Shown: positions 1 to 64,000 of the stretch, in pieces
Numbering within the stretch: the first letter of the stretch is position 1
How the letters are laid out: every line of letters begins with the position of its first letter
From: a virus
Reading direction: 5' to 3' (one strand)
Virus record (IMG/VR): IMGVR_UViG_3300044701_000569
Coordinates: 62,001 to 126,000 of that record
DNA length: 64,000 bases
The notes under the pieces: generated by a model
Seen by the model: only the letters and a program-made list of their open reading frames with translations
The model's database searches: none
What the model was told of the DNA's origin: nothing
Program-made: the position numbers and the translations under genes

Positions 1-179
1 CTGTTTATTATTTTATCTAATGGAGCTGAATATTCAAATACTACATGGTATAAAAATTTAGTTTTAGGACCAAGTGCATGGCCGTGTTCAGTGTATAACT
101 GCATAGCGTGTCTTGCATCTCTTAGATGCAGATCGCTTTGAGTATTAATTAAATAGAGGTCTTGTGTGTTTAGTCCCAT
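1..179 (-). CDS. Tail tube-like virion protein, N-terminal part (runs off the window)
   Basis: The reading frame starts at an ATG at 179 and stays open to the window edge, giving about 59 residues. The visible part has a charged segment (RDARHAMQLYTEH) followed by KTKFLYHVVFEYS, a pattern I associate with tail-tube or baseplate tube proteins of marine T4-like phages. That assignment is from memory and is tentative. It follows gp18 and gp19 in the same direction, which fits a tail role. There is no Shine-Dalgarno sequence. A late promoter octamer lies five bases before the ATG, so the mRNA would begin at or next to the start codon. Confidence 0.6.
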   Translation of the reverse strand, partial: MGLNTQDLYLINTQSDLHLRDARHAMQLYTEHGHALGPKTKFLYHVVFEYSAPLDKIIN

Positions 180-184
180 ACAAA

Positions 185-192
185 TATTTATC
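185..192 (-). promoter_or_regulatory. T4-type late promoter GATAAATA
   Basis: The octamer matches the T4 late consensus TATAAATA at seven of eight positions. Five bases separate it from the ATG at 179. If transcription starts six bases past the octamer, as in T4, the first base of the mRNA is the A of the start codon. Confidence 0.7.
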
Positions 193-215
193 CAACGACA
201 AAAAGTGGGTAGATA

Positions 216-249
216 ATAAAAAAGCGAGAACTAAAATAGTCCTCGCTTC
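216..249 (-). terminator. Rho-independent terminator after gp19
   Basis: A 12-bp stem with one G-U pair (222-233 with 238-249) and a TTTT loop on the minus strand is followed by a run of T. It lies about 30 bases beyond the gp19 stop and just before the next late promoter, so it separates two late transcripts. Confidence 0.8.
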
Positions 250-278
250 TTAACCGAATGCCAATAGTTAGTAGTTTA

Positions 279-950
279 TTAGATACTACCTGCGTTAGTA
301 CCACCAGTGATCTGTGTACCACCATCAGCGTCTTGTGTAGCTCTTGTAGTAATTTCGCCTACGCCAACTGTATCAGCACCTTCAGCACCATACTGTATTG
401 CGTTATCGTAACGAATTGATAGTGTTATTGTTACTGGATCGTTAGTTGCGTATGCTAAGGTATTGTAGTTTACGCTTTCTAGGTAGCAACCAACTAAGTG
501 GAATCTATCTAGAACTGCTGCGCCGCCTGCATTACCGTTACCACCGTCTAGTATTTCAATGCGTAATTGGAACTTGTATGTACCACCTGCAACTGCGCTT
601 GACTGTTCAAAGAAATCAAACTGTCTCTGTAGCTGCTGACCAACAATCTTTTGAACGTTATTGTTAGCATCTTCACGTAGTGTAAGTGTAATTGGTTCCC
701 ATGTATGCTTACCAGCTAGATATGATCTGCTGTTATAAGCATCAATAGTAATCTGTTCAAATGTTAGGTTTGGACGAGTTACGTCTACTACCTGTCTTGA
801 AATTTCTCTGACCCCGTCCGGGCCACCTGTTGTACCAAATCCGTCCAATAGCACTCTAAAGCGATATTGTAGCTTTGGCATTAAAAGCGAACTGTTAGAA
901 CCTGATCCTGAAGTTGGGATCGAAATGTTCTGAAGTGTTGTTATTGGCAT
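279..950 (-). CDS. gp19: Tail tube protein gp19-like
   Basis: This 223-residue protein would polymerise into the inner tube of the contractile tail. Residues about 25-40 (LMPKLQYRFRVLLDGFG) and the C-terminal beta-rich part (DPVTITLSIRYDNAIQYG) follow the gp19 pattern of marine T4-like phages. T4 gp19 is shorter (about 163 residues), and the extra length here is mostly low-complexity N and C termini rich in Gly, Thr and Ser. It sits directly downstream of gp18, as in T4. The start has a good ribosome site (AGGAGA) and a late promoter at 974-981. A terminator follows. Confidence 0.85.
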   Translation of the reverse strand: MPITTLQNISIPTSGSGSNSSLLMPKLQYRFRVLLDGFGTTGGPDGVREISRQVVDVTRPNLTFEQITIDAYNSRSYLAGKHTWEPITLTLREDANNNVQKIVGQQLQRQFDFFEQSSAVAGGTYKFQLRIEILDGGNGNAGGAAVLDRFHLVGCYLESVNYNTLAYATNDPVTITLSIRYDNAIQYGAEGADTVGVGEITTRATQDADGGTQITGGTNAGSI

Positions 951-973
951 TCTGTAATCTCCTAATACATGTG

Positions 974-981
974 TATTTATC
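974..981 (-). promoter_or_regulatory. T4-type late promoter GATAAATA for gp19
   Basis: The octamer lies 23 bases upstream of the gp19 ATG, leaving a leader of about 18 bases that contains AGGAGA. It is the standard geometry of late promoters in this window. Confidence 0.75.
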
Positions 982-987
982 TATAAT

Positions 988-1013
988 GGCCCCCCATTTC
1001 TGAGGGGCCTTTT
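988..1013. terminator. GC-rich stem-loop after gp18
   Basis: GGCCCC (988-993) pairs with GGGGCC (1004-1009) just beyond the gp18 stop. On the plus strand the stem is followed by TTTT, and on the minus strand by ATTATAG. It may terminate gp18 transcripts weakly or block antisense transcripts. No plus-strand gene that would need it is visible. Confidence 0.5.
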
Positions 1014-1016
1014 ATA

Positions 1017-4000
1017 TTAGCCTAGTGCTGCAATTTCACCTGTGTTCTTAATTCTCAATGGAATGTAAATGAACTCAACTGCCTTGACTGGTTCAATAGC
1101 TATATCTAGATATAGCTCATTACGGTCAATTCTGCTTGGTGTATTGTTAGACTCATCACATACTACTAGATAATCATACAATGCACGTAAGCTCACAAGT
1201 TCTAGGCAGAATGCGTCAGCTGCTGCTTTGATTTGATCGCGTGTGATCTTGTCATTTGGTTCAAACAAGTATGGTCTTGCTAGTTTTTCTAGCTGCCCAC
1301 GCATGTAAACAATTAGACGTGCTACGTTTACACGGTCTAGAGCACTTGCATTTCTTGCACGAGTCTTCTGACCAAATACAACTAAGCCTGCACCACTTAA
1401 GAAAGTGATTGGATTAATTGAGTTGCTGTATAGTGTATCACGCTGTCCTGTGTTTAGAGCAATTGAAACAAACTCGCCTTCTGAGTTGATATAACCAGAA
1501 GCGGTTGCGTTTGTAACTCCACCACGACGTGTGCCTGCTGGAGCGAACCAGGGGAATGCTACTTGATCGTTTAGAATGATTGTACGTAGTGCCATATGGC
1601 TTGGAGGAACAACTACGTTGTTTCCTGCGTTATCGCTAGTAAAGCCCCATGGATAGTACATAGCCATGTATTCATCGAAGCTTACTGCACCATCATCGTT
1701 GTCTTCAACTGCACGACGAACGTTTGCACCCCACTCATTTAGACTTGTAGCGTCTGGTGTTAGTCTTGCTGGTGTATCACCTACTACGAACGCTGTTAAT
1801 CTACGATCGTAATTTAGAGTAATCATTTCACCAATCAGTTCAGAATAACCTGGGCAGGCAATTAAGTTAAAGAAGCGTGATTCTTCGTCACGAATATCTT
1901 GATTGCTGTTTACAAGTGCTTGTAGTGCCTGTACAACACTCTTGCGCTGTGCATGACGACCAAATGTTCCTGCACCGTCTTCTCTGTTACCAGAGTCAGT
2001 TACCCAGCGGTGTGGATAGTATGCATCCATTGGTTGATCTAGATAACGTGAGTTAGTCTGATTTACATCAATGTAATTGCGTACAAAACGCTTAACGTTG
2101 AAACCACTGCGACGTAGATTCCATAGTAACATACCTTTTGGATATAGTGCTGGATCTGGAGCGTCTGCGTCTAGGTAGTTAGTGCTGAGTAAGTCAACAA
2201 TGTCACCTGCATCGAGACCAGTGTTAACATCGCCGCCATTAACTCCGTAACGTGCATCAGCGAATAGAACACCGTTTTCTGTAGTTTGATCAGTCTTGTC
2301 TACTAATACCCATTCTTCTAAAATATCATTATACTTGTAGATTGTTGGGAAGTTTTCAATATCAGCTGTATCAATCCATAGATCACCCGTTACTAAAGGA
2401 TCACCATTTGATTGTGTAGTAGGCTCAGTAGCACCTACGATAGGACCATTAGGATCAGTATTACCTGTGCCATCACCGTGATCATAGTTTAGATAGCCTA
2501 CCCATGTAGTACCGTTGTGAATCATAACATCAATTTCGTCCACAACTGAACTGTACCATAATTCGCCGTCTGGTGCTAGTGTTAGTGGCTCGTCATCGTC
2601 AGCCACGTATGATAGAACTCTCCAACCAGATGCTCTGAACTGTGATGGAATTGTAGTATTATCTGTGCCTGGTTCATATGACACTCCAGGTGTACCTTCT
2701 GTAGGATCAACATAAGCACCAAATCCTGCTAGAGCAAGGCCGCCGTCGCTATCAACTAGCTTGATTTCGCCGCCTAGCTTGTGTGTTATTGATACTCTGT
2801 TTAGACCATCAACAGTTGCAAGCACGTTTACTAAACCTGCTGCATTAATTGCACCAGCTAGTGTTGTTGCATCTACCGGAGCACCTGTTGCAGTAAATGT
2901 TACTGTTACAGGCTCAAGAGCGTTTGTTGATGAGTTTCTTGGCCAGAATCTGTTATTACCTGTTCTAGTTTCAGCTATAGTAAAGTCGTATGTACCTGCT
3001 GTGATCTTGCCACTGGTAATTTTCTGACTTACTACTGTTGTTGGGCCGTTAGCTGCACGACGATAAATTGTCCAGTTACCTTTCTTGTTTAGGTCTTCAT
3101 TAATATTAGCCTTAACATAAAGATCACCTAGTACTAGATTGGCGCCGCCGCCTGTTCTGTTTAGTTGATAGATAGCATCCTCAGCTGTCTGATAAACAGG
3201 AGCAATTACTCTTTCCCATAGCTGTGTATCACCGTTGTAACGCTTTACGTTAAACACTGCACCAGCATTTGGCTGTGTCGTCTTTAACCATAGTGAACCA
3301 GTTGGACGATTGTCTTCTAGTGTCTTAAATGTTGGTACACTGGTGTGTGGAGCAATAGCTACTGCTGGTGTATTAAATGTACCTGCTGTTAAACCAAGCT
3401 GTGTTATTAGGGTTGCTGAACCGCCCGTGCCTGGTGCTATTACTAGTGTGTCATTCTCTGAATAAATTTCTAAGAAACCGTCAACGTTGGCACAAGTCAC
3501 TCCGTCAGCAGTCATTGCTAGATTAAATTCAGTTACAAATGCGTTTAAACTAGTTCCATCTTGTGTAATTAGAGTACCGTCAACTGTAATTGTAAGACCA
3601 TCAGTTATAGTTGGATTAGCATTTGTTCCGGTTACGGTTGCCCAAGATGCCTTCCATGCTACTGTTCCTACACCTACCCACTGTCCTTTGCTAGGACCAA
3701 CTACAGCCTTGTACCATAGTTTATTGTCTGTGGCAGTAGTATCAACTGCATAATCACCAACAGCACCTACTGAAGCTTTAGGTGCTTCACCAGGTGTTTC
3801 ATCAACTAACTGTGTAGCGTCAACAATAGCTATTGGACTTACTGATGTGAAAGACTGCCCGCCGGAAACTGTAATTGCTGAGCCATTCCATTCTAGAGCA
3901 CCAAAGGATGTTACTCGTGTATCTAGCCAATATGATCCATCTACAGGCTCGCCGCCAGGAGCAACGGACTTAGCTTGTAATTTAGTTGTATCTAGGTCTG

Positions 4001-4334
4001 CTCTACAAACGTAAACTCTATTGCTTACGCCTAGCAGTGAATATGCAGTGTTCAAGCCGTATTCATTTAGCTCGCCACCGTGTATCATATTTCCGTTTGT
4101 GTCAGAATAGAACAGCGCATCACCAAATGTGTCGCCTAGTTCTCTCTGGCTTGTAATTAAATAAGGCTTGCCAGCATTTGCTTTTAGCGTTCCTACTGCT
4201 GTGCCTGAACCACTTGCGCTGGTCTTGTTCTCAGCAGTGGCTATAAAAATTATTGGTACAGTACCTGCACCGGCCGGAGTATAAAAACTCTCGTCGATTA
4301 CATTTACTTCTACTCCAGGTGATACTAGTGCCAT
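1017..4334 (-). CDS. gp18: Tail sheath protein gp18, greatly enlarged
   Basis: This is the contractile sheath subunit. The N terminus (MALVSPGVEVNVIDES) and the C terminus (EFIYIPLRIKNTGEIAALG) are typical of the phage sheath family. The start was set at 4334 because GGAGAAGATAAC precedes that ATG; the open frame continues upstream but without homologous sequence. At 1105 residues it is far longer than T4 gp18 (659). The excess lies in the middle, roughly residues 130-680, and contains several copies of a G-x-L-W-x-x-T ... W-V module, for example TGDLWIDT and DGELWYSS. The insert is probably surface-exposed domains on the sheath. Confidence 0.93.
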   Translation of the reverse strand: MALVSPGVEVNVIDESFYTPAGAGTVPIIFIATAENKTSASGSGTAVGTLKANAGKPYLITSQRELGDTFGDALFYSDTNGNMIHGGELNEYGLNTAYSLLGVSNRVYVCRADLDTTKLQAKSVAPGGEPVDGSYWLDTRVTSFGALEWNGSAITVSGGQSFTSVSPIAIVDATQLVDETPGEAPKASVGAVGDYAVDTTATDNKLWYKAVVGPSKGQWVGVGTVAWKASWATVTGTNANPTITDGLTITVDGTLITQDGTSLNAFVTEFNLAMTADGVTCANVDGFLEIYSENDTLVIAPGTGGSATLITQLGLTAGTFNTPAVAIAPHTSVPTFKTLEDNRPTGSLWLKTTQPNAGAVFNVKRYNGDTQLWERVIAPVYQTAEDAIYQLNRTGGGANLVLGDLYVKANINEDLNKKGNWTIYRRAANGPTTVVSQKITSGKITAGTYDFTIAETRTGNNRFWPRNSSTNALEPVTVTFTATGAPVDATTLAGAINAAGLVNVLATVDGLNRVSITHKLGGEIKLVDSDGGLALAGFGAYVDPTEGTPGVSYEPGTDNTTIPSQFRASGWRVLSYVADDDEPLTLAPDGELWYSSVVDEIDVMIHNGTTWVGYLNYDHGDGTGNTDPNGPIVGATEPTTQSNGDPLVTGDLWIDTADIENFPTIYKYNDILEEWVLVDKTDQTTENGVLFADARYGVNGGDVNTGLDAGDIVDLLSTNYLDADAPDPALYPKGMLLWNLRRSGFNVKRFVRNYIDVNQTNSRYLDQPMDAYYPHRWVTDSGNREDGAGTFGRHAQRKSVVQALQALVNSNQDIRDEESRFFNLIACPGYSELIGEMITLNYDRRLTAFVVGDTPARLTPDATSLNEWGANVRRAVEDNDDGAVSFDEYMAMYYPWGFTSDNAGNNVVVPPSHMALRTIILNDQVAFPWFAPAGTRRGGVTNATASGYINSEGEFVSIALNTGQRDTLYSNSINPITFLSGAGLVVFGQKTRARNASALDRVNVARLIVYMRGQLEKLARPYLFEPNDKITRDQIKAAADAFCLELVSLRALYDYLVVCDESNNTPSRIDRNELYLDIAIEPVKAVEFIYIPLRIKNTGEIAALG

Positions 4335-4365
4335 GTTATCTTCTCCTATTGGACTATGTTGCATG

Positions 4366-4373
4366 TATTTATT
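4366..4373 (-). promoter_or_regulatory. T4-type late promoter AATAAATA for gp18
   Basis: The octamer lies 32 bases upstream of the chosen gp18 start, which supports the shorter start at 4334 over the longer open frame that would run through the promoter. Confidence 0.65.
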
Positions 4374-4393
4374 ATAATCAAAGCAAAAAGGGC

Positions 4394-4399
4394 TATAAT
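4394..4399 (+). promoter_or_regulatory. Sigma70-like -10 box (TATAAT)
   Basis: A perfect TATAAT lies 42 bases upstream of the HNH-like gene at 4441. No good -35 hexamer is visible, so this is only a candidate. Confidence 0.4.
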
Positions 4400-4440
4400 A
4401 CAGTCCAAAAAAGGGGCAGAAAAGGTGAGGTAAATACAAT

Positions 4441-4776
4441 ATGAGACCACTTTGCCTCTGCGGACAGAGACCTGCAGCCGTTAATTATAAAAAAGGAAAG
4501 AAAACCTACTATCGCAAACTATGCGAAGTGTGTCTTCGTAGTGGCGTGGGACATGGCATTCCTAAATGGAAGCAGAGCGGATATGCAAAAAAGGATGTTT
4601 GCGAGAAGTGTGGCTTCAAAAGCAAACATCCTGAACAGTTTAATGTATTTCACGTTGATGGCGACCTAAACAACTGTCGACCAAACAATTTAAAAACAGT
4701 ATGTGCTAACTGTCAACGTATTATACAGAAAGAAGGTGTACGTTGGAAGCAAGGAGATCTGAGACCTGATTTCTAA
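4441..4776 (+). CDS. HNH-like zinc-binding endonuclease
   Basis: This 111-residue basic protein carries several Cys pairs: LCLC near the N terminus, CEVC, CEKC and CANC. The C-terminal segment has the spacing of an HNH nuclease core, with a His in FHVDGDLNNC and Asn-Leu in NNLKTVCANC. It could be a free-standing HNH endonuclease or a nucleic-acid-binding protein; the usual double His is reduced to one. The ribosome site is GGTGAGG. Its last 56 bases overlap, tail to tail, the end of the gp1 gene on the other strand, a compact arrangement typical of phages. Confidence 0.65.
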   Translation: MRPLCLCGQRPAAVNYKKGKKTYYRKLCEVCLRSGVGHGIPKWKQSGYAKKDVCEKCGFKSKHPEQFNVFHVDGDLNNCRPNNLKTVCANCQRIIQKEGVRWKQGDLRPDF

Positions 4777-5332
4777 GGTCGTCTAACGAGCCGTCATTGG
4801 CTATTTCTTCATTGAAGCTAGTTTGCCCCCAGGCCCATTCGCTTGCATGAATATCCTTAGGTATAATACCCTGTTCTCTATAGTCACTGAACCAGCTAGG
4901 CGTTTCACCTCTTGTAACACACCAAACTTGTCCGCCAATAGTTTGTAGCATCTTAATTTCGTTAGGGAATCGAGTATCTGGAATTACCCAGTCTGTGTAA
5001 GGATCTGCTGTGATTTGCTGTTTAACAATGCTGACCCATATACCGTCAAAGAATCCTTGGCGCATGCACTCTGTGCCAAATTCTTGTAGTACTAGTCTAG
5101 GGGTAATTATTCTGCCAGTTTCAGCAGTCCAAAAATCATCCTGCTGCTCTCTCCAGGATCTGCTTTCTGTTGTATCACCTTCTAGCAAATGTCTAGGCCA
5201 ACCAAACAATTCTGCTACAGAATCTTTAAGTTTATCAGCAAACGAAATTTTCTTAAAATTATGTTCTTCAACAAGTATGTCAGCAACGGTGCCTTTGCCG
5301 CTGCCGATTAGTCCGCAAACTCCAACAATCAT
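4721..5332 (-). CDS. gp1: Deoxynucleoside monophosphate kinase, gp1-like
   Basis: This enzyme would phosphorylate dNMPs to dNDPs for phage DNA synthesis. The P-loop GLIGSGKGT is at residues 7-15, followed by the gp1-type pattern KISFADKLKDSVAELFGW and later DTRFPNE, in a protein of 203 residues (T4 gp1 is 241). A good ribosome site (AGGAG) precedes the ATG. The gene has its own sigma70-like promoter instead of a late promoter, as expected for an early nucleotide-metabolism gene placed inside a late structural region. Confidence 0.85.
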   Translation of the reverse strand: MIVGVCGLIGSGKGTVADILVEEHNFKKISFADKLKDSVAELFGWPRHLLEGDTTESRSWREQQDDFWTAETGRIITPRLVLQEFGTECMRQGFFDGIWVSIVKQQITADPYTDWVIPDTRFPNEIKMLQTIGGQVWCVTRGETPSWFSDYREQGIIPKDIHASEWAWGQTSFNEEIANDGSLDDLRNQVSDLLASNVHLLSV

Positions 5333-5356
5333 TGTACGCTCCTAAGGTATATCTAT

Positions 5357-5385
5357 ACTATAACTTAGAACTAAAGATTTGTCAA
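5357..5385 (-). promoter_or_regulatory. Host sigma70-type promoter (TTGACA-17-TATAGT)
   Basis: A perfect -35 hexamer TTGACA is separated by exactly 17 bases from TATAGT. It lies just upstream of gp1 and just beyond the gp13 stop. This is the best sigma70 promoter in the window and implies early transcription of gp1. Confidence 0.85.
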
Positions 5386-5388
5386 CAG

Positions 5389-6147
5389 TTATCCAATTAC
5401 GAATGTATAACCAACGCCGCCTGCAACAGCTTGTTCTGCGTCTTTTTCTAGCTTTTCTAGTTCTTGCTGTGCTTCGCTCTTTAGTGCGTCGCCGTTGAGT
5501 GAGCCGCCGCCTTGTGGCCCTGCAATAGTTGCAAACTTGCTACGAGCTTCACCCAGCATGTATTTGCAAGTGGCTAGGGTGTAGTCTTTGATCCACTGTT
5601 TAGCAAGATAGTCCTCTAACAACTGTGTGTCTGGTCTATAGTTATAGCACCATAACATTAGCTGTTCTTCTGCTCTCATTCTCTGTAGTAAAGTGAGTTT
5701 TCTTGAAGCACTGTTCCATTTAAATTCAATAAAAGAACCAAACATACGTCCTACAAGTTCTTGATATTGACTAAAAAAATCATAAGTTGCTAGTCCGCCC
5801 ATGTTTGAGCTCGATAATAGATATGTGTTTGTATAGGCTAAATTAAAAGGCTCAAACAGTGTGCCGCCTGATCCCATGCCGCTTCGACTGCCTATACTTC
5901 TACGGAAAACTTGTCGTACTTCAATTACTTCTGCAGGAAGTATATATTCATTTTGATCCACTACTGTTTCTAAGAAGATGTAGCTTTCTTCAACAGACCC
6001 GCTGCCTTTTTGTCGCAGTTTTGCTAATGCTTTTGATAGTGCAGTTTCATAGTGTATAGGATCTAGTTCTACGTCAATCATGCCGCCGCCCAGCATGGCA
6101 TGCACATAGTCAAAAATCTCTTGTTTTTGGTCCTTTAAATTTGCCAT
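5389..6147 (-). CDS. gp13: Neck protein gp13-like
   Basis: This is a head-completion and neck protein that, with gp14, closes the filled head and provides the tail-joining site. The N terminus (MANLKDQKQEIFDYVHAMLG), the central QNEYILPAEVIEVRQVFRR and the GPQGGGSLNGDA motif near the C terminus match the gp13 type I know from marine T4-like phages. Length is 252 residues against 309 in T4. It is divergent from gp14, which starts 44 bases away on the other strand. The start has GGAG and a late promoter. Confidence 0.8.
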   Translation of the reverse strand: MANLKDQKQEIFDYVHAMLGGGMIDVELDPIHYETALSKALAKLRQKGSGSVEESYIFLETVVDQNEYILPAEVIEVRQVFRRSIGSRSGMGSGGTLFEPFNLAYTNTYLLSSSNMGGLATYDFFSQYQELVGRMFGSFIEFKWNSASRKLTLLQRMRAEEQLMLWCYNYRPDTQLLEDYLAKQWIKDYTLATCKYMLGEARSKFATIAGPQGGGSLNGDALKSEAQQELEKLEKDAEQAVAGGVGYTFVIG

Positions 6148-6165
6148 CTATAGTTCTCCGTAGTG

Positions 6166-6173
6166 TATTTATC
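6166..6173 (-). promoter_or_regulatory. T4-type late promoter GATAAATA for gp13
   Basis: It gives a leader of about 13 bases containing GGAG before the gp13 start. It is only four bases from the divergent plus-strand late octamer. Confidence 0.7.
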
Positions 6174-6177
6174 GCAG

Positions 6178-6185
6178 CATAAATA
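6178..6185 (+). promoter_or_regulatory. T4-type late promoter CATAAATA for gp14
   Basis: The octamer ends five bases before the gp14 ATG. With T4 geometry the transcript begins exactly at the ATG, which has no Shine-Dalgarno sequence. It forms a back-to-back pair with the minus-strand late promoter of gp13. Confidence 0.6.
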
Positions 6186-6190
6186 TAAAC

Positions 6191-7354
6191 ATGCCAAGAA
6201 TATCTCTATTTAAACCTGAACGCGGCAATGATTACGAATTCTTAGATCGACAGATCTCAGAAATGTTCACTGTTGGCGGTACAGACATAAACATACACAA
6301 GTACATGGGTCCTGTAAATCCTGCTGATGGTGATGCTACAGCAGACAAGCCCCAATATGACGCTGTTAAGGAAACTAACATACAAGATCTGCTATTTTTA
6401 GAAAATAGAGATAGAAAATATGATACCAGCGTTTACACTATGCGTGGTATCTATAACATACAAGACATAGACTTTAATCTAAGCCAATTTGGCTTATTTT
6501 TAAGTAACGACACACTATTCTTAACTATACACATTAGAGACAGTGTAAAAACACTAGGTAGAAAAATTATATCAGGTGATGTAATTGAACTTCCTCACTT
6601 AAAAGACGAGTATGCGCTGAACGACTATAGTATGGCCTTAAAACGTTTTTATGTAGTAGAAGATGTAAACAGAGCAGCTGAAGGATTTAGTCAAACTTGG
6701 TGGCCTCATTTGTATAGACTAAAACTTAAACAAATTTACGACGGACAGGAATACAGCGAAATACTAGATCTACCGGCATCAGAAGACAGTAATCAAACAC
6801 TAAGAGATGTGCTTAGTACCTATGAAAAAGAAATGCAGATTAATAGTGCTGTAATTGCACAAGCAGAAGCTGATGCTCCTAAGAGCGGTTTTACAACTAG
6901 TCATTTCTATACTGTAGCAACTAATGAAGACGGAACTGTTGCACTGCAAACTGCTGACGAAACAGATATAGATGCTAGCAACATTAGTACCAGTGCTGAT
7001 GAAATTGTTAACAGGCCTGCTAGAGAAGGCTATTCAGGTTATCTATTAAATTACGGTGACGGGTCAACACCTAATGCTGCACCTTACGGTTTTGGTATAC
7101 AATTTCCTCGCAGTCCTGTAGAAGGTGATTTCTTTCTTAGAACGGATTACATGCCCAATAGAATGTTCCACTATGATGGCGCTCGTTGGGTCAAATACAA
7201 AGATGATGTTAGAATGACACTAACAAATACTCTAGAAAGATATACTCACAGAACTTCGTTTATCAATAATACTAACACTAATACTATTAACGGTGAAGTA
7301 GTTGAAGAACGCCAAGCACTATCAAAAGCACTTAGACCTAAGGCGGACAACTAA
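6191..7354 (+). CDS. gp14: Neck protein gp14-like
   Basis: This neck protein works with gp13 to complete the head. The segment EDVNRAAEGFSQTWWPHLYR around residues 155-175 and the preceding GDVIELPHLKDEYALNDYS are characteristic of gp14. At 387 residues it is longer than T4 gp14 (256). The C-terminal extension includes EGDFFLRTDYMPNRMFHYDG, a copy of the module also inserted in the sheath protein. No ribosome site is visible, and the late promoter abuts the ATG. It overlaps gp15 by one base (TAATG), so the two are probably translationally coupled. Confidence 0.8.
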   Translation: MPRISLFKPERGNDYEFLDRQISEMFTVGGTDINIHKYMGPVNPADGDATADKPQYDAVKETNIQDLLFLENRDRKYDTSVYTMRGIYNIQDIDFNLSQFGLFLSNDTLFLTIHIRDSVKTLGRKIISGDVIELPHLKDEYALNDYSMALKRFYVVEDVNRAAEGFSQTWWPHLYRLKLKQIYDGQEYSEILDLPASEDSNQTLRDVLSTYEKEMQINSAVIAQAEADAPKSGFTTSHFYTVATNEDGTVALQTADETDIDASNISTSADEIVNRPAREGYSGYLLNYGDGSTPNAAPYGFGIQFPRSPVEGDFFLRTDYMPNRMFHYDGARWVKYKDDVRMTLTNTLERYTHRTSFINNTNTNTINGEVVEERQALSKALRPKADN

Positions 7355-8778
7355 TGTTACATTTTTATGATGGACAAATAAGACGGTATGTTACCCAATT
7401 GATGAGATTGGTTAGTAACTTTCCTGTTAAGGACGGCAAAGGTCAAGAAAAAATAGTTCCTGTTATGTATGGAGATTTAACACGACAGGTTGCTAATGTT
7501 ATAAGAGATAACTCAGAGAATAAGTTACCTAGTGCTCCTAGAATGAGTGTGTATATTACAGCATTAGAATTAGACAAAGATAGATTAACTGATGCTACTT
7601 ATACACGTTCTGTAAACATACGCGAACGTGAATTTGACGAAGAATCAGGAGAATACCTAAATACTAAAGGTCCTAACTATACTGTTGAACGACTAATACC
7701 TACACCCTACATGATGAGAACTAACGTAGATATATGGAGTTCGAATACAGATCAAAAGTTACAAATACTAGAACAGTTATTGGTATTATTTAATCCTAGT
7801 CTTGAAATACAGACTACAGATAATTTTGTTGATTGGACTAGTATTACAGTAGTTAATTTAGAAAGTGTACAATTTACAAACAGAAGTATACCTGTAGGTG
7901 TTGACACAGAAATAGACATTGCTACACTAACGTTTAGTATTCCTATCTATATTAGTCCGCCCAGCAAAGTTAAGAAAATGGGTGTTATTACTAATATCAT
8001 TACTAGTATGTTTGACGAAACTAGGGGAACAATCGAAACGGGTGTATCTGCGCCTGAAACTAATGCTTATGATGATTTTGCAGTACCTGGTTCTATTGAA
8101 AATGAATTTGGCAAGAGACCTGCTACTGCACTAACCAGTCAAATGGCAAATGTAAACTACAACACCTATGGTGTTTACATTGACGGTACAACAGCACAGT
8201 TAATTTCTAGAGGTACTGTAGGTAATAAAAATTGGAGAGATATTTTTGAAGCACTGCCTGGTAACTATGTTGCCGATGTTAGTAGAATTTATCTATCTAA
8301 TCTAGACAGTAACGTAACAGTTACCGGTACTATTAGCTTAAATCCGTTTGACGAAGGCAAAGTTTCAATCAACTGGGACGCAGACAGCTTTCCGCAGGAT
8401 GACATTATAACCAGTCCTATTGCTAGTAGAACCAGTATAGATTATATCATAGATCCTACACGCTTTAACCCTTCTGGGATCAAAGCTATAGGTGTGCGAT
8501 TGCTGCTATTAGAAGATGTTGGTAACGAAGATGCTGTAGAAAATCCTGTTGCTTGGAGAAATGCTGATAACTCAGGTTTAGTAGCAGGTGCTAATGACAT
8601 AGTAGAATGGAACGGCACAGCCTGGACTATAATCTTTGATGCTAGTGAAACTACCAATACAGTATACACTACAAACTTAAATACTGGCGTACAGTATAGA
8701 TTTACTGACAGTAGCTGGTACAAGAGTGTTGACGGTGAGTATCCAATAGGCACATGGAGGATTGATCTCTACGGCTAA
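7354..8778 (+). CDS. gp15: Tail completion and sheath stabiliser gp15-like
   Basis: This would cap the finished tail and connect it to the head. Residues 1-230 follow the gp15 plan: FYDGQIRRYVTQLMRLVSNF at the N terminus, VMYGDLTRQ, then SAPRMSVYITALELD and the TPYMMRTNVDIWSSNTDQKLQILEQLL region. T4 gp15 is 272 residues, while this one is 474. The additional C-terminal part (from about residue 240) is beta-rich, contains EWNGTAWTIIFD and YRFTDSSWYKS, and I do not recognise it as a separate domain. It is coupled to gp14. Confidence 0.78.
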   Translation: MLHFYDGQIRRYVTQLMRLVSNFPVKDGKGQEKIVPVMYGDLTRQVANVIRDNSENKLPSAPRMSVYITALELDKDRLTDATYTRSVNIREREFDEESGEYLNTKGPNYTVERLIPTPYMMRTNVDIWSSNTDQKLQILEQLLVLFNPSLEIQTTDNFVDWTSITVVNLESVQFTNRSIPVGVDTEIDIATLTFSIPIYISPPSKVKKMGVITNIITSMFDETRGTIETGVSAPETNAYDDFAVPGSIENEFGKRPATALTSQMANVNYNTYGVYIDGTTAQLISRGTVGNKNWRDIFEALPGNYVADVSRIYLSNLDSNVTVTGTISLNPFDEGKVSINWDADSFPQDDIITSPIASRTSIDYIIDPTRFNPSGIKAIGVRLLLLEDVGNEDAVENPVAWRNADNSGLVAGANDIVEWNGTAWTIIFDASETTNTVYTTNLNTGVQYRFTDSSWYKSVDGEYPIGTWRIDLYG

Positions 8779-8786
8779 TTATTAGT

Positions 8787-9227
8787 ATGACTAATATTAA
8801 CTGTAGCGGCGCCTTATTTTATACTTTAGAAACCAAAAGATTCCTGTTCTTATACCGCAAGAACGGTAAACGTTCTAATCAGTGGGGGATAGTTGGTGGA
8901 ACTAACGAAGGTGCGGAAACTCCTTGGGAAGGACTTCAACGTGAAATAGTTGAAGAAATTGGATCTATACCTTCTATTATCAAAACTATTCCGTTAGAAA
9001 CATTCATATCATCTGATCAGCAGTTTCATTTTCACACCTATCTTTGTGTAATCCGTTCAGAATTTATTCCTCAGCTTAACAACGAACATGACGGTTATGC
9101 TTGGGTAGGTTACGAAAATTGGCCAAGACCTCTGCATCACGGACTGCGCAATACCTTACAAAGCAAGATAAACAGAGCCAAGCTAGAAACAGTTTTTCGT
9201 ATGAGCGATTTACTTGACGAGCAGTAA
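8787..9227 (+). CDS. Nudix hydrolase
   Basis: This is a nucleoside-diphosphate-linked pyrophosphohydrolase of 146 residues. The Nudix box occupies residues 38-60, with the signature G-x5-E44-x7-R52-E53-x2-E56-E57-x-G59; the position after G59 is Ser rather than a hydrophobic residue. The tryptophan-rich C terminus (YAWVGYENWPRPLHHGL) resembles sugar-nucleotide or GDP-mannose-type Nudix enzymes, but the substrate cannot be read from sequence. It follows gp15 by eight bases with no clear ribosome site and leads into the heptose cassette, so hydrolysis of a nucleotide sugar is plausible. Confidence 0.88.
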   Translation: MTNINCSGALFYTLETKRFLFLYRKNGKRSNQWGIVGGTNEGAETPWEGLQREIVEEIGSIPSIIKTIPLETFISSDQQFHFHTYLCVIRSEFIPQLNNEHDGYAWVGYENWPRPLHHGLRNTLQSKINRAKLETVFRMSDLLDEQ

Positions 9228-9242
9228 AAAATCGTGTATATT
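9214..9242 (+). promoter_or_regulatory. Sigma70-type promoter for the heptose cassette (TTGACG-17-TATATT)
   Basis: TTGACG and TATATT are separated by exactly 17 bases. The -35 lies inside the Nudix gene and the -10 ends six bases before the ATG at 9248. The predicted start of transcription therefore falls on or beside that ATG. Confidence 0.75.
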
Positions 9243-9247
9243 ATAGT

Positions 9248-9646
9248 ATGAAAAAAATCTTTGTCAACGGATCTTTTGATGTTTTGCATAGAGGACACAT
9301 AGAGTTACTCAAGTATGCACGGCGTCAGGGTGATTTTTTAGTAGTTGCCATAGACACTGATGAAAGGATACGCTATCTTAAAGGTACATTGCGTCCAATA
9401 AACAATCAATGGGATAGAAAATTTGTGCTAGAAAATTTACGTGCTGTTGACGACGTATGTTTATTTTCGTCAGATGCCGAATTAGTTGCACTAATAAAAG
9501 AATACGCTCCAGACGTAATGGTTAAAGGCAGTGACTATATAGGTAAAAATATTATTGGAGCAGAATACTGTAAAGAAATTAAGTTTTATGACAGAACAGA
9601 ACACTCAACAACAAAAACAATTCAGGATATTATTACTCGGGGATAA
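9248..9646 (+). CDS. hldE: D-glycero-beta-D-manno-heptose 1-phosphate adenylyltransferase (HldE C-domain, RfaE2)
   Basis: This nucleotidyltransferase would join AMP to heptose 1-phosphate to give ADP-heptose. The start FVNGSFDVLHRGHIELL holds the H14-x-G-H17 nucleotide-binding motif, and VMVKGSDY near residue 92 matches the conserved KGxDY of RfaE2. Its 132 residues equal the stand-alone C-terminal domain of bacterial HldE. No Shine-Dalgarno sequence precedes the ATG, and a sigma70 promoter abuts it, so the mRNA may be leaderless. The next gene, the kinase half of HldE, overlaps its end by 59 bases in another frame; the order is the reverse of the fused bacterial enzyme. Confidence 0.9.
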   Translation: MKKIFVNGSFDVLHRGHIELLKYARRQGDFLVVAIDTDERIRYLKGTLRPINNQWDRKFVLENLRAVDDVCLFSSDAELVALIKEYAPDVMVKGSDYIGKNIIGAEYCKEIKFYDRTEHSTTKTIQDIITRG

Positions 9647-10361
9647 TTGTATTGATGTGTATCAGTATGGTACTGTTGATAGATTAAGCCCTGAGGCGCC
9701 GGTTCCTATCTTTAAATATAGTCACAAAGAACAACGACCCGGCATGGCCGGCAATGTTAATAACAATTTAAAAGCATTAGGTTGCAGTGTAAACTACCTG
9801 CATACGGAAACTAGTATGAAGACTAGGCTAATTGATAGCCGTAGTAAACAGCAGATGATTAGAATTGACGACGATGTTACAGCAACACCTATTACGTTTG
9901 AAACAGACATCCCTAACATTTACGATGCTGTTGTTATCAGCGACTATAATAAAGGAACAATAACATACGAGTTGATGGAAGAAATTATTCAATGGTCTAA
10001 CCACTCAACTAAAATTCCTGTTTTTATTGATACAAAGAAAACGGACCTAGCAAGACTGCAGGGTGCGTGGGTTAAAATTAACGAATTAGAATACAGTAAA
10101 ATTAAATCTTCTTGTTCAGGATTAATTGTAACTAGAGGAGAGAAAGGTGCTGTAATTCCGCACCATGAAATTAAATTAGATGCGCCGCGTGTTGAAGTTG
10201 TTGATGTAACAGGTGCTGGCGACACGTTTCTAGCTGCTCTTGCATACAAATGGCTAGAGACAGGAAGTATAAATGCAGCATTATTTTTTGCGGTAGAAGC
10301 GTCATCAATAACTGTACAGCATGTTGGATGCTATGCGCCAACAGTGGAGGAAATAGGATGA
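9588..10361 (+). CDS. hldE: D-glycero-beta-D-manno-heptose 7-phosphate kinase (HldE N-domain, RfaE1, PfkB family)
   Basis: This would phosphorylate heptose 7-phosphate at C1 to the 1,7-bisphosphate. PfkB features are clear: LLLGDNCIDVYQYG near the N terminus, RPGMAGNVNNNLKALG for sugar binding, and VVDVTGAGDTF with the catalytic base D212. Length is 257 residues from the chosen ATG at 9588; the frame is open further upstream to 9555. It overlaps the adenylyltransferase by 59 bases. Its stop overlaps the hldD start (ATGA), so these genes are translationally coupled. Confidence 0.88.
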   Translation: MTEQNTQQQKQFRILLLGDNCIDVYQYGTVDRLSPEAPVPIFKYSHKEQRPGMAGNVNNNLKALGCSVNYLHTETSMKTRLIDSRSKQQMIRIDDDVTATPITFETDIPNIYDAVVISDYNKGTITYELMEEIIQWSNHSTKIPVFIDTKKTDLARLQGAWVKINELEYSKIKSSCSGLIVTRGEKGAVIPHHEIKLDAPRVEVVDVTGAGDTFLAALAYKWLETGSINAALFFAVEASSITVQHVGCYAPTVEEIG

Positions 10362-11179
10362 AAATACTAGTAACAGGGCACAACGGATTTATTGGTAAAA
10401 ATCTTGCCATGTATCTTACATCAAAGGGTCACGAGGTATCTGGATGGGACTATGAACCTAACACTATACCTAATCCTGAAGGGTATGACTGGGTGGTACA
10501 TCTTGGTGCTATAACATCTACAACCTGCACAGATGTAGATCAAATAATGGAACAAAATTTTGAAAACTCTGTTAGATTAATTCAAGCCTGTGATATGATG
10601 GGAGTTAATTTTCAGTACGCTTCTAGTGCAAGTGTGTACGGATCTCATCAACATTTTAAAGAAAACGGACCTTTACTACCGCAAAGTCCGTATGCATGGA
10701 GCAAATATCTATTTGATAGATTTGTTAATCAACTTAAAGACGAATTTCAAATAACTGTTCAAGGTTTTAGATACTTTAATGTATACGGTATTGGAGAAGA
10801 ACACAAAGGTGATCAGGCTAGTCCTTACACTAAATTTAGAGAACAAGCAATTTCTAACAAAAAAATAAAATTGTTTGAAGGCAGTGAAAACTACAAGAGA
10901 GATTTTGTTTGGGTAGGTGACGTATGCCGTGTGCATGAATTAATGTTGGAAAAGTCTGAGCGTGGTATTTTCAATGTAGGCACAGGATCTCCAGTTAGTT
11001 TTGACACTATAGCAAGAACCATAGCACAGCGTTATTCAGCTGAACTAGAACACATACCTATGCCTGAAAATTTACGGTCTCAGTACCAAACCTATACCTG
11101 TGCAAATTTAGAAAAATTAAACAGTGTAATTGATATGCAATGGACTAGAATAGAGGATTATATAAATGGAACAGACTAA
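10358..11179 (+). CDS. hldD: ADP-L-glycero-D-manno-heptose 6-epimerase (HldD, RfaD)
   Basis: This short-chain dehydrogenase-type epimerase would convert ADP-D,D-heptose to ADP-L,D-heptose. It has the Rossmann motif GHNGFIG (residues 7-13), YASSASVYG, the catalytic Y112-x3-K116 in SPYAWSK, and FRYFNVYG followed by FVWVGDV, all typical of HldD. It has 273 residues from the ATG at 10358, chosen because GGAGG lies seven bases upstream and the ATG overlaps the kinase stop. E. coli HldD is 310 residues. It overlaps the following cupin gene by 14 bases. Assignment as another NAD-dependent sugar epimerase is possible, but the neighbours favour HldD. Confidence 0.85.
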   Translation: MKILVTGHNGFIGKNLAMYLTSKGHEVSGWDYEPNTIPNPEGYDWVVHLGAITSTTCTDVDQIMEQNFENSVRLIQACDMMGVNFQYASSASVYGSHQHFKENGPLLPQSPYAWSKYLFDRFVNQLKDEFQITVQGFRYFNVYGIGEEHKGDQASPYTKFREQAISNKKIKLFEGSENYKRDFVWVGDVCRVHELMLEKSERGIFNVGTGSPVSFDTIARTIAQRYSAELEHIPMPENLRSQYQTYTCANLEKLNSVIDMQWTRIEDYINGTD

Positions 11180-11591
11180 TCTACAACCGCAACGACTGTC
11201 AGGAGTTGTTAAAAAAGGCTGGGGCTATGAACTTATATGGGCAACTAACGAAAAGTATGCAGGCAAAATTCTTGCATTTGATCATGCAGGATCTAAAATG
11301 AGTATGCATTTCCATAGGCAAAAAGACGAAACATGGTTTGTTAACAGCGGAAAATTTCTAGTACGTTGGATTGATACAAACACTGCTAAGGTGAATGAAA
11401 AAGAATTAAATGAAGGCGATATTTGGCACAATCCTCCACTTCAACCTCACCAACTGATTGCTCTTGTTGACGGTGCCAGTATAACTGAAGTAAGTACTCC
11501 TGATTCTGTAGAAGACAATTATAGAATTTCTCCAGGTGACAGTCAAAAGGAACAAACTAAAGATGTCAAACCGGTACCTCCACAGTATTGA
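11166..11591 (+). CDS. Cupin-fold sugar-metabolism protein
   Basis: This 141-residue protein has a single cupin barrel. The start KKGWGYELIWATNEKYAGK and the metal-site motif MSMHFHRQKDETWFV (two His and a Glu), then PLQPHQL with a further His, resemble the C-terminal domain of type II mannose-6-phosphate isomerases and related small phage cupins. The reaction is unknown. Its position inside the heptose operon suggests isomerisation or binding of a phosphosugar, possibly replacing a missing step. It overlaps hldD by 14 bases and the phosphatase gene by 29 bases. Confidence 0.75.
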   Translation: MEQTNLQPQRLSGVVKKGWGYELIWATNEKYAGKILAFDHAGSKMSMHFHRQKDETWFVNSGKFLVRWIDTNTAKVNEKELNEGDIWHNPPLQPHQLIALVDGASITEVSTPDSVEDNYRISPGDSQKEQTKDVKPVPPQY

Positions 11592-12183
11592 TGTGTCTTC
11601 TGATCCTATAGCAACACGATGTGTGATAGGATTAGATCGAGACGGAGTTATAAATCGTGATCTAGGAACTTATGTAACTGATCCTGATCAATTTGAACCT
11701 ATACCAGGTAGTATAGAAGCTATTGCTAAAATACGACGCTTAGGTCATAAAATAGTTATCATTACCAATCAAGGTGGTATTGAAAAAGGTATTATGACCG
11801 AACAAGACGTTGATAGAGTTCATGCAAGAATGTTTGACATGCTGGGTGCTGCAGGATGCAGCAGTTTAGATGCTCTTTACTACAGTGCCAGTAGTAGGAA
11901 AGAAGATCCGTTTGCAAAACCAAACGTAGGCATGTTCAAACGTTGCGAAAATGAGCATCGTCAGATAAAGTTTTCTGAAGGATTTTATGTAGGGGATAAA
12001 ATAACTGATTTAAAAGCAGCCTTAAAGATTGGTGCTAGACCAGTACTGGTAAGAACTGGTTACGGAAAAGAAACTGAAGAACTATTAAATCGTTTCACTT
12101 ATAAAAGAATAAAGCAGCAAACTCAAATATTTGATGATCTTGCTGCTTTTTCTCTTTGGTTAGAATCAAACAATTACGCCTGA
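11563..12183 (+). CDS. gmhB: D,D-heptose 1,7-bisphosphate 7-phosphatase (GmhB-like, HAD family)
   Basis: This would remove the 7-phosphate from heptose 1,7-bisphosphate, supplying the substrate of the adenylyltransferase. HAD motif I is GLDRDGVINRD with D25 and D27, motif II is VIITNQGG, and motif IV is YVGDKITD. The start at 11563 has AAGGA upstream; a GTG at 11536 is the alternative. The zinc-binding loop present in E. coli GmhB (Cys-x-His ... Cys-x-Cys) is absent: the corresponding stretch reads YYSASSRKEDPFAKPNVGM with no Cys. The 206-residue gene ends 10 bases inside the convergent giant fibre gene and contains a terminator in its own 3' end. Confidence 0.88.
   Translation: MSNRYLHSIDVSSDPIATRCVIGLDRDGVINRDLGTYVTDPDQFEPIPGSIEAIAKIRRLGHKIVIITNQGGIEKGIMTEQDVDRVHARMFDMLGAAGCSSLDALYYSASSRKEDPFAKPNVGMFKRCENEHRQIKFSEGFYVGDKITDLKAALKIGARPVLVRTGYGKETEELLNRFTYKRIKQQTQIFDDLAAFSLWLESNNYA
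12111..12151 (+). terminator. Rho-independent terminator inside the gmhB coding end
   Basis: AAAGCAGCAA (12111-12120) pairs perfectly with TTGCTGCTTT (12140-12149), with an inner palindrome TCAAATATTTGA, followed by TTCTCTTT. It lies about 30 bases before the gmhB stop. It would end the heptose transcript before it runs antisense into the fibre gene. Confidence 0.75.
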
Positions 12184-15100
12184 GCTTCACCCCATTTAAT
12201 AATAATGTTTGCTGTTGTGTTTGCACCACTAACCTTATAGATATTAATAGCTAGTACGTCAGGACCATTAGGGAATGTACCCCTACCGCCTAATGGTGTA
12301 TTTGTAAGTTCTTTCAATTCTTTAAGTTCTAGTGTAGAACGTTCACCAGGTGTAGCAATAAACGAGAATACAGTTTCGCCTGGTTGTGCATACGGTGGTT
12401 CAATAAATTCAACCTGTACAGTGCCTGATCCAGCAGTTAATGTACCTGAATACGAGTTGTTAAATGACACTTGATAGAACTGTGTAGTTCCATGTCGTTG
12501 TGCTGACACTGCATTTATTTGGGTGTTAGCAGGAAACGATACTGAACCGCCCGATGTGGACACAGCAGTACCTGCTCTAGCACCTGCTGCGTCAAAACTT
12601 GCTTTAGTTATGTATGCAAAGTTTCTGTTGATCAAGTTACTGCCGTATGTAAATCTTACAACACTACCTGGACCAATATACCAATAGTTATTAGTGCTTA
12701 AAGATATACGATAGCTGCTGCCATCCTGTCTAACTCTTGTAACAGTAGTATTTGGATAGAAATATGCACCGTTAGCTCCGGCACTATTTGTAACTAGTGT
12801 AACAACAGAACCAACTGCAATTGGCCCAAGTGACTCATATACACTTTCAGATATTCTAAGCTCTGAACTGTAATATGCGCCGTCTAAAATTGTAAGATCA
12901 ACAGTTAAAATATTTACTGCTGTTAACGAAGCAGTAGTTAAACTAGAACCAGTACTCCAACTTACAGAGCCACCGGAAGCAATCTGAGCAAAACTAGGTT
13001 GTCCTCCTTGAGCAAGACCACTCAGTCCTGACCAACCAATTAAGTTAGGATCTGTAGGATAGTTGTTAGGATTTAATACGCCTTCAACAATAATACCGCC
13101 TTTGATTAACGCATCGCTACTATCAACTCCGTCTGATGTAATTTCAAGACCTTGCAATAGTAGCTGCGCACGATTTAACAATTCTCTTTCGCCTAAATCT
13201 CCAACAATAGCATTAGACACTGACGGTGCTAGACGTATTAAGAACGCTGTTTGTTTTGTAGTAGATACATCAATACCTGTTTCTGAGTATGAAAAGATAT
13301 AACCACGATCTTCATCAAACCCGCCATCTGTTAGGAAAGCACTACCCCAGTGACTAATTAACGGAGTAATTGTATTACTAATCAGTATTACACCTGTGTT
13401 TCTATCGTGTGCATCAGCACTGCCCGCAGTATAAGTTCTAGTTGCGCCTGCTTGGAAGTTACTAAATGTAGTACCTCTATCGCAGTTGATTAAAGAATTT
13501 CCGCTCTTACCACTATAGCTGACAATTTCATTGTTTATGTAAACAGTGCCACTTTCAGGAAAGAAACTAGCATCTCTTAGAGGAATAGTAGTTTGTGATG
13601 ATGTGATATTTTCTGAAAGTTGGCCTGGAGGACCTTCGTTAGTAACTTCATAACGAACCGGCAAGTTACCAGAACGCATAAATGCTTCGGTATTAATGTT
13701 GCTGTTACGCATTCTATGAGCAAAGACAAAATTACCATTTGATCCTCTCAGCATGAAGTCAATAAATCCAGCACCATACCAACTGTACTGGATACCAATC
13801 ATCTGCATCTTTGCTGGGTCAATATTATATCCGCTAGGCCCAGTACCGTCAAGTTTATCTAAGTTAAAATCTGACTGTTTGGTTTTTTTATCTGTTACTA
13901 ACATCATCTTAGCACCAGTAACGCTCCTAGTACCTCTAAAATCAGGAGTAACACTTATACTTGTATCACTAATAACGTGTGAAACAACATGTGTCATACC
14001 TCTAATAATGACTCTGTCGCCGGCTTTTAGCTGCTCAGTAAATCTAGTATTAGTGCCAACAACAGAGTTACTATCAGCGTCAATGGCTATTGTTCCCGCA
14101 CACTGGAATGTACCTGTTCTCTGCGCTACAGATATCTGTGTTCCGTCATACTCCCAATAAATTCCATTTTGATCGTCAAAAATTCCAGAACGCACAGTTG
14201 CACCGTGCCATGATACTACGCTCATTTGAGCACCAAAGCCCAGTTCAGCTGTAGTAGATCCTAGTCTTCGTTGAGCACGAACTTTGAATGTACGCTCATC
14301 ATCAATATCAACAACTTCATAATCAAACCACGGTGGCGTACTGTTTCCTTCACCGCTGTTATATCCAGGTGTTACTACTCCTAGTAATCTAATAACACCT
14401 CCTACCTGTACACCGTGATCGTTGTCATCAGTTACAATAGTAATCAATGAGTTAACTTCTACACCGTCTGCTGTCACACTTCTTAAATCGTAGCTGGGAG
14501 CAAATAGAGCACCTGTGGTATACATAATACCTTTACCAGACTGATAACGAATATACTTTTTACTTTGACGTATAGCCTGTGCACCGTGCTGCGGGCCGCC
14601 AGTGCCTAACTGTACGCCGCCATCAAATGGTCTATGTACAAAGAACGAATCTGGTCTAGGATAAATTGTCCCTGTAATATTTAAAGAGCTAGTGTCAATT
14701 GCACCAGGCGCTCTAGCTTGATAGCGTAAACTTGAGATTGTTGGGATTTCAGTAGCTATAAACGAGCCAGATGCTAAGCCATGGTTGTTTGTACCGTTAT
14801 CACTACCTGCTACAGCAAAAAATGTATCGCCAGGCACTAATCCGTGCGGTGATACAAAATCAACTCTTATAGTAGATAAAGCATCAAACAGTATACTATT
14901 ACCTCTACTAATTGTACCAGTAGTGTCATCAGACATAGTAAAGGTACAGATCAGTGGCATAATAGACCCTTCTACAGCAGGCCCTGCTGTGTAAGAAATT
15001 GCGTCTATAGTTGATCCTAATACTGATGTTACCCTTACTAAAATATCATTAGCTGGTGAAGCACCATCTAGATCACTGCCCTCTAATATAATTCTATCAC

Positions 15101-18100
15101 CAACTTTGTAATTTGTTCCGCCGCTGGTTAACCCTACAGTAGTATAAGTTCCGTTACTTCTACCAACTTCAAAAATTGCTAAACTTCCTATAGGATCATC
15201 ATTAGTGCCTGAAACACTGGTATAAGTTGCTGAGCCGCTCGCGCCGGTGCCGCTTGAAGAAATAGTTGAAATAGTACCACTAGCATTTACACCAGTTACT
15301 GTAATTGTTATATCGTTAGTTGGGGTCGTTCCACCTACAGCTAATCCTGGTATTTTTATCTGTTGATTTACTGCATACTGTAAACCACCTGTAGCAACAC
15401 TAACAGAATATACACCACTAGTTAATGTAACATCAAATGTTGCGCCATTACCATTTAACGGAACTGCTAGTACAGGAAAAATTGTTTGTGTGTTAGATCC
15501 TGTTCCTGCAACGGTAAACGTAGTAGGAGCACCGAATGCGTCCACACCAGTAATAGTTATAACACAGTTATTAGCAGGAGATGAACCATTTAAAAGTGTA
15601 CCCTGTACTGTAATTGTATCTGTAGGAACAAAATTAATACCGCCTGTTATTACAGCAGAATAAACTGTTCCTATCATTGTTATATCTACAGTAGCAGCAG
15701 TACCGGCACCAGAAGTAGCATATGTTAGGTTATTAAATGTTATATTAGCATTTGGAGCAGGCTGACTACCTGCGTTGGTAGTAAATGTTGTTACACTGCC
15801 ACCTAGTCCTACACCAGTAACGCTGACAGTTATGTCGTTAGTCCCGCTTCCACCAAGAGCAGATCCTGCTATAAGTGCTCTATCGTATTGCACCCAGTCT
15901 TCTGAAAGGTCAGGTGATAAATTCTGAACAGACGTATATACATTGTTTGAAAATGTAACGGCCATTCTTAAGCCAACACCAGAACCGTGTTGATAAACTC
16001 CGCTTAGACCAGTAAATGTCCCATCGCCGCCAAATGCTGTGCCAGTTGCTACTGTGGTTAAAATACCACCCAAGGCATTTACAGTAGCTACTCTAATTAA
16101 TAAATCATTATCGGGTGTTGATCCGCCTAATGATGTACCAGATATTAAAATTCTATCACCAACTTGATAGTTTATACCAGCAGTAGTGATAGCATCTATC
16201 GTGTATGAACCTGCACTTCTACTAATTGTAAAAATTGCGCCAGAACCTATGTTAGGATCATTAGTACCAACTACGTTAGTGTGTGAGCGTATACCTGCTA
16301 TTAAAGGTTTGGTAAATGCTGAGCTAAAGTTAAGAGTACTGCCGTCAATTCCTGTAATGAAAGTTGCAGTGCCATCACCTCTGTCAGCAGCTAGTCCTAC
16401 TTCTATACCAATAGCACTTGCTACAGACACTTCAGTTGTTCCTATAGAATAGGTCTGTGTAATTATAGGAGTTAAAAATTCGCCACCGCCTGCACTAGTT
16501 GTTCTAACACCTGTAACCTGAGCGCCTAAAGGTATATTTACGTTAGTTACCGGAGATCCAATTTCCGGTGCTATTCCGTCAAACGGAATTATATCACTAC
16601 CCGTAGAAACATTTAATTCTGCAAACATTGTTCCAGACGAACCATTACTTTCAACAGTGAATGTTGGTTGGCCAATTGAAGCACCGGTATAAAATCCTGC
16701 CTGTCTAAGCTGTGTATAGTTAGTTGACAGTACTTGCCCGTTACTTGTACCAACCTTGGCTTTGGCAAAATAGTTGAAAGTTGTTGGAGTAGGTACTCTA
16801 TTAATTATAAATGAACCTTCGGCTCTAGCTGCACCAGTAACGCTATTTTCTAAAGCCTTAAGTGTTATAGGCGTACCTGCAGTAAATCCATGAGGAGTTA
16901 CTGTAGTTACAGTAATTAAGGATTGACCAACACCTGTGCCTGCTATTCCTGCTAGTACTATTATCTGACCCGACATTGAAAGGTGATTACTACACTGATA
17001 GAAATATGTTCCTGCTTGTCCAGGATTTGGTGTCCATGTTACTGTTCCTGAGCCTTGGCCTGTTACACCTGACACTTGATTTCCTGTACCAGTTGATGCT
17101 ACTGTTTTAATATAGAGAGGATGTGTACTTGATACGCTATTTGTAAATGTTATTGTATCGCCTTCTCTAATTGTGATAGCAGGATCGTTTCCAGATATTA
17201 CTCCGTTTCTATCTATGCCGCTTATAGTATAGTTGGATGTACCGCTGTTTGTAGCAGTAAACTCAAAAGATCTTACTAAGAAACCTAAGCTAGAATCTGT
17301 TGTAACTGATACTACTTGTGTGTCAGTACCCGGTAATTCGTAAACCGACGGATAACCTCGCATAGTACCTATTGCACTCCACTTAGTAGGCTGTAATCCA
17401 TACTCGAAGTCAGCGTCAAGCATTGACAATGGAGGTGCAATACGCATACGCTCAATTGCATCTGTGCCAAAATCATGTGGTCGTGTAGTTACTACACTTT
17501 TACCATTTTCAATGTATTCAACAAAAATCTGTAAATCGTCAGTTTCATTATGACCACTGGTATCATAGTTCAGTGTAATTTTTGTAATAGCATCAGTAGT
17601 TTGTAGATACGTTGGAAAATCATCACTTGATCCGTAATACTGTATTTCTACTGCGCCGCCTGTAGTATTGTTGGCAAAATTATAAATTATTTCATTTGCT
17701 GTAGTATTAGTGATCAATAAGAAGTCTTCGGAATCGTATCTACCCTGTATTAGAATTGATCCTACACCTGCATCAACTGCTGTTGGCATTGCTGATAAAC
17801 CGCCAGTAATTACATTTACTGTTCCAGTAACTAGGGCATCGATTACAGCAGCAGCGCCTGCTTCTGCGTTTGATGTGCCAATTACTTGAGTTTCAATACC
17901 CTGTTCATCGTATGCTGTATTTGTAAAAATATAATCAGTGATAAGATCACCAATAAATGCATGAGTATCAATCTCAGGAATTCTGTTACCGTCAACTTGA
18001 GCAACATCTTCATCCCAATAATACTTAATAGTTTTTCTTAATTGCTCATTACCACCATATCTTAAATCATGAAGGTATGCATCTAAAACATAACCTAAAT

Positions 18101-19154
18101 CTCGCTGACACTTTGTAGAATTATAAGTGTAGGTAGGTGACCAAGTAACAGCTTCTACCATAGTTGTTTTGTTTGTTGTAATAGCAGTTTGCGCGGCCTG
18201 TAACCCTGCAGTTGCCCATCCTACACTCGGTAGTGTTCTTGATCCGGGTAATGCACCTGTACCATTTTCAACAACATCTGCAACTATATCAATTAGCGAA
18301 GCTACAGTAGCAGCATCACCAGTGCTAGCATTATCTCCTGAAATTACTTGAGTCTGAGTATTGCCAACAGACGGAGTAATTGCTATGCCTCTAACAATAC
18401 TACTGATAAACGTTTGTAGATATCTGTAGGCCGCTACTGTTTGTGCTTGATGTTCAGCAGTAATACCTGTTGCACCAGAAGCAGCATAGTTATTAAAAAA
18501 CTTAGCACTATCATAACTTGCGCTGTTACCGCCATATAGACTGTCATAGACAGCAGCATAGATAGCATATTTTACATCTCGTGTACACTTATCTACATTA
18601 TGATTGTGTGCTGGAAAGTTTACATTAACCCAAGCATTAACTTCGGCTGTAATAAAATCTAAGTTTGCTAATAATTTTGTTTTAGTAGCAATCTTACTTG
18701 CAGTAGCAGTTGTAGGATTTGGATAAACATGAGTACTAGCAGCAGTTCTGCCATTAGCTACAATATTTAAAAGTTCATCAAAGTAATCGTCATTGCGAGA
18801 TAGAGCAGTAGCATCAGAGCTAACTGCTGATAGGGCAGCTATTTGACTTTTAGCTCTTAGAATGGTTCTTGTTACAGTATTTGATAGATCAAGACTATTA
18901 GTTTCAGCGATACCTAAAAATATAGCATTATAGTTTGTACCTAATAATATATCCCATGCTGCGCCGTCAACTATGTATCCAATATCTCTTCTACACTTAG
19001 TTGCATCAATTATTTCTTGATCTATATATGCAACAGATTCTGCAAGCAAAAAATCTCTGTTTTGCTCTATGAGGTCATAGGCATTAGGGAATAGATTATC
19101 TAAGGCACCTATACCTGGTTTAAATACGTAATTTTTAATTTGTCTTTTTGCCAT
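12174..19154 (-). CDS. Giant virion fibre/adhesin protein with a cupredoxin-like domain
   Basis: This 2326-residue structural protein is probably a long tail or baseplate fibre. The N terminus (MAKRQIKNYVFKPGIG) is common in large virion proteins of marine T4-like phages. Residues about 53, 189 and 348 carry a repeated helical motif K-C-x-R-D-x-x-Y. Residues about 640-735 look like a plastocyanin-type domain with H678, C721, H724 and M727 in type-1 copper spacing (YQCSNHLSMSG). Residues about 990-1395 hold five tandem beta repeats of the form GDRILISGTSLGGSTPxND. The C-terminal third is a mix of beta-rich segments ending in a short IIIKWGEAQA tail. No usual Shine-Dalgarno is seen. It lies between the heptose genes and the sugar-decorating genes. 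Confidence 0.8.
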   Translation of the reverse strand: MAKRQIKNYVFKPGIGALDNLFPNAYDLIEQNRDFLLAESVAYIDQEIIDATKCRRDIGYIVDGAAWDILLGTNYNAIFLGIAETNSLDLSNTVTRTILRAKSQIAALSAVSSDATALSRNDDYFDELLNIVANGRTAASTHVYPNPTTATASKIATKTKLLANLDFITAEVNAWVNVNFPAHNHNVDKCTRDVKYAIYAAVYDSLYGGNSASYDSAKFFNNYAASGATGITAEHQAQTVAAYRYLQTFISSIVRGIAITPSVGNTQTQVISGDNASTGDAATVASLIDIVADVVENGTGALPGSRTLPSVGWATAGLQAAQTAITTNKTTMVEAVTWSPTYTYNSTKCQRDLGYVLDAYLHDLRYGGNEQLRKTIKYYWDEDVAQVDGNRIPEIDTHAFIGDLITDYIFTNTAYDEQGIETQVIGTSNAEAGAAAVIDALVTGTVNVITGGLSAMPTAVDAGVGSILIQGRYDSEDFLLITNTTANEIIYNFANNTTGGAVEIQYYGSSDDFPTYLQTTDAITKITLNYDTSGHNETDDLQIFVEYIENGKSVVTTRPHDFGTDAIERMRIAPPLSMLDADFEYGLQPTKWSAIGTMRGYPSVYELPGTDTQVVSVTTDSSLGFLVRSFEFTATNSGTSNYTISGIDRNGVISGNDPAITIREGDTITFTNSVSSTHPLYIKTVASTGTGNQVSGVTGQGSGTVTWTPNPGQAGTYFYQCSNHLSMSGQIIVLAGIAGTGVGQSLITVTTVTPHGFTAGTPITLKALENSVTGAARAEGSFIINRVPTPTTFNYFAKAKVGTSNGQVLSTNYTQLRQAGFYTGASIGQPTFTVESNGSSGTMFAELNVSTGSDIIPFDGIAPEIGSPVTNVNIPLGAQVTGVRTTSAGGGEFLTPIITQTYSIGTTEVSVASAIGIEVGLAADRGDGTATFITGIDGSTLNFSSAFTKPLIAGIRSHTNVVGTNDPNIGSGAIFTISRSAGSYTIDAITTAGINYQVGDRILISGTSLGGSTPDNDLLIRVATVNALGGILTTVATGTAFGGDGTFTGLSGVYQHGSGVGLRMAVTFSNNVYTSVQNLSPDLSEDWVQYDRALIAGSALGGSGTNDITVSVTGVGLGGSVTTFTTNAGSQPAPNANITFNNLTYATSGAGTAATVDITMIGTVYSAVITGGINFVPTDTITVQGTLLNGSSPANNCVITITGVDAFGAPTTFTVAGTGSNTQTIFPVLAVPLNGNGATFDVTLTSGVYSVSVATGGLQYAVNQQIKIPGLAVGGTTPTNDITITVTGVNASGTISTISSSGTGASGSATYTSVSGTNDDPIGSLAIFEVGRSNGTYTTVGLTSGGTNYKVGDRIILEGSDLDGASPANDILVRVTSVLGSTIDAISYTAGPAVEGSIMPLICTFTMSDDTTGTISRGNSILFDALSTIRVDFVSPHGLVPGDTFFAVAGSDNGTNNHGLASGSFIATEIPTISSLRYQARAPGAIDTSSLNITGTIYPRPDSFFVHRPFDGGVQLGTGGPQHGAQAIRQSKKYIRYQSGKGIMYTTGALFAPSYDLRSVTADGVEVNSLITIVTDDNDHGVQVGGVIRLLGVVTPGYNSGEGNSTPPWFDYEVVDIDDERTFKVRAQRRLGSTTAELGFGAQMSVVSWHGATVRSGIFDDQNGIYWEYDGTQISVAQRTGTFQCAGTIAIDADSNSVVGTNTRFTEQLKAGDRVIIRGMTHVVSHVISDTSISVTPDFRGTRSVTGAKMMLVTDKKTKQSDFNLDKLDGTGPSGYNIDPAKMQMIGIQYSWYGAGFIDFMLRGSNGNFVFAHRMRNSNINTEAFMRSGNLPVRYEVTNEGPPGQLSENITSSQTTIPLRDASFFPESGTVYINNEIVSYSGKSGNSLINCDRGTTFSNFQAGATRTYTAGSADAHDRNTGVILISNTITPLISHWGSAFLTDGGFDEDRGYIFSYSETGIDVSTTKQTAFLIRLAPSVSNAIVGDLGERELLNRAQLLLQGLEITSDGVDSSDALIKGGIIVEGVLNPNNYPTDPNLIGWSGLSGLAQGGQPSFAQIASGGSVSWSTGSSLTTASLTAVNILTVDLTILDGAYYSSELRISESVYESLGPIAVGSVVTLVTNSAGANGAYFYPNTTVTRVRQDGSSYRISLSTNNYWYIGPGSVVRFTYGSNLINRNFAYITKASFDAAGARAGTAVSTSGGSVSFPANTQINAVSAQRHGTTQFYQVSFNNSYSGTLTAGSGTVQVEFIEPPYAQPGETVFSFIATPGERSTLELKELKELTNTPLGGRGTFPNGPDVLAINIYKVSGANTTANIIIKWGEAQA

Positions 19155-19159
19155 GTCTT

Positions 19160-20122
19160 TTATAATCCAAATGCTATTGCTAGAGCAGTAGTTGTTGTAT
19201 CAACATATACTTTATTTACAACACTTGTGTTGATTGTTGGAGTACCTGTGATTGTAGCAGCCGTCATTGCTACTGTAGTTAATGTTGACGAATTTGCTGT
19301 AAGATTTGTAAATGCTGCTGCTGCTGGTGTTGTTAAACCTATACTAGAACTATTTATAGTACTGCTAGTAATAATTGAACTAGCTATATCAGAATTTTGT
19401 ATGGTTATATTAAGAGCATCTTCATCAACAAACCCTATAGGAAAGTCGCCTATCTTAAAAATTATTCTATTAGCTGCATCTAGCTCTAAGTTTGTTGATG
19501 ACGCTAGTGCTGGAACACCAACGCCATTAAAATTAAGACCAGTAGCTGTTACAGTGCCGCCAACATTTAAATTCTTTTCTATTCCAACACCGCCAGCAAC
19601 TGTTAACGCACCAGTAGTAGTACTAGTTGACTCGTCGGCTGTTGTTATTTCAACAGTACCAAATTTTCCAGCAGGATCAACTACATTAATAATACCATAG
19701 ATTGTTCCTATTTGGTTTCCGTAATATAATAAATCAGGAGCATCTATTGGTACTGTAAATCCTAATACACCTCCTGTTTGGCCTTGTGCAGCTTCGTCTG
19801 TACCTTCAGTGCTGTGCGCTAGGCCGTCATTATATAGGGTTTCTAGATCTGATTCGTAAATATAAAATTTTAATACAGGTACATCTAGATGTATTAGATA
19901 TCTTCTTGTTCTAGATAATGTAAGTGTTGGATTAGGTCCTGCTACTTCGCCGAATCTATAAGTATTGTCAATCCCCTCGCTAACTGTAAAATCAACAACG
20001 CCTTCGCCGCCGCCAGTGCCGAGCGTAATAGATGAGGCTACAATGTTACCTTCTGCGTCAACAGTAAAGTTAGGGCTTCTAAAACCATATTTTGACTCAA
20101 ATGCATCGTAGCTTACAGGCAT
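19160..20122 (-). CDS. Virion structural protein, fibre-like
   Basis: This 320-residue protein has the N terminus MPVSYDAFESKYGFRSPNFT and an internal ITTADESTSTTTGALTVAGGVGI segment that recurs in phage fibre proteins. The C-terminal half is Ser/Thr-rich. Residues about 45-160 follow the outline of the cupredoxin-like domain of the neighbouring giant protein (LTLSRTRRYLIHLD ... LLYYGNQIGTIYGIINV), but the copper Cys, His and Met are absent. It precedes the giant fibre by five bases and is probably co-transcribed with it from the late promoter at 20141. Confidence 0.65.
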   Translation of the reverse strand: MPVSYDAFESKYGFRSPNFTVDAEGNIVASSITLGTGGGEGVVDFTVSEGIDNTYRFGEVAGPNPTLTLSRTRRYLIHLDVPVLKFYIYESDLETLYNDGLAHSTEGTDEAAQGQTGGVLGFTVPIDAPDLLYYGNQIGTIYGIINVVDPAGKFGTVEITTADESTSTTTGALTVAGGVGIEKNLNVGGTVTATGLNFNGVGVPALASSTNLELDAANRIIFKIGDFPIGFVDEDALNITIQNSDIASSIITSSTINSSSIGLTTPAAAAFTNLTANSSTLTTVAMTAATITGTPTINTSVVNKVYVDTTTTALAIAFGL

Positions 20123-20140
20123 CGTTTCCTCCAGTTACTA

Positions 20141-20148
20141 TATTTATT
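20141..20148 (-). promoter_or_regulatory. T4-type late promoter AATAAATA
   Basis: The octamer is 18 bases upstream of the start at 20122, with GGAGGAAAC as the ribosome site between them. It probably drives both the 320-residue protein and the giant fibre. Confidence 0.7.
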
Positions 20149-20153
20149 CTTTA

Positions 20154-20546
20154 TTAGGTATCCAGATTACAGTAGTAATTAGCACTAAAAATTACTTTAG
20201 AACCAGCTGTAGCAGGTGAAACTGGATTTGCTATAATTCTAACTCTAGCACTGTCTACTTCGGCTGTGATTGTTATTAAGGGAGTTCCTAAATCAGATCG
20301 GCCAATCACTTGGGCCTTAGCTAGATCGGGTGAAGCTATCACTACTACTTTTAAAATCTCTTTACTTGTTTGATCTAAACTAGCTGTAATAGTATACTCT
20401 GCACTGGCAAAATCGCCAACAAACCATTCATCTAGAAGTGTGTTTGTATAAACAGGCTTCCAGTGATTTTTGTAAGAAAACTGTGTTTGATTTGACAATC
20501 TTACAGTATTGTGCAAACCCTTTGTGAAATAATCTCTAAAATTCAT
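20154..20546 (-). CDS. Unknown virion-associated protein, 130 residues
   Basis: The N terminus is MNFRDYFTKGLHNTVRLSNQ and the rest is a predicted beta-rich domain (AEYTITASLDQTSKEILKVVVIAS). I do not recognise the family. It is the most upstream late gene of the giant-fibre group, with a TATAAATG late octamer ten bases before its ATG, and is therefore likely a structural or assembly protein. It is divergent from the plus-strand gene at 20616. Confidence 0.6.
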   Translation of the reverse strand: MNFRDYFTKGLHNTVRLSNQTQFSYKNHWKPVYTNTLLDEWFVGDFASAEYTITASLDQTSKEILKVVVIASPDLAKAQVIGRSDLGTPLITITAEVDSARVRIIANPVSPATAGSKVIFSANYYCNLDT

Positions 20547-20556
20547 AGCCTTGATC

Positions 20557-20564
20557 CATTTATA
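20557..20564 (-). promoter_or_regulatory. T4-type late promoter TATAAATG
   Basis: It matches the late consensus at seven of eight positions and leaves only about five bases of leader before the ATG at 20546, another very short late leader. Confidence 0.6.
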
Positions 20565-20615
20565 GTAGTATTTAGTAATTTTGAGGCATAAGTAAAACTA
20601 TACCAGGAATTGCAC

Positions 20616-21314
20616 ATGTTTTCAAAAAAGATAAATTTAACAGCCTACACACTAGATAAAAATATATACGACTTTTGTAAACCTGTTTATAAAAGCAAAG
20701 CTAAACCTTCATGGTTAGAGCAGCTAAAGAGTGTAATAGTAAGTTGGGACGAACGTACACAGATGCCTGCTAAGAGCGGAACTTTGTTAACTTGTCCAGG
20801 CGTTAGAGATTTTTTATCAACACCAATACAAGTACCTATGTGGGGAGATATAGATATTCTTATCAAACCTGATGGTTCTTGGACATACAATACTAGACCA
20901 GAATGGGGACTAACAGTAACTCATCACAACGAAGCTCAGTTTAAAGGAGCATATAATAATCGTCTAGCACTAAAATTATCTAACCCTTGGATTTTTAAAA
21001 CAGATTCTAAAGTAAATTTTATGGTAACAGAATCACATTATAGTACCAGTTACTTTAGAGATCTAGGTGTGTTATTTTCTCCAGGAGTAACAAATTATTA
21101 TAAGCAACATTCGTTAAATGTTCATTTAAATTGTCCCATAAAAGATGAAGCATATATTATTAATTTAAAACACGGAATGCCATTGATATCAATTTTTCCT
21201 ATGACTGAAAGAGAAATAGAGTTTGATTCACAATTAATAAGTGTTGAAGAATGGAATAATATTTCAAACCATTTTCCTTACACATTTGTAGGTAGGTATT
21301 TTAAAAAGGACTAG
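20616..21314 (+). CDS. Unknown protein, paralogue of the next gene
   Basis: The 232-residue product starts at the ATG at 20616, which has AGGA seven bases upstream; an in-frame TTG at 20610 is less likely. I do not recognise a named family. The order of segments KSGTLLTCPGVRDFL, NPWIFKTDS, the CP-containing middle and the hydrophobic LISIFPMTEREIEFD C terminus can be laid over the following gene (SCPAFVNSV, ANWIFFSDD, MYLKVNTND). It has no signal peptide or membrane segment. It forms a tight plus-strand operon with 21316 and the oxygenase gene. Confidence 0.7.
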   Translation: MFSKKINLTAYTLDKNIYDFCKPVYKSKAKPSWLEQLKSVIVSWDERTQMPAKSGTLLTCPGVRDFLSTPIQVPMWGDIDILIKPDGSWTYNTRPEWGLTVTHHNEAQFKGAYNNRLALKLSNPWIFKTDSKVNFMVTESHYSTSYFRDLGVLFSPGVTNYYKQHSLNVHLNCPIKDEAYIINLKHGMPLISIFPMTEREIEFDSQLISVEEWNNISNHFPYTFVGRYFKKD

Positions 21315-21315
21315 T

Positions 21316-22041
21316 ATGGCAAAGACTGTTTATTGGGCTCCGTGGGGGCCGCCACAAAAATATAGTGAGTCTTTTTTAGGATACACAGATCCTGTAAATG
21401 TTTTTACAGATACAATGAGATTTACTAATAAGGAAAACAAATTAGATAATTTCTTTAGCTGTCCAGCATTTGTTAATTCTGTAAAAAATACATTTTTATT
21501 TAAAAGTCCTGCAAATTGTGATGTAGAGTTTAAAGAAGAATATATTATTAATAAAGCTAGTCCTAATATAATATACGATCGCGATGTTCTAGTCTTTAAA
21601 AATCCATCAATGTTAGATTCATATACAATTAGATTTGCAGCTAATTGGATTTTTTTTAGTGACGATGACTTAGATATAGAATCAAGACATCCGTATCTTC
21701 ATCAAACTCAGGTATCTAAATACGGTTATTACGTTCCGGGTACTATGAATATAGGCGCTTGGTTTAGGCCGCTGGAATATGCATTTCAATGTTGGCCGGG
21801 TGTTACTGAGTTTAAAGTAGATCAAGAAGATCCTTTAATGTATCTTAAAGTTAATACTAATGATCCAGTTGTTTTTAAAAAGTTTTATTTAACACCTGAA
21901 TTATTTGATCTTTCTATGAGCTGTGTAAGATTAAAAAATTATTGGCGAGAAAGAAATTTAAAAAGGTTGTACAATATTTTTAATGCATCTAAAATACGCA
22001 ATAAAATTCTTAATGAAATTAAAAAGAATCTAATGGATTAA
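21316..22041 (+). CDS. Unknown protein, paralogue of the preceding gene
   Basis: This 241-residue protein begins MAKTVYWAPWGPPQKY and shares the conserved layout of the 20616 product: a SCP motif at about residue 50, ANWIFFSDDD in the middle, and a beta-rich PLMYLKVNTNDPVVFKK segment. It has an extra basic C-terminal helix (NYWRERNLKRLYNIFN). The ribosome site AAGGA lies inside the end of the preceding gene. Two diverged copies side by side suggest a heteromer. Function unknown; context suggests sugar or virion modification together with the oxygenase. Confidence 0.7.
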   Translation: MAKTVYWAPWGPPQKYSESFLGYTDPVNVFTDTMRFTNKENKLDNFFSCPAFVNSVKNTFLFKSPANCDVEFKEEYIINKASPNIIYDRDVLVFKNPSMLDSYTIRFAANWIFFSDDDLDIESRHPYLHQTQVSKYGYYVPGTMNIGAWFRPLEYAFQCWPGVTEFKVDQEDPLMYLKVNTNDPVVFKKFYLTPELFDLSMSCVRLKNYWRERNLKRLYNIFNASKIRNKILNEIKKNLMD

Positions 22042-22043
22042 CA

Positions 22044-22625
22044 ATGCAATTTGACGAAATATTTCCTACCTATCTAGTTAAAGACATTAATTTAAAATTA
22101 GCAGAAAAACTATTACCTCTCTGCAATAGATACACAGATGAAACAAAAACTAATTGCCTTCATATAGAAAATTTTCCAAGTACGCTGTATGATAGAGATT
22201 TAGAACGTAAGGTTATGGATGAACCTGAGGTTAAAGAAGCGTTTGATATTATCATTGAGTCTTACTTGAAGCCGTTTTTAAATCATCGAGGTATAAATTT
22301 GCCACAGCCTTTAAAACCTTTTGGGTTTTTTAGTTCAATGAAAAAGCATGCTTATCTTAGAAAGCACTGTCATTTAGATTCTTTATTTGCTGGAATAATC
22401 TATTTAGAAGTAGGTAAAGAAGTGCCACCGTTAATTCTGTATGATCCTAAACCAATGAGATCGTTCATAAACTGGCCGTTGTTACCCAACAATACTAAAG
22501 ATACCCCTCTATTGGTTATACCCCCTCAACAAGGTTTAGTATTATTGTGGGACTCGTATTTAGAACACGAGGTTCCTCAAAAATTAAATGACGAACCTCG
22601 TAAAACTTTTGTCTTTAATCTTTAA
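22044..22625 (+). CDS. 2-oxoglutarate/Fe(II)-dependent oxygenase-like protein
   Basis: This 193-residue protein has the iron-binding triad of the 2OG-Fe(II) fold: H110-x-D112 in HCHLDSLFAG and H175 in SYLEHEVPQ, with R186 in EPRKTFVFNL as the likely 2-oxoglutarate ligand. It resembles the small 2OG oxygenases common in T4-like marine phages, which are thought to hydroxylate proteins or other substrates; the actual substrate is unknown. It ends four bases inside the convergent carbamoyltransferase gene. A 9-bp stem (22567-22575 with 22593-22601) near its end may aid termination. Confidence 0.8.
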   Translation: MQFDEIFPTYLVKDINLKLAEKLLPLCNRYTDETKTNCLHIENFPSTLYDRDLERKVMDEPEVKEAFDIIIESYLKPFLNHRGINLPQPLKPFGFFSSMKKHAYLRKHCHLDSLFAGIIYLEVGKEVPPLILYDPKPMRSFINWPLLPNNTKDTPLLVIPPQQGLVLLWDSYLEHEVPQKLNDEPRKTFVFNL

Positions 22626-24421
22626 TTTTTAATCTGCACTAACTTTCCGTATTCTGGCAAATATAGATATTCTATATCACTTCTTGCCAGTGTGTCTAAT
22701 GCGTCGTCTAGTGTTTCAACTAACGGATCTCCGCCAAGATTAAAACTTGTATTAAACAATATAGGAACTCCAGTTTTTTTGTAAAACTCGTTTATTAGAC
22801 CGTAATAGTGAAGATTTTGTTCTTCTGTTACAGTCTGTATACGGCAAGTTCCGTCAATGTGAATAATGCTTGGAATTTTTTCTTCTATTCCTGGTTGACA
22901 ATTAACAGCATACATCATATATGGGGTATCTTCCATACCTCGTAAATCAAACCATTCGTGTACGTGCTCTTTTAAAATACTTCCAGCGAACGGTCTAAAA
23001 TATTCTCGTCTCTTAACATTATTTACAAATTCTTTACCATCTTTAAATCTAGGATCAAATAGAATACTTCTGTTTCCTAATGCTCTAGGTCCGTTTTCTG
23101 ATTTTCCTTGAAAAATAGCAACAATATTTTTTTCTTCTAGCAAACTAACTATTTTTAAATAGTCGGCTTCTACAATTTTACCGTTAACTTTTTCTACAGC
23201 TTGTTCTAACTCGTTATTGCTGTAAGTGTATTCAAATCCAAGATAAAGGCCATCTTTAGTGTAATCAACACAAGAGTCTGGTTGTAGATCATAATATACC
23301 AACATTGCTGCACCTATAGCAGTGCCTGCATCGTTGCTGATTGGTTCTACATACATCTTAATACCCAAGTCGTTTAATTTATTTAGATAATAGTAATTTG
23401 CAACGCAATTTAATCCGTAGCCGCCGCTTACTACTACATTCTTTTCACCTGTTAGTTCACAGGCCTTAATAATTAAATCTAAAACAAGGTCTTGTGTCTG
23501 TGTTTGAACAGCATAGGCAAGATCTCTTCTGTTTTCTAATAGCGTTACATCGTAATCATCTGTATTGCCGTGATCATTTAAAAATTTAAATATTCCGTAA
23601 TTAACTACACTACCGTTTGGATATGTAGGCACTATTAAGTTTCTATTAGAAAGAGGCAGGTCACTAGTAGAATCAAACAGTTCTGGAATCTTGTCGTTTG
23701 GTTTACCGTACGGAAATAAACCCATAGTCTTTCCTGCTTCGATGCCGGGCCAACCGCAGTATTGTGTTACTGCTTCGTATACTTTTACTATTCCAGCTCT
23801 ATCGCTTACAATAGCTTGGTGTGTCTGACCTTTTTCACCGTACATCGTACCGTCTGCATCATTTACAACAAAACAATTTTGTATGCCTCGCATTCCAACA
23901 TTTTTATAGAGTGTTTTAAAATTATTTGGATACCCGCAAGAAAAAATTGATTCTGTTTCCCATCCTATAGACTGCTCTCCATAGATATCTTTCATAGGAA
24001 TAAATGTGCCTGCTCCATCTACTATAACTGCTGCTGCACTTTTAAAACCTGATCTATAAAATGCACAGGCTGCATGTAGCTTATGGTGCATTGTGCTAAG
24101 ATCAATTACTTGAGGGTGATTAATCATATCACCCTTTCTGTCAATAAGATTTAATTTTCTAGCGAGACCAGTATAAACATCTTCGCCCATAAAATCAACT
24201 TTGCCTGCTGTATCTTTTAAAGATTGAGTGTGTGCTACTACAAGATAATCAAGTTTGTCAGTATATTCTTTTATTTTCATCATAGCAGCGTAGGGGCCGC
24301 CATCGTACTTGGCTCTTGTTAAACGTTCTTCTTCAATGCTAAAAACAATTTTTCCATTTTTTAGAAGACAAACGCTAGCATTATGTCCTCTTGCTATTCC
24401 TGCTATCCAAATATCTTTCAT
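22622..24421 (-). CDS. Carbamoyltransferase, NodU/CmcH family
   Basis: This 599-residue enzyme would transfer a carbamoyl group from carbamoyl phosphate, via ATP, to a hydroxyl, typically on a sugar. Family motifs are all present: GHNASVCLL and SIEEERLTRAKYDG at the N terminus, TMHHKLHAACAFYRSGF, VDGAG, VSGGYGLNCVANY, EPISNDAGTAIGAA, then the C-terminal domain with GPRALGNRSILFDPR, REYFRPFAGS and FNTSFNLGGDPLVET. Length is normal for the family. It lies three bases after the GT9 gene, so glycosyl transfer and carbamoylation are probably coupled. Carbamoylation of modified DNA bases is an alternative. Confidence 0.93.
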   Translation of the reverse strand: MKDIWIAGIARGHNASVCLLKNGKIVFSIEEERLTRAKYDGGPYAAMMKIKEYTDKLDYLVVAHTQSLKDTAGKVDFMGEDVYTGLARKLNLIDRKGDMINHPQVIDLSTMHHKLHAACAFYRSGFKSAAAVIVDGAGTFIPMKDIYGEQSIGWETESIFSCGYPNNFKTLYKNVGMRGIQNCFVVNDADGTMYGEKGQTHQAIVSDRAGIVKVYEAVTQYCGWPGIEAGKTMGLFPYGKPNDKIPELFDSTSDLPLSNRNLIVPTYPNGSVVNYGIFKFLNDHGNTDDYDVTLLENRRDLAYAVQTQTQDLVLDLIIKACELTGEKNVVVSGGYGLNCVANYYYLNKLNDLGIKMYVEPISNDAGTAIGAAMLVYYDLQPDSCVDYTKDGLYLGFEYTYSNNELEQAVEKVNGKIVEADYLKIVSLLEEKNIVAIFQGKSENGPRALGNRSILFDPRFKDGKEFVNNVKRREYFRPFAGSILKEHVHEWFDLRGMEDTPYMMYAVNCQPGIEEKIPSIIHIDGTCRIQTVTEEQNLHYYGLINEFYKKTGVPILFNTSFNLGGDPLVETLDDALDTLARSDIEYLYLPEYGKLVQIKN

Positions 24422-24424
24422 ATA

Positions 24425-25345
24425 TTAAACCTTTTTCTTTATGTGTTCTCTAATTTTTTCAATTAACTCGTTGGTTTCTTTTTCTGTAAAATCCATACAA
24501 GAATCATTATATCTATTAGCTATATCAGCATCTATACCATTTTCAGAAATTCTAATAGGAAAGTATCGTATATCAACTGGGGTTTTTTGTAATATTTGAA
24601 AATGATCAGAATATGTTATATTTTCAGCAAACGTGCTGCCAAGTATCACAGTTCCGGGCTTATCAAATGCGTAAGCCATATGTTGTCCTACGCTGTCACA
24701 GCCTATAAAATAATCAGATGCTTCAACAATAGCTGCCCATTGTCTTAGACTAGTTTGTATTTTAAACGACTTATTTTCAACATCAAGATGCTCGCCAAAA
24801 TAAATTACATTGTAATCTTTCATTAAATTATCTAAAATTTGATTGTAGGCTTTCTTTGTGAGAGATCTACTCATTGGATCAATTACTTCGCTGTGCATTA
24901 CAGTTGATGATCTACCAAACGGTTGAATAACTATAGTCTTTTCTCTGTTTTGAGCTTTCTTAGCGTTAATGAGAGCATCAACAGCATTCATTTCTTCTTG
25001 TTTAGATAATACTATTTTTGGTTTTTCTAAATCTGAATGATCTTCGGTGTCATTGATCAAATAGTCAAATGACTCGATTAAATTTCTTTTTTGATTATAA
25101 TATCCGTGATCTCTATAAGGTTCAGGAGTAACTATAACATTTGGTTTAATTATAGTTTCAAAAAGATTTTTTGTTTCAGGACCATAAGCAAGGTCCTGCA
25201 ATTCTTTAATACCTACAAAGAATTCAAGACCGCTCTCTGCTAGAATGTAAAAATTTGGGCCGTGTTTCTTATAATACTTTAGCAGTGCTGGAATAGCACA
25301 TATTACTCTGCCAGCGCCTCCGCCAATAGCAAAAATTTTTTTCAT
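24425..25345 (-). CDS. Glycosyltransferase family 9-like (heptosyltransferase-like)
   Basis: The 306-residue protein has the two-domain plan of ADP-heptose transferases: an N-terminal MKKIFAIGGGAGRVICAIPALLKYY resembling the GT9 start, IVIQPFGRSS at the beginning of the second domain, and ASDYFIGCDSVGQHMAYAFDKPGTVILG, which matches the nucleotide-sugar site of WaaC/WaaF-type enzymes. It would transfer a heptose to lipopolysaccharide or to protein, as the TibC-type heptosyltransferases do. It is the only gene here that could use ADP-heptose made by the cassette at 9248-12183. Its ATG follows directly on a hairpin and T-run that hide the likely ribosome site. Confidence 0.75.
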   Translation of the reverse strand: MKKIFAIGGGAGRVICAIPALLKYYKKHGPNFYILAESGLEFFVGIKELQDLAYGPETKNLFETIIKPNVIVTPEPYRDHGYYNQKRNLIESFDYLINDTEDHSDLEKPKIVLSKQEEMNAVDALINAKKAQNREKTIVIQPFGRSSTVMHSEVIDPMSRSLTKKAYNQILDNLMKDYNVIYFGEHLDVENKSFKIQTSLRQWAAIVEASDYFIGCDSVGQHMAYAFDKPGTVILGSTFAENITYSDHFQILQKTPVDIRYFPIRISENGIDADIANRYNDSCMDFTEKETNELIEKIREHIKKKV

Positions 25346-25349
25346 AAAA

Positions 25350-25399
25350 AATCCCTAGTTGTTGAATACAATATTAGTTATTCAAATCAACTAGGGATT
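25350..25399 (-). terminator. Long hairpin between the 248-residue gene and the GT9 gene
   Basis: AATCCCTAGTTG (25350-25361) pairs perfectly with CAACTAGGGATT (25388-25399), extended by TTGAATA/TATTCAA. On the minus strand it is followed by six T and then immediately by the GT9 ATG. It can act as a terminator for the upstream fibre genes. It also sequesters AGGGA, the only Shine-Dalgarno-like sequence of the GT9 gene. Confidence 0.8.
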
Positions 25400-25415
25400 A
25401 TGTGTAAATTAGAGT

Positions 25416-26162
25416 TTATTCAGGATCTGGGCCGCCATCGTCTGTGGCAGTTTCATCTGCTGTCCAATTTAGTTCTGTTTTTAAATAATCAATAAACTGT
25501 TGTTGATCTGCCTCAACTTTTTTCCAGTGTGCTAAGAACGTACTTAACTCAGTGTCTGGTATAGGAAGAGATTCAACTGTGTGTTCAAATTCTGTTCCTT
25601 CAGCAAAAACTATAGGATTAGAAAAAACACAAAGATTTGGATTATTATCTGTAGCACCTTCAATACCCGCTATCATTTTCTTTGTATCAACTAATTTTGT
25701 TTTATACTCGTTAAGCGTATCCATAGTTACTGGTGGTAGAGGTTGGCTAAGAATAGACACAAAGACTGGTAGTGGGAATTTTTTTACTACTTCTACTCGT
25801 TCTTCTAAGGGAGGAACAGGAACAGGAGGCAGAACAGTTGTACCAAGCACTACTGGCTCTCCACTAGCTTCTGCTTCCTCTATGAGACGCAATAATCTTT
25901 CTCTTTCTGCTGTTTCTTCTGCTTCTCTAGCAAGTATTACAACATTCTCTTCTTCTCGTTTAGCAAAAATATAATCTTCAATTTCCTTGTATCCATCGCC
26001 GCCTAATTTAATTACTTTATTATTAAAATAAAAATCACCCGGCTGTACGTCAACATCAGTTTCAACCCAGGGTTGACCTGTTATTTCAACAAAGTGACGA
26101 TCATCAGTAACAGCCATTACAATTTCTAAATTATATTGTTTAGTTTCAGTTCTAAAAAACAT
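25416..26162 (-). CDS. Unknown protein downstream of the adhesin, possible fibre-assembly protein
   Basis: This 248-residue protein has a small N-terminal domain (VEITGQPWVETDVDVQPGDF), a charged helical stretch (KREEENVVILAREAEETAER), a proline-rich linker (LPPVPVPPLEE) and a C-terminal helical part. I do not recognise the family. The linker and coiled-coil character and the position right behind a glycine-rich adhesin recall tail-fibre assembly chaperones such as T4 gp38; this is inference only. The ribosome site AAGGA overlaps the stop of the adhesin gene. A terminator hairpin follows. Confidence 0.55.
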   Translation of the reverse strand: MFFRTETKQYNLEIVMAVTDDRHFVEITGQPWVETDVDVQPGDFYFNNKVIKLGGDGYKEIEDYIFAKREEENVVILAREAEETAERERLLRLIEEAEASGEPVVLGTTVLPPVPVPPLEERVEVVKKFPLPVFVSILSQPLPPVTMDTLNEYKTKLVDTKKMIAGIEGATDNNPNLCVFSNPIVFAEGTEFEHTVESLPIPDTELSTFLAHWKKVEADQQQFIDYLKTELNWTADETATDDGGPDPE

Positions 26163-26172
26163 ATTTTTTTCC

Positions 26173-27642
26173 TTAATATACTATAACAACTGCACCGCCA
26201 CCACCAGCAGTATTAAGTCTATTGCCGCCACCGCCGTATCCTGGTGCAGCAACACTTGCACCGTTACCAAATTTAAAGTCAGTTAGATTTCCGCCAGTTT
26301 CACTCTTAAGAGTTGATAACGGAATAACTGCACTGTCTTCTGCGTTTGATAGGACGGTGTCATCTCTTACATAACCTAAGTTGTAGCAAGTGGTTGCACC
26401 TGCTGCGCCTGCTAGGTGTGTTATACATGAACATGGCCAGTTTGAAATACCGCTACCAAACACAAATGTAAAGTGATCTTGGCTAAATCCAATGTAGCAA
26501 ACATAAGTTGAAGTTGCGCCGCTGCCGCCGCCACCGGCGCTGCCTGCCATTGTTGAAACAACCTGTTCACTGTGTGCATTACTGCCGTCGGCGCTACTGT
26601 TTCCTGCCTGAGCTCCAAGACCTACTGGACATGACTTAAATAGGTAGCTGTCACTTGTTCCCCAATCACCGGAGCTTGCACGTTGAGTTGCGCCGGCCCA
26701 AACGTGTCTGTTAGTGCCGCCGCCGCTGCCGCCTATGCATAGGCATGCACAGCAGAAACGTTGGCACATACAGCTAGCCCAAGGCATATTGGTGTAGCAC
26801 TGTCCACCAAATACGTTGTGATAGGATATTAAACAGTTACAGCCCATGTTAGTGTATGAACTAAAAAATCCGCAGCCGCATGAAGATGATGGGCAAGCAG
26901 TTGGACAAGCACAAATTACTGTACAAATACAGTTGTAGCGTGTTCCGCCAAAGCTGTAGTCATAACCTGTTGAGTAAGATGAGCTATTTGTACAAGTGTA
27001 AGGGGTGCCGCCTCCAGTCGCTGCTCCAGCGCCGTCGTAACAGCTATCCTGTTCCCAATACGGAATAAAAACTCCTCTACCGCCAGTTCTGTTTACATCA
27101 CCACCTGTAGCTGTACCACCTGTATTAAAATATCCGCTGATGCAGTTTGCATAACCGCAAACTGGCAGCGTAAATCCTACAGATGTAGGATTGTCATTAG
27201 AACTTGTTCTAGCAGTACTATTGCTTAAACAGGTCCAAGATATTGCTGTTTCTGTAGCATTGTTAGCTGTTACCGTAGTAGCACCAGATGAAACTACACT
27301 TGCAGTTAAGCCTCCAATTGATCCTACACTAACTGAAACACTTGATCCAGGTGATAAGTCAGTAACTGTTTTTTCTGCGTAGCCGCCACCTGCGCCAGGA
27401 AGTATGCCTTTAAATCTCATACAGTAGTTTTGCGAAGGTGTTGTAACACCCGAACAGCAGTTACTACTGCAAAAGAAAAATGAGGTTTCTCTATAGCAAG
27501 ATCCTGCACCTATTACAAAAACTTTTGCTTGATTAACGCCTGCAGGAACAGTCCATGTGGTTGTACCAGGAGTCGTAAATACTTTAGCGTATTTGTATCC
27601 TGTAGCTGTATTACTTTCAGTAATGTTTACAAATCTTCCCAT
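26173..27642 (-). CDS. Cysteine- and glycine-rich adhesin
   Basis: This 489-residue virion protein starts with MGRFVNITESNTATGYKYAKVF and WTVPAGVNQAKVFVIGAG, the beta-sandwich start of glycine-rich phage tip adhesins. The rest is dominated by Gly-rich loops and 31 Cys residues, about 6 percent, many as C-x-C or CC pairs between residues 230 and 320. The C terminus GGGGAVVIVY is typical of such adhesins. Most phage proteins have few Cys, so these may bind metal or form disulphides outside the cell. It is probably the host-receptor-binding tip. Confidence 0.7.
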   Translation of the reverse strand: MGRFVNITESNTATGYKYAKVFTTPGTTTWTVPAGVNQAKVFVIGAGSCYRETSFFFCSSNCCSGVTTPSQNYCMRFKGILPGAGGGYAEKTVTDLSPGSSVSVSVGSIGGLTASVVSSGATTVTANNATETAISWTCLSNSTARTSSNDNPTSVGFTLPVCGYANCISGYFNTGGTATGGDVNRTGGRGVFIPYWEQDSCYDGAGAATGGGTPYTCTNSSSYSTGYDYSFGGTRYNCICTVICACPTACPSSSCGCGFFSSYTNMGCNCLISYHNVFGGQCYTNMPWASCMCQRFCCACLCIGGSGGGTNRHVWAGATQRASSGDWGTSDSYLFKSCPVGLGAQAGNSSADGSNAHSEQVVSTMAGSAGGGGSGATSTYVCYIGFSQDHFTFVFGSGISNWPCSCITHLAGAAGATTCYNLGYVRDDTVLSNAEDSAVIPLSTLKSETGGNLTDFKFGNGASVAAPGYGGGGNRLNTAGGGGAVVIVY

Positions 27643-27653
27643 TTTTTAGTTCC

Positions 27654-27974
27654 TTACACCGTAGATGTTTCGATACCGTAGGCAACGGCACTAACACTGG
27701 TTGCACTTGCACGAACTACTAGTAGTTTACCTGCATCAATAACTATACCAGTGCGTTCAAGTACACCTTTAGGTGCAATCGCTGCTTCGTATTCTAAATA
27801 TTCACTATCACTAGGAGTAGCTGAACTAGCCATTGCTAATCTAACAGTTACCGTACTAGAACCTCTATTGCAAAATGATACAGATGCAATAGCAAATGTG
27901 CTAGATGGGCAAGTATACAACGTAGTATTCGTTGTAGCTGCTAAATCAAGGGCTCCTAATCTTCCTGTTGCCAT
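27654..27974 (-). CDS. Small virion protein, 110-residue family, copy A
   Basis: This 106-residue beta-rich protein has the pattern LYTCPSSTFAIASVSFCNRG, then YLEYEAAIAPKGVLERTG and LVVRASATSVSAVAYG. Two related proteins occur at 37880-38209 and 45212-45550, each beside a large fibre gene. I infer a small capping or connector protein that associates with its neighbouring fibre. The ribosome site is GGAG. Confidence 0.65.
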   Translation of the reverse strand: MATGRLGALDLAATTNTTLYTCPSSTFAIASVSFCNRGSSTVTVRLAMASSATPSDSEYLEYEAAIAPKGVLERTGIVIDAGKLLVVRASATSVSAVAYGIETSTV

Positions 27975-27987
27975 AATATGTTCTCCA

Positions 27988-30900
27988 TTAACTTGATGCT
28001 AAGAAGTAGTTTAGGGCCAATGGTGAACCGTCTACTCCTTGTTTAAAATTCATTCTCTTGTTTATATTAATCGGACCACCACTAGTAGTAGTTATCTGAT
28101 TTGTTGAAATTACAACATCTCCCGCTGTAACTGTATTTACATTTAATATGGCACCACCGCCACCAATTTGCGATTCAATGTAAGTTCTAATAGCTCTCTG
28201 AGTTGGAACAATACTATCGCTGTTGGCTGCAAATGTTCCGTCTGTTGAAAACTCGTTAACAGCAGTGTTTGAGCTTCCTAGTGTTACTGAACCTAACTGT
28301 AGTTCCTGTAGACCGCTTAGGTTAAAGGCATTAGCATTTAGCGTTGATCTACCAGTTGACTGTTCAACTGAGAACAAATCACCTACTCTAAAGTTACCAT
28401 CTTGGTCAGTGCTGGTAAAGAACACACGACCGCCGCCAAATTCTTTAGTTTCTTTAGTTTGATCTGGTGCTATTAAAGGTGTTCCAGGATAGTTTGTATT
28501 TGCAAAATTACCTGTACCAATATCTAAGAAGTCATGACCTGTTAAGCGTACTTGGCTGTATCTAATTCTAATAGTAGCTGTAGTTAAATGTTCTGGTGCT
28601 AGAGCAATAGTAACTTCTGGGCTCAACTGTAATCTAGCTGTATAAGGTCCTGAACCTAACAGTTCAGTTACTGATACTAATTTGTATACAGATGAATTAC
28701 CATCAAAGACTACGTTAGAGCCAGCAGTTGGTACAGAAGTTAGTCCTGACATGTTAACATAGAAACCGTTTTGGTATTGATCTCTATAACCTTCACCAGT
28801 CATAAACGCACCAGTAGCTGAATAGCCAACTCCGCCTGATACTATTGACGGACTGCCTAGCGCACCGTTTCCTGTTCTTACAGTATAAGTTGCTTCACTG
28901 GTATTCACAGGATCTGTTATTGTTATAGTTGGTACTGAAGCATATCCGCTGCCTGGTTCCCACAAATTAATTGCTGATATCTGTCCACTAGCAACTACTG
29001 CTCTGCCTTGAGTGCGTGTTATGTTTGGTATAGATAATGCACTAGATGCTCCTGTAGCAATAATAGTCCATATTGGGTTGCTGCTTGGATTACCAAAACC
29101 AACAGTTGTCCACGTATCTGAACTTACTGCTCTTGATGTCCATGTAATGCCGTCTGTGCTTGTTGCAATAGCAACTGATGTACCACCGCCATAGCCGGCT
29201 ATAGCAATGAACGTTCCTTGACCGTAGTGTATTTCTTTCCATGTGCTGGACGCTGGCAGTGTTGCAGATACCCAGGTTATACCATCAAAGGAATAAGCTG
29301 CGTCTGCACTGCCTGTGGCTACTGCTACGAATCTTCCATTGCCGTAGGTTACACTGGTCCAGTTAGCACTAGCTGGTAGTGTTGCTGCTAACCAAGTTGT
29401 GCCGTTAGTACTATAAGCAGCAGCAGTACTTGCTCCACTTGCACCTGATATTGCAACAAACTTGTTTTTACCATAAGTTACACTGTTCCATGTAGTGCTT
29501 GAGGGCAATGCGCCGCCTGCTGTCCAACTAGTACCGTTAGTGCTGTATGCTGTATCAGTTCCGCCACTGGCTACTGCTACAAATCTGCTTCCGCCAAATG
29601 CAACACTAGTCCATGTAACTGATGCAGGAAGTGTTGCAGCAGTCCATGATGTACCACCGTTTGTAGAGTACGCTGCATTTGTGCCGCCGCTGGCTACAGC
29701 AACATGATAAGTTGTACTACTAATAACACCGCTATCAACAGAGCTCCATGTAGCACTTGCTGGTAATGCGCCACCAGCAGTCCACGAAGTACCATTTGAC
29801 GAATAAGCAGAATCTGTTCCGCCGCTGGCTACTGCTACAAACTGGCCGCCTCCATATGCTACAGAAGTCCAATTAGACGGTGAAGGCATCGTTCTAGATG
29901 AAGCTGTATATGTTGGTGCTGTAAATTCAATTCTTGGTTCTATCTGATATACTGTAGTTAAATCTAATGTTGATTCAATAGTAGTACCAGGTACAACATG
30001 ATCCCATCCAGCTGTTCCTGTTGATTCTTTGTAGATAGTAGCTACCTTAGTACCCGAATCGTATGCTTGTACGTAGCCGTATTGACCTACACCTTTACCG
30101 CTAGCAACGACTACTCTCATTCCTAAGTATTGTGTGCTAATACCTGTGTCAGCGCCTGACAATGTAATACTAGTTGTGTTACCTGTTTGAGCTATTCCTG
30201 ATGGATAGCCGTAATCAGCGCCGGCAGTTAACATTCTTACTTCAAAGACAGCACCGTCTCTAATTTCATCTCCAACGACAGTCGCGCCAAAGCCATTACC
30301 AGTAAAGGTAAATGCATTATTTGAAGTTGTGTACTCGCTACCTGCATTCTTGTATTCAAGTCTTAGAATGCTGTTACCGTTAGTGAACACATTACCAATT
30401 TCTGCTTCATAAGCTCTGTTGTTTACTGTTCCGGTAATAGGAGTTTCTGAAACATCAAAACCTTCTGCTACGCAACCAAACGAGCCATATGATGAGTTTC
30501 CGTTTGTTGCACGAATTTTTCCGCCGTGTTCTGCTAGGTAACCTATGTGTCCATAATAAGAGAACACAGAAACAAGTTCTGATCTGCCTAACTCTGTACA
30601 CCATACGCCAATACCGTCACTTAGTACTTGTGTAAAGTCGTTAGCAACAATAGAATCATTACCACCGTTGTGCAAGCTGCCGTCTATTTTTAGACCAACG
30701 CAGGCTGTACCAAATGTAGTAACGTTCTGAACATATGGGGACTTGTTAATAATCCATGCCTTAGTATCGTTGGGACCCCAACCTGGATCTAAACTAACAA
30801 ACGCACCTGCACTTGGTCTACGTGTTCCAAACGCATTTGGTGATCCTAGCGTACCTGTTAGACCTTGAACAGTACAGTTACGAAGACCTGTACCATTTCT

Positions 30901-33462
30901 CATGTAGAACATGTCTTCTTCTAAGCAACCATTAACTGCATTTACGTAATAACGAGCAGCTAACAGTGATTTGTAATTGCCTGTATAAATTAAATCGTAT
31001 TTGATAGCATCTAAGTACCTATCAACGTCTCGTGCGCACTTAGCTGAATCATATACATATGATGGATAGGTAACTGCAATATATGCTAAAATTTCAGCTT
31101 TAATAAATGCTCTGTTAGCTTCAATAGATTCAACAGCATAGGTATAACCAGTTGATGTTTCAGGCGTATTACTACCTGCTGAAAGCGGAACAGTTGAGTC
31201 ACCTGTTGCTCCGTTTACACCCCAATTAATGTAGTCCTGCATCTGTTGCACTAGTTCAGCTGCAACAGTTCCTGCACCTGCTGAACCAGCTGGTCTAGTT
31301 GTAACTTGTGTTTCAGTATTGCCTACCGAAGGAGTAACAGCTATATTTTGTGATATGTTACCAATAATAGCTTCTAATCTTGCTAGTCCTGCTAGACTGT
31401 AAGGCGTGTCTGCTGAATCAACTAAACTTCCTGCTGGTAAAATTCGTGTGCTTCTTAGTTCGTCACCTACTACTGCGGTGTTCTCTGGAACAATGATCGG
31501 GGTAACTTCGTAGAATTCACCTGTTTTAACAAATATAGTATGTGTTGGCTTTCTTTCTACAACAATGTTTGCGAATAGTCCACTGTCTACAGGATCACTG
31601 ATTACATCTAGAAGTGTTTCTAGTGCTGCTTGAGCGCCTGTTTCTTCAACCAGTGCTGTATTAATAACTTGTGTTATAGGACTTGGCACACTGTTTAGTG
31701 TTTGGTAATTAGCTGCTGGCGCAACATTTGATATAACAGCATCAATCAATGTAGCCATATATCCCAATGCTGCTGCAAACTGATCAGCTTCGTCAGTCAT
31801 TGCTGCAATAAGTGTGCCGCCACTAAAATAGCTTGCAACCATACTTCTACTGCGAGCATTTCCGCCATGAGAGATATCCCATACCAGTGCATCTACTATT
31901 TTACCAAATTCTACTTCAGTAAGATATTCATTGTCATTAACAAATCCTGACCAGATACCAGCGCCTCCGGTGATCTGATATGTTACCCAATTAAATATTT
32001 CTGCTTGGATAAAGCTTCTATTTTTTTCTAACGATGTTTTAACATTAGGATTTCTATGTCCTGCTTCAACTCTTTCCGCAGCATATCTTACTGTTTTAAA
32101 AGGTTTATCTAGAGTGTAACCGTAATCTAATTCATCTGTTCCGTTTGGTTCTACGTAGTAGACTCCGTCAATTTGACCCCATGTGTCCCATGATAAATTT
32201 CCTGCTGTAACTTTTAGTACTTGACCATCTGTTCCTATAGGCAGTCTTGCAGGGCCTGAACCACTGTAGTAAACAATATCACCTTGTGTGGTCATTACAG
32301 TAGTTTCAACACCACCTGTTAATAGATTCCAATATGTTCCAAGTGTATCAACATCTGGTCTATTAGTAGCTGTTGCAGATGTGTGTGACAATACGCAGAC
32401 ATATGTAAAATTGTTATACTTTACTGAATCACCTAGCTCATAATCTGTAGCGTCTGCCCATGCGCTTCTCCACTTATAACCATAATTAAGTCTTTGCCAG
32501 TAGGTTGTAAGAGGTGGCTTGTTGCCTGATGAAGATGTATGATCTCCTGTGCATAGATAAGTGTAACCATTTAATCTAACAACATCACCTACCTTATAGT
32601 CTGTAGCTAGAGCAAAATCACCTATAAACTTAAATCCTGTTGAGAACAAATCCCAATTAGTTGAAGAAGATGTTGGTGTTTGATTAGAATGGTTTGTTTT
32701 TGCTACGTACTGATATCCGCCGTAAGTAACAACGTCACCTGGCTGATAAACAGTAACTGAACTCCAACTATCTTCAAATTCTAAACCTTCTACAAATTGG
32801 CCCCACCTGCCGTTATCTTCATCAGTTTCAAAGGTTACTGCAACGTTTGACGTGTGGTACAAGGTGCATATCCAAAGGCCGCCGCCGTACTTTACAACAT
32901 CATTTTTCTTGTATCTTACTGTTGAATTACTCCAAGTTCCTTTATAATCAAAACTCTGGGTGACAATATCCCACTTAAGGATATCGTCTTCTAAACCCAA
33001 CGTTGCTGTAGCAGCACTAGTGTGACTGTCGTTACATCTATAAACAGTAGCACCGTAACGAACTACATCGCCTAATTTATAATAAGTTGCTGTAGACCAG
33101 TTACCTTTCCAATCAAACGAAGCTGTTGCAAAAGTTTCCCATTTGGATTGATCATCTTCAAGATAAGTTTGAGAAGTATGCCCTGTTGAACATATATAGA
33201 CTAAACTACCCCATGTAACTAGATCGCCTAGCTTATAGTATGTGGATCCTGTCCAATTACCTTTGTATTCTTGGCCATCACTGGCTAAGTTCCATTTTGC
33301 TGCATCGAGGTCAATGTAAAAATCGCCTGCTGAAGTATGTCCTTCGATACATATATACGTTTTTCCGCCATAACGAATTACGTCATCTCTATAGTAGGTA
33401 GTAGAAGAATTCCATAGGTTTTTCCAAACAAATCTAATTCTACCTAATTTAAACTCAGCCAT
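27988..33462 (-). CDS. Large tail fibre with seven N-terminal repeats, beta-helix and seven-bladed propeller
   Basis: This is a 1824-residue virion protein. Residues 1-390 contain seven copies of a 50-60-residue module of the form W-x-x-x-T-x-Y-x-x-G-D-V-V-x-Y-G-G-x-x-Y-x-C-x-x-x-H-T-S, resembling CBM5/12-type sugar-binding repeats. A helical segment carries the K-C-x-R-D motif shared with the giant fibre. Residues about 640-1150 look like a right-handed beta-helix (VYYVEPNGTDELDYG, IIVPENTAVVGDELRST). Residues about 1190-1477 hold seven repeats like NWTSVAYGGGQFVAVASGG, a probable seven-bladed propeller. The C terminus (VGDLFSVEQSTGRSTLNA, QRAIRTYIESQIGGGG) is shared with the 33501 protein. 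Late promoter at 33491. Confidence 0.82.
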   Translation of the reverse strand: MAEFKLGRIRFVWKNLWNSSTTYYRDDVIRYGGKTYICIEGHTSAGDFYIDLDAAKWNLASDGQEYKGNWTGSTYYKLGDLVTWGSLVYICSTGHTSQTYLEDDQSKWETFATASFDWKGNWSTATYYKLGDVVRYGATVYRCNDSHTSAATATLGLEDDILKWDIVTQSFDYKGTWSNSTVRYKKNDVVKYGGGLWICTLYHTSNVAVTFETDEDNGRWGQFVEGLEFEDSWSSVTVYQPGDVVTYGGYQYVAKTNHSNQTPTSSSTNWDLFSTGFKFIGDFALATDYKVGDVVRLNGYTYLCTGDHTSSSGNKPPLTTYWQRLNYGYKWRSAWADATDYELGDSVKYNNFTYVCVLSHTSATATNRPDVDTLGTYWNLLTGGVETTVMTTQGDIVYYSGSGPARLPIGTDGQVLKVTAGNLSWDTWGQIDGVYYVEPNGTDELDYGYTLDKPFKTVRYAAERVEAGHRNPNVKTSLEKNRSFIQAEIFNWVTYQITGGAGIWSGFVNDNEYLTEVEFGKIVDALVWDISHGGNARSRSMVASYFSGGTLIAAMTDEADQFAAALGYMATLIDAVISNVAPAANYQTLNSVPSPITQVINTALVEETGAQAALETLLDVISDPVDSGLFANIVVERKPTHTIFVKTGEFYEVTPIIVPENTAVVGDELRSTRILPAGSLVDSADTPYSLAGLARLEAIIGNISQNIAVTPSVGNTETQVTTRPAGSAGAGTVAAELVQQMQDYINWGVNGATGDSTVPLSAGSNTPETSTGYTYAVESIEANRAFIKAEILAYIAVTYPSYVYDSAKCARDVDRYLDAIKYDLIYTGNYKSLLAARYYVNAVNGCLEEDMFYMRNGTGLRNCTVQGLTGTLGSPNAFGTRRPSAGAFVSLDPGWGPNDTKAWIINKSPYVQNVTTFGTACVGLKIDGSLHNGGNDSIVANDFTQVLSDGIGVWCTELGRSELVSVFSYYGHIGYLAEHGGKIRATNGNSSYGSFGCVAEGFDVSETPITGTVNNRAYEAEIGNVFTNGNSILRLEYKNAGSEYTTSNNAFTFTGNGFGATVVGDEIRDGAVFEVRMLTAGADYGYPSGIAQTGNTTSITLSGADTGISTQYLGMRVVVASGKGVGQYGYVQAYDSGTKVATIYKESTGTAGWDHVVPGTTIESTLDLTTVYQIEPRIEFTAPTYTASSRTMPSPSNWTSVAYGGGQFVAVASGGTDSAYSSNGTSWTAGGALPASATWSSVDSGVISSTTYHVAVASGGTNAAYSTNGGTSWTAATLPASVTWTSVAFGGSRFVAVASGGTDTAYSTNGTSWTAGGALPSSTTWNSVTYGKNKFVAISGASGASTAAAYSTNGTTWLAATLPASANWTSVTYGNGRFVAVATGSADAAYSFDGITWVSATLPASSTWKEIHYGQGTFIAIAGYGGGTSVAIATSTDGITWTSRAVSSDTWTTVGFGNPSSNPIWTIIATGASSALSIPNITRTQGRAVVASGQISAINLWEPGSGYASVPTITITDPVNTSEATYTVRTGNGALGSPSIVSGGVGYSATGAFMTGEGYRDQYQNGFYVNMSGLTSVPTAGSNVVFDGNSSVYKLVSVTELLGSGPYTARLQLSPEVTIALAPEHLTTATIRIRYSQVRLTGHDFLDIGTGNFANTNYPGTPLIAPDQTKETKEFGGGRVFFTSTDQDGNFRVGDLFSVEQSTGRSTLNANAFNLSGLQELQLGSVTLGSSNTAVNEFSTDGTFAANSDSIVPTQRAIRTYIESQIGGGGAILNVNTVTAGDVVISTNQITTTSGGPININKRMNFKQGVDGSPLALNYFLASS

Positions 33463-33490
33463 CTTATACTCCAGTATCCTTAGTTATTAA

Positions 33491-33498
33491 TATTTATC
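33491..33498 (-). promoter_or_regulatory. T4-type late promoter GATAAATA
   Basis: It lies just beyond the stop of the 1326-residue fibre and 28 bases upstream of the 1824-residue fibre start, with GGAG in the leader. It separates transcription of the two sister fibres. Confidence 0.7.
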
Positions 33499-33500
33499 CA

Positions 33501-36500
33501 TTATCGCTTAAAGTAAGCAAGTGCTAGTAAACTACCTTCAACACCACCAGTAAAACGTGCTACTGCATCAAAATCTATACTCCCTGTTGCCGAAGTAATT
33601 TGATTGTTGTTAATAATTATCTGTCCAGCACGTAATTGGCTAACGTTGAGATCCTCACCACCACCACCAATTTGAGCAGCTATGTAAGTTTTTAAAGCTC
33701 TTTGCGTAGGCACAATATTGTTAGAATTTGCACCTAACGTTGCATCAGTGCTGAATTCTCTAATTACAGCACCTGTTCCTCCCAGTACAACACCGCCTAA
33801 TCTTAACTCAGTTAAACCTGTTAGGTCAAAAGCGTCAGCATTTAGTGTAATAATACCTGTGGCCTGTTCAACTTTAAACAATTCGCCTACACGGAAGTTA
33901 CCGTCTTGGTCGGTTGAAGTATAGAATACTCGTCCGCCGCCTGCGTCATTTGTTTCTCTAAAAGCTTCAGGTTCATTTTGAGGAAGTCCTGGATAATTTG
34001 TTTCTACAAAATTACCTGTGCCAATATCTAAGAAGTCATGACCTGTTAGTCGTACTTGACTATAGTTTTCTCTAACAGTAATTGCAGAAGAGTGTGCGGG
34101 TGATTCATACGTATCTATTCTAGGACTTACTCTAAGTTTAGCACTTTGATTTCCTAAACTACCGGTTATATCTTCTATAGTTACTAGTCTATAAACGGTA
34201 GAATTTCCATTAAATTGTACGTTAGCACCGGGTCCTGGTTGTCCAGTTAAACCAGTTACCCATATGTAACTTCCTGTTTGGAATGCATCTTGTAGACCAA
34301 CACCAGTAACTGTTGCATTAGCCGTAACATATCCGGTTCCTCTATTAGAAAAAGTAGGCTGTGCTAGTACACCACTTCCTATTCTTGCTGTCCAAGTACC
34401 TGTAGAAGTAGCATTAGGATCAACTACAGTAATAGTAGGTTGATTCAAATATCCTGAACCGGGATTTATAATCCTAAAACTTCCTATTCTACCAGAAGCT
34501 ATTGCTACTCTAGCTGTTGCTCTAGTACCAGTTCCTACAGAAATAATAACTCTTGGTTCAATCTGATATCTGCTGGTGCTAGCTGGATCAACAATAGGTG
34601 TGCCGGATAACATGTGATCCCATCCAGATGTATCATCTGATTCTTTAGATATAGAAGCTATCTTAGTAAGAGGATCGTATGCAGATATATAACCATATTG
34701 TCCTACGCCTGCGCCTGATATAATAACTAACTTCATACCAAGATAAACAGATTCTTCACTCTCATCACTATTCGCTAGAGTTATAGTACCTGATGAACCG
34801 CTGCCCCCTTGTGCATAGTTTTGTCTTATTAGATAACCAGTGCCGCCCACAGTTCCCGAATCGTACGGGTCTGTTATTCTAATTTCATAAATTCCGTTTG
34901 TTACTACGTTTGCACTGCTAACTGCTGCGTTAAGACCTGCACCCGTAAATGTATAAGCTGCGGCAGAGTCGTAGTTAATACCAGCGTTAGTGTATTCTAA
35001 ACTTAGTATTTGATCTCCATCTGTGAACACATAACCAATTTGTGCTTCAAAATTTCTATTGTTTACACTACCAGTAATAGGAGTCTCTGTAGCATCAATT
35101 CCTTCTGCTATAGAACCGTAGTCTCCATAAGAATTATTTCCGTTAGTAGCACGAATTTTTCCGCCAGCAGTTGCAAGATAGCCAACATGACAGTAGTAGG
35201 TAAACACAGAAACAAGTTCTGCTCTTCCTAGATCTGTAATCCAACAACCTATACCGTCACTTATGACTTGTGTAAAGTCGTTGGCAACTATAGAATCATT
35301 GCCGCCGGCATGTAGAGAGCCATCAACCTTTAACCCTACGCATCCTGTACCAAATGTAGTAACGTTTTGAATATACGGAGATTTATTAGTAATCCATACT
35401 GTTGAGTCGCCTGTTCCTGTGCCAGGATCTAGCGAAACAAATTTTACATCATTTAATGGTCGCTGAGTAAAATATTCGTTAGGTGATGACAATGTATCAA
35501 ATAATCCCTGTAGAGTCATGTTTCTTATGCCTGTGGCATTTCTAACATAAAACATGTCAGTACTTTCATATCCAGCTGCTGGTTGTACTATAGTACTTCT
35601 TAACTCGTCACCAACTAATGCTACACCTGCAGGTATACTAATAGGTAACTCTTCTTCGTATACACCTGTTTTTATAAAAATAGTTGCAGGGCCTGTTATG
35701 TTTGCACAGGCATACTTAATTGTTCTCCACGGCTCGTTAAGAGTAGTTCCTCTTCCAGCTGCGTCAACACCGTCTGTTGCTACATAGTACACTTTTGAAA
35801 CGTTGCCAAATAAATCCCAATCAAATGTAGTTCCGTTAGATACTTTAATTAATTCATTTTCGCTACCCTTTGGAAACCTATCCTTTGCTCCACTGTTATA
35901 CCATAGAATATCACCCTGTGCTGCTAGAACGTTAGATGAATGTCCTTCTACATATACATCCCAATATGTTCCCGAACCTGCTATGTCTGTGTCTGGGCGT
36001 GTAGGTGATGACCCTGTGTGTGCTAATTTACAAACATAAGTAGTTGAACCGTATGTTGCTAAGTCGCCTAGTTTATAGGATATACCAGTTATCCATAGAC
36101 CTCGCCATGCTTCGCTGGGAGAAACTATTTCCCAATAAGATAAGTTTGGTGGTTCTTCATTAGTGTTGTCTGCTACTGCAACATAAAGATAGCCTCTGTG
36201 TCTTACAACATTGCCAACTTCGTACGCTGGACCTACTGCCCAATCACCGTCAAACGTGTATCTTTCAGAGACTGGTTGCCAATATGCACTAGCAGTTACA
36301 GGATTTTGATTAGTGTTGTTTTGTTTTGCTCTATAATTATAACCGCCGTACCAAACAACATCACCTTGTTGATAGTATGTAGAACTATCGTAAATACTTT
36401 CAAATTCTAAACCTTCAAGGTAAACTGTCCAGTTAGCTAGATTAGCAGCAAAACCTGTAGATGTATGTTCTGTATTTGCTACCCAAAGGGTAGAACCGTA

Positions 36501-37481
36501 CTTAACTATGTCGCCAACTTTATAGCGTACAGCTTGTGCCCAGTCACCGATAAAATGTGTACCGTCATACACAGTGTCCCATTTTTCAATGTCAGCTTCT
36601 AATCCGCTTGACACTGTAGATGCACTGGTATGTCCTGTGTTGCATCTATAAACTATGCCACCGTATACTACTAGATCTCCTACTTTATATCTCGTACTAG
36701 TTAGCCAAACATTTTTCCAGTCTTCAGATTCAGTTACTTCTCTCCAGAAACGTTGATTGACTTCTAATCCTAGTGAAGCTAATATTGTTGAGGTATGGAT
36801 AGTTAAGCACTCGTATATTTTACCGCCATAACGTACTTTATCTCTTTCGTTGTAAAGTGTATTAAGTTGCCATGTGCCGCGCCAATGTGATCCTTCAAAC
36901 ATCAGCTCCCAAGTTGAACTTGTTGATGCAGCTATTGAGTTTCCGTAGCCTGTAGCAGCCTGTGACCAATAGTATAATGTGTTTGGAGTATCATCTTTAA
37001 TTTCAATCCTAACCTCTCTAAGACCAGCAGAAGAAAATCCTGAAACATATCCAGTAGCACTTACTTCAACATTGTCTAGATAATAAGTTACGTTTTTTGT
37101 ATAGTTACTGCCGCCGCCGTAAAATCCATTGGCTGTAGATGAAAAGTATAAAGGATGTTGACTTGCTGAAAAAGAAACGTTAGATGCATCATTTTGATTA
37201 AAAATATAAGGTCTACCCTTTTTAAGTGTTAAGTCAGGTCTTTCAACACCATTAATAAAAAACACATCAGCTGTGTCTGCTGTATTTCTAGCAACAGTTA
37301 CTACTAGATCTCTCGGTGTGCTACCAAAGTCAGTATAAAAAGCACTGCTCGAAGTATGCGAATCTAATGCTACATAGGCTTTGCCTGCATAATACACTAC
37401 ATCGTCTTTGGTATAGTCTGTAGCAGGTGCCCAGTTACCTGTCCATCTAAATTTAAGTCTATCTATTTTAAAATTAGCCAT
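33501..37481 (-). CDS. Large tail fibre, sister of the 1824-residue protein
   Basis: This 1326-residue virion protein has the same architecture as its neighbour: seven Trp-Tyr-Gly-His-Thr-Ser repeats, a beta-helix (VYYVATDGVDAAGRGTTL, ISIPAGVALVGDELRST) and the same C-terminal block (VGELFKVEQATGIITLNA, QRALKTYIAAQIGGGG). It lacks the propeller. Between repeats 1 and 2 (residues about 55-185) it carries a cupredoxin-shaped domain with HPLYFSS (H109), but the Cys-x2-His-x2-Met positions read YYWSQAATGYG, so copper binding is unlikely. The ribosome site is AAAGG. Confidence 0.82.
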   Translation of the reverse strand: MANFKIDRLKFRWTGNWAPATDYTKDDVVYYAGKAYVALDSHTSSSAFYTDFGSTPRDLVVTVARNTADTADVFFINGVERPDLTLKKGRPYIFNQNDASNVSFSASQHPLYFSSTANGFYGGGSNYTKNVTYYLDNVEVSATGYVSGFSSAGLREVRIEIKDDTPNTLYYWSQAATGYGNSIAASTSSTWELMFEGSHWRGTWQLNTLYNERDKVRYGGKIYECLTIHTSTILASLGLEVNQRFWREVTESEDWKNVWLTSTRYKVGDLVVYGGIVYRCNTGHTSASTVSSGLEADIEKWDTVYDGTHFIGDWAQAVRYKVGDIVKYGSTLWVANTEHTSTGFAANLANWTVYLEGLEFESIYDSSTYYQQGDVVWYGGYNYRAKQNNTNQNPVTASAYWQPVSERYTFDGDWAVGPAYEVGNVVRHRGYLYVAVADNTNEEPPNLSYWEIVSPSEAWRGLWITGISYKLGDLATYGSTTYVCKLAHTGSSPTRPDTDIAGSGTYWDVYVEGHSSNVLAAQGDILWYNSGAKDRFPKGSENELIKVSNGTTFDWDLFGNVSKVYYVATDGVDAAGRGTTLNEPWRTIKYACANITGPATIFIKTGVYEEELPISIPAGVALVGDELRSTIVQPAAGYESTDMFYVRNATGIRNMTLQGLFDTLSSPNEYFTQRPLNDVKFVSLDPGTGTGDSTVWITNKSPYIQNVTTFGTGCVGLKVDGSLHAGGNDSIVANDFTQVISDGIGCWITDLGRAELVSVFTYYCHVGYLATAGGKIRATNGNNSYGDYGSIAEGIDATETPITGSVNNRNFEAQIGYVFTDGDQILSLEYTNAGINYDSAAAYTFTGAGLNAAVSSANVVTNGIYEIRITDPYDSGTVGGTGYLIRQNYAQGGSGSSGTITLANSDESEESVYLGMKLVIISGAGVGQYGYISAYDPLTKIASISKESDDTSGWDHMLSGTPIVDPASTSRYQIEPRVIISVGTGTRATARVAIASGRIGSFRIINPGSGYLNQPTITVVDPNATSTGTWTARIGSGVLAQPTFSNRGTGYVTANATVTGVGLQDAFQTGSYIWVTGLTGQPGPGANVQFNGNSTVYRLVTIEDITGSLGNQSAKLRVSPRIDTYESPAHSSAITVRENYSQVRLTGHDFLDIGTGNFVETNYPGLPQNEPEAFRETNDAGGGRVFYTSTDQDGNFRVGELFKVEQATGIITLNADAFDLTGLTELRLGGVVLGGTGAVIREFSTDATLGANSNNIVPTQRALKTYIAAQIGGGGEDLNVSQLRAGQIIINNNQITSATGSIDFDAVARFTGGVEGSLLALAYFKR

Positions 37482-37492
37482 AGTTGTAACCT

Positions 37493-37870
37493 TTATTCTG
37501 TTCCGTCAGAGCTTATACCAGAAGGATATGTGTAAGCTGTATTCAATCTCATAACTAGATCACCGTCATCATTTATGTAGTAAAGAGCGTTTCTATCATC
37601 CCATCTGTACTGTTCATATACTAAGTTTTGATAAAGTAGGTCTCTGTCTTGATTTCGTCCTTCGAAGAAATCTTGACCTATTTCAAAATAAGGATAGTTG
37701 TCTTCTTCTGCACCGGGCTTGTTTACGCTAATTGAATCAGAATTATTTAATTGATCAACTTTACCAAAAAACAATTCTCCCTTGTCTGTTCTTCTAAATC
37801 CGTAGAAAAATCTGCTGCTGAGAGTAGCTGCTACAGAATCCGGAGTAAACCCAATATAATTTAATGACAT
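37493..37870 (-). CDS. Small virion protein, 125 residues
   Basis: An acidic protein with MSLNYIGFTPDSVAATLSSR at the N terminus and QYRWDDRNALYYINDDGDLV towards the C terminus. I do not recognise a named family. It sits between a 110-residue family member and a large fibre gene with spacings of about ten bases, so it is probably co-expressed and part of the fibre or baseplate. Its ribosome site is AAGGA. Confidence 0.65.
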   Translation of the reverse strand: MSLNYIGFTPDSVAATLSSRFFYGFRRTDKGELFFGKVDQLNNSDSISVNKPGAEEDNYPYFEIGQDFFEGRNQDRDLLYQNLVYEQYRWDDRNALYYINDDGDLVMRLNTAYTYPSGISSDGTE

Positions 37871-37879
37871 AATTTTTCC

Positions 37880-38209
37880 TTATACGATATCTACGTAGCT
37901 TATCACAGCATCTAGCGCACTGTCTTGATCAGCCACCAACAACAATTGATTTAGCGGTGCTAGTATTAATTTTTCACCTGCACTTAATGCTCTTAAACTT
38001 GAGTGTGCTGGTATCATTACATCTCTAAGATAATAACCTTCAACACTGGTATCATCATGCACTAGAACACTTGCATAGACAATTCCAGAAGTTAAGTTAG
38101 CAAGACTTAGTCCAATTACAGTTGATCTTGTACCAGCATTAGTTTCAAGTGCAAGTATAGGTACTGTTCCTATTTCTTTAATTACTTTATTTTTAAACGT
38201 TGTTGCCAT
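37880..38209 (-). CDS. Small virion protein, 110-residue family, copy B
   Basis: This 109-residue protein follows the family pattern: a hydrophobic first half with NAGTRSTVIGLSLANLTSG, then YYLRDVMIPAHSSLRALS, GEKLILAPLNQLLLVADQ and an AVISYVDIV end. The related copies are at 27654 and 45212. It is four bases downstream of the 1112-residue fibre gene and is probably a partner or cap of that fibre. Confidence 0.65.
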   Translation of the reverse strand: MATTFKNKVIKEIGTVPILALETNAGTRSTVIGLSLANLTSGIVYASVLVHDDTSVEGYYLRDVMIPAHSSLRALSAGEKLILAPLNQLLLVADQDSALDAVISYVDIV

Positions 38210-38213
38210 TCTT

Positions 38214-41200
38214 TTATCCTAATGTCAAAATATATTCAACTGCTAAATTTTCAGCGGCAGTAAAAGTAATAGCACCAGAACTACCTGCTACAGATACCCA
38301 ACTTACTCCGTCCCAGATTTCTAAATAGCTTTGATCAGTATTATATCTAACCATACCTAATTCTCTATACGGAGGAATAGGTCTTTCAGTATCTAAACCA
38401 ACTGGGACAACAAAACCTTTATTGCCCTCTATTTTAAAATAACCGGTACCACTGTTTCTAAAGTATGTTATACCGTTGTTAGTTCTATTTATAATAGATG
38501 AATCTTTAAATCCTAGTTCGTCAATAACAACTGAACCAATTCCATTAGCATTTAATAACAGATCTTGATTAAGTGTTGTAATACTAATAGTGTTATCGTC
38601 TATTGATATATCATCTACTTCAAATCTATCTGCTCTAAATCTAGCCGAAGTCATATCAGCAACTAAAGAGCCATCAGCATAAAATCTAATAGTATTATCA
38701 TTTGCACCAGGAGTTAATTCAGCAGTGATATAGGTGTTTAGATCTAAGTCGTAAACACCATTAAGTGCTATCCAATTTCCATCATACCCTTCAAACAGGT
38801 TAGTGTCAGTGTTGTATCTTATCATACCAACACTAGGTGTTCCTGGTCGTTCTGCTATAGATCCTGTGGGTAAATTAAATGCGCCCGTGGCATTTAATCT
38901 TACAGTTCCGCTAGCTGCATCTAGTATAATATCGCCTGTGGTGCTTGATATTGTATTGCCACTAATTACTAAATTACCAGTATTAATTTGTTCGCCAGTA
39001 ATTGTTGTTGTGCTAGCACCAGTTGTAATAGATATACCAGTACTAGTTTCAATATTAAATGTTGCACTAGTAAAGTTTACTGTACCCGTCTGTTGATCTA
39101 CAAAGAATAAATCACCAACTCTAAAATCACCATCATGATCAACTGAGCTATATCTTATTCTTGCATTGTTTAGTTCTATAACTTCGTTAGTTTGTATAAC
39201 AGTTAACGGATCGTTTGACGTTTCTTTTCCGTTACCTATATAAGCAAAGTTTTGACTAATTAGGTACATCAATACGCCCGGACCGTTTCCGTAAGCACCG
39301 TAATTTCCGTATACACAAGCACTGGCAATAGAACGAACCTCGCCACCAAAGTCAGTAAAGTCAACCAGTGTTATTGCTGTAGCAGTTGCGCCGCCACTAA
39401 ATCTAACATCCTGCACCTGTTGAGCATCGTCGTCAATAGTAATAGAGCTGTCTGTGCCGTTAAAATGTAGTAGCAGTACAGTGTATTGATCGCTTAGATA
39501 TTCTGCTGTAGGAACAGTAAAAGTACCTGAACTGCGGCCGCTACCTTTTGAAATTCTTACTTCGTCAATGCGTCCAGCAAATGCAAAACTTCCATTAGGG
39601 TCTGCACCTATTCTCACAGGGCGAGCTGCATAGCTATTAGCATCAACATAAGTAGAACCGACCTGTACGCCATTTATAAATGCTCGTGTATTGCCACTTA
39701 CTCTAGATAAACGCACATGTGTCCAAGTGCTAATAGGAACTGTTCCAACAGGGCCTATTCTAAAATTAAAATTGTAGTAGAAATAAAGCTGATTAGCATC
39801 TGTAAGACCTAAGACAATGCCGCCGCCATCACCGGGACTAGCAGTTCTTAGGTCAAAGATAGTTCTATACGTACCTGTTGTAGTTGGATACAACCATGCT
39901 TCTAAGCAAAAATCACCTGTACCAAATCCAAAATCAGCATGGGATGGATAAGAAATATAATCCCCTGTGCCATCAAGTTCTAAACTTGCTGTGCCAAACT
40001 TCTTAAGAGAAGTATCTAATCTAGCTTCATTTGCAATAGTTGCAGTCTTACCGGCTCTTTCAAGATAAGTTTCAAATCCCGTCTGCTTACCAGTTATATA
40101 AAATTTACCGTCAACGTCTTTACTTGCAATAGTACCTGTTGCTAGAACAGTTACTCCGTCAGTATCATAGTAGGTTACAGTTTCACCTGAATTAAATGTG
40201 CCTGTTACATTATCAACTCTTAGTGCTGTTTTACCTTGACCTTGTAGTCCTGTTGCACCATCAAAAGCGTACATGCCTCTGTTGGCAAAATATGTAAAGC
40301 AGTTGAGCCATTCAACTCTTGCACCGTTTGTAATTACCAGTGCATCTACACCGGGTGTGATAAAAGTTACTGAGTGAAATAAACAACTTGCTTCGCGTGA
40401 GCTTACACTAGCCACTGCACCATCAATGTACGCACCTTTGCCTGCATCACCCGCTGCAAATCCTCTAGGATCACTGCCGCTGGTTACAGAGCCTGATGTA
40501 ATAACTGATACGTTTCTAACATAAGGTGAACGACTGGTTACTGTAAATCCGGGCGCAAATTTAAACGCATATCCTGTAAAGAAATCTTTTACAGTTATGT
40601 CTTCAACTGTTACTTCACCGTTAAGTAGGAATGCGTCATTATTTTGTGTGGCAATGCTAGGCTTAATATTAACGCTTCTTAAACTGTGTCCTTTGACAGT
40701 TACGCCAGCTGGAACTGTAATTGGAAATGTTTCTGTATATGTTCCTGGATAAATGTGAATAGTATCACCAGCACCTGCTACTGTTACAGCGTGTGTTAGA
40801 CTAGCAAACGGAGCACTTGGATGATCACCGTCAAGCGAATCGCTTCCGTTTTCCGCAACATAGTAAATGTTACCCTGTCTTAGAGCTAGTTCTACTCCAT
40901 CAACTGTTAAGTTAGCGGTATTGATAGTTGCAGTGTCTGCATAGATATTATCTACATAGGCATTGCGCCATTGTTTGCCGCCTGTTGCTGGATCAGAACC
41001 TAGATCATAAGCATTTGAACTATCAGGAATTATGTTTGATACTATTTCAGCATTAAAGACTACATTATCAGTGTCTTGATTACCAATAGTAATGTTCCCG
41101 TCAGCAGTAATAGATCCTGTAGCTACTATGTTACCGTAAACATTTGTATCTGCAAATATCTCTACAGTACCTGTACCGTTTGGACGAAATTCTAAATTTT

Positions 41201-41552
41201 CATTGGATGTGTTTGTACTGATTATGTTATCTTCAATACTAACACTGTCAACAGTTAATTTGTTTTGATATACAACAGTATCAGCTGTACCTAACTCTAG
41301 TGTAGGCTGTGTTGTACTGATTGTGTTGCCTGAGAATGTAACATCAGCAATATTAGCTAATGTACTTACTGTTAGATTTGTACTGTAAACTGAACCGTTT
41401 ACATCTAGATCGTATTGAGGTGATGCTGTTCGTATACCGATACGGCTGTTGTTAACATCAAGATATAATAGATCAGTCTCAAAGGCCAGATTTACTCCCT
41501 CGCGAAGGAGGTTAGCCTTTAAGAGCGGACCACTAATACGACCAATAGCCAT
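38214..41552 (-). CDS. Beta-helix tail fibre with inserted LamG-like domain
   Basis: This 1112-residue virion protein starts MAIGRISGPLLKANLLREGV, a start shared with the next fibre upstream. Residues about 225-470 form a predicted right-handed beta-helix (IYYVAENGSDSLDGDHPSAPF, YTETFPITVPAGVTVKGHSLR). Residues about 511-704 are a LamG/concanavalin-type jelly roll (SLELDGTGDYISYPS, FCLEAWLYPTTTGTYRTIFDL, WTHVRLSRVSGNTRAFINGV), a likely sugar-binding domain. After it the beta-helix family resumes with CVYGNYGAYGNGPG. C-terminal repeats of the form P-x-x-G-M-I-R-Y-N-T-D complete the protein. The ribosome site is GAGGAG. Confidence 0.82.
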   Translation of the reverse strand: MAIGRISGPLLKANLLREGVNLAFETDLLYLDVNNSRIGIRTASPQYDLDVNGSVYSTNLTVSTLANIADVTFSGNTISTTQPTLELGTADTVVYQNKLTVDSVSIEDNIISTNTSNENLEFRPNGTGTVEIFADTNVYGNIVATGSITADGNITIGNQDTDNVVFNAEIVSNIIPDSSNAYDLGSDPATGGKQWRNAYVDNIYADTATINTANLTVDGVELALRQGNIYYVAENGSDSLDGDHPSAPFASLTHAVTVAGAGDTIHIYPGTYTETFPITVPAGVTVKGHSLRSVNIKPSIATQNNDAFLLNGEVTVEDITVKDFFTGYAFKFAPGFTVTSRSPYVRNVSVITSGSVTSGSDPRGFAAGDAGKGAYIDGAVASVSSREASCLFHSVTFITPGVDALVITNGARVEWLNCFTYFANRGMYAFDGATGLQGQGKTALRVDNVTGTFNSGETVTYYDTDGVTVLATGTIASKDVDGKFYITGKQTGFETYLERAGKTATIANEARLDTSLKKFGTASLELDGTGDYISYPSHADFGFGTGDFCLEAWLYPTTTGTYRTIFDLRTASPGDGGGIVLGLTDANQLYFYYNFNFRIGPVGTVPISTWTHVRLSRVSGNTRAFINGVQVGSTYVDANSYAARPVRIGADPNGSFAFAGRIDEVRISKGSGRSSGTFTVPTAEYLSDQYTVLLLHFNGTDSSITIDDDAQQVQDVRFSGGATATAITLVDFTDFGGEVRSIASACVYGNYGAYGNGPGVLMYLISQNFAYIGNGKETSNDPLTVIQTNEVIELNNARIRYSSVDHDGDFRVGDLFFVDQQTGTVNFTSATFNIETSTGISITTGASTTTITGEQINTGNLVISGNTISSTTGDIILDAASGTVRLNATGAFNLPTGSIAERPGTPSVGMIRYNTDTNLFEGYDGNWIALNGVYDLDLNTYITAELTPGANDNTIRFYADGSLVADMTSARFRADRFEVDDISIDDNTISITTLNQDLLLNANGIGSVVIDELGFKDSSIINRTNNGITYFRNSGTGYFKIEGNKGFVVPVGLDTERPIPPYRELGMVRYNTDQSYLEIWDGVSWVSVAGSSGAITFTAAENLAVEYILTLG

Positions 41553-41561
41553 CTCTTCTCC

Positions 41562-41660
41562 TCAATACGGGGATCCTGTCCCTCCAACCAAATTCTCATC
41601 CTTACGGCTCTTTGCTGGTTGACCACAGTTTGGTCCTGCGAGAGTTGGTCGCTCCTGCAT
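41562..41660 (-). CDS. Possible 32-residue peptide in the late leader
   Basis: An ORF of 32 codons (start MQERPTLAGPNCGQ, end GGTGSPY) lies between the late promoter at 41667 and the fibre gene, ending ten bases before the fibre ATG. Its ATG is at about +2 of the predicted transcript, so it would be translated as a near-leaderless message, as several other genes here appear to be. The leader is more GC-rich than its surroundings and can also fold (GACCA with TGGTC), so a structured leader is the alternative. Confidence 0.35.
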   Translation of the reverse strand: MQERPTLAGPNCGQPAKSRKDENLVGGTGSPY

Positions 41661-41666
41661 TAGTAG

Positions 41667-41674
41667 TATTTATC
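41667..41674 (-). promoter_or_regulatory. T4-type late promoter GATAAATA with a long leader
   Basis: It lies between two large fibre genes. The leader to the fibre ATG at 41552 is about 110 bases, the longest late leader in the window, and contains the 32-codon ORF. Confidence 0.7.
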
Positions 41675-41685
41675 GATTTTTGGAT

Positions 41686-44676
41686 TTAACCTAAGACAAG
41701 GGTGTAAATATCAAGAATTTCACCCATAAGTTCTGCAGTAACAATTTCGCCTTCGCCTGCTGATCTCTGCCACTCGCTGCCGTTCCAAGTTTCAAGATAG
41801 TCTCTGTCAGTATTCCAGCGTGTAGTTCCTTGTGGTGGAACTGAGGGACGTTCTACATCTGTACCTGTAGGAATTACTAGTCCCCGAACATTATCAAACA
41901 CTAGATAACCATTATTAGTATGACTAACACTTAGATTATTATTACTAGTATTATCTATAACATTATCGTATACAGCTAAATCATCAAAATATACAACTCC
42001 AGTTCCGTTAGCTTCTAGTTCTAAATTTGAATTAGAAGTTGATGTTGTAATTAGGTTATTCTGAATTAAAATATCTCCGGTATACAATCCAGTTAACTGT
42101 ATTGCACCTGGTATTACTCTACCTGCTTCTATGCTATTTGCAGTAAAAATAATGTGTCCTTGAAGGTTGTTAGCATTAATACTTGTATTTCTATTTTCAC
42201 TGAATACTCCATTAAAAGTAGTTGTAGTAGTACTATATCCTTCAAATCGTTGCGAAGTTGTATTATAACGTATATCCGACTGTTCAGATATACGCTGTGC
42301 TGTAGTTCCTCTAGGAAGTATTATATTTGAATTACTAGATACATTTAAAAAACCAGATCCAGGATTCCATATTAGGTCACCGTTTACTGTTACTACAGAA
42401 TTTCCGCTGAATCTAATATTACCTATATCAATGCGTTCGCCGTCAATGTAAGTAATTTCTCCGCCAGTGTTTATAACTATTGCACTTACGCCACTAAAGT
42501 CAATACTGCTAGCATCAATACTAGTTTCACCTGTATCAAAGTCTACGTAGAATACGTTCCCAACTCTAAATGTCCCTCTAGCATCTGTTGACACATAATA
42601 GATTTTTCCGCTGTTTAGTTCTACAGCTTCTTGATCTCTTAGCGTTAGCGTTGAATCGTTATTTGCTTCTGTGCCGGCGCCTATGTATGCAAAGTTTTGT
42701 CCTATTAGATACATCAGCGTGTCTGCACCGTCTGCTACAGCACCGTAATTTCCGTATACACTGGCCGATCCAATAGAACGAATTTCTGCTCCAAACTCTG
42801 TGCCTAAATTTGCAAAGCCTGCTGATCCCTGTAGTGCATACAATCCTCTGTTTGCAAAATATGTAAATGAGTTAAGCCATTCTACCCTCACGCCATTTGT
42901 CATAGTAATACAATCAACACCTGGAGTTATAAATGTAGCACTGTGAAACAGCATACTTGCTTGTGTGCTGGCACTGTTTAATTCACTACCGTCAATCCAT
43001 GCTCCGGCTCCTGCTGGAATCGCAGACGTTGTTGCAGGAGAAGAAAAAATTGGAATTCCTGAAGCAGGAACTAAAGACGTAGTTACATATATTCTCCACA
43101 TGTTAGTATTAATAGGATCTTCAATTACGTAATCTACAACATAAAGAACACCGTTATTATTAATAGACCAATCTGCGCCAACTACAGTATTAAAATCTGA
43201 AGGTAAGTTAGTTTTATAATAAGCTACCCAAGGTTCTCCAACAGAAGCTCCTGTAGTATCATAGTCATTAGGTGGAAGAATAAAAGTTGTTCCGCTAGGA
43301 TATATGGAAAAAGAATAACCTTGCTGCAAGGAATCGAACGGTTCAGCTAAAATAAGATTCCATAACGTTGTTGGATCTGCCGGTGACGGTTCGTATCCTG
43401 TGATTGTATAAAACGTAACAGGAGATAAAGGACCAAAATGAGTTGCCATTGTTTTTCCAACCCAGCTTTGCACTAGTGCTTCGCTATGTCCAGATTTAGT
43501 TACAGTTATTCCATATGTGTCGAAAGATAGGCCGAGGCCTTCTGGATCAACATAAACTTCTCCAGGCGCAGTTGACGCTGCTGTTTCTGCTGTTATAACA
43601 CTTACGTTTCTTACATACGGGCTACGTTCATTAATAATTGCTCCAGAAGCAAATCTAAATGCATAGCCTGTGTTATTTCCGCTATCAAACGTAAAATCTC
43701 TAACAGTTATATTTTCAACTAGAGTATTTTGATTTAAATGAAATATGTCTTCGCCCTGACTAGCAGTGTTTGGACTTATTATTGTATTCCTTAAATCTTC
43801 GCCAGTGATAGTTGTATTCTGTGGAACTATTAGAGGAGTAGTTTCTTCATACTCTCCGGGATAGATATGTATTGTTACAGGGCCTGCTGTGCTGCCGTCT
43901 GCGACTGCAAGAGCATGGGCTATTGTTCTAAACGGACCTTGAGGATGATCACCTACATTTGTGTCATCACCATTTACGGCAACAAAAAAAGTGTTGCCTG
44001 GTCTAGTTGCTAGACTAGCATCTTCAACAACTACAACATTAGATACTAAGTTATTACCAATTAAATTGTTGGTATATAAATTTCTCCAACGTTTTACACT
44101 AGTACCTAAGTCGTAGGTTGACGTAGCATCTGGTATAATGTGGCTGTTAATATCTGCATTAAAATCTACACTGTCAGTATTGTCATTACCTAAAGTTAAT
44201 GTTCCGCCAAAAGTTATATCGCCTGTTGCGTGTAAACTTCCAGTAACATTTGTATTAGCATGTATTTCTAATGTACCAGTACCGTCGGGTCTAATTTCTA
44301 CATTAGAATTAGGTACAGTGGTACCAATAGAATTAAAATTTATATCAAGATCGTCTGTGCGAAGATTAGATAATTTAATTTGATTAGCTGCATTTAAAAA
44401 CATGTTGCCTGGTGCAACATTAATTGCTCCAGACTGTATTGTAAAATTAGCAACTTTTAAGTCTACGTCTTGTATTAGATGACTGGCGCCCAGCGTAGTT
44501 GCTACTTCAAGAACATCTATAGGACTTTCAGTATTAACACCAATTCTAGCTGTGTTTACTTTGAGCTGTAGTAATGCAGTGTCTAGTGTTTCGTTTTTAA
44601 AATTTAAATCAACACCGTTTCTTACAAGGTTGTCTTGTAAAACTCCACCACTGATTCTACCTATTTGCCCTGCCAT
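41686..44676 (-). CDS. Beta-helix tail fibre, sister of the 1112-residue protein
   Basis: This 996-residue virion protein has the same order as its neighbour: IGRISGGVLQDNLVRNGVDL start, beta-helix (TFFVAVNGDDTNVGDHPQGPF, TPLIVPQNTTITGEDLRNT), ASVYGNYGAVADGADTLMYL, and the same C-terminal modules ending LDIYTLVLG. It has no LamG domain. Instead an unrelated stretch of about 180 residues (around residues 370-555; KSGHSEALVQSWVGKTM to SSPATTSAIPAGAG) interrupts the same beta-helix region. A late promoter at 44698 and AAAGGAG precede the start. Confidence 0.8.
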   Translation of the reverse strand: MAGQIGRISGGVLQDNLVRNGVDLNFKNETLDTALLQLKVNTARIGVNTESPIDVLEVATTLGASHLIQDVDLKVANFTIQSGAINVAPGNMFLNAANQIKLSNLRTDDLDINFNSIGTTVPNSNVEIRPDGTGTLEIHANTNVTGSLHATGDITFGGTLTLGNDNTDSVDFNADINSHIIPDATSTYDLGTSVKRWRNLYTNNLIGNNLVSNVVVVEDASLATRPGNTFFVAVNGDDTNVGDHPQGPFRTIAHALAVADGSTAGPVTIHIYPGEYEETTPLIVPQNTTITGEDLRNTIISPNTASQGEDIFHLNQNTLVENITVRDFTFDSGNNTGYAFRFASGAIINERSPYVRNVSVITAETAASTAPGEVYVDPEGLGLSFDTYGITVTKSGHSEALVQSWVGKTMATHFGPLSPVTFYTITGYEPSPADPTTLWNLILAEPFDSLQQGYSFSIYPSGTTFILPPNDYDTTGASVGEPWVAYYKTNLPSDFNTVVGADWSINNNGVLYVVDYVIEDPINTNMWRIYVTTSLVPASGIPIFSSPATTSAIPAGAGAWIDGSELNSASTQASMLFHSATFITPGVDCITMTNGVRVEWLNSFTYFANRGLYALQGSAGFANLGTEFGAEIRSIGSASVYGNYGAVADGADTLMYLIGQNFAYIGAGTEANNDSTLTLRDQEAVELNSGKIYYVSTDARGTFRVGNVFYVDFDTGETSIDASSIDFSGVSAIVINTGGEITYIDGERIDIGNIRFSGNSVVTVNGDLIWNPGSGFLNVSSNSNIILPRGTTAQRISEQSDIRYNTTSQRFEGYSTTTTTFNGVFSENRNTSINANNLQGHIIFTANSIEAGRVIPGAIQLTGLYTGDILIQNNLITTSTSNSNLELEANGTGVVYFDDLAVYDNVIDNTSNNNLSVSHTNNGYLVFDNVRGLVIPTGTDVERPSVPPQGTTRWNTDRDYLETWNGSEWQRSAGEGEIVTAELMGEILDIYTLVLG

Positions 44677-44697
44677 TTAGGTCTCCTTTGACAGTAG

Positions 44698-44705
44698 TAT
44701 TTATT
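44698..44705 (-). promoter_or_regulatory. T4-type late promoter AATAAATA
   Basis: It overlaps the last codons of the 169-residue gene and is 22 bases upstream of the 996-residue fibre start. Confidence 0.65.
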
Positions 44706-45210
44706 TGTCAAAGTTGTGGATTACAGTTACGTCTTTTCCGAATGGAACTGCTGTACCAAACTCGATATACCATCCTTCTGCTTTTCCTGGAGGATTCTGC
44801 GCTAAGGAATAGTTTGTTCCTGGAATTTGATAAACGTTTTCTACAAATACTAAAATATTTCTTTCTGTAGCAGGTATAGGATAATCTGCATCGCCTGAAT
44901 TTAGTATACCAAATACAGTTTCAATTGCGTCACCTGGGCCAAATGTTTGCTGCACTATACCTGGATTTCTGTTTGGTTCTTTAAATCTTAGTTTTCTCCA
45001 AGCACCGTCTTGATAAGCTTCTACTTCATCTGTAGTTGTATTATATCTTAGATGTCCGTCAGTTGGGTAAAATGGTCGTTCAGATGTTGAACCTTTAGGA
45101 AGTCTAATAGAATTATTAGAATCCATAATTATTTGATCATTAGTGTCAAAGTGAACACCCTTGCCTGATAGGCTTCTTAAATTTGTACTTTGACGCTTTA
45201 AAAATCTCAT
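44701..45210 (-). CDS. Virion structural protein, 169 residues
   Basis: The N-terminal part contains IRLPKGSTSERPFYPTDGHL followed by RYNTTTDEVEAYQDGAWRKL, the same module found at the C termini of both beta-helix fibres. The second half (TFGPGDAIETVFGIL, NILVFVENVYQIPGTNY) is a beta domain seen in phage receptor-side proteins. It is likely a small baseplate or fibre-attachment protein. The start follows GGAAG. Confidence 0.65.
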   Translation of the reverse strand: MRFLKRQSTNLRSLSGKGVHFDTNDQIIMDSNNSIRLPKGSTSERPFYPTDGHLRYNTTTDEVEAYQDGAWRKLRFKEPNRNPGIVQQTFGPGDAIETVFGILNSGDADYPIPATERNILVFVENVYQIPGTNYSLAQNPPGKAEGWYIEFGTAVPFGKDVTVIHNFDK

Positions 45211-45211
45211 G

Positions 45212-45550
45212 TTATACTTCCAAATAACTCACAGTTGCAGAAAGATTTGTAGGTGATTCACCTAAAAGAATTATACGGTCACCTTCTTCTAAAATAATTT
45301 TTTCAGAATCAAATGTGAAAGTTTCTCCTGCGGGTAGAAGCAAATTTCTAACTACCATGTTTACATTACCTTTGGCTTGTCCGTTAGGTACTAAGTGCAT
45401 ATCAAAACTAGTCAATCCGTCTTCTTCGTGTCCTGGATTTGGTGTCCAAGTATTGCAGACTAGGATTGTTGTGATAGCATATCGTTTGCCTACAGGAACT
45501 TCTAAAAGTTCTGTGTCAATATTTGTTACTAATACGTTTGCTATTGCCAT
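45212..45550 (-). CDS. Small virion protein, 110-residue family, copy C
   Basis: This 112-residue protein has RYAITTILVCNTWTPNPGHE, then NMVVRNLLLPAGETFTFDSE, GDRIILLGESPTNLSATVSY and an LEV end, matching the layout of the 27654 and 37880 proteins. It is one base from the 169-residue gene and ten bases after the 324-residue gene, forming a compact late operon. Confidence 0.65.
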   Translation of the reverse strand: MAIANVLVTNIDTELLEVPVGKRYAITTILVCNTWTPNPGHEEDGLTSFDMHLVPNGQAKGNVNMVVRNLLLPAGETFTFDSEKIILEEGDRIILLGESPTNLSATVSYLEV

Positions 45551-45559
45551 TGTCTGTCC

Positions 45560-46534
45560 TTAAAATATCATACTGTAAATAAGAGATCTGTTGTTACTTA
45601 TAATTTCGTCTCTTCTTAATTCTGCATTTACAAAAAATAATCCTGTTCCTCCGGTGGATTCATTTTTAACATAAAGTTTTAAACCGTCTGTTGAAATTGG
45701 AGGAACAACTGAAGGATCATCAGGACTAGGCAAATAATTTATCTGCAAAGTGTCGTCAACTACTATATGACCTAACCCGGGAGCAGATAGAACTAAATTT
45801 TCATCTGACGCTGTGGTTTCAATCCTAGTACCAACAATTCTAATATTTCCTAACTCAAATCTATCAGCATAGATATTAGCTACTACATTAGTATCAATAG
45901 CAATTTCTATTCTGCTAGCAGTTCCTGTAGTTTCACTGTCAAGTGCTTTTACAGTCGTTGGATCTATAACACCATCACCAATCTGTGTTAATAGTGTACT
46001 AGCAAAAGCTAAAGTAATTGCATCATCAACATATTTTTTATTTGTTATATGATCATCATCGGTAACATTTGTTTCGTAGTTATTAGTGCCTTCTACGCTA
46101 ATAACTCCTGAACCTGCATTAATTAAAAATAAATCACCGCCACCTGTGCTAATGCTGTTTGTTCTAATGCCTACTAGCGTTGATAGATCATTCCTAAAAA
46201 TAAATCCGCCAGTTACTGTTGTATCTGATACAGGGTCTCTCCAAGTTACATTTTCATCAAACAAAATGTAAGCATCTGGTTGTACTCCTCTATCAATCCT
46301 TATACCTGATGTGTCTAAAGTTATTCCTGATCCTGTTTCACCAGCGTTAAGAAGGATAATGTTATCAGTGACAGACATATCAGTTGACTCAACCGTAGTT
46401 GTAGTTCCTTCAACTAATAAATTACCTGTGATTATCACAGTGCCTTCACCTGAACCTGTATTCAAAACGATTTCATCACCAGGTTCAACTGATATCTTAT
46501 AACCGCCTTCTGTAACTCTTAAAAATTTAGACAT
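45560..46534 (-). CDS. Fibre-like virion protein, 324 residues
   Basis: It begins MSKFLRVTEGGYKISVEPGDE and contains GNLLVEGTTTTVESTDMSVTDN and NIILLNAGETGSGITLDTSG, segments typical of phage fibre shafts, then DHITNKKYVDDAI, a motif found near intramolecular or trimerisation regions. The C terminus ends RSLIYSMIF. The function is probably a short fibre or a connector. The ribosome site AGGA lies directly behind an 8-bp hairpin at 46551-46572. Confidence 0.7.
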   Translation of the reverse strand: MSKFLRVTEGGYKISVEPGDEIVLNTGSGEGTVIITGNLLVEGTTTTVESTDMSVTDNIILLNAGETGSGITLDTSGIRIDRGVQPDAYILFDENVTWRDPVSDTTVTGGFIFRNDLSTLVGIRTNSISTGGGDLFLINAGSGVISVEGTNNYETNVTDDDHITNKKYVDDAITLAFASTLLTQIGDGVIDPTTVKALDSETTGTASRIEIAIDTNVVANIYADRFELGNIRIVGTRIETTASDENLVLSAPGLGHIVVDDTLQINYLPSPDDPSVVPPISTDGLKLYVKNESTGGTGLFFVNAELRRDEIISNNRSLIYSMIF

Positions 46535-46550
46535 TCATTGTTCCTATAAG

Positions 46551-46572
46551 GTAAGGGGATTTCTCCCCTTAC
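46551..46572 (-). terminator. Stem-loop between the 147- and 324-residue genes
   Basis: GTAAGGGG (46551-46558) pairs with CCCCTTAC (46565-46572) around a six-base loop. No T-run follows on the minus strand, so it is more likely an attenuator or RNA-processing site than a full terminator. Confidence 0.5.
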
Positions 46573-46574
46573 TA

Positions 46575-47018
46575 TTAGATAGCTGTTAATCGCATTACAG
46601 TTTCTGTCGAGTCGTTCTCAATAGTCCACTTGTATCTTGCGTTGTTGAAATCTCTACAAGTACGATTGAATAGTTTCTTAATACGAACCTGTGTACCACC
46701 AGTACCAACAATAGTACCTTGTATTGACATTTCATTAGCTGCTAAAGAACCAACAGCTTTGTCAACTAGTGTGCAAATTCCTACGTTACCTGTACCAGAA
46801 CCGCTTGGTGTTACCTTAGTACCTGCTTTAGTATCGTTTACTAAAAACTTGTTTGAACTACGCTGTCTTAAAATGTAGCCTTCGTCGCTAGCAGAGTTGC
46901 TGGCAACTTTTACGTTTACTGTGATGTTAAAAAAAGTTTCGTTTGATGCTGGTGCATAACGTGTATCGTCAGCGTCTGCTAACCAACCAAAGAATTTCTT
47001 ATTTACTGGACGTCCCAT
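46575..47018 (-). CDS. Conserved virion protein, 147 residues
   Basis: The N terminus is MGRPVNKKFFGWLADADDTR, followed by FFNITVNVKVASNSASDEGY and a basic C terminus (VRIKKLFNRTCRDFNNARYKW). I recall proteins with this start near the capsid genes of marine T4-like phages but cannot name a function; a head decoration or baseplate role is possible. It has a late promoter at 47086, a structured 60-base leader and a strong AAAGGAG site. Confidence 0.65.
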   Translation of the reverse strand: MGRPVNKKFFGWLADADDTRYAPASNETFFNITVNVKVASNSASDEGYILRQRSSNKFLVNDTKAGTKVTPSGSGTGNVGICTLVDKAVGSLAANEMSIQGTIVGTGGTQVRIKKLFNRTCRDFNNARYKWTIENDSTETVMRLTAI

Positions 47019-47047
47019 TTGTTTTCTCCTTTATGTTGACGTTCTAG

Positions 47048-47081
47048 GTCTACGCAGTGGGTAACTGCATAAGTCTTAGAC
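47048..47081 (-). other. Leader stem-loop of the 147-residue gene
   Basis: ACGCAGT (47052-47058) pairs with ACTGCAT (47064-47070), and GTCT (47048-47051) with AGAC (47078-47081), leaving a seven-base bulge. It occupies most of the leader between the late promoter and the ribosome site and could stabilise the mRNA or regulate translation. Confidence 0.45.
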
Positions 47082-47085
47082 AAAG

Positions 47086-47093
47086 TATTTATC
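47086..47093 (-). promoter_or_regulatory. T4-type late promoter GATAAATA
   Basis: It lies ten bases beyond the terminator of the pqqA-like gene and starts the late transcript of the 147-residue gene. Confidence 0.7.
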
Positions 47094-47102
47094 ATAAAAG
47101 AT

Positions 47103-47127
47103 AAAAGCCCAACAATGTTGGGCTTTT
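47103..47127 (-). terminator. Terminator of the pqqA-like gene
   Basis: AAAAGCCCAAC (47103-47113) pairs perfectly with GTTGGGCTTTT (47117-47127) around a three-base loop, flanked by T-rich sequence on both strands. It follows the pqqA-like stop by 15 bases. Confidence 0.88.
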
Positions 47128-47142
47128 TAAAAGAACTATAGT

Positions 47143-47214
47143 TTATCTGTTAGCAATATACATTGTAACTTCAAAACCATAGCGCATTTCTGTTGCTACT
47201 GGTTTGGTCCACAT
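47143..47214 (-). CDS. pqqA: PqqA-like PQQ precursor peptide
   Basis: A 23-codon gene encodes a peptide that begins MWTKP and ends with EVTMYIANR. PqqA is the ribosomal precursor from which PqqE, with PqqD, cross-links a Glu and a Tyr to build pyrroloquinoline quinone. The key Glu (E15) and Tyr (Y19) are in the E-V-T-x-Y arrangement, and length and positions equal those of Klebsiella PqqA as I remember it, with about 13 of 23 residues identical. AAGGAGG lies eight bases before the ATG. It has its own sigma70-like -10 box and terminator, between gp23 and a late gene. No pqqB-F gene is present, so maturation would need host enzymes. Confidence 0.85.
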
Positions 47215-47239
47215 AATGTTTTCCTCCTTTGCACTATTA

Positions 47240-47245
47240 ATTATA
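47240..47245 (-). promoter_or_regulatory. Sigma70-like -10 box of the pqqA-like gene (TATAAT)
   Basis: A perfect TATAAT preceded by TGTG lies about 26 bases upstream of the ATG. The expected start near 47233 leaves a short leader containing AAGGAGG. The -35 region (TGTTTT) is poor. No late octamer is present, so the gene is likely expressed early or throughout. Confidence 0.6.
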
Positions 47246-47300
47246 CACAGTTATAGTAGGAAAAACATACGTAAAATCATTAAAATATCATCAGTCAAAG

Positions 47301-47324
47301 AAATAGGGCCTTTCGGCCCTATTT
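47301..47324 (-). terminator. Terminator after gp23
   Basis: AAATAGGGCC (47301-47310) pairs with GGCCCTATTT (47315-47324). On the minus strand the loop is GAAA and the stem is followed by CTTTG. It lies about 25 bases beyond the major capsid stop and isolates the pqqA-like gene from the very strong gp23 transcript. Confidence 0.85.
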
Positions 47325-47349
47325 CAATTTGCTTACCTAACAGGTAGTA

Positions 47350-48525
47350 TTATCTGAAGCTTACGCTTGAAGAAGTAATACCAACAGTTGCTAGGTAGTC
47401 TGCTGCGTTACCAAGTGACGAAGCTGTGTTGGTTAGCTCAACATAACCATAACGTGTCATAAAGCTGACAGTTGGTTCGAATGTTGATGGATCTAGTACA
47501 ACACCGCTGCTCATCAATGGAATGTATGGGCAGTAGAATGCTGGAGCATCAGATTCTGAAGTTCCCTTGTAACCAATGATAACGTTAGCATTGTCAGCAG
47601 CATAAGTGTTGACATATACCTTCATTGCATTGTTTAGAGTACCAACTAGCTTTGTGTTAGTTGGAGCTTCAAACGTACCTTCTGTAGTACGTGCAAATGC
47701 TGATGTTGTTGCGCTCTGTAGAATTGTTAGTGCAAATGGTGAAACTACAGCGTAGTTACCAGCACCACGACGTGTACGCTGAGCGATTAGGTTTGCTGCA
47801 CGGTTGATTTGAACAGCTAGTGCAGCATGCTCGTCACCAACAAATGTAGCAGTACCGCTAACAGCAGTCTGGTCGTATGTTTCTACAGCAGCACCAGCTA
47901 GAGTGTTTAGCGAAGCTAACACTTCCTGGTCGATTTCAGCTGTAATTTCTTGAGCAAGAGCAGCCATAATTTCTGCTTCTACGTCGATGCCATGCATAGA
48001 CTGTGCGTCTTGTGCAGCTTCGAAAGTCCAACGTGCGCTGAGCTTACGAGTCTTGGCTTCAACTGTTTGCTTCAAGATTTGAATGCTTAGTCTGTTACCA
48101 GCAACACCTTCTAGCGCAGCAGTTGCGTCTGCCTTAGCTGTTGAAGTATTGCCTGAATAGGCTTCAGCAATCTTAAATGGGCTTAGAGCTTCTTCACCTG
48201 CAACTGCACCTGAAGCGCCTGAGCCTGCTGTGTCCGCATAGCGAACACGTAGAGTGTGGATTTGACCCACGGGTCCTGTCATTGGCTGAACACCAACTAA
48301 CTCGTTAGCAATAACGGTTGGCATCACACGACGGATGACTGGTAGGATAACACGGTTTAGTGTTGCGACATTACCGGCAGAAGTAGCACCAGCAGTAGCA
48401 CTTTCTGCAAGATACCTACGGGTATTTTCCAGTGTAGTGGCCATTACTGACTTTTTGTTGCCTTGAAGGCCTTCAAGAAGTGCTGCTTTTGTATCCTGCC
48501 AGCGACTTTCTAGTAGTTCTGACAT
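47350..48525 (-). CDS. gp23: Major capsid protein gp23
   Basis: This is the main head protein, of HK97 fold. Typical gp23 segments are NRVILPVIRRVMPTVIANEL, GVQPMTGPVGQIHTLRVRY, RKLSARWTFEAAQDAQSMHG and the C-terminal FMTRYGYVELTN. The 391-residue length is short compared with T4 gp23 (521), and the T4 insertion domain is missing, as in other marine T4-like phages. Possible gp21 cleavage sites of L-x-E type occur near the N terminus (LLEG at about 17-20 and YLAES at about 38-42). It is ten bases after gp22 with AAGGAG and is followed by a strong terminator. Confidence 0.97.
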   Translation of the reverse strand: MSELLESRWQDTKAALLEGLQGNKKSVMATTLENTRRYLAESATAGATSAGNVATLNRVILPVIRRVMPTVIANELVGVQPMTGPVGQIHTLRVRYADTAGSGASGAVAGEEALSPFKIAEAYSGNTSTAKADATAALEGVAGNRLSIQILKQTVEAKTRKLSARWTFEAAQDAQSMHGIDVEAEIMAALAQEITAEIDQEVLASLNTLAGAAVETYDQTAVSGTATFVGDEHAALAVQINRAANLIAQRTRRGAGNYAVVSPFALTILQSATTSAFARTTEGTFEAPTNTKLVGTLNNAMKVYVNTYAADNANVIIGYKGTSESDAPAFYCPYIPLMSSGVVLDPSTFEPTVSFMTRYGYVELTNTASSLGNAADYLATVGITSSSVSFR

Positions 48526-48535
48526 TATTATCTCC

Positions 48536-49630
48536 TTAATTTAATCCAGCTAGACGCTTAATTGCGATAACATTATCGGCGTCTGCTTTACTACTAATTG
48601 TAATTTGATCTCTGTTGCCTGTTACTTCTTTGCCTTCTGTTAATGTTGCCTTCTGCTTTGCTGGAGATTTACCGTCTATTACTGCCGGTAGGTATCTTTC
48701 AAACTGTGAGCGTAGCTTGTTTGTTTGAACACTTTCCAGTAAGTCTGTCATAATTTCGCGCTGATCCTTGCTTAGTGGGGCAAGTAATTCGCTAACTATT
48801 TCTTTGCGCTGTGCAGATTCAATTAGGCGTTGCTTTTCAGCTTCCTTTGATTCTGCCAACTGTTTTGCCTTTGCAGCAAATGCTTTTGCTTCTGATAGTT
48901 GCTTGTCCTTAACGGCAAGAACTTTTAGAAGTTTAGCAGTTTCTGACTTCTCATTTAGGTATGATGTGCCAAACTCTGCTGCAAATGCTTCAAATATCTT
49001 ACGACCAAAATCGTTCTCACGTGCTGCATCAATGTCTTCCTTGAGTGCGCCAATTTCCTTAGTTAAGGCTTTAGCAACGGTCTCTTGTACTAATGCGGCA
49101 CTTCTTTCGATAAAGTTTTGTTTAACCTTAGCGAAGTGTGTCTTAGCTTCACGTACTAAACGTACTTTTGTTTCAGCTAAATCTTTCTTATCTTCATAAA
49201 ACTCTGCGATTTCAGATGATAAAGCTTCTACTACAAACTCTTCTAGCTTAGAGTACTGTGACTCCATAGCTTTCTTGTCTGTACGAAGTTCCTGGATTTC
49301 GTTTTGTAGTTGTTCAACTACGAAATTACGTAGTAGACCTGCATTCTCACGCATAGCAACAGCATACTTTGCTTTTGCTTCTGCTAGTGACTTACGATCT
49401 TCTGCAAATTCTGCGATTTCTTCTGCTAGGCGTTCTGACAATAGCGAGTCAATAGCTTCTACCATTGAATTCTTATCGTGCTCGTACTTCTGAGCGAACT
49501 CTTCACGAAGTTCAGCAACTGCTTGTTGCTTATTCTCGTTTACCTTTGCAGTCCAAGCTGCTTCAATATCTGCTCTGATTTCTTCTGAAATTACATTGTT
49601 TTCGAAGAGTTTTTTCAGTGCATCCAACAT
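48536..49630 (-). CDS. gp22: Prohead scaffold protein gp22
   Basis: The 364-residue protein is highly charged and almost wholly helical (Lys, Glu, Ala), as expected of the scaffold around which gp23 assembles and which gp21 later digests. It starts MLDALKKLFENNVISEEIRA and has long coiled-coil stretches (EFAEDRKSLAEAKAKYAVAM) and many L-x-E motifs suited to gp21. The C-terminal AIKRLAGLN resembles other gp22 ends. It sits between gp21 and gp23 in the T4 order, with AGGAGAAG as ribosome site. Confidence 0.92.
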   Translation of the reverse strand: MLDALKKLFENNVISEEIRADIEAAWTAKVNENKQQAVAELREEFAQKYEHDKNSMVEAIDSLLSERLAEEIAEFAEDRKSLAEAKAKYAVAMRENAGLLRNFVVEQLQNEIQELRTDKKAMESQYSKLEEFVVEALSSEIAEFYEDKKDLAETKVRLVREAKTHFAKVKQNFIERSAALVQETVAKALTKEIGALKEDIDAARENDFGRKIFEAFAAEFGTSYLNEKSETAKLLKVLAVKDKQLSEAKAFAAKAKQLAESKEAEKQRLIESAQRKEIVSELLAPLSKDQREIMTDLLESVQTNKLRSQFERYLPAVIDGKSPAKQKATLTEGKEVTGNRDQITISSKADADNVIAIKRLAGLN

Positions 49631-49644
49631 ATTCTTCTCCTAGT

Positions 49645-50268
49645 TTACTGGAGCTTGTTGATGATATTCATCAACGATTCCTTGAGGTACTTCTGAGCCT
49701 TTGTATCGCCTCTAACTTCTTGTGCTATTTTATATGCCTGATACCCGCCACGATTATTCATTAAGTGTTCATAAATGGGTGTTGGGTATGCACCGGGTGC
49801 GCTAGGTTGAGCTACTACATCCACAGTGATTATTTCAAAGTCGGAAACTTCACCGCTTCCGTCTTCTTTAACATTTCCGCTACCACGTGATGAGACACCT
49901 AGCTTAACTCCGCTTTCAAGCATTGTCTTTACTAGGTTTCCCATCGGTGTTGGTAGGATTTTTAGTTTTCCGTAACCGTTTGGACCATCCATCCACATTT
50001 CTGAAATCATGTGGCTAACACGGTCTAGGTTAATATTAAGGCCTTCTGGATGATCAACTTCGCCGAGAACTGAGTAACCGCCGCTGACTTGATCATTGAG
50101 AGTTTTGACAGCCCTGCCAATTTCATTTACAGGATACACTCGCTGATTTGCGTTTCGAACGCCACCTTGAATGCAAATACCCTTCATGTAAAGGTTCTTA
50201 CCTTCATCGGTGGATTCTACTACAATCCTTGCCTGGTCAAAGCTCAAATTCTCTCGTAAGTTTATCAT
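49645..50268 (-). CDS. gp21: Prohead core protease gp21
   Basis: This serine protease cleaves the scaffold and capsid proteins during head maturation. The catalytic His (H73) is in GEVDHPEG and the Ser in LGVSSRGSG (residues 124-131), the standard arrangement of the gp21 family. Its 207 residues match T4 gp21 (212). It follows the acidic core protein by 13 bases and precedes gp22 in a head operon whose order equals that of T4. Confidence 0.94.
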   Translation of the reverse strand: MINLRENLSFDQARIVVESTDEGKNLYMKGICIQGGVRNANQRVYPVNEIGRAVKTLNDQVSGGYSVLGEVDHPEGLNINLDRVSHMISEMWMDGPNGYGKLKILPTPMGNLVKTMLESGVKLGVSSRGSGNVKEDGSGEVSDFEIITVDVVAQPSAPGAYPTPIYEHLMNNRGGYQAYKIAQEVRGDTKAQKYLKESLMNIINKLQ

Positions 50269-50281
50269 CTAAACTTCCTTA

Positions 50282-51250
50282 TTATCTGCTGCCAATAGTT
50301 GACTTCTTATTGTCAGCTTGCTCGCCTGCGCCTTTCTTTTCAGCGCCGTGGCCTTTTGACATTGCCTTTAGAGACTTAGCTGCTTTACCGCCTGGTACAT
50401 TTACGTTACCTGCGTTGTCTTCCTTTTCAGTGCCCTTAAATAGGCTGCTGCCCTTTAGCTGTCCCTTGTTAGCTTCAACAGGAGACTTTTCAGTGTCAGC
50501 TTGATTTAGGTTCTTTACAGTGCCGCCCATGTCGTTCTTGCTAGCAACTGTTGACTTGGTGTTTACACCGTTGTCGCCCATTGTAGCACTAACTTTTTCT
50601 ACGTATTCACGCATCTGTTCAGCTGATGACTTCTTTTCGGCTTTCTTATCAGCCTTCTTGTCATCCTTCTTCTCTTTAGCTTCGCCAAAGTTAAAGGCTT
50701 CTTTTTCTTCGTCGCCTTCGTCTTCTTCGCCCTCGTCGTCGCCCATGTCCATATCCATGTCATCAGCGCCTTCTTCGCCGCCTTCGTCAGCCATTAGCTT
50801 TTCAAATTCAGCTTTTAGATCTTCAAGAGCATCTTCAAGGTCTTCAACACGATCTTCTACATCGCCTTCTGGACCTTCTTCTTCACCTTCTTCGTCACCG
50901 CCCATATCAATGTCACCCATCATATCATCTGTTGGGTCACCGCCCATAGCGGCCATTGGGTCAGCTTCTACTTCAAACTCGTCTAGATTAAAATCTTCGT
51001 TAGTTTCTTCATCAGTGTCCTCATCAGAAGCTTCGTCTACTTTATCTTCGTCTTCATCTTCGTCTTTTGAGGCTTCATCTACTTCTTCATCGTCTGATGC
51101 TTCTTCAATGTCTTCATCATCTTCTAGTAGATTTTCATAAATTTCACGTGACTTTTCCACAACTAACTCGTGGAATATGGCTTGTGCGCCTTCCTTATCT
51201 TCATTGATAAGACGCTCTAGCATTTCTTCAAATTTCTTACGATCGGCCAT
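50282..51250 (-). CDS. Acidic prohead core protein (gp67/gp68-like)
   Basis: Residues 1-45 (MADRKKFEEMLERLINEDKE, then FHELVVEKSREIYENLL) match a short helical start conserved in prohead core proteins of marine T4-like phages. Residues about 45-190 are extremely acidic (repeats of DEDEDED, EEASDDEE, MGGDEEGEEEG), followed by a Lys-rich, Gly/Asn-rich tail. The charge pattern suggests an internal scaffold component digested by gp21. T4 places the small core genes 67 and 68 in the same position before gp21. The 322-residue length is larger than in T4, and the DNA has low-complexity GAT/GAA runs. Confidence 0.7.
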   Translation of the reverse strand: MADRKKFEEMLERLINEDKEGAQAIFHELVVEKSREIYENLLEDDEDIEEASDDEEVDEASKDEDEDEDKVDEASDEDTDEETNEDFNLDEFEVEADPMAAMGGDPTDDMMGDIDMGGDEEGEEEGPEGDVEDRVEDLEDALEDLKAEFEKLMADEGGEEGADDMDMDMGDDEGEEDEGDEEKEAFNFGEAKEKKDDKKADKKAEKKSSAEQMREYVEKVSATMGDNGVNTKSTVASKNDMGGTVKNLNQADTEKSPVEANKGQLKGSSLFKGTEKEDNAGNVNVPGGKAAKSLKAMSKGHGAEKKGAGEQADNKKSTIGSR

Positions 51251-51341
51251 TTGTTTCTCCTATAAATGTATAATACCATACGAAATGGTAAGGCTGTCAT
51301 TTTTATTTAGTTGGAATGGGAAAATATGCGTAGAAATAGAG

Positions 51342-51959
51342 TCAAAACGACTCGTTTTGAATCGCAACAGTGTTTTCGTTGAACTTTTTATTAAACTCAA
51401 CTACTGTCATATGCTGTAAATTAGTTAAACTTTGCAGTTCTCTAGGTATAAGAGTGTCCTCTTCTACTACTCTTATATATCTTTTTTTATTAAATTGATG
51501 TATTGTAGATGTAGTTTGTTTTAACCAATTGCCGTAATAAGTAGCACGTTCATCAACTCTTTTGTAGTTAAAAGACCCTGAATAGATGTTGTTTACTTGT
51601 TGTTTATCGTCACCTATACCTGCATAATCAAAACCTAAAATATAGATTTCTTCATTGTCATGCTCAGACGCCATCCACAATGCTGTTGGGCCACTACTCC
51701 AGCCTTTAGCAGGATTAAAAAAATTTAATCCTGGTATTTTTAGAAAAGTTTTATTTGAATTGGTCCACACAGGTATTTTATGCTGATATCTAGCTTCTGC
51801 TAGTTCAAGTACCATCTTTATGTCTACTGCAATTAGATAATCAGGATCAAAGTCTCTGTACAAAGCATTACAGCCGTAGATTTTTCCGTGTGTTCTAAGT
51901 GATTCTAAAGAAATAGATTTGCGACTAACGCCGTTACCTATAACAAATGCTCTGTTCAA
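51342..51959 (-). CDS. Unknown protein with Rossmann-like, glycosyltransferase-like features
   Basis: The 205-residue protein starts at a TTG at 51959, with GGAG eight bases upstream in the end of the preceding gene. It has FVIGNGVSRKSISLESLRTH, a Rossmann-type start, then YGCNALYRDFDPDYLIAVD and GPTALWMASEHDNEEIYILG followed by FDY. The pattern recalls DUF115-type proteins and sialyltransferase-like folds, but the link is weak. Similar ORFs occur beside the portal gene in marine T4-like phages. It is translationally coupled to the 82-residue gene. A 19-base palindrome covers its stop codon. Confidence 0.6.
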   Translation of the reverse strand: MNRAFVIGNGVSRKSISLESLRTHGKIYGCNALYRDFDPDYLIAVDIKMVLELAEARYQHKIPVWTNSNKTFLKIPGLNFFNPAKGWSSGPTALWMASEHDNEEIYILGFDYAGIGDDKQQVNNIYSGSFNYKRVDERATYYGNWLKQTTSTIHQFNKKRYIRVVEEDTLIPRELQSLTNLQHMTVVEFNKKFNENTVAIQNESF

Positions 51960-51962
51960 TTA

Positions 51963-52211
51963 TCATGCTCCGCCTGCTGCTGCGTTGGCTGCAATGCCAT
52001 ACATCTGCTTAATAAAGTCAAGTTCTGACTGCTTGTCTTTTTTATGTAGCTCAGAAGCTTTGCGGATACGATTAATTTGAGAAAGTGATAATCTAGTTCT
52101 GCGTGTATCGTCAAAGTCAATAGGACTTTGATCGTGTTCAGGCTCGTAGCGATTATCTTCTACGGGCTCAACAGTCTCTTTATCAAAATAAAATAATTCA
52201 CGCAGTATCAT
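51963..52211 (-). CDS. Small conserved head-region protein, 82 residues
   Basis: It reads MILRELFYFDKETVEPVEDN, then RRTRLSLSQINRIRKASELH and SELDFIKQMYGIA. I know this kind of small helical protein next to gp20 in marine T4-like phages, where it has no assigned function. It may be a portal-associated or core protein. No ribosome site is present. A late octamer seven bases upstream places the start codon at about +3 of the mRNA. Confidence 0.7.
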   Translation of the reverse strand: MILRELFYFDKETVEPVEDNRYEPEHDQSPIDFDDTRRTRLSLSQINRIRKASELHKKDKQSELDFIKQMYGIAANAAAGGA

Positions 52212-52218
52212 AGCAAAG

Positions 52219-52226
52219 TATTTATT
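52219..52226 (-). promoter_or_regulatory. T4-type late promoter AATAAATA
   Basis: It sits directly after the gp20 stop and seven bases before the ATG at 52211, giving a nearly leaderless late mRNA for the small protein and the genes after it. Confidence 0.65.
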
Positions 52227-52230
52227 CTAT

Positions 52231-53964
52231 TTAGGCAATTGGAGCAGCAGTTGGTGCAGTAGGTTCAACTCCGGTTGTTTCAGGAGCTAATTCAGCGCCT
52301 GCTGCTGCTTCTGTTCCTTCTTCAGGAGCAGTATCTTCCATAGATCCTGCATCAGCACTAATACCAGCAGAGCTAATACCTGCACTTCTCAATTCTGCAC
52401 TTGCATCAGTTGGTAGTGTAAGGTTTTCTGCGTTTTCTTCTTTCCACAGACGTTCATTTTCAGCTAGTTCTTCTTCAGTCATTCCTAAGAATCGTTTTAG
52501 AGCAAACCTGTTAGACATGTAAGGGATCTGTGCCATCTGTGTATAAGTTGGTACTCTCGCATTATCAATTTCTGCTTGACGATAGCTAGCAAAGTTCTGT
52601 GGTGGTTGAAATTTAATATCAAACATGTTAGTATCAATGTTGACACCTTTTTCTAACAAGTATCTTTTAAATTCTGTATCAAATGCTTCAGTTACTAATC
52701 CCTGAAGTCTTTCGCAATAGGTATTAAAACGCAGTTCTTGTATATAAGCTGTACCTACTCTACCGTCATTGTACTGTGCTGCTGAGTCATCTGCACCTGT
52801 TGGTAAGTAGCTGCTTGGGATTCTTAAACCTCTAACCAGTTTGTTAGTAAAATATCTTAAATCGTCAATTTCACCTAAGTTAGTACCGCCGGGTAATGTT
52901 TCAACTTTACTTCCACGACCTTCTGCTGTCTGCGGAAAGAAGTAGTCTTCGTTAATACTTAGAGGATTATACGAACTGTCAATTACATTTGCTCCGCCTC
53001 CTGTAGAAGAAGGAATACGTCGTTGATGTATTTCTGTTTTTACTCGCTCAACAAACTGCATAGCTAAGTGACTAGGCATATTGCCAACATCAACGTAAAA
53101 AACACGGCGTTCAGGAGCTCGCTGCACACGGTAGATAATGATGGCATCTTCTAACAGTTCCTTCTGCTTGTATACTTTGAAAATAGTTTCAAGTAGTGAA
53201 TTGCCAAATGGATAGTTATTATCCAAACCTTCTGATAGACTTAGATGCACAACATGTTTAGCATCAACTGTAATTTCATTTTGATCATTTTGAAAACGTG
53301 TGCCAGTTGACTGTGAACTAGATAAACCAACCATGCCACGAACACCGCCAGTTAAGTAACCACTACCTCCACCGGTAACGTTGCCGTTAGTTTGATACGG
53401 AGTTGTTGCTACACCTTCAACAAAATTTAAATTGAAGTTTTTAACAACGTATTGTTCTGGAACTTTGCCTTCTGACTCATTAACAATAATTTTTGTAATA
53501 TTTGCAGGATCTACATGAAACCAACGTTTTGTTTCAGGATCTCTTACAAAGAACTGATCCCCATATTTGAATGTATTACGAAACAGTCTAAACATTTTAG
53601 TTTCAAAGTCTTGCAGTTTACACCACTGCTGCAAATATTTTTGAATAACTGTTATTTCGCTATTAGTAGCATCAGTTTTATAATTTATAATAAAGTGTGT
53701 ATTATTTTGTTTGTTAGTTTGTGTACAAAATTCTGCTAGAATATCTAGTGCAGCGTTTACTTCAGAATCAAGATCCATTACATTATATTGACCATAACGC
53801 TCAACTCTGTTAGGACTGCCTGTATAGACATCAGGTAAAAAGGAACTATAGTTGGTTCTCGCAGGACCAGCTTGACCTCCATATCTTCTACCGCTCAGAG
53901 GCGAGTAGCTACCTTCTGGATTATCACCTGTTCTTACTGGAGTAAAAAATTTCTTCCAACTCAT
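52231..53964 (-). CDS. gp20: Portal vertex protein gp20
   Basis: This forms the dodecameric DNA gate of the head and the site where assembly begins. The N terminus (MSWKKFFTPVRTGDNPEGSY) and core motifs YNVMDLDSEVNAALDILAEF, RVQRAPERRVFYVDVGNMPS, KVETLPGGTNLGEIDDLRYF and GLRIPSSYLPTG are those of gp20. At 577 residues it is close to T4 (524), with a low-complexity Ala/Thr/Pro tail after residue 520. It precedes the capsid genes in the T4 order. Confidence 0.97.
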   Translation of the reverse strand: MSWKKFFTPVRTGDNPEGSYSPLSGRRYGGQAGPARTNYSSFLPDVYTGSPNRVERYGQYNVMDLDSEVNAALDILAEFCTQTNKQNNTHFIINYKTDATNSEITVIQKYLQQWCKLQDFETKMFRLFRNTFKYGDQFFVRDPETKRWFHVDPANITKIIVNESEGKVPEQYVVKNFNLNFVEGVATTPYQTNGNVTGGGSGYLTGGVRGMVGLSSSQSTGTRFQNDQNEITVDAKHVVHLSLSEGLDNNYPFGNSLLETIFKVYKQKELLEDAIIIYRVQRAPERRVFYVDVGNMPSHLAMQFVERVKTEIHQRRIPSSTGGGANVIDSSYNPLSINEDYFFPQTAEGRGSKVETLPGGTNLGEIDDLRYFTNKLVRGLRIPSSYLPTGADDSAAQYNDGRVGTAYIQELRFNTYCERLQGLVTEAFDTEFKRYLLEKGVNIDTNMFDIKFQPPQNFASYRQAEIDNARVPTYTQMAQIPYMSNRFALKRFLGMTEEELAENERLWKEENAENLTLPTDASAELRSAGISSAGISADAGSMEDTAPEEGTEAAAGAELAPETTGVEPTAPTAAPIA

Positions 53965-53974
53965 TTATTTTTCC

Positions 53975-56900
53975 TTAGAATGACGTAACGTCTCTATTTG
54001 CAACATCTACACCAGTGCCGCGTTTGGTGTTCTTTTCAATCTTATCACTGATTTCTTTCATTTGTTGCAGTAGTTCAACCATTCTCGTCATTGTACCATT
54101 TAATTGTTCTGTATTGCCGGCACCTGTACTTGTATTTACACTAATGTTCTTTAATATGTCCCCAGCATTGGCTTTAGAATCGCCCATACCAAATAACCCG
54201 CCTCTGTTTTCATTAGCTAATTCTTTGTTAAGATCTGCTAGAGTTCTTGTTAAATCTCTCAATGCTGTATTGTAGGATGATAGTTTAGTTGCATCAAGTC
54301 CATTTAGAGCTGTTAGTGTAGTTTGTAGATTTTGAACATTTGCAATTGATTGTAAGCCGGCAGCAGTTTGTTGTAGTCCACCATTACTACCAATAGTTGC
54401 TAGTCTGCCCAAGCTAGCTACTGAATCAGGCGGTATTGAAAGATTAGCAGTGCCTTGGCCACCACCTTTAAAAGCATTTAGTGCATTTCCAAACGCTGCC
54501 ATTGCTTCTGCATTTGCTTTTATTCGCTGTGCGTCAATGCGCAACTCGCCAAACTGTCTCATACTGTCCCATGGCATCTGTTGACTGCCACCAAAGAAAC
54601 TTCTTAACCCTTCAAGTAATCCTCCGCTTCGTGTTCCATCTATTTGCGGAACTTTACTCAAAGCATCACCGAATGCTGCCATTGCTTCAGCATTAGTCTT
54701 AATTTTATCAACTGGTAATGTAAGCTGACCAAATGCAACTGCTTGTGCCCATGGTACTTGTTGAGAACCCATAAAGAAGTTTGCTACAGCACCAATTAAT
54801 CCGCCAGTGCGTTCACCATTCACAGTAGGAATATTACTCATAGCTTCAGCAAATGCTTTTACTGCAAGACTGTTTTGCTGCATCTTAGTAGCATCTAGAT
54901 TGTAAGATTGAAATTCTACCATCTTAGCGTATGGTAATTTTACTTCGCCGCCGAAGAAACCAACTAAACCGTTAACAGCATTAGCAACTAAATTACCTAG
55001 TGCTCCTGTTGCGCCACCAGAACCCATTGATGACATTGCCTTTGAATAAGCTACAACAGCATTTGCATTAGCTTCAACTCTTGCTGCATCAATATTAAGT
55101 TGAGAAAATTCTTGCAGTTTATCAAACGGAGTTTTACCGCCAAACAAACTTGTAATGCCTTCTGCAAGGCCTCCTAGCATTCCGCCAAGACCAGACACAA
55201 CGCTTGAAGCACCCATAGCAGCCATTGCTAAACTGATTGCTCCAATACCTTTACCAACCTGTATTAAATTGTTGCCATCAAGCTCGGCAAATTTCTGCAT
55301 ACCTTCTGCAAAGGTTGGAAGAGCTTTTCCTACTAGCCATGTAGCGCCAGCAATGCCTGCACCTATTACAACTATAGCACCACTTAGTATACCAGCGCCT
55401 ATTAGTATTTGCGGATTAGCAAATGCACCAAGACCCTTAGCTAATCCTTCTAGTATTCCGCCAAGACCTTTGCCGATTCCCTTACCAATTTCACCTACTG
55501 TTTTTCCAAATTCAGCAAAACCTCTAGCAACTCCTGTTAATAGTTTTTGTATTCCAGCACCAACAGATTTTAGTGCTTGACTTGCTGATACTGCTGCGTT
55601 GCCTGCGCCTGCTGCTGCACCACCTGCGGCATTAGCTGCTGCACCACCTGCAATATTTGCGCCTGCTGTTGGGGCGGCTCTAGCACCAAAGCCGCCCATC
55701 ATTTTACTTGCTATATTATCAGTTACTCCGCTCAGACCTCTACCAAGAGCTCCTATTACAGATTTCGCTAGGAACAGAGCACCAATACCTGCTACCATTG
55801 CAGCTACTACAGTACCGTTAGTAAATATTCCTTTAATAGCATCGCCAACTAATCCTAGTACTGCTGGTAAAAATCCGTCTACTTTTACTGATTCAGTAAA
55901 TGCTTTTATAGAGTCTGCCATGCCTGATATTAAGTCAGCGGCCCTGTTTATGCCTATAGCAAATAATTCTATTAATCCACTGTCAATAAAAGCTGTTTGA
56001 ATAGCTGAACTTAGTTTTCTAATTGAATCTTGAAATGTAGTTAATGCTGTAGTAGTTTCGTTTTCTTTCTTTGCTTCTTCCTCAGCTGCGGTAATATTTA
56101 GATTACTTACCTCTAACATAGATCTGTTGTTGTCGATAAGACCTCTTAGTACAGGATCAACTTGCCCTAATGCTCCAAGGAAAGCAGCGTCTCGCGCACC
56201 GCCTTTTGTAAATCGATTTTCTAATGTTTCGCTGGTTCTTCTTAGAGCGTCTTGCAGAATTCTTGGATCAGCACCTTGACCAACCTTCATCATTGCATCT
56301 CTTAATTCAGGACCAGCTTGAGCTAAAAGTTTTTGTGCTGCTTCAGTATTAGCTACGCCGTCGGCTAGATCTTTTAGAGCATCGCCAGTTTCTTTTGGCA
56401 GCTTGTTTATCATATCCATGCTTCTTTGAAAGTTTTGAGCTTGTATACTTCCTTCTTCAAACTGATTTGCCAGTGCTCTAAACGATGCGTCGGCGGCTTG
56501 CGCGGCTCGTTGATCCATTAATTCTTTACGACTCTGGCCTGTTAGTTTAGCCATCATATCAAGTTCTTTAAGATAGCTTGCCGAGCCAGCTGCTAGTTCC
56601 TGTGTACTTTTGCCTTGAAGCCTTCCTAGTCTACTCTGTAATTCAACATAGCTAGCCATACCTTCATTAATTTCTGATATACTAAATCCCATACCTTTGA
56701 GTTGTTCAAAAGTACCTGTATCCTTTAAAGCATTGTTCATAGCGGTAAATCGCTGAACACCTTGAGTAACAGTACCTCCAAATTTAGCAAACGTCTGTGA
56801 GTTATTACGTACCAAGGTTGAAAATTCTTCTAGAGTAAGACCGTTCTGTGCTGCTGCACGACGCATGGCTACGATGTCGTTGTTAAACCCTGCACCTACA

Positions 56901-57349
56901 GAACTTAATTCTCTAAATGCGTCAACAGACTTATCTAAGTACCCTGCCATTGCTCCTAGCAAAGATCCAACAATAGGAACCTGCGAAGCATAAGCTGCCA
57001 TTGAATCTTCACCTGCTAGTAATGAACGAGTCATACCTGCAAGGCTGGCCATTACTTGGCCAACGCCACGCATGGCCAGCGCACCAAAGCCTTTAGCTAA
57101 ATTAGATGCTGCTTCTGTTGTCTTATTAGTAGCTGCGGTTTGTGCTGTAGTAGCTGCGGTTTGTGTTGTAGTAGCTGTTGTTCCTGCTTGTTGAGCTTTG
57201 TTGTACATTTCTTGTACTTTGGAACCAGAACCACGTTGGCCTTTCTGTCCTCCCATTCGTTCAATAGCACGAACTAGAGCCAACAGAGTGGCTTCGCTGG
57301 CTACGCCACTTTCACCACCTACATTACCAATAATTACTTCATCAGCCAA
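53975..57349 (-). CDS. Tape-measure-like tail protein
   Basis: This 1124-residue protein has the features of a tail-length ruler: long helices, Ala/Gly-rich hydrophobic segments (about residues 490-545 and 660-700) and a helical C terminus. It lacks clear similarity to T4 gp29 by eye. Residues about 740-960 hold four repeats spaced about 60 residues apart, each with P-[FYW]-x-x-[ML] followed by F-x-x-x-x-[IL]-x-x-x-[KR]-x-x-x-N and an Ala-rich helix. The start is a TTG at 57349, as no ATG lies within the first 30 codons. It is next to gp26 and the gp51-like gene, matching the rule that assembly chaperones adjoin the ruler gene. Confidence 0.72.
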   Translation of the reverse strand: MADEVIIGNVGGESGVASEATLLALVRAIERMGGQKGQRGSGSKVQEMYNKAQQAGTTATTTQTAATTAQTAATNKTTEAASNLAKGFGALAMRGVGQVMASLAGMTRSLLAGEDSMAAYASQVPIVGSLLGAMAGYLDKSVDAFRELSSVGAGFNNDIVAMRRAAAQNGLTLEEFSTLVRNNSQTFAKFGGTVTQGVQRFTAMNNALKDTGTFEQLKGMGFSISEINEGMASYVELQSRLGRLQGKSTQELAAGSASYLKELDMMAKLTGQSRKELMDQRAAQAADASFRALANQFEEGSIQAQNFQRSMDMINKLPKETGDALKDLADGVANTEAAQKLLAQAGPELRDAMMKVGQGADPRILQDALRRTSETLENRFTKGGARDAAFLGALGQVDPVLRGLIDNNRSMLEVSNLNITAAEEEAKKENETTTALTTFQDSIRKLSSAIQTAFIDSGLIELFAIGINRAADLISGMADSIKAFTESVKVDGFLPAVLGLVGDAIKGIFTNGTVVAAMVAGIGALFLAKSVIGALGRGLSGVTDNIASKMMGGFGARAAPTAGANIAGGAAANAAGGAAAGAGNAAVSASQALKSVGAGIQKLLTGVARGFAEFGKTVGEIGKGIGKGLGGILEGLAKGLGAFANPQILIGAGILSGAIVVIGAGIAGATWLVGKALPTFAEGMQKFAELDGNNLIQVGKGIGAISLAMAAMGASSVVSGLGGMLGGLAEGITSLFGGKTPFDKLQEFSQLNIDAARVEANANAVVAYSKAMSSMGSGGATGALGNLVANAVNGLVGFFGGEVKLPYAKMVEFQSYNLDATKMQQNSLAVKAFAEAMSNIPTVNGERTGGLIGAVANFFMGSQQVPWAQAVAFGQLTLPVDKIKTNAEAMAAFGDALSKVPQIDGTRSGGLLEGLRSFFGGSQQMPWDSMRQFGELRIDAQRIKANAEAMAAFGNALNAFKGGGQGTANLSIPPDSVASLGRLATIGSNGGLQQTAAGLQSIANVQNLQTTLTALNGLDATKLSSYNTALRDLTRTLADLNKELANENRGGLFGMGDSKANAGDILKNISVNTSTGAGNTEQLNGTMTRMVELLQQMKEISDKIEKNTKRGTGVDVANRDVTSF

Positions 57350-57376
57350 TTTTGTTCAACCTGAATAATGTGCGTA

Positions 57377-57384
57377 TATAAATA
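57377..57384 (+). promoter_or_regulatory. Perfect T4 late promoter TATAAATA for gp26
   Basis: This is the only exact match to the T4 late octamer that I saw. It leaves a leader of about 38 bases with CGGAG before the gp26 ATG. Confidence 0.8.
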
Positions 57385-57408
57385 GAATAGATACATACTT
57401 ATACATTG

Positions 57409-57416
57409 TATTTATT
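57409..57416 (-). promoter_or_regulatory. T4-type late promoter AATAAATA for the tape-measure gene
   Basis: It lies about 60 bases upstream of the TTG start at 57349. Its transcript and the plus-strand gp26 transcript overlap by some 20 bases, since the two late promoters face across each other. Confidence 0.65.
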
Positions 57417-57427
57417 CGGAGACAGAA

Positions 57428-58306
57428 ATGGCAGATTTTAACCCGCTAATGGCAGGCAAGCAACAGTCAAACCCACTACAGAAGTATTTTAGACAACCTA
57501 AAGTTTATATTACTTTACCCAGCAAGGGTAAATTTTATAAACCCGGCGCTGTTGATCTTCCGGAGAACGGAGAACTACCAGTCTTTCCTATGACTGCTAA
57601 GGATGAACTAACGCTAAAGACACCCGATGCTTTATTAAATGGACAAGCTACTGTTGATGTAATACAAAGCTGTATTCCTGCTATTAAAGATGCGTGGCAG
57701 ATGCCATCAATTGATCTTGATGCAGCATTAATTGGTATAAGAATTGCTACCTATGGCGATAAATTAGATCTTACAACAAAAATTCCTGGTCTTAATGAAG
57801 AAAGAGAATTTAGTGTTGATTGTAAGACACTGCTTAACAAGTTAGTTACTAAAGAATTTGTTGATACTATTGAATACAACAATATGGTTGTTAAGATACG
57901 TCCATTAAATTATAGAGAATTTACTACTAACAGCATTAAAACTTTTGAAGAACAAAGAATTTTCGCTCTAGTTAATGACGGTAAGATGAGTGAAGAAGAA
58001 AAGTTATCTAAATTTAATGAAAGTTTTAAAAAGCTAACAGAGCTTACTGTAGATACAATGGGTAAAACTATTGTAAGTATAACAGTTGACGATGTTATAG
58101 TAACTGATAGAAATCATATTCAAGAATTTCTAACTAATACAGATAAAAACTTTTATAGTGCAATTTTAGAACACATTGAACAGCAGAAAGAACTGTTTAG
58201 TATTGAACCGCTCAAAGTTGAATGTTCAGACGAAGACGTTGAACGTGGTGCTCCTGAAAGATTTGAAGTTCCTATTACATTTGATCAATCAAATTTTTTC
58301 GGATAA
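57428..58306 (+). CDS. gp26: Baseplate hub protein gp26-like
   Basis: The segments NPLQKYFRQPKVYITLPSKG, LPVFPMTAKDELTLKTPDAL, then SIDLDAALIGIRIATYGDKL are those of the T4 gp26-type baseplate protein family of marine phages. At 292 residues it is longer than T4 gp26 (208). In T4 the order is 26-51-27-28-29, and here a gp51-like ORF follows and the ruler gene is divergent. The last codons contain a slippery heptamer T-TTT-TTC six bases before the stop, so a fraction of ribosomes may continue into the next ORF. Confidence 0.78.
   Translation: MADFNPLMAGKQQSNPLQKYFRQPKVYITLPSKGKFYKPGAVDLPENGELPVFPMTAKDELTLKTPDALLNGQATVDVIQSCIPAIKDAWQMPSIDLDAALIGIRIATYGDKLDLTTKIPGLNEEREFSVDCKTLLNKLVTKEFVDTIEYNNMVVKIRPLNYREFTTNSIKTFEEQRIFALVNDGKMSEEEKLSKFNESFKKLTELTVDTMGKTIVSITVDDVIVTDRNHIQEFLTNTDKNFYSAILEHIEQQKELFSIEPLKVECSDEDVERGAPERFEVPITFDQSNFFG
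58294..58300 (+). other. Candidate -1 frameshift slippery site
   Basis: The heptamer T TTT TTC is in the correct phase of the gp26 frame (…AAT TTT TTC GGA TAA). A -1 slip enters the frame of the 72-residue ORF, which has no stop between the heptamer and that ORF. This would give a gp26-gp51-like fusion. Confidence 0.5.
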
Positions 58307-58311
58307 GGATC

Positions 58312-58530
58312 TTGCCCTGGTCTCTTGACGAGATTCTAGACGAGGTCCGTAATTTTGAAAATCAACAAAAAGAATTAAAGCACGATCTGTTTAAGGTCTG
58401 CTGGTACATGCGCGGCGGCATAACTCTTGAAGAGGCTTACAACTTGTGTGCCGAAGATAAAGAAATTATTGGAAAAATAATTAAGGAAAACCTAAACACT
58501 ACTAAAGAGTCAGGTCTTCCTTTCTTTTAA
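58312..58530 (+). CDS. gp51: Baseplate hub assembly protein gp51-like
   Basis: The 72-residue helical protein has WSLDEILDEVRNFENQQKEL, then CWYMRGGITLEEAYNLCAED and ends SGLPFF. Position after gp26 is that of T4 gene 51, whose product acts catalytically in hub assembly; sequence identity to T4 gp51 is not obvious to me. It has no ATG: the nominal start is a TTG at 58312 only two bases from AAGGA, too close for normal initiation. Expression by -1 frameshifting from gp26 is therefore plausible. It ends four bases inside the convergent 58527 gene. Confidence 0.6.
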   Translation: MPWSLDEILDEVRNFENQQKELKHDLFKVCWYMRGGITLEEAYNLCAEDKEIIGKIIKENLNTTKESGLPFF

Positions 58531-59354
58531 ATGTAGTTTATGCCGACAACTTCGTTGGTGTTTTCGACTAAACGAATACGTAATCCTAGATCAGCCCAAC
58601 CTAAGTTGTACTCTCTAAGCATCTTAGTAATAGCATAATACACGCTCTGTGTTAAGAAACGCTCGCCCTGCTTGGCATTTGCTGTCCAAGCTGGCTGAAG
58701 TTTAGAAATATCATATCCTGCTTTAGCAAAATTCATAATCTTTTGAGCAGCAAACACACCACTCTCCTTGTCGCCCTTGGCTAGTTTAGCTAGATCAGCT
58801 TGTATGCCTTGTGACATCTTGTCAGGCAGTGGTTTTGTTCCACTTTGAACTGTACGTATGTTGCTTTTAGCCTTTTCAAACGAATCACTACCAGCTTTAT
58901 TAGCTGGATTAGCAGAGGCAGCTGGATCGTTAAGTGTAGGTTCTACTCTACTGCCAGTAGGTGCAGTAGCTTTAGCTGGTGCTGCTGTAGCAGCAGCTGG
59001 CTTAGCAGGAGCCGCAGCAGTTGTTGGAGCACTAGCTGGCTTAGCAGGAGTTTGTAGTGCTGTAACTACAGATTTTTGATCCTGTGGTGAAAGAGATTTT
59101 AGAACATCAAGGGCTTTTTGTGCAGCTGGCGGAAGTTGAACATTACCTTGTTCGTCATCACCAGCACCTGCTACAGTTGATTTACCAGCTTGATAGCCTT
59201 TTTTAAGGGCACTACCTAAACCAGCTACTCCTCCAGCAACAGCACCAGCAGCTTTAGCAGCAGTTCCTACGCCTTTACCGATAGCAGAACCTATTTTATT
59301 TAAAACCGGTCCTTCTACTAGTTCAGATTCATTTGTAATATCAGAAATTTTCAT
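58527..59354 (-). CDS. Unknown protein with Ala/Pro-rich linker, 275 residues
   Basis: Residues 1-65 include MKISDITNESELVEGPVLNK and a Gly/Ala-rich amphipathic or membrane-active stretch (GSAIGKGVGTAAKAAGAVAG). Residues about 105-135 are an Ala/Pro/Thr linker, and the C-terminal 110 residues are a folded helical domain (QSVYYAITKMLREYNLGW). The LVEG motif near the N terminus resembles a short leader seen in several phage internal proteins and could be a gp21 cleavage site (L-x-E), which would make this an internal head protein. A late promoter at 59383 precedes it. Confidence 0.6.
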   Translation of the reverse strand: MKISDITNESELVEGPVLNKIGSAIGKGVGTAAKAAGAVAGGVAGLGSALKKGYQAGKSTVAGAGDDEQGNVQLPPAAQKALDVLKSLSPQDQKSVVTALQTPAKPASAPTTAAAPAKPAAATAAPAKATAPTGSRVEPTLNDPAASANPANKAGSDSFEKAKSNIRTVQSGTKPLPDKMSQGIQADLAKLAKGDKESGVFAAQKIMNFAKAGYDISKLQPAWTANAKQGERFLTQSVYYAITKMLREYNLGWADLGLRIRLVENTNEVVGINYI

Positions 59355-59382
59355 TTGTTCAAGTCCTAAGCTCTATATGATT

Positions 59383-59390
59383 TATTTATT
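59383..59390 (-). promoter_or_regulatory. T4-type late promoter AATAAATA
   Basis: It lies 28 bases upstream of the 275-residue gene, whose leader has AGGA. It is just downstream of the structured RNA region on the minus strand. Confidence 0.7.
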
Positions 59391-59416
59391 CAAAGTCTTT
59401 TTGATTTACTATTTAA

Positions 59417-59877
59417 GTATCAACTACGTTGATACGTGTTTTCGCTATCGCTCAAACACATATTTTTCTTTTTAATAGTGATATAAGAGCAATATCACGA
59501 AGTGATATTGTTTAAACTTCATGTAGATTGTTTCAGTCAGACGGAACCTACTACGGTTCCATCCTATCTCTGGTTTTCATGTGAGTAGTCACAGCCGAGA
59601 CATGGAAGTAGGTGTTTGTGCGCTGCTCAATGGGCTCTGACCTTTCCCAACCTACGCCGACATTACAGTATTTCTACTGCTACCCTCCGCTTCGTTCCTA
59701 GTGCAAGAGGTTTTTATGAGCAATATGCGTTTTTCGACTGCCAACAGTCAATCTACATCAACCAGTAGCCCAATTTGTCTGATGGCCTGCCTCCCATAGG
59801 GGGTTGATCAATGTGTTACGTGTCCGGATATCACCCCGGTTTTTCCACAGCGGTATTACTAAACTGGCCCGCCAACC
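59417..59877 (-). ncRNA. Candidate large structured non-coding RNA
   Basis: About 460 bases contain no convincing ORF, are richer in G+C than the flanks and fold extensively. A perfect 10-bp long-range helix joins 59521-59530 with 59749-59758. Inside it lie hairpins at 59543-59560, 59580-59593, 59608-59655 (two nested helices), 59666-59679 and 59736-59749; outside are 59417-59435, 59436-59459, 59490-59510 and a 7-bp helix 59757-59763 with 59802-59808. The 59666 hairpin has a GAAA tetraloop only on the minus strand, which is also the strand of the neighbours, so I prefer minus. It begins right after the GIY-YIG gene stop. I cannot assign it to a known RNA class; no tRNA, tmRNA, RNase P or group I intron core was recognised. 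Confidence 0.6.
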
Positions 59878-60318
59878 TTAAGTGTTGGTATGATTTGCCT
59901 GTTCTAGAAGTGCCTTACGCAATTTATCGGAACCGCCCACTCTACAATTAATAATTCCGTTATAATATTCATCCGTCTCTAACACACGGCGGTCAAATTG
60001 CTCTCTTGCCTCGATATATGACATTTCTGCCTTGGAAGTGCAGTAGTAAAGTATTTCTCTAGTGAAGTTTTCTGGACCTAATTGTGCAACGTCAGCGTTG
60101 AGTCTATCGGATGAACCCCAATAATCACGCCAGTCGCTTTCTACAGTGGAACGCCTTTTGAGTTTTTTGCCTTTTAGCGGAGGTTTTGTACGTTTGAATT
60201 GTGCAAGTTTTTTGCCTATGTACTTTTGTCCAGTTTTTAGATTGGTTATAAGGTAAACAAAGCCTATTTTGCCTTCTGGTATTTGTTCAACGATGTTACC
60301 TTGATAAGTCCACTGCAT
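59878..60318 (-). CDS. GIY-YIG-like endonuclease
   Basis: This 146-residue protein has the GIY-YIG layout: GFVYLITNLKTGQKYIGKK (residues 18-36), a DYWGSS motif at about 66-71, and a Glu/Tyr-rich helix ENFTREILYYCTSKAEMSYI. Similar proteins are common in marine T4-like phages, where the role (repair, DNA processing or homing) is unproven. It is eight bases downstream of the 73-residue gene and belongs to the gp47-gp46 operon. The candidate structured RNA starts directly at its stop. Confidence 0.82.
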   Translation of the reverse strand: MQWTYQGNIVEQIPEGKIGFVYLITNLKTGQKYIGKKLAQFKRTKPPLKGKKLKRRSTVESDWRDYWGSSDRLNADVAQLGPENFTREILYYCTSKAEMSYIEAREQFDRRVLETDEYYNGIINCRVGGSDKLRKALLEQANHTNT

Positions 60319-60326
60319 GAGTGTAC

Positions 60327-60548
60327 TTACCGAGGCTCGTTTTTAGCTGCCTCTCTCTTGAGTTGTTTAACTTCATTGTGTGATTTGTGTATTTCTTCCA
60401 TGCGTAGTTTAGCGAGCCTGCGTATTTCTCTTAAATGCCTTCGTGCAGCTACATGGTTACGCACCGAATTACTCAGCTTAAAGCGATCGTGAGTCTTAAA
60501 ATACTCAAGGTATGCTTGAATCAGTAATTCGTGCGTGTCTTTTTCCAT
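60327..60548 (-). CDS. Small basic helical protein, 73 residues
   Basis: The sequence is Lys/Arg/His-rich and helical (HVAARRHLREIRRLAKLRME), suggesting nucleic-acid binding. I do not recognise a named family. Its ATG overlaps the gp46 stop by one base (TAATG), so it is translationally coupled to gp46 and may take part in recombination or replication. Confidence 0.75.
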   Translation of the reverse strand: MEKDTHELLIQAYLEYFKTHDRFKLSNSVRNHVAARRHLREIRRLAKLRMEEIHKSHNEVKQLKREAAKNEPR

Positions 60549-62323
60549 TAGTCTACGTAGTCAATGTCATTGGCGTAACTGGTAAAGCCGTTTTCCTTAA
60601 TAACCTTAAGGACATTGTTAACTCTTCCAATTAATTCATCCTTGTGGCTGATTAGATAGATATTCTTTTGACGTTCTCTACCCATTTTCTTAAGGACACC
60701 TAGTGAATTTTCAACTCCCGCAGTATCCATACCACTGTCAATTAGCTCATCAATGAATAGTAAGTTGATATTTTGATATAAACTTTCCCATACATCACGG
60801 AATGCAAAGCTGAGACCTAAAATAAGTCTATTTCGTTCACCGCGGCTTAGGTTATCAAAGTCTAGGTCCTGTCCTAGCTGTGTGATTTCAACATTTAGGT
60901 CGTTTAAGAACACAACTTGATGTGGAAGTCCTAGTTTGTCTAGATAGTACGTTAGTCTATTGTTTAGATAGGCTAGATTTTGATCAATAATCTTCTTGCG
61001 GATAAAGCTATCCTTGTTAGTCAGTAGTTTTAACAAGAACTCTTGATGTTCCCTGTAAGAAGTTAGATCGTTAACAGTTCCCCAAGTTATTTCTTGGATA
61101 GCAGTCTTGTTTAACTCGTCAATCTGCGCCTGATAAGGATCGTCTTCGTTAAGTTTTTGTTCAAGTGCCTTCTTAAGATTCTCAACATTGTTGCGATGAT
61201 CGTAGGCTTCCTTAGCAGTTTCATAGAAAGTGTTTGGCTTGCCGTTGATATTTCCTATTTGAGCAAGAGCCATTACAGTATCGCTCAACTTTGTGCTAAC
61301 TTCCTGATAGTAAGTATCTGCATCACGCAGTTCCTTGCTCTTTTTAGCTAGAATTTCCTGCTTCTTGTCAGCATGCAAGGGCTGATTACATGCATAGCAA
61401 ACAGCTTCTTCTAAATCTTCAATGTCTTTTTCGACCTTTTTAACAGTCTTTTCTGCTTGCAGTAGAGCACTGTCCAATGTGCTTTTTTCTTTATTAAGAG
61501 CCGTAATTTGCTTGTTAAGTTCCGACCAATTAGCCAGCTTTTCGTGATTTTCAAGCTCTTGATCAATGTCAAGTTGCTCTAATTCTTGTATAGCTTGCTG
61601 TAATTTTGCCGCATCTTGTGCTGTTTTTGACTGCCAAGCCTTCTGTGTAGACTTTAAACTTTCAATAGTTGTCTGTATTTTAGCATTAGCTGCTTGCAGA
61701 GCATTGATTTTCAGTGTCTCTTCTGTGATTGCATCTTTGGTTAGTTTTACTTGTTCTTTTAGAGACTCTGCCTTCTCAGAAAGTATAGTAATACCTAACA
61801 GTTGCTCAATAATAGCTCTTTGATCGTTCTGCTTCATAGCTAGGAACGGTTCAGTATAGGTGTTTAGTGCAAGGATATGTTTAAACATATCATGGCTCAT
61901 GCCTAACAGTGTGTCAATAGTGTTCTGCGTATCTCTACTGTCACCTTGGCTTTCGTCTGTGAGTTCTTGTTCTTCGTCGTTTATATAAAATTTAAGAAGA
62001 TTAGGAGAGCGTCCGCGCTCAATCCTATAATCAACACCACTTTTTTCAAAGTGCAGTGTAACTAACATGCCTTTGTTGTTGGTTTTGTTAATTAAGTTAT
62101 TCTTCTTAATGTTAGTTAATGCTTGGCCGTACAGTGCATAACTGAGTGCATTAATAATAGTAGTTTTGCCTGTACCGTTACGAGAACCAGTATCGTCACC
62201 TCCTTGATCTAAGTTTTCGCCAAGCACTAGAGTTAGCTGTTCCTTGTTAAAGTTAACAGCTTGAGTTTGGTTGCCCACACTCATAAAGTTTTTTACAGTA
62301 AGATCTTTAATTTTTATTGTCAT
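60548..62323 (-). CDS. gp46: Recombination endonuclease subunit gp46 (Rad50/SbcC-like)
   Basis: This is the ATPase partner of gp47, which resects DNA ends for recombination-dependent replication. Walker A is SRNGTGKTT (residues 47-55), the zinc-hook Cys pair is CYAC at about 308-311 between long coiled coils, the ABC signature is LSRGERNRL at about 491, and Walker B is LLFIDE at about 524. The 591-residue length compares with 560 in T4. It overlaps gp47 and the next gene by single bases (TAATG), forming a coupled operon. Confidence 0.96.
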   Translation of the reverse strand: MTIKIKDLTVKNFMSVGNQTQAVNFNKEQLTLVLGENLDQGGDDTGSRNGTGKTTIINALSYALYGQALTNIKKNNLINKTNNKGMLVTLHFEKSGVDYRIERGRSPNLLKFYINDEEQELTDESQGDSRDTQNTIDTLLGMSHDMFKHILALNTYTEPFLAMKQNDQRAIIEQLLGITILSEKAESLKEQVKLTKDAITEETLKINALQAANAKIQTTIESLKSTQKAWQSKTAQDAAKLQQAIQELEQLDIDQELENHEKLANWSELNKQITALNKEKSTLDSALLQAEKTVKKVEKDIEDLEEAVCYACNQPLHADKKQEILAKKSKELRDADTYYQEVSTKLSDTVMALAQIGNINGKPNTFYETAKEAYDHRNNVENLKKALEQKLNEDDPYQAQIDELNKTAIQEITWGTVNDLTSYREHQEFLLKLLTNKDSFIRKKIIDQNLAYLNNRLTYYLDKLGLPHQVVFLNDLNVEITQLGQDLDFDNLSRGERNRLILGLSFAFRDVWESLYQNINLLFIDELIDSGMDTAGVENSLGVLKKMGRERQKNIYLISHKDELIGRVNNVLKVIKENGFTSYANDIDYVD

Positions 62324-63333
62324 TATAACCCGTGATATATTTCTAGCAGTGTTTTCTTGTCAAAATTATCAGTATCAAGTTCTGATATTTCGCCCGCAAC
62401 AATTTGATCTACGGATTCAAATCCGCTGATATCTAAATTAGTTGAAATTTCTTCAATCTGTTTCTGCGGTATCAGTGTAATTTCTCTACAGTCATATGTA
62501 GACATAAATGTTTCTTTGATAAAATTTGCTTCTTCGTAGCTGATTGGAATGTCCAGAGTAACACGCAGATACATCTTTGATTTGATTATTTCTTCTGTCT
62601 TATCCAATAGCTTTGACAATGATACAGTCCTATACTTAGGACAATTATCCCAATTAATATACTCTGGTTCACCGTCATTTTCTTTATCAAGAATCATCAT
62701 ACCTCGTGCATCGTCCCATGCATCTGCATAGTTGTGCGGAAATGCATTGCCAATGTAGTGTATTGCGCCCTGTTGTTGACGCTTATGAAAGTGTCCTGAG
62801 AACACATACTTTTGATGTTTGAAGTGTTCTGCTTTGAGATCGCCGTGATCAGGCATCTGTACCATAGCATTCATATAAAAGTAAGGAAGTTCAAAATGTC
62901 CAAACATATATTTTGTTTTGATCTTTTCGATATTCTTCCATTCGTCTCCAACAAGCCACGGAATTAGTGCAACATCTTCACTAACCATAATCTTGTCTAC
63001 AAATGTGATGCCTGGTATGTGTCTACCAAATGCAGTTGATGAAACATCACGCTTATCTTTGTAGTACATGTCGTGGTTTCCAACAAACATGTAGAAGTTT
63101 TCAAAGGCAGCACCTAGCTTTTCCATGCTGCGAATAGTTGCATCCATAGTTGCTAGATTGAGGCTGTTTCTATTGTGATGCCAGTCTCCACAAAAAATGC
63201 CTGTTTCACAACCCTGCTCCTTAGCAGTGGCAATGAACCAGTCTACGAATTCTTCGCAGTCATTGTTGTGTACTGTAGAGTTACCTTTCAATCCAAAGTG
63301 GATATCAGTAAATACTGCTGCCTTTTTAAACAA
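62323..63333 (-). CDS. gp47: Recombination endonuclease subunit gp47 (Mre11/SbcD-like)
   Basis: This metallophosphoesterase nuclease works with gp46. Metal-binding motifs are in order: TDIHFG (D10, H12), GDWHHNR (D50), GNHD (N86, H87, D88), GHFEL at about 146 and SGHFHKRQ at about 184. It has 336 residues, as in T4 (339). The start is a TTG at 63333 with GGAG seven bases upstream. A sigma70-type promoter lies just before it, so the operon is transcribed early or in the middle period. Confidence 0.96.
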   Translation of the reverse strand: MFKKAAVFTDIHFGLKGNSTVHNNDCEEFVDWFIATAKEQGCETGIFCGDWHHNRNSLNLATMDATIRSMEKLGAAFENFYMFVGNHDMYYKDKRDVSSTAFGRHIPGITFVDKIMVSEDVALIPWLVGDEWKNIEKIKTKYMFGHFELPYFYMNAMVQMPDHGDLKAEHFKHQKYVFSGHFHKRQQQGAIHYIGNAFPHNYADAWDDARGMMILDKENDGEPEYINWDNCPKYRTVSLSKLLDKTEEIIKSKMYLRVTLDIPISYEEANFIKETFMSTYDCREITLIPQKQIEEISTNLDISGFESVDQIVAGEISELDTDNFDKKTLLEIYHGL

Positions 63334-63356
63334 AGTTATACTCCAATTGTTTTACT

Positions 63357-63385
63357 AGTGTAAGATAAGATGTAATAAAAGTCAA
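63357..63385 (-). promoter_or_regulatory. Sigma70-type promoter for the gp47-gp46 operon (TTGACT-17-TACACT)
   Basis: TTGACT and TACACT are separated by exactly 17 bases, between the gp55 stop and the gp47 start. No late octamer is present. Confidence 0.7.
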
Positions 63386-63393
63386 GACTAATT

Positions 63394-64000
63394 TTACGAA
63401 TCGCCGTTGCTGTCATTGTATCTTTTTTGAGCTGCTTCAAATTCGCCTTGATGCTGTCTTGTAAATGACGGATTCAAATCATTCATTTCTAAGATGTCGT
63501 CGCGAATATTTTGATTACGCTTTTCAATATTAATAACTCGCACGAAACTGTTAGTAACGGCAGCAGTATAATAAGCAAAAGGATTGTTAGACTTACTTTC
63601 ATCGAATTGTAATCCTATCTGTGTGAGTTGTAAAATGGCTTGCCCGCGCATTTCATCGTTGTAAGTATAACCTCGAACGTTGCCTCTAGTAGCGTATCTT
63701 TCGCATAGCTTCATCCACATCATTGCAAGGGTTCTTGTAGCTTGTCCGTGATCTTTTGAAAATTGTCCGTTCTGCATACCGCCAGTCCAATGACTTTTTC
63801 CTACGCAGACTAACTCGTCGTTGTCGTCAAATTTCCAATGTTGGAACGGTGGAAAGTTTAATTTGGTTTTGCTGTCTGCAATACTTTTGGGGTTTTTCTT
63901 TCGCCCACTTTCGTCCGGTATATGATCAAATGTCATTATACGAAATACAAGATCAGTCTTGTTTATTTTCTTATAATCAACTTCGCAATCACTTTGCTTA
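63394..64000 (-). CDS. gp55: Late transcription sigma factor gp55 (start beyond the window)
   Basis: This sigma-like protein directs host RNA polymerase to the TATAAATA late promoters mapped here. The region YTYNDEMRGQAILQLTQIGL and NPFAYYTAAVTNSFVRVINI, ending RNQNIRDDILE, is the conserved sigma-2-like core of gp55. An internal ATG at 63936 would give 180 residues (T4 has 185), but the same frame is open upstream to the window edge and encodes CEVDYKKINKTDLVFRI, which looks like protein, so the true start is probably outside the window. Confidence 0.87.
   Translation of the reverse strand, partial: KQSDCEVDYKKINKTDLVFRIMTFDHIPDESGRKKNPKSIADSKTKLNFPPFQHWKFDDNDELVCVGKSHWTGGMQNGQFSKDHGQATRTLAMMWMKLCERYATRGNVRGYTYNDEMRGQAILQLTQIGLQFDESKSNNPFAYYTAAVTNSFVRVINIEKRNQNIRDDILEMNDLNPSFTRQHQGEFEAAQKRYNDSNGDS

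Follow-up and report, generated by a model that had tools for sequence, protein, structure and literature searches.

A predicted ADP-heptose synthesis cassette and a GT9-fold protein among the tail-fibre genes of a jumbo phage

The phage analyzed here is a giant bacterial virus (IMG/VR record IMGVR_UViG_3300044701_000569, 357,559 bp), and the window, i.e., the 64,000-nucleotide stretch of its DNA that was studied, carries in the tail region a cassette of overlapping genes whose sequences support an assignment to ADP-heptose synthesis. A pathway of this kind has precedents among phages, and it is newly recognised in this lineage and architecture; the new part is a GT9-fold (heptosyltransferase-like) protein encoded 12 kb from the cassette, adjoining a NodU-type carbamoyltransferase gene. 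That the phage synthesizes ADP-heptose and then heptosylates and carbamoylates its own tail fibres is a reading to which we give about an even chance. Outside the window, the record was covered by targeted searches and one 10-kb stretch.

Results

An ADP-heptose cassette between tail genes

The cassette (9248-12183, plus strand) comprises genes for HldC, a short HldA-type kinase, HldD, a cupin and GmhB, which overlap and are in frame, and it is flanked by a T4 gp15 homologue and a 2326-aa fibre gene (Table 1). The first-pass annotation had proposed, from the letters alone, an adenylyltransferase, a kinase, a 6-epimerase and a 7-phosphatase in overlapping plus-strand genes of the tail region with a cupin among them, and HMM matches, PDB matches and the flanking genes all agreed with this. 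By homology, four of the five activities of the pathway are thus represented. Most of the enzymes scored below the NCBIfam curated equivalog cut-offs, as expected because the phage versions are divergent.

Table 1. Features of the window that are discussed in the text (E-values follow the model or structure matched)
Feature	Position	Strand	Evidence and remarks
T4 gp15 homologue	7354-8778		
Nudix hydrolase, 146 aa	8787-9227	+	PF00293 2e-13; neighbour, probably outside the heptose pathway
HldC heptose 1-phosphate adenylyltransferase	9248-9646	+	TIGR02199 5.7e-34; phrog_7878 2e-44; HxGH motif is HRGH
HldA-type heptose 7-phosphate kinase (PfkB family), 257 aa	9588-10361	+	TIGR02198 6.6e-49; phrog_8133 8e-88; PDB 4e84 HldA 5.9e-20
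HldD 6-epimerase	10358-11179	+	TIGR02197 3.4e-69; E. coli 1eq2 9.1e-48
Cupin	11166-11591	+	Cupin_2 1.6e-6; motif HxHx4Ex6G...H
GmhB heptose 1,7-bisphosphate 7-phosphatase (HAD-IIIA)	11563-12183	+	PRK08942 5e-40; PDB 4pnh 6e-27, 2gmw 6e-17
Giant fibre / virion structural protein, 2326 aa	12174-19154	-	phrog_5838 7e-256; phrog_4527 short tail fiber
Conserved companion, phrog_7084	20610-21314	+	Homologue beside carbamoyltransferase/GT9-fold gene in L007, L009, L010, L013, L017
Conserved companion, phrog_17480	21316-22041	+	32-59% identical in L007, L009, L010, L013, L017
2OG-Fe(II) oxygenase	22044-22625	+	PF13759 8.7e-15; phrog_81
NodU-type O-carbamoyltransferase, 599 aa	22622-24421	-	PF16861 6.5e-58; PF02543 2.6e-26; phrog_1601 1.7e-167
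GT9-fold (heptosyltransferase-like) protein, 306 aa, unannotated	24425-25345	-	Foldseek/VIA; weak PF01075
Tail-fibre protein (1824 aa) and small fibre-like protein (106 aa)	27654-33462	-	phrog_9851 tail fiber 7e-198; phrog_11338

Active-site loss was also looked for, and the HRGH, GAGD, YxxxK and LDRDG motifs are retained. The best PDB sequence matches of HldC were other cytidylyltransferases; its specificity is assigned because of the TIGR02199 model and of the fusion to the kinase (HldE) in related phages, whereas in the window phage the two are separate genes that overlap by 59 bases. The kinase keeps the SPEAPVP and GAGD (VTGAGDT) motifs and is ~60-75 residues shorter than HldA; the ATG at 9588 matches the relatives better as its start than the TTG at 9555. 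When HldD was aligned to 1eq2, the YxxxK, HKG..AS (with the Lys of HKG) and EGSENxKRDFV stretches were found to be kept, and the DxD motif of GmhB is intact, as it is in 26 of the 28 homologues listed. Sigma-70-like and T4 late promoters were not above chance around the cassette, and no conspicuous RNA structure was seen at its 3′ end. The Nudix gene does stand in front of the cassette, as first noted, but was rejected as a member of the pathway: it goes with gp15, and the relative L013 has both without an adjoining cassette.

The missing isomerase and the cupin

No match to the GmhA/SIS domain models PF13580, TIGR00441 and PF01380 was obtained in the whole record, so that GmhA is the one pathway enzyme missing, as had been proposed. 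A cupin was found in every cassette that is readable end to end, and its homologues weakly match Lyx_isomer (17/17) and MannoseP_isomer (13/17). The AF2 model of the cupin (pLDDT 84) matched phosphomannose and D-lyxose isomerases among many other cupins, and since many of these tie in the fold search (Z 13.5-16), the function cannot be read from the fold. Speculatively, the cupin may be a candidate substitute for GmhA. On the host side, none of 10 Prochlorococcus, Synechococcus and Cyanobium genomes matched GmhA, and in the family of these genera a match at E ≤ 0.001 was present in 61 of 300 genomes; therefore, a host that lacks GmhA is common, but not universal.

A divergent GT9-fold protein beside a carbamoyltransferase

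The system extends beyond the cassette to the region 20610-25345, which encodes the 2OG oxygenase, the carbamoyltransferase and the GT9-fold protein; oxygenases of the same family occupy the equivalent position in related phages. The gene of the GT9-fold protein was first spotted by eye. Its AF2 model (pLDDT 83, pTM 0.86) retrieved TibC, WaaF, the GT9 structure 3tov and WaaC as top Foldseek matches at 1e-8 to 1e-7, and with VIA the GT9 structures scored Z 18-22, compared with Z ≤ 12 for the next enzyme family, so that the predicted structure points to a GT-B fold of the GT9 type. A PDB sequence search with the protein, alone or as a profile, gave nothing significant (WaaF only at E 2.6). PF01075 (GT9), PF00535 and PF00534 (GT2/GT1) gave no match in the phage record, and the GT9-fold protein, at E 0.031, is too divergent to have been picked up by PF01075; its homologues match this model weakly but consistently (12/12, best 1.1e-4). 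The protein is the sole transferase candidate found in the record. As observed in the alignment with WaaC, an invariant Arg replaces the catalytic Asp (WaaC D13 / TibC D110) in every homologue whose N-terminus is complete. In TibC, D110 is catalytic and D110A inactivates the enzyme (PMC4358343), and hence the GT9-fold protein may transfer a group other than heptose or be inactive in transfer.

Co-conservation with fibre genes in two phage lineages

The cassette kinase was present in 22 of the 24 phage records with a GT9-fold homologue (≥ 80% query coverage), versus 38 of 50,697 records overall; the two records without it were a 4-kb fragment and that of Aeromonas phage HJ05. HldD was found in seven of the eight GT9-fold-bearing IMG/VR records that were searched whole, the eighth being a 24-kb fragment. 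The carbamoyltransferase gene adjoins the GT9-fold gene in 30 of 32 loci, although loci inside each lineage are kin, so that their counts cannot be taken as independent. The order gp15, nudix, kinase/HldE, HldD, cupin and GmhB, convergent with the fibre gene and followed further on by the carbamoyltransferase and GT9-fold genes on the opposite strand, was also found in G306 and G308, and G307 repeats it as far as its contig extends. In Vibrio phage D505 the GT9-fold gene directly adjoins a tail gene. The heptose cassette and the carbamoyltransferase, GT9-fold and giant fibre genes are thus kept together in two phage lineages.

The 2326-aa fibre protein, whose gene is convergent with the cassette, shares 43% identity over 1342 aa with the fibre adjoining the S-CAM1 cassette, and it is a candidate heptose acceptor. 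The 1824-aa and 106-aa fibre proteins accompany the module in both lineages, and homologues adjoin the GT9-fold/carbamoyltransferase genes in L005, L011, L007, L015 and L041. The fibre neighbourhood in these phages also houses other accessory genes.

Comparison with known systems

The same kit is carried by P-SSM2, S-CAM1, S-SSM7 and other cyanophages, which belong to another family, and it is filed there as "LPS genes" (T4-GC 303-308). The window phage is not a member of the Kyanoviridae, since its major capsid protein is closest to those of GAP32-, CBB-, PA5oct- and Phosso-type jumbo phages (65-70% identity), relatives whose hosts are Pseudomonadota. Common to both clusters are HldC overlapping a short kinase, the cupin, HldD, the carbamoyltransferase, the GT9-fold gene and the fibre neighbours, all of which lie within ~16 kb in the window. 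In the cyanophages, however, HldD is on the opposite strand and the genes are contiguous, whereas those of the window phage are split by the fibre gene, and in place of GmhB there is a capless ~110-aa HAD protein annotated as phosphoheptose isomerase. In P-SSM2 this protein carries the HAD motif DxDGT, lacks a SIS domain and reads as a small HAD phosphatase; a homologue gave only weak HAD-type matches by Pfam. Judged from these sequences, the label "phosphoheptose isomerase" of PHROG 1238 is likely a misannotation.

Compared with the bacterial GmhA/HldE/GmhB/HldD pathway, whose active-site motifs are kept in the four shared activities, the window phage has no SIS-type GmhA, has HldC and a short kinase as separate genes in place of HldE, and carries the additional cupin. 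The GT9-fold protein shares the fold and the D-S-x-x-x-H nucleotide-sugar region with the TibC/AAH autotransporter heptosyltransferases (BAHT) and with WaaC/WaaF, but differs from them in the invariant Arg; it is also shorter (306 aa versus ~400), and the N-terminal barrel of TibC lies outside the matched part, which starts at TibC residue 98. Both Pfam domains of NodU-type O-carbamoyltransferases are present in the phage version, which is set apart as the constant neighbour of the GT9-fold gene.

Discussion

From the gene identities, the retained motifs, the co-conservation and the location, which the sequences show, we infer the enzyme activities, the order of the steps, the transfer and its acceptor in the following scheme. 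During infection, the HldA-type kinase, the GmhB phosphatase, the HldC adenylyltransferase and the HldD epimerase would make ADP-L-glycero-beta-D-manno-heptose, with the first step being left to a host GmhA or, as a more speculative option, to the cupin. The heptose would then be passed by the GT9-fold protein to a protein of the virion, most likely one of the giant tail fibres encoded nearby, and the carbamoyltransferase, perhaps together with the 2OG oxygenase, would further modify the sugar or the fibre. A bolder version, which we regard as doubtful, is a self-contained viral protein heptosylation in which the cupin acts as a non-homologous GmhA, the Arg-type GT9-fold enzyme heptosylates the fibres, the carbamoyltransferase caps the sugar, and the unit moves with fibre genes between unrelated lineages.

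The first-pass annotation had left both the rebuilding of host lipopolysaccharide and the decoration of virions as possible roles. A tentative place remains for the former, in which phage ADP-heptose would serve to heptosylate LPS or other surface glycans, e.g., to block superinfecting phages: heptose is an LPS core sugar in many Gram-negative hosts, the capsid-protein relatives infect Pseudomonadota, and similar clusters were called LPS/O-antigen genes in a jumbo-phage review (PMC7824862) and in a cyanophage paper (PMC3037559). The cyanophages, however, carry the same module although cyanobacterial LPS is without heptose (PMC4390846), an argument that concerns the hosts of the related phages. 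Furthermore, the phage record has no Pfam-level GT9, GT1 or GT2 domain, and the position of the genes is among tail genes, adjoining fibres. Virion decoration, and with it the heptosylation and carbamoylation of tail fibres, is therefore favoured over LPS rebuilding, because the genes are placed among tail fibres in two lineages and the hosts of the related cyanophages lack LPS heptose.

The other explanations appear weaker. In animals, free ADP-heptose acts as an immune agonist, and the product could be a soluble one, either ADP-heptose released as a signal or a carbamoylated, hydroxylated sugar metabolite, in line with the secondary-metabolite role predicted for the related S-SSM6a cluster of carbamoyltransferase, halogenase, oxygenase and cupin. 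That prediction (PMC7824862) notwithstanding, the stretch that was examined showed neither a halogenase nor an amino-acid methylase, and what constantly accompanies the cluster is a GT9-fold protein next to fibre genes, which makes a soluble product improbable; nothing in the analysis supports the role in immune signalling or phage-host conflict that had been suggested for the cassette. T4-like phages glycosylate hydroxymethylcytosine by means of GT-B fold transferases, and heptose could by analogy be placed on modified bases of the phage DNA. We consider this very unlikely, given that the single PF00303 protein of the record has the motifs of an ordinary thymidylate synthase and is not accompanied by another member that could serve as a dCMP hydroxymethylase, and that the genes are grouped with tail genes rather than with DNA metabolism. 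Equally remote is that the cassette is host-derived filler without a role in infection, as raised for cyanophage LPS genes under the term "stuffer DNA" (PMC3037559). Although the GmhB-like gene of L013 has lost its DxD motif, frames and motifs are intact across many contigs, the gene order is conserved, HldE is fused in one branch and split in another, and most cassettes hold a HAD phosphatase of either of two kinds.

What had been filed as "LPS genes" or filler thus becomes a pathway that can be tested and whose product has a name; to our knowledge, no candidate transferase had been named for it before. P-SSM2, S-CAM1 and S-SSM7 are cultured phages that carry the same module. If the cupin hypothesis is true, a missing pathway step would be filled by an unrelated enzyme, and if the fibres carry carbamoylated heptose, abundant ocean phages would rely, for receptor binding and host range, on a sugar that is absent from their hosts' own LPS.

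A near-complete ADP-heptose pathway in the phage cassette

All five genes named in the first-pass annotation were found, and from their sequences they read as functional enzymes. HldC, the kinase, HldD and GmhB each matched their own model (5.7e-34 to 3.4e-69), and the key active-site motifs, whose loss would have spoken against the annotation, are intact in all four. Most of these scores fall below the curated equivalog cut-offs, as expected because the phage proteins are divergent. Compared with bacterial HldA, the kinase lacks ~60-75 residues. Cyanophages, however, have a kinase of this short form too, and in sister phages it is fused to HldC (a short HldE of 384-396 aa); by sequence, this fusion independently supports the pathway reading. 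The near-complete ADP-heptose pathway of this phage is real and well supported.

Features of the window and the observations made on them
Feature	Position	Observation
Free-standing HNH-like gene	4441-4776	81% identical in compared locus L048
HldC	9248-9646 (+)	TIGR02199, 5.7e-34; HRGH retained
Kinase	9588-10361 (+)	TIGR02198, 6.6e-49; SPEAPVP and GAGD retained
HldD	10358-11179 (+)	TIGR02197, 3.4e-69; YxxxK, HKG and EGSENxKRDFV retained (alignment with E. coli 1eq2)
GmhB phosphatase	11563-12183 (+)	PRK08942 (GmhB model), 5e-40; LDRDG retained
Two conserved genes of unknown function, 2OG-Fe(II) oxygenase, NodU-type carbamoyltransferase, GT9-fold gene	20610-25345	
phrog_7084	20610-21314	In most jumbo relatives, accompanies the carbamoyltransferase and GT9-fold genes
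phrog_17480	21316-22041	As phrog_7084
GT9-fold protein	24425-25345 (-)	306 aa; without Pfam assignment
Major capsid protein	47350-48525	65-70% identity with GAP32, CBB, PA5oct and Phosso type jumbo phages
SbcC/SbcD-like nuclease pair	60548-63333	

The jumbo phages with the related capsid infect Pseudomonadota, whereas the named phages with the closest cassette relatives are marine cyanophages; judged from these similarities, the cassette is common to different phage lineages. An 8.7-kb contig from another sample (L020) encodes nearly the same cassette proteins as the window (99-100% identity), but its adjoining fibre part reaches only 84% identity. In two other loci (L137:4360-7500, from record G305, and L024:8487-11574) two HldD-like epimerases flank the cupin, HldC and kinase genes; one copy lacks HKG and may act on another substrate. 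Two other large phages encode, next to the carbamoyltransferase, a GmhB-like protein (L013:12661-13233 and L141:4184-4804) that has lost the HAD DxD motif; these are apparently pseudo-enzymes kept in place.

The missing GmhA step

The first-pass annotation had reported that GmhA was absent, and this holds for the whole 357,559-bp record (the window spans its positions 62001-126000), in which the SIS_2, gmhA and SIS models found no match. No SIS-type gene was seen in any related cassette, and each cassette that was readable from end to end has a cupin gene. The conversion of sedoheptulose 7-phosphate to D-glycero-D-manno-heptose 7-phosphate is the chemistry of fructose 6-phosphate to mannose 6-phosphate, one carbon longer, and mannose/phosphomannose isomerases of cupin type exist. 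Weak matches were obtained with the D-lyxose isomerase model in all 17 cupin homologues (best 2.3e-4) and with the phosphomannose isomerase model in 13 of the 17, and structural aligners listed such isomerases among many other cupins. Furthermore, 239 of 300 Synechococcus/Prochlorococcus family genomes have no GmhA match, so that phages there are often without a host enzyme to rely on. The cupin is therefore a reasonable candidate to replace GmhA, although this is considered less likely than not.

A cyanophage gene beside the cassette is annotated as a 'phosphoheptose isomerase'. Its product of ~110 residues carries the pattern DxDGT...TARGMGR...GKP...DDKG, which points to a capless HAD phosphatase, and this small protein seems to occupy in cyanophage cassettes the place of the GmhB of the window phage. 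The widely copied label, carried in cyanophage records by the PHROG 1238 family (e.g., P-SSM2 gp311, L001:7728-8072), is for this reason probably wrong.

Linkage to a carbamoyltransferase and a GT9-fold protein

The carbamoyltransferase gene adjoins the GT9-fold gene in 30 of 32 loci, 22 of 24 phage records in which the GT9-fold protein was well matched also have the cassette kinase (present in only 38 of 50,697 records overall), and HldD occurs in 7 of 8 GT9-fold-bearing IMG/VR records; loci within a lineage are related, and these counts overstate independence. The best carbamoyltransferase matches (44-65% identity) come from the same phages as the GT9-fold/kinase set. The two loci without an adjoining carbamoyltransferase belong to a Vibrio and an Aeromonas phage, and in the former the gene lies directly beside a tail gene. 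Records G306 and G308 share one order, i.e., gp15, nudix, kinase or HldE, HldD, cupin and GmhB, convergent with the fibre gene, and then the carbamoyltransferase and GT9-fold genes in reverse orientation; G307 keeps it as far as HldD, at the contig end. In ~17 other contigs GmhB is directly convergent with the oxygenase, carbamoyltransferase and GT9-fold genes. The giant fibre beside the window cassette and the one adjoining the S-CAM1 cassette share 43% identity over 1342 aa. The strong point of the linkage is the agreement between two lineages.

The GT9-fold protein shows, by eye, the D-S-x-x-x-H pattern of GT9, and Pfam GT9 gave weak matches in 12 of 12 homologues (best 1.1e-4). With its AlphaFold2 model (pLDDT 83, pTM 0.86), Foldseek placed TibC, WaaF, a Veillonella GT9 protein and WaaC within the first 30 ranks. 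A second aligner scored GT9 proteins at Z 18-22 and the next enzyme family at 12 or less; between them lay NDH-complex subunits from plants, which have the same fold (Z 18). The matched bacterial GT9 relatives with a known substrate use ADP-heptose, and TibC transfers heptose to a protein. An aspartate of GT9 enzymes (WaaC D13, TibC D110) is thought to be the catalytic base, but every complete homologue of the phage protein carries an arginine at this position, as part of an invariant GG[AL]GR motif. Replacement of D110 abolished TibC activity (PMC4358343). Hence, one feature that defines GT9 heptosyltransferases is absent from the protein, which may rely on a different base or a different acceptor chemistry, or may serve as a binding protein. 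A shortened GT9-fold gene is present in at least 31 Vibrio phage records of ~78 kb (e.g., L018:7974-8711), and in Vibrio phage D505 the gene directly precedes a large tail gene, with no carbamoyltransferase or heptose genes nearby.

Possible use of the heptose

The first-pass annotation proposed rebuilding of host LPS or decoration of virions. Heptose and KDO are both absent from cyanobacterial LPS (PMC4390846), so that a cyanophage cannot be using the product simply to replenish LPS heptose. Decoration is favoured because the heptosyltransferase-like protein, the carbamoyltransferase and the fibre genes are constant companions. ADP-heptose would donate heptose to a tail-fibre protein via the GT9-fold protein, and the carbamoyltransferase would carbamoylate alongside. 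We consider this the most likely use, with about an even chance of being correct.

The T4-GC 304, 305, 307 and 308 clusters co-occur in P-SSM2, S-SM2 and S-SSM7, and the question was raised of whether they are stuffer DNA or LPS genes with a function (PMC3037559). For cyanophage clusters, a role in diversifying the O-antigen or in making a carbamoylated secondary metabolite was proposed, with heptose unmentioned (PMC7824862), rfaE is among the listed pelagimyophage genes (PMC7029224), and a heptosyltransferase I was reported in one wastewater huge phage (PMC10747093). In the openly licensed literature we found no report of a phage heptosyltransferase coupled to such a cassette. The module was previously known in pieces from cyanophages, and the window adds a variant with an overlooked transferase-like partner, which makes the purpose of the ADP-heptose pathway testable in cultured phages.

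Follow-up and report, generated by a model that had tools for sequence, protein, structure and literature searches.

A stand-alone pqqA cassette in a T4-type jumbo phage and its counterparts in methylophages as a probable supply of PQQ substrate

A pqqA gene in a T4-type jumbo phage

The window, a 64,000-nucleotide stretch of a virus record of 357.6 kb, encodes a PqqA peptide downstream of the gene for the major capsid protein gp23. This gene is probably a functional phage-borne moron that would provide host enzymes with the substrate that PQQ synthesis uses up and thereby sustain methanol oxidation; its transcription, processing and benefit to the phage we infer from sequence comparisons. The first-pass annotation had noticed a PqqA-like peptide with an E-V-T-x-Y motif. 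Searches with curated profiles confirmed that the ORF belongs to the PqqA family and is, by this measure, a bona fide PqqA, with scores of 35.0 bits against TIGR02107 (cut-off 20) and 32.0 bits against PF08042 (cut-off 21.1). The Glu-x-x-x-Tyr pair, whose residues form the PQQ skeleton, is present as E15-V-T-M-Y19, and the C-terminal end of the peptide is IANR. A degenerate PqqA DNA motif matched once in the window and in none of 100 shuffles, and no second PqqA was found in the whole 357,559-bp record.

The phage is a T4-type jumbo phage. Besides gp23, which is 65-70% identical to that of jumbo T4-type phages such as PA5oct, GAP32 and CBB, the window carries the myovirus markers portal gp20, tail-sheath stabiliser gp15 and a sheath protein. 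As such, pqqA, a metabolic gene of host origin, sits in a bona fide virus genome, and isolated phages carry the gene too. In the structural region of the phage, a carbamoyltransferase gene and an NAD-dependent epimerase gene were also seen (22622-24421, minus strand, and 10250-11179, plus strand, respectively).

Table 1. Features of the pqqA region, in window positions
Feature	Position	Strand	Basis
147-aa gene downstream of the cassette, hypothetical	46575..47018	-	no PHROG match; kept in relatives
freshwater-2 RNA (RF02980), leader of the next gene	47016..47094	-	55.7 bits, gathering score 49.9; outside the pqqA cassette
pqqA cassette, stretch missing from the matching gap of L269	47103..47299	-	empty-site alignment
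Intrinsic terminator of pqqA, AAAAGCCCAACATTGTTGGGCTTTTATCTTTTA, 11-bp stem	47103..47127	-	terminator scan
pqqA CDS, 23 aa (stop included)	47143..47214	-	TIGR02107 and PF08042 over cut-off; conservation
Shine-Dalgarno AAGGAGG	47223..47229	-	sequence; 8 nt from pqqA ATG
TATAAT, possible -10 box	47240..47245	-	sequence; weak
Hairpin downstream of gp23, homologous to the terminator that gp23 has in relatives	47300..47325	.	scan and alignment of relatives
gp23 major capsid protein, upstream neighbour of pqqA	47350..48525	-	phrog_138, E 5e-100

Cassette organization and expression signals

Related jumbo phages differ in whether and where they hold pqqA. In contig L269, whose gp23 is 93% identical, no pqqA separates the gp23 hairpin from the freshwater-2 leader and the gene behind it, and the alignment with this empty site delimits the cassette sharply (to ~10 bp) upstream, while its downstream edge is blurred by similar terminator sequence. 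The matching gap holds pqqA in the opposite orientation in L306 (gp23 87% identical); L338 has it there on the same strand, preceded by an additional small ORF. In the 356-kb jumbo phage G069 (gp23 86%) the gene lies ~74 kb away from gp23. Overall, two of 17 related jumbo contigs carry pqqA; the hosts of the 15 negatives are not known, and most of these are fragments. The cassette was not seen with any mobility gene or terminal repeat. Considering the empty site, the inverted copy and the distant copy, pqqA behaves as a phage moron cassette in which insertion and an own terminator are found and a promoter is tentative.

In this clade, the gap that follows gp23 is also a hot spot for structured RNAs. 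Here manA-like RNAs (below the gathering score) or glutamine riboswitches occur in L306 (4437-4637), L273 (4285-4485) and L277 (4756-4962) and in L270 and L338 (4234-4281). In the window, the freshwater-2 RNA extends to the ATG with which the 147-aa gene starts, and the motif precedes the homologous gene in L269, L270, L272 and L273. An origin of the pqqA leader from a manA-type RNA found in relatives, with which it shares ATAGTGCAA, was considered and dropped: cmscan of the window detected no manA, and this 8-mer is common there.

The first-pass annotation had described a stand-alone unit with its own -10 box, strong ribosome site and terminator, insulated from gp23 by another terminator. The architecture as such was borne out, including the ribosome site and the pqqA terminator (Table 1), and the promoter proved to be its weakest element. 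The TATAAT is a perfect hexamer, but it has neither a recognisable -35 nor a TGn extension, a promoter scan scored none on the pqqA strand, and such hexamers are not enriched upstream of genes here (6 seen versus 4.1 expected). An upstream motif of this phage, ATAAATAC, is absent before pqqA, so that any pqqA promoter is probably of the host sigma-70 type. An extended -10 shared by the phage pqqA copies was likewise rejected (5 seen versus 3.4 expected). The insulating hairpin after gp23 is present, and relatives have an intact T-run there; in the window, the minus-direction T-run is broken up and partly degraded (TTTCTTTGAC), which is why the terminator scan scored it on the plus strand only. 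Elsewhere in the window, ATAAATAC and NATAAATA cluster strongly ahead of ORFs (7 of 8 ATAAATAC copies lie within 150 nt before ORFs versus 0.4 expected) and are a likely candidate for the late promoter of this phage.

Occurrence of pqqA in phages

The window peptide was searched by tblastn against 50,697 phage records (INPHARED) with E up to 10. Twelve records were hit, comprising nine Methylophilales/Methylophilaceae phages (Venkman, Melnitz and three variants, MEP301, MEP401, MEP402 and P19250A), one uncultured podovirus and two contigs labelled 'Acinetobacter phage MD-2021a'. The last two, CAKLQF020000010.1 and CAKLQH020000055.1, resemble bacterial chromosome, and the first holds ppk as well as pqqABCDE; they were taken as chromosomal and not counted, because the contig examined has the whole operon. 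Klebsiella, Pseudomonas and Acinetobacter make PQQ. Since a second tblastn query with an Acinetobacter-type PqqA returned the identical set of records, there is no PqqA in the phages of these three genera in the collection, as far as the two query peptides detect it.

Among IMG/VR contigs, at least 135 encode a PqqA peptide (at least 120 by a general motif and 15 more by a second), and six isolated methylophage types carry the gene, which answers the first-pass concern that the gene might lack conservation in relatives. Phages sharing the gene may share little else: 4-6 kb stretches of MEP301 or MEP402 match other methylophages largely through the ~75-bp pqqA. Within the Venkman lineage, defined by relatives of its YqaJ gene, pqqA was found in 29 of 31 members at 60% identity or more and in none of 34 below. 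It is not universal, since only four of 39 relatives in the MEP402-like lineage have it at that site. The neighbouring genes of phage pqqA fall into 118 clusters, and in two unrelated capsid families (phrog_138 and phrog_371) pqqA follows the major capsid gene. The upstream neighbour lies on the opposite strand in 59 of 131 copies, and such copies therefore probably need their own promoter.

As the first-pass annotation had expected of so short a gene, pqqA escapes ordinary ORF calling. None of the phage records examined annotates it, the gene being either intergenic or overlain by an ORF call on the opposite strand. Moreover, PHROGs has no family for PqqA, and the gene goes unmentioned in the papers on MEP301, MEP401/402 and Melnitz. 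Phage pqqA has probably been overlooked on account of its length of 23 codons.

The host of the jumbo phage

To place the peptide among bacterial ones, the signature WT.P...EMR[FY]GFEVTMY was scanned against 84,980 species genomes and gave at least 120 loci; among the 80 matches listed, the carriers were Methylophilaceae or unclassified beta/gamma MAGs. The phage peptide type thus looks essentially like that of Methylophilaceae. Four phage peptide variants are letter-for-letter the same as host peptides, with DNA 89-100% identical. On the peptide, the host of the jumbo phage is most likely a PQQ-making methylotroph of the Methylophilaceae, in line with the methylotroph guessed at first pass.

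The supply function might also be served in a host outside the Methylophilaceae, some other beta- or gammaproteobacterium. The window peptide, with its IANR end, has at least three differences from every host peptide compared, and those closest to it, at 3 differences, belong to unclassified beta/gamma MAGs (L186, L136 and L170); several IMG/VR peptides are, in addition, of the DLR/DIR type. However, EMR[FY]GFEVTMY serves in effect as a signature of Methylophilaceae among the matches listed, and all named phage hosts are Methylophilales. We therefore regard a host from another family as unlikely, if still a serious alternative. Other PqqA types with a DLR, DIR, DVR or DMR core were seen on IMG/VR contigs L034, L072, L087, L091, L124 and L131, possibly phages of other PQQ-making proteobacteria.

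Host genomes themselves hold pqqA in excess. By our own tally, 27 genomes contain 103 pqqA (1-12 each), and each of the 25 in which pqqC was found has exactly one. Scattered or tandem copies, up to 12 with a single pqqC, were seen in Methylophilaceae genomes at L144, L152, L155 and L170 and in G050 (behind L190). That hosts amplify pqqA and not pqqC points towards substrate supply. At the same time, the marginal gain from a phage copy is not obvious, because the hosts already hold several.

Selection on phage pqqA

Among 129 distinct phage pqqA DNA sequences, pN/pS was 0.18 with a pS of 0.59; as this pS is near saturation, the true ratio is lower. Positions outside the search pattern, e.g. R11, are fixed or nearly so, and codons vary. 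In a scan freed from bias by a pattern specifying only the N-terminal half of PqqA, E-[VI]-T-x-Y with the cross-link Glu and Tyr was kept in 120 of 120 scored copies. Of 142 phage pqqA, 132 have an AGGA core no more than 18 nt from the start, versus 9 of 140 in a control stretch, and a terminator-like hairpin follows within 90 nt in 78 of 140 versus 11.8 expected. Judged by these comparisons, phage pqqA is under purifying selection.

Such conservation is hard to reconcile with pqqA as a passenger, be it selfish or neutral, that moves as a small mobile cassette between phages and hosts with no benefit to the phage. The cassette behaviour seen in L269, L306 and G069 and the identity of DNA between some hosts and phages would fit a passenger. 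Strong purifying selection with drift at the codon level, the retention of Shine-Dalgarno and terminators, the high retention in the Venkman lineage and the lack of any mobility gene or terminal repeat seen with the cassette speak against it, as does the confinement to methylophages among the 50,697 records, one uncultured podovirus aside. We consider a passenger improbable.

It is very unlikely that the peptide is a PqqA only by descent and serves another role, as a signal, a regulator of methanol-oxidation genes or a lysis or virion function. The recurrence of pqqA right behind a major capsid gene, with two capsid families that are unrelated, would suit such a role, but the variable residues are the same as in host PqqA, the processed core does not vary, and the host restriction agrees with PQQ use.

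Pqq enzymes and methanol dehydrogenase in pqqA phages

A complete viral PQQ pathway was not found. No PqqE over the cut-off was detected in 42 pqqA phage records and no PqqD in 10 phage records, and no pqqBCDE adjoin the IMG/VR pqqA copies in the sequence stretches examined, to which the search for PqqB and PqqC was confined. Radical-SAM matches in the record G000 fell below the cut-off for PqqE, and a PQQ_2 propeller match (G000:254045-254482) was rejected as a dehydrogenase with 22.7 bits against a cut-off of 27.6. Methanol dehydrogenase TIGR03075 is absent from the record of the window's phage and was found in one of 48 pqqA phage records. An XoxF-like methanol dehydrogenase and pqqA share one phage contig (L053; G014, 72,356 bp), at ~33.9-35.8 kb (L360). 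This XoxF-like protein has a 628-residue frame with WDYDGIN and makes a second case resembling Baikal VP_266.

Since no pqq enzymes were found in the phages, any effect of phage PqqA would act through host enzymes. This also gives room for a decoy or brake, in which an excess of phage peptide saturates PqqE/PqqD, lowers host PQQ and redirects carbon or energy. However, the four host-identical variants are indistinguishable from substrate, the cross-link Glu and Tyr were never lost, and the methanol dehydrogenase on one pqqA phage contig argues for more methanol oxidation, not less. Given phage peptides that match host ones letter for letter, we rejected the decoy as extremely unlikely. Among the functions offered at first pass, a boost to host PQQ and the feeding of a limiting precursor are thus favoured by the sequence comparisons, and the decoy is not.

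Discussion

The reading that we prefer is that phage pqqA supplies substrate for PQQ. In an infected PQQ-making methylotroph, the phage would produce extra PqqA peptide, Glu15 and Tyr19 of which would be cross-linked by host PqqD/PqqE, and PQQ would be completed by a host protease, PqqB and PqqC. More PQQ would keep the PQQ-dependent methanol dehydrogenase (XoxF/MxaF) loaded, and the loaded enzyme would maintain energy and C1 supply for phage replication. In the established biochemistry of the pathway, each PQQ made uses up one PqqA, whereas the enzymes act repeatedly (PMC9851590). Because one PqqA is destroyed per PQQ, PqqA would be the part that needs resupply once host transcription falls. 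In Gluconobacter, overexpression of single genes increased PQQ most with pqqB, followed by pqqA and then the others, as quoted in PMC7936290. The medium published for OM43 has 1 nM PQQ in it, enough perhaps to hide an effect of phage PqqA in culture.

The phage peptide resembles PqqA of Methylophilaceae and other proteobacteria in length, in the core G-F-E-V-T-M-Y and in its score against the curated families; unlike the bacterial genes, those of phages lie by themselves among virion or replication genes, with no pqqBCDE alongside. Phage morons are promoter-ORF-terminator units located between phage genes. The pqqA unit is like them in standing alone, in having an empty site in a close relative and in its variable location, and differs in that its cargo is a consumed cofactor precursor and its promoter is weakly supported. 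Cyanophage psbA resupplies D1, a fast-turnover part of host energy metabolism. The likeness lies in the resupply of a fast-consumed part of that metabolism, and the difference is that psbA encodes a working protein subunit, whereas the pqqA peptide itself becomes the cofactor. Multicopy pqqA is known in methylotrophs, with five copies in a PQQ-producing methanol strain (PMC9851590) and a multicopy case in Methylovorus MP688 (Ge et al. 2015, as cited in PMC9851590). There too, extra unlinked copies exist besides the pqqABCDE operon, but they are chromosomal, not viral.

Viral pqqA is itself already known, from 2020 and again from 2026. The Baikal virus VP_266 is T4-like with a putative Methylophilaceae host and carries PqqA and methanol dehydrogenase (Microbiome 2020, PMC7678222). 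It shares with our case a viral PqqA, a probable methylotroph host and a proposed PQQ/methanol role, and differs in that the window phage is a jumbo phage in whose record methanol dehydrogenase was not found. In the same paper, P19250A is said to have none of the AMGs reported there, yet it does carry pqqA, unannotated. Viral 'pqqA, pqqE, pqqD' were listed as phosphate-solubilising AMGs in reservoirs (PMC13188868, 2026); in the portions of that paper drawn on here, viral pqqA is read as phosphorus cycling, with no analysis of host restriction, anatomy or conservation.

What is new here is the breadth of occurrence and the annotation blind spot. A search of the collection found pqqA in every methylophage type that it revealed, a search that pqqA-free methylophages would escape. 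The stand-alone cassette form, the occurrence in jumbo phages and the evidence, from sequence conservation, of selection as an intact substrate are new as well. Taken all together, we lean, by a modest degree, towards pqqA as an overlooked auxiliary gene that is a hallmark of Methylophilaceae phages, common to lineages as unrelated as small podoviruses and siphoviruses, T4-type phages and jumbo phages, and towards a 'consumable substrate' class of such genes, in which the virus gives the peptide from which a ribosomally made cofactor arises and the host all enzymes.

Methylophilaceae (OM43, Methylopumilus and relatives) are major methanol oxidisers in coastal seas and lakes. If their phages routinely carry pqqA, surveys of viral metabolic genes that use ordinary gene callers would miss it, as happened in several published methylophage genomes and papers, and pqqA would be a simple sequence marker by which uncultured viruses, including this jumbo phage, could be assigned to methylotroph hosts. 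In that case, too, the supply of PqqA, and not the Pqq enzymes, is likely to be limiting during infection.

Follow-up and report, generated by a model that had tools for sequence, protein, structure and literature searches.

Introduction

Frameshifting of the lambda G/GT type was described in an earlier review as widely conserved except in T4 (PMC5009743). As cited in two further papers (PMC12846349; PMC10885494), Vladimirov, Gautam and Davidson (2022; Virology 566:9-15) proposed that frameshifting also takes place in some T4-like phages and that T4 itself has its short and long forms as a pair of separate genes. According to PMC10885494, which refers to that study, some T4-like phages have one short tail assembly chaperone (TAC) gene together with one fused long gene and do not use frameshifting, and PMC12846349 mentions poly-T slippery sequences in the TAC-N genes of T4-like phages.

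The window analysed here is a stretch of 64,000 nucleotides (positions 62,001 to 126,000 of the IMG/VR record IMGVR_UViG_3300044701_000569), and it belongs to a jumbo phage with a T4-type portal and a record of 357,559 bp. A sequence-only reading of this window had placed relatives of T4 gp26 and gp51 in the lambda G/GT scheme; the present analysis supports this placement, which for T4-like proteins had already been published, as far as the papers citing Vladimirov et al. (2022) report it. Since the mechanism is already known, judging from those citations, what is added here is its extension to jumbo phages, with a near-invariant signal and an RNA stem. The probable tail assembly chaperone gene, with its two predicted forms, is pinpointed in a large set of jumbo phages, in whose records the second half appears as a hypothetical protein, truncated, or unannotated (RaK2, PA5oct), and the locus lends itself to the study of a natural -1 frameshift signal that is cleanly conserved.

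Results

The slippery site and the neighbouring genes

The 3' end of the gp26-like gene reads AAT TTT TTC GGA TAA (58292-58306) and holds an in-phase T-TTT-TTC heptamer, as the sequence-only reading had described. The features of the locus, in coordinates of the window, are the following.

53975-57349, - strand: divergent neighbour of 1124 aa, probable tape measure protein (from features of its relatives and the RaK2 annotation)
57377-57384, + strand: T4-type late promoter motif TATAAATA, the sole + strand copy in the window
57428-58306, + strand: gp26-like gene, putative short tail assembly chaperone (TAC-N), 292 aa (PF12322, phrog_150)
58294-58300, + strand: slippery heptamer T TTT TTC, in phase, kept in 79/79 jumbo-type and 78/78 cyanophage contigs
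58300-58530, + strand: -1-frame extension (putative TAC-C domain), coding according to pN/pS, reading CGG ATA AGG ATC ... TAA (58528-58530)
58304-58306, + strand: zero-frame stop TAA of the gp26-like gene, one codon past the heptamer
58306-58337, + strand: candidate stimulatory stem-loop with arms at about 58306-58314 and 58329-58337, starting 5-6 nt past the heptamer

The window has 46 plausible genes with 20,102 codons in all, and among them TTTTTTC occurs in phase a single time, at 58294; in-phase heptamers of the general form X XXY YYZ number 87. No Shine-Dalgarno-like stimulator was found 5' of the heptamer in the window.

Profile searches matched the gp26-like protein to PF12322 (T4_baseplate; 1.5e-07, 31.8 bits, cut-off 24.5) and to phrog_150 (baseplate hub; 1.4e-12), and its membership in the T4 gp26 family is based on these two matches. 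In the whole-genome profile search the gene scored 31.4 bits against PF12322 and was the only copy of this family in the 357,559-bp record; in the window phage, a lone PF12322 gene is thus continued by an extension in the -1 frame. The proteins of the window had no match among the Pfam TAC families, and profile comparison of the jumbo gp26 and T4 gp51 alignments gave no match. The predicted gp26 fold had a pLDDT of 84.9 and that of a T4-type gp51 a pLDDT of 85.3, the C-terminal tail of the latter being helical. A Foldseek search of the PDB returned no meaningful fold match, which is not taken as evidence, and a BFVD search with the model of the gp26-like protein (57428-58303) gave gp26-family proteins as best matches. 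This fold was also matched by uncharacterised proteins of ~500-700 aa in the phiKZ-like phages Erwinia Special G, Ralstonia RSF1 and RP12, and phiEaH2, and these proteins could be unrecognised tail chaperones of that group.

The divergent 1124-aa product is a probable tape measure protein. It had no profile match in the Pfam and PHROG searches; its N-terminal part is conserved, hydrophobic segments are present, the open frames of its relatives span about 740-1210 aa, and its RaK2 counterpart carries an annotation of similarity to a tape measure protein. The late promoter motif falls in the divergent gap between this gene and the gp26-like gene. Elsewhere in the window, an ORF beginning MQWTYQGNIVEQIPEGKIGFVYLITNLKTGQKYIGKK (59878-60318, - strand) resembles by eye a putative GIY-YIG-type nuclease.

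Conservation of the heptamer and of the register

All sequences of a first set of relatives carry T TTT TTC in register with the -1 ORF. Eleven cultured jumbo phages belong to this set (Atu_ph07, Phosso, PA5oct, PBECO4, Vibrio 2.275.O, RaK2, GAP32, XaC1, Munch, SCTP-2, and Kaldavass), the gp26 identity of the cultured jumbo relatives being 26-35%. Several gp26 genes of this set run 3-11 codons beyond the heptamer, with the FF junction of the -1 product unmoved. A second scan, which shares a few contigs with the first set, revealed T TTT TTC G in all 79 testable jumbo-type loci, with register and extension kept, and the heptamer was present in all 78 testable cyanophage contigs. It was also found in phi-Grn1, 6E35-1b, Desulfovibrio 7757, S-N03, and ACG-2014j, which comprise two Schizotequatrovirus-type (KVP40-like) Vibrio phages, one Desulfovibrio phage and two further Synechococcus phages, while a Rhizobium phage has the variant T TTT TTG. 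The conservation of heptamer and frame in relatives, which had been put forward as a check of the proposal, extends to every jumbo-type and cyanophage locus that could be tested and to all the cultured jumbo phages examined. The contrary case named beforehand, an ATG start with no heptamer, did not occur among the close and jumbo relatives; only the Ackermannviridae-like phages combine a missing heptamer with a small downstream ORF.

Given the amino acids, local codon use leads to an expectation of about 0.1 per lineage for the pattern scored, that is, a T-ending codon followed by TTT and TTC (the TTTTTTG lineage was scored on the T-ending codon and TTT alone). The joint chance of the pattern was ~10^-34 over 34 representative lineages and ~10^-19 over the 19 deepest lineages, figures that overstate the case because the lineages are treated as independent despite their shared ancestry.

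With its six consecutive T, the site could in principle also make RNA polymerase slip, and the mixed mRNA would then yield the fusion protein. Productive polymerase slippage, however, usually needs about nine or more T, and in the representatives listed the run has exactly six, since the preceding codon never carries T in its second position. The covarying stem downstream, described below, also suits ribosomes better than polymerase. Slippage during transcription is accordingly considered very improbable, and slippage of the ribosome is the reading retained.

Coding capacity of the -1 frame

The -1 frame is open from 58285, after a TGA at 58282, to its stop at 58528-58530 (81 codons). The -1-frame extension comprises 78 codons, and the fusion product would have 367 aa, with the junction N-F-F-R-I-R. 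No ATG or GTG is located near the start of this frame; the sole early start is a TTG at 58312, from which the ORF measures 72 codons, and its best Shine-Dalgarno-like match is TAAG (4 bases), which is poorly spaced at 4 nt. The earlier description of an ORF that is open past the heptamer (58285-58530), lacks an ATG and has a badly spaced TTG was thus accurate.

Pfam and PHROG profile searches gave no family match for the downstream ORF, and the -1-frame domain of the window had no match to phrog_634 (baseplate hub assembly catalyst). In a tblastn search, the ORF was found in Atu_ph07 and Phosso, where it overlaps the end of gp26 in the -1 frame. In the public annotation this ORF is missing in RaK2 and PA5oct and has 41 codons including the stop in Atu_ph07, and none of the jumbo records examined carries a frameshift annotation.

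In the -1 frame, pN was lower than pS in all 2,847 pairs of jumbo sequences, and the median pN/pS was 0.41, compared to 0.96 and 1.38 in the other two frames. The -1 frame is under purifying selection and is coding. Homopolymers are error prone, and the two reading frames could also have been separated by a sequencing or assembly error at the T run, or by a frameshift mutation in a decayed gene; the same break nevertheless recurs in cultured phage genomes and in contigs that were assembled separately, well over 150 of them, and selection acts past the junction. Error and decay are already refuted by these observations and retain practically no probability.

Alternatively, ribosomes that terminate on gp26 might reinitiate at its stop or close by and translate the downstream ORF as a small gene of its own, with the heptamer being incidental. 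In several relatives an ATG does overlap the stop (ATGA) or stand at -1 codon 4-9, so that separate translation is possible in those phages; in cyanophages the counterpart is entered as gene 51, separate and starting with an ATG, and a small ORF without the heptamer is kept in Ackermannviridae-like phages. However, no plausible start exists in the window or in 26 of 67 distinct jumbo sequences (~40%), the latter having no ATG, GTG or TTG within the first 20 -1 codons from the heptamer. Start positions vary among relatives, whereas the heptamer and the FFR junction are constant, and the stretch from the heptamer to any possible start has conserved residues (FFR, then R/K and L/I). In addition, Shine-Dalgarno matches are poor, and T4 gp51 bears the same tail fused in frame. 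A separately initiated gene is for these reasons improbable, and a programmed -1 frameshift is preferred.

The downstream stem-loop

In many lineages no local structure is stronger than a stem located 5-6 nt past the heptamer, and several lineages show no such stem. The stem ranked in the top 5% of windows of its own gene region in 14 of 34 lineages, and the 5' arm becomes more strongly paired from an offset of 6-7; the local folding energy over the 34 lineages gave a Fisher p of 9e-13 with relatedness ignored. The stem of the window phage itself is weak (rank p 0.19). Among 74 jumbo sequences, the candidate stem was paired in 72.5% of cells, compared to 32-48% when the stem was slid, and none of 500 shuffles reached its covariation score. 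In smaller alignments (the first 10 jumbo and 21 cyanophage sequences) covariation was merely suggestive, and the 74 sequences were needed. The arms are unrelated between groups: GGATCT...AGATCC is one example, and the others are TCCTAGTATC...GATATTAGGA in PA5oct, AGTATGGCTC...GAGTCATACT in cyanophages, and AATGATGCAC...GTGCATCATT in S-N03.

The gp26 genes of cyanophages mostly carry a GGAGGG-like stretch about 10-15 nt 5' of the heptamer. This spacing would suit an internal Shine-Dalgarno stimulator, for which the stretch is a candidate, and it overlaps conserved Glu-Gly codons.

Relation to T4 genes 26 and 51

PF12322 covers T4 gp26 and residues 1-201 of T4 gp51, a protein of 249 aa, and the two T4 genes are divergent. 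The published proposal for T4-like phages is said to name genes 26 and 51. The downstream ORF of the window had been called gp51-like: as a full gp51 it is ruled out, given the length of T4 gp51, its gp26-like domain and its divergence from gene 26, and what stands of the designation is at most a counterpart of the gp51 C-terminal tail, with weak sequence homology.

Homology to this tail is clear in cyanophages. The cyanophage -1 peptide aligned with this tail, as found in gp51 of the T4 type, at 97.3% (E 2.6e-11), in an alignment that begins at the junction F and spans residues upstream of the annotated cyanophage ATG. In P-SSM2, the ORF called "gp51" has 57 aa; like T4 gp51, it matches phrog_634 as well as the C-terminal end of phrog_150, and the cyanophage -1-frame counterpart matched phrog_634 at 5.7e-28. 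In profile-profile comparison, the jumbo -1-frame domain gave a weak match to the gp51 tail (68%, E 4.7e-05, over 35 columns) with merged larger alignments only, and a 14-sequence alignment of the jumbo C-terminal domain scored 1.3% and 2.4%, respectively, against the cyanophage and T4 gp51 profiles.

In the sampled genomes, T4 and KP15 contain two PF12322 genes, and each heptamer phage with a match contains one; SCTP-2 had no PF12322 match at threshold. The heptamer is absent from the end of gene 26 in T4 and its relatives, and gene 26 of KP15 ends without T TTT TTC. The Ackermannviridae-like phages K476 and 207E48.1 (Vibrio) and phiA8-29 (Aeromonas) have no heptamer and keep a small -1-frame ORF, and the second PF12322 copy is absent in K476 and phiA8-29. 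These phages represent a third state, with one copy, no heptamer and a small separate ORF. From the copy numbers, the absence of the heptamer in T4 and KP15 and the homology of the cyanophage peptide to the gp51 tail, gp26 seems to be the short form, and gp51 the long form, fixed as a gene of its own through a duplication. The assignment of the locus to chaperones of the lambda G/GT type is likewise suggested by the one- or two-copy pattern of PF12322 and by the in-frame gp51 fusion that is homologous to the cyanophage -1 peptide.

Discussion

The comparative evidence for a programmed -1 frameshift at this locus is very strong. The original proposal is supported by the invariant heptamer, the selection on the -1 frame, the conserved residues ahead of any start, the covarying stem and the in-frame version in gp51. 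It is very probable that one gene gives rise to two tail assembly chaperones, a short form and a -1-frameshifted long form. Most ribosomes would stop at the TAA at 58304 and yield the 292-aa short form (gp26, comparable to lambda gpG), while a minority would slip by one base into the -1 frame at T TTT TTC, with the stem-loop 5-6 nt downstream probably helping, and read on to 58530. The resulting 367-aa long form, comparable to lambda gpGT, would end in a C-terminal domain encoded by the -1 frame (about 77 aa). In analogy to lambda, the tape measure protein, which is probably the divergent product of 1124 aa, would be coated by the short and the long form, and tail tube subunits would be recruited by the C-terminal domain. 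From the sequences and from this analogy we infer that frameshifting takes place in the cell, with an efficiency that leaves the short form predominant, and that both proteins exist; the tail assembly chaperone role is proposed on the same grounds.

On balance, we lean toward T TTT TTC placed 5-6 nt before a stem-loop being the ancestral route to the long chaperone across T4-plus-jumbo myophages. The signal would have stayed nearly constant through a protein divergence of more than 70%, and would have been lost in Tevenvirinae and Slopekvirus when the gene was duplicated into 26 and 51; the jumbo C-terminal domain, distinct and longer, is perhaps adapted to the tails of these phages.

In comparison with lambda gpG/gpGT (Levin 1993; Xu 2004; PMC5009743), the locus shares a short ORF, a -1 slip near its 3' end, a C-terminal extension and an adjoining probable tape measure gene. 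It differs in that no sequence homology was detected, the heptamer is T TTT TTC, and the tape-measure-like gene is divergent, whereas in lambda it lies downstream on the same strand. The TACs of Vandenendeviridae and Andersonviridae (PMC12846349) likewise shift into the -1 frame on a poly-T motif where TAC-N ends, but the motif is GTTTTT and the phage families are others. There is also a likeness to the T4-like TACs of Vladimirov et al. (2022), as described by the papers citing them, with a gp26-family short form and a long form with an added C-terminal domain; T4 and KP15 match here the pair of a short gene and a fused long gene described for some T4-like phages. Unlike the T4-like TACs in those descriptions, the jumbo set, which comprises the 357-kb window phage and the relatives of RaK2, GAP32, 121Q/PBECO4, PA5oct, and Atu_ph07, has a longer, divergent C-terminal domain and a covarying stem.
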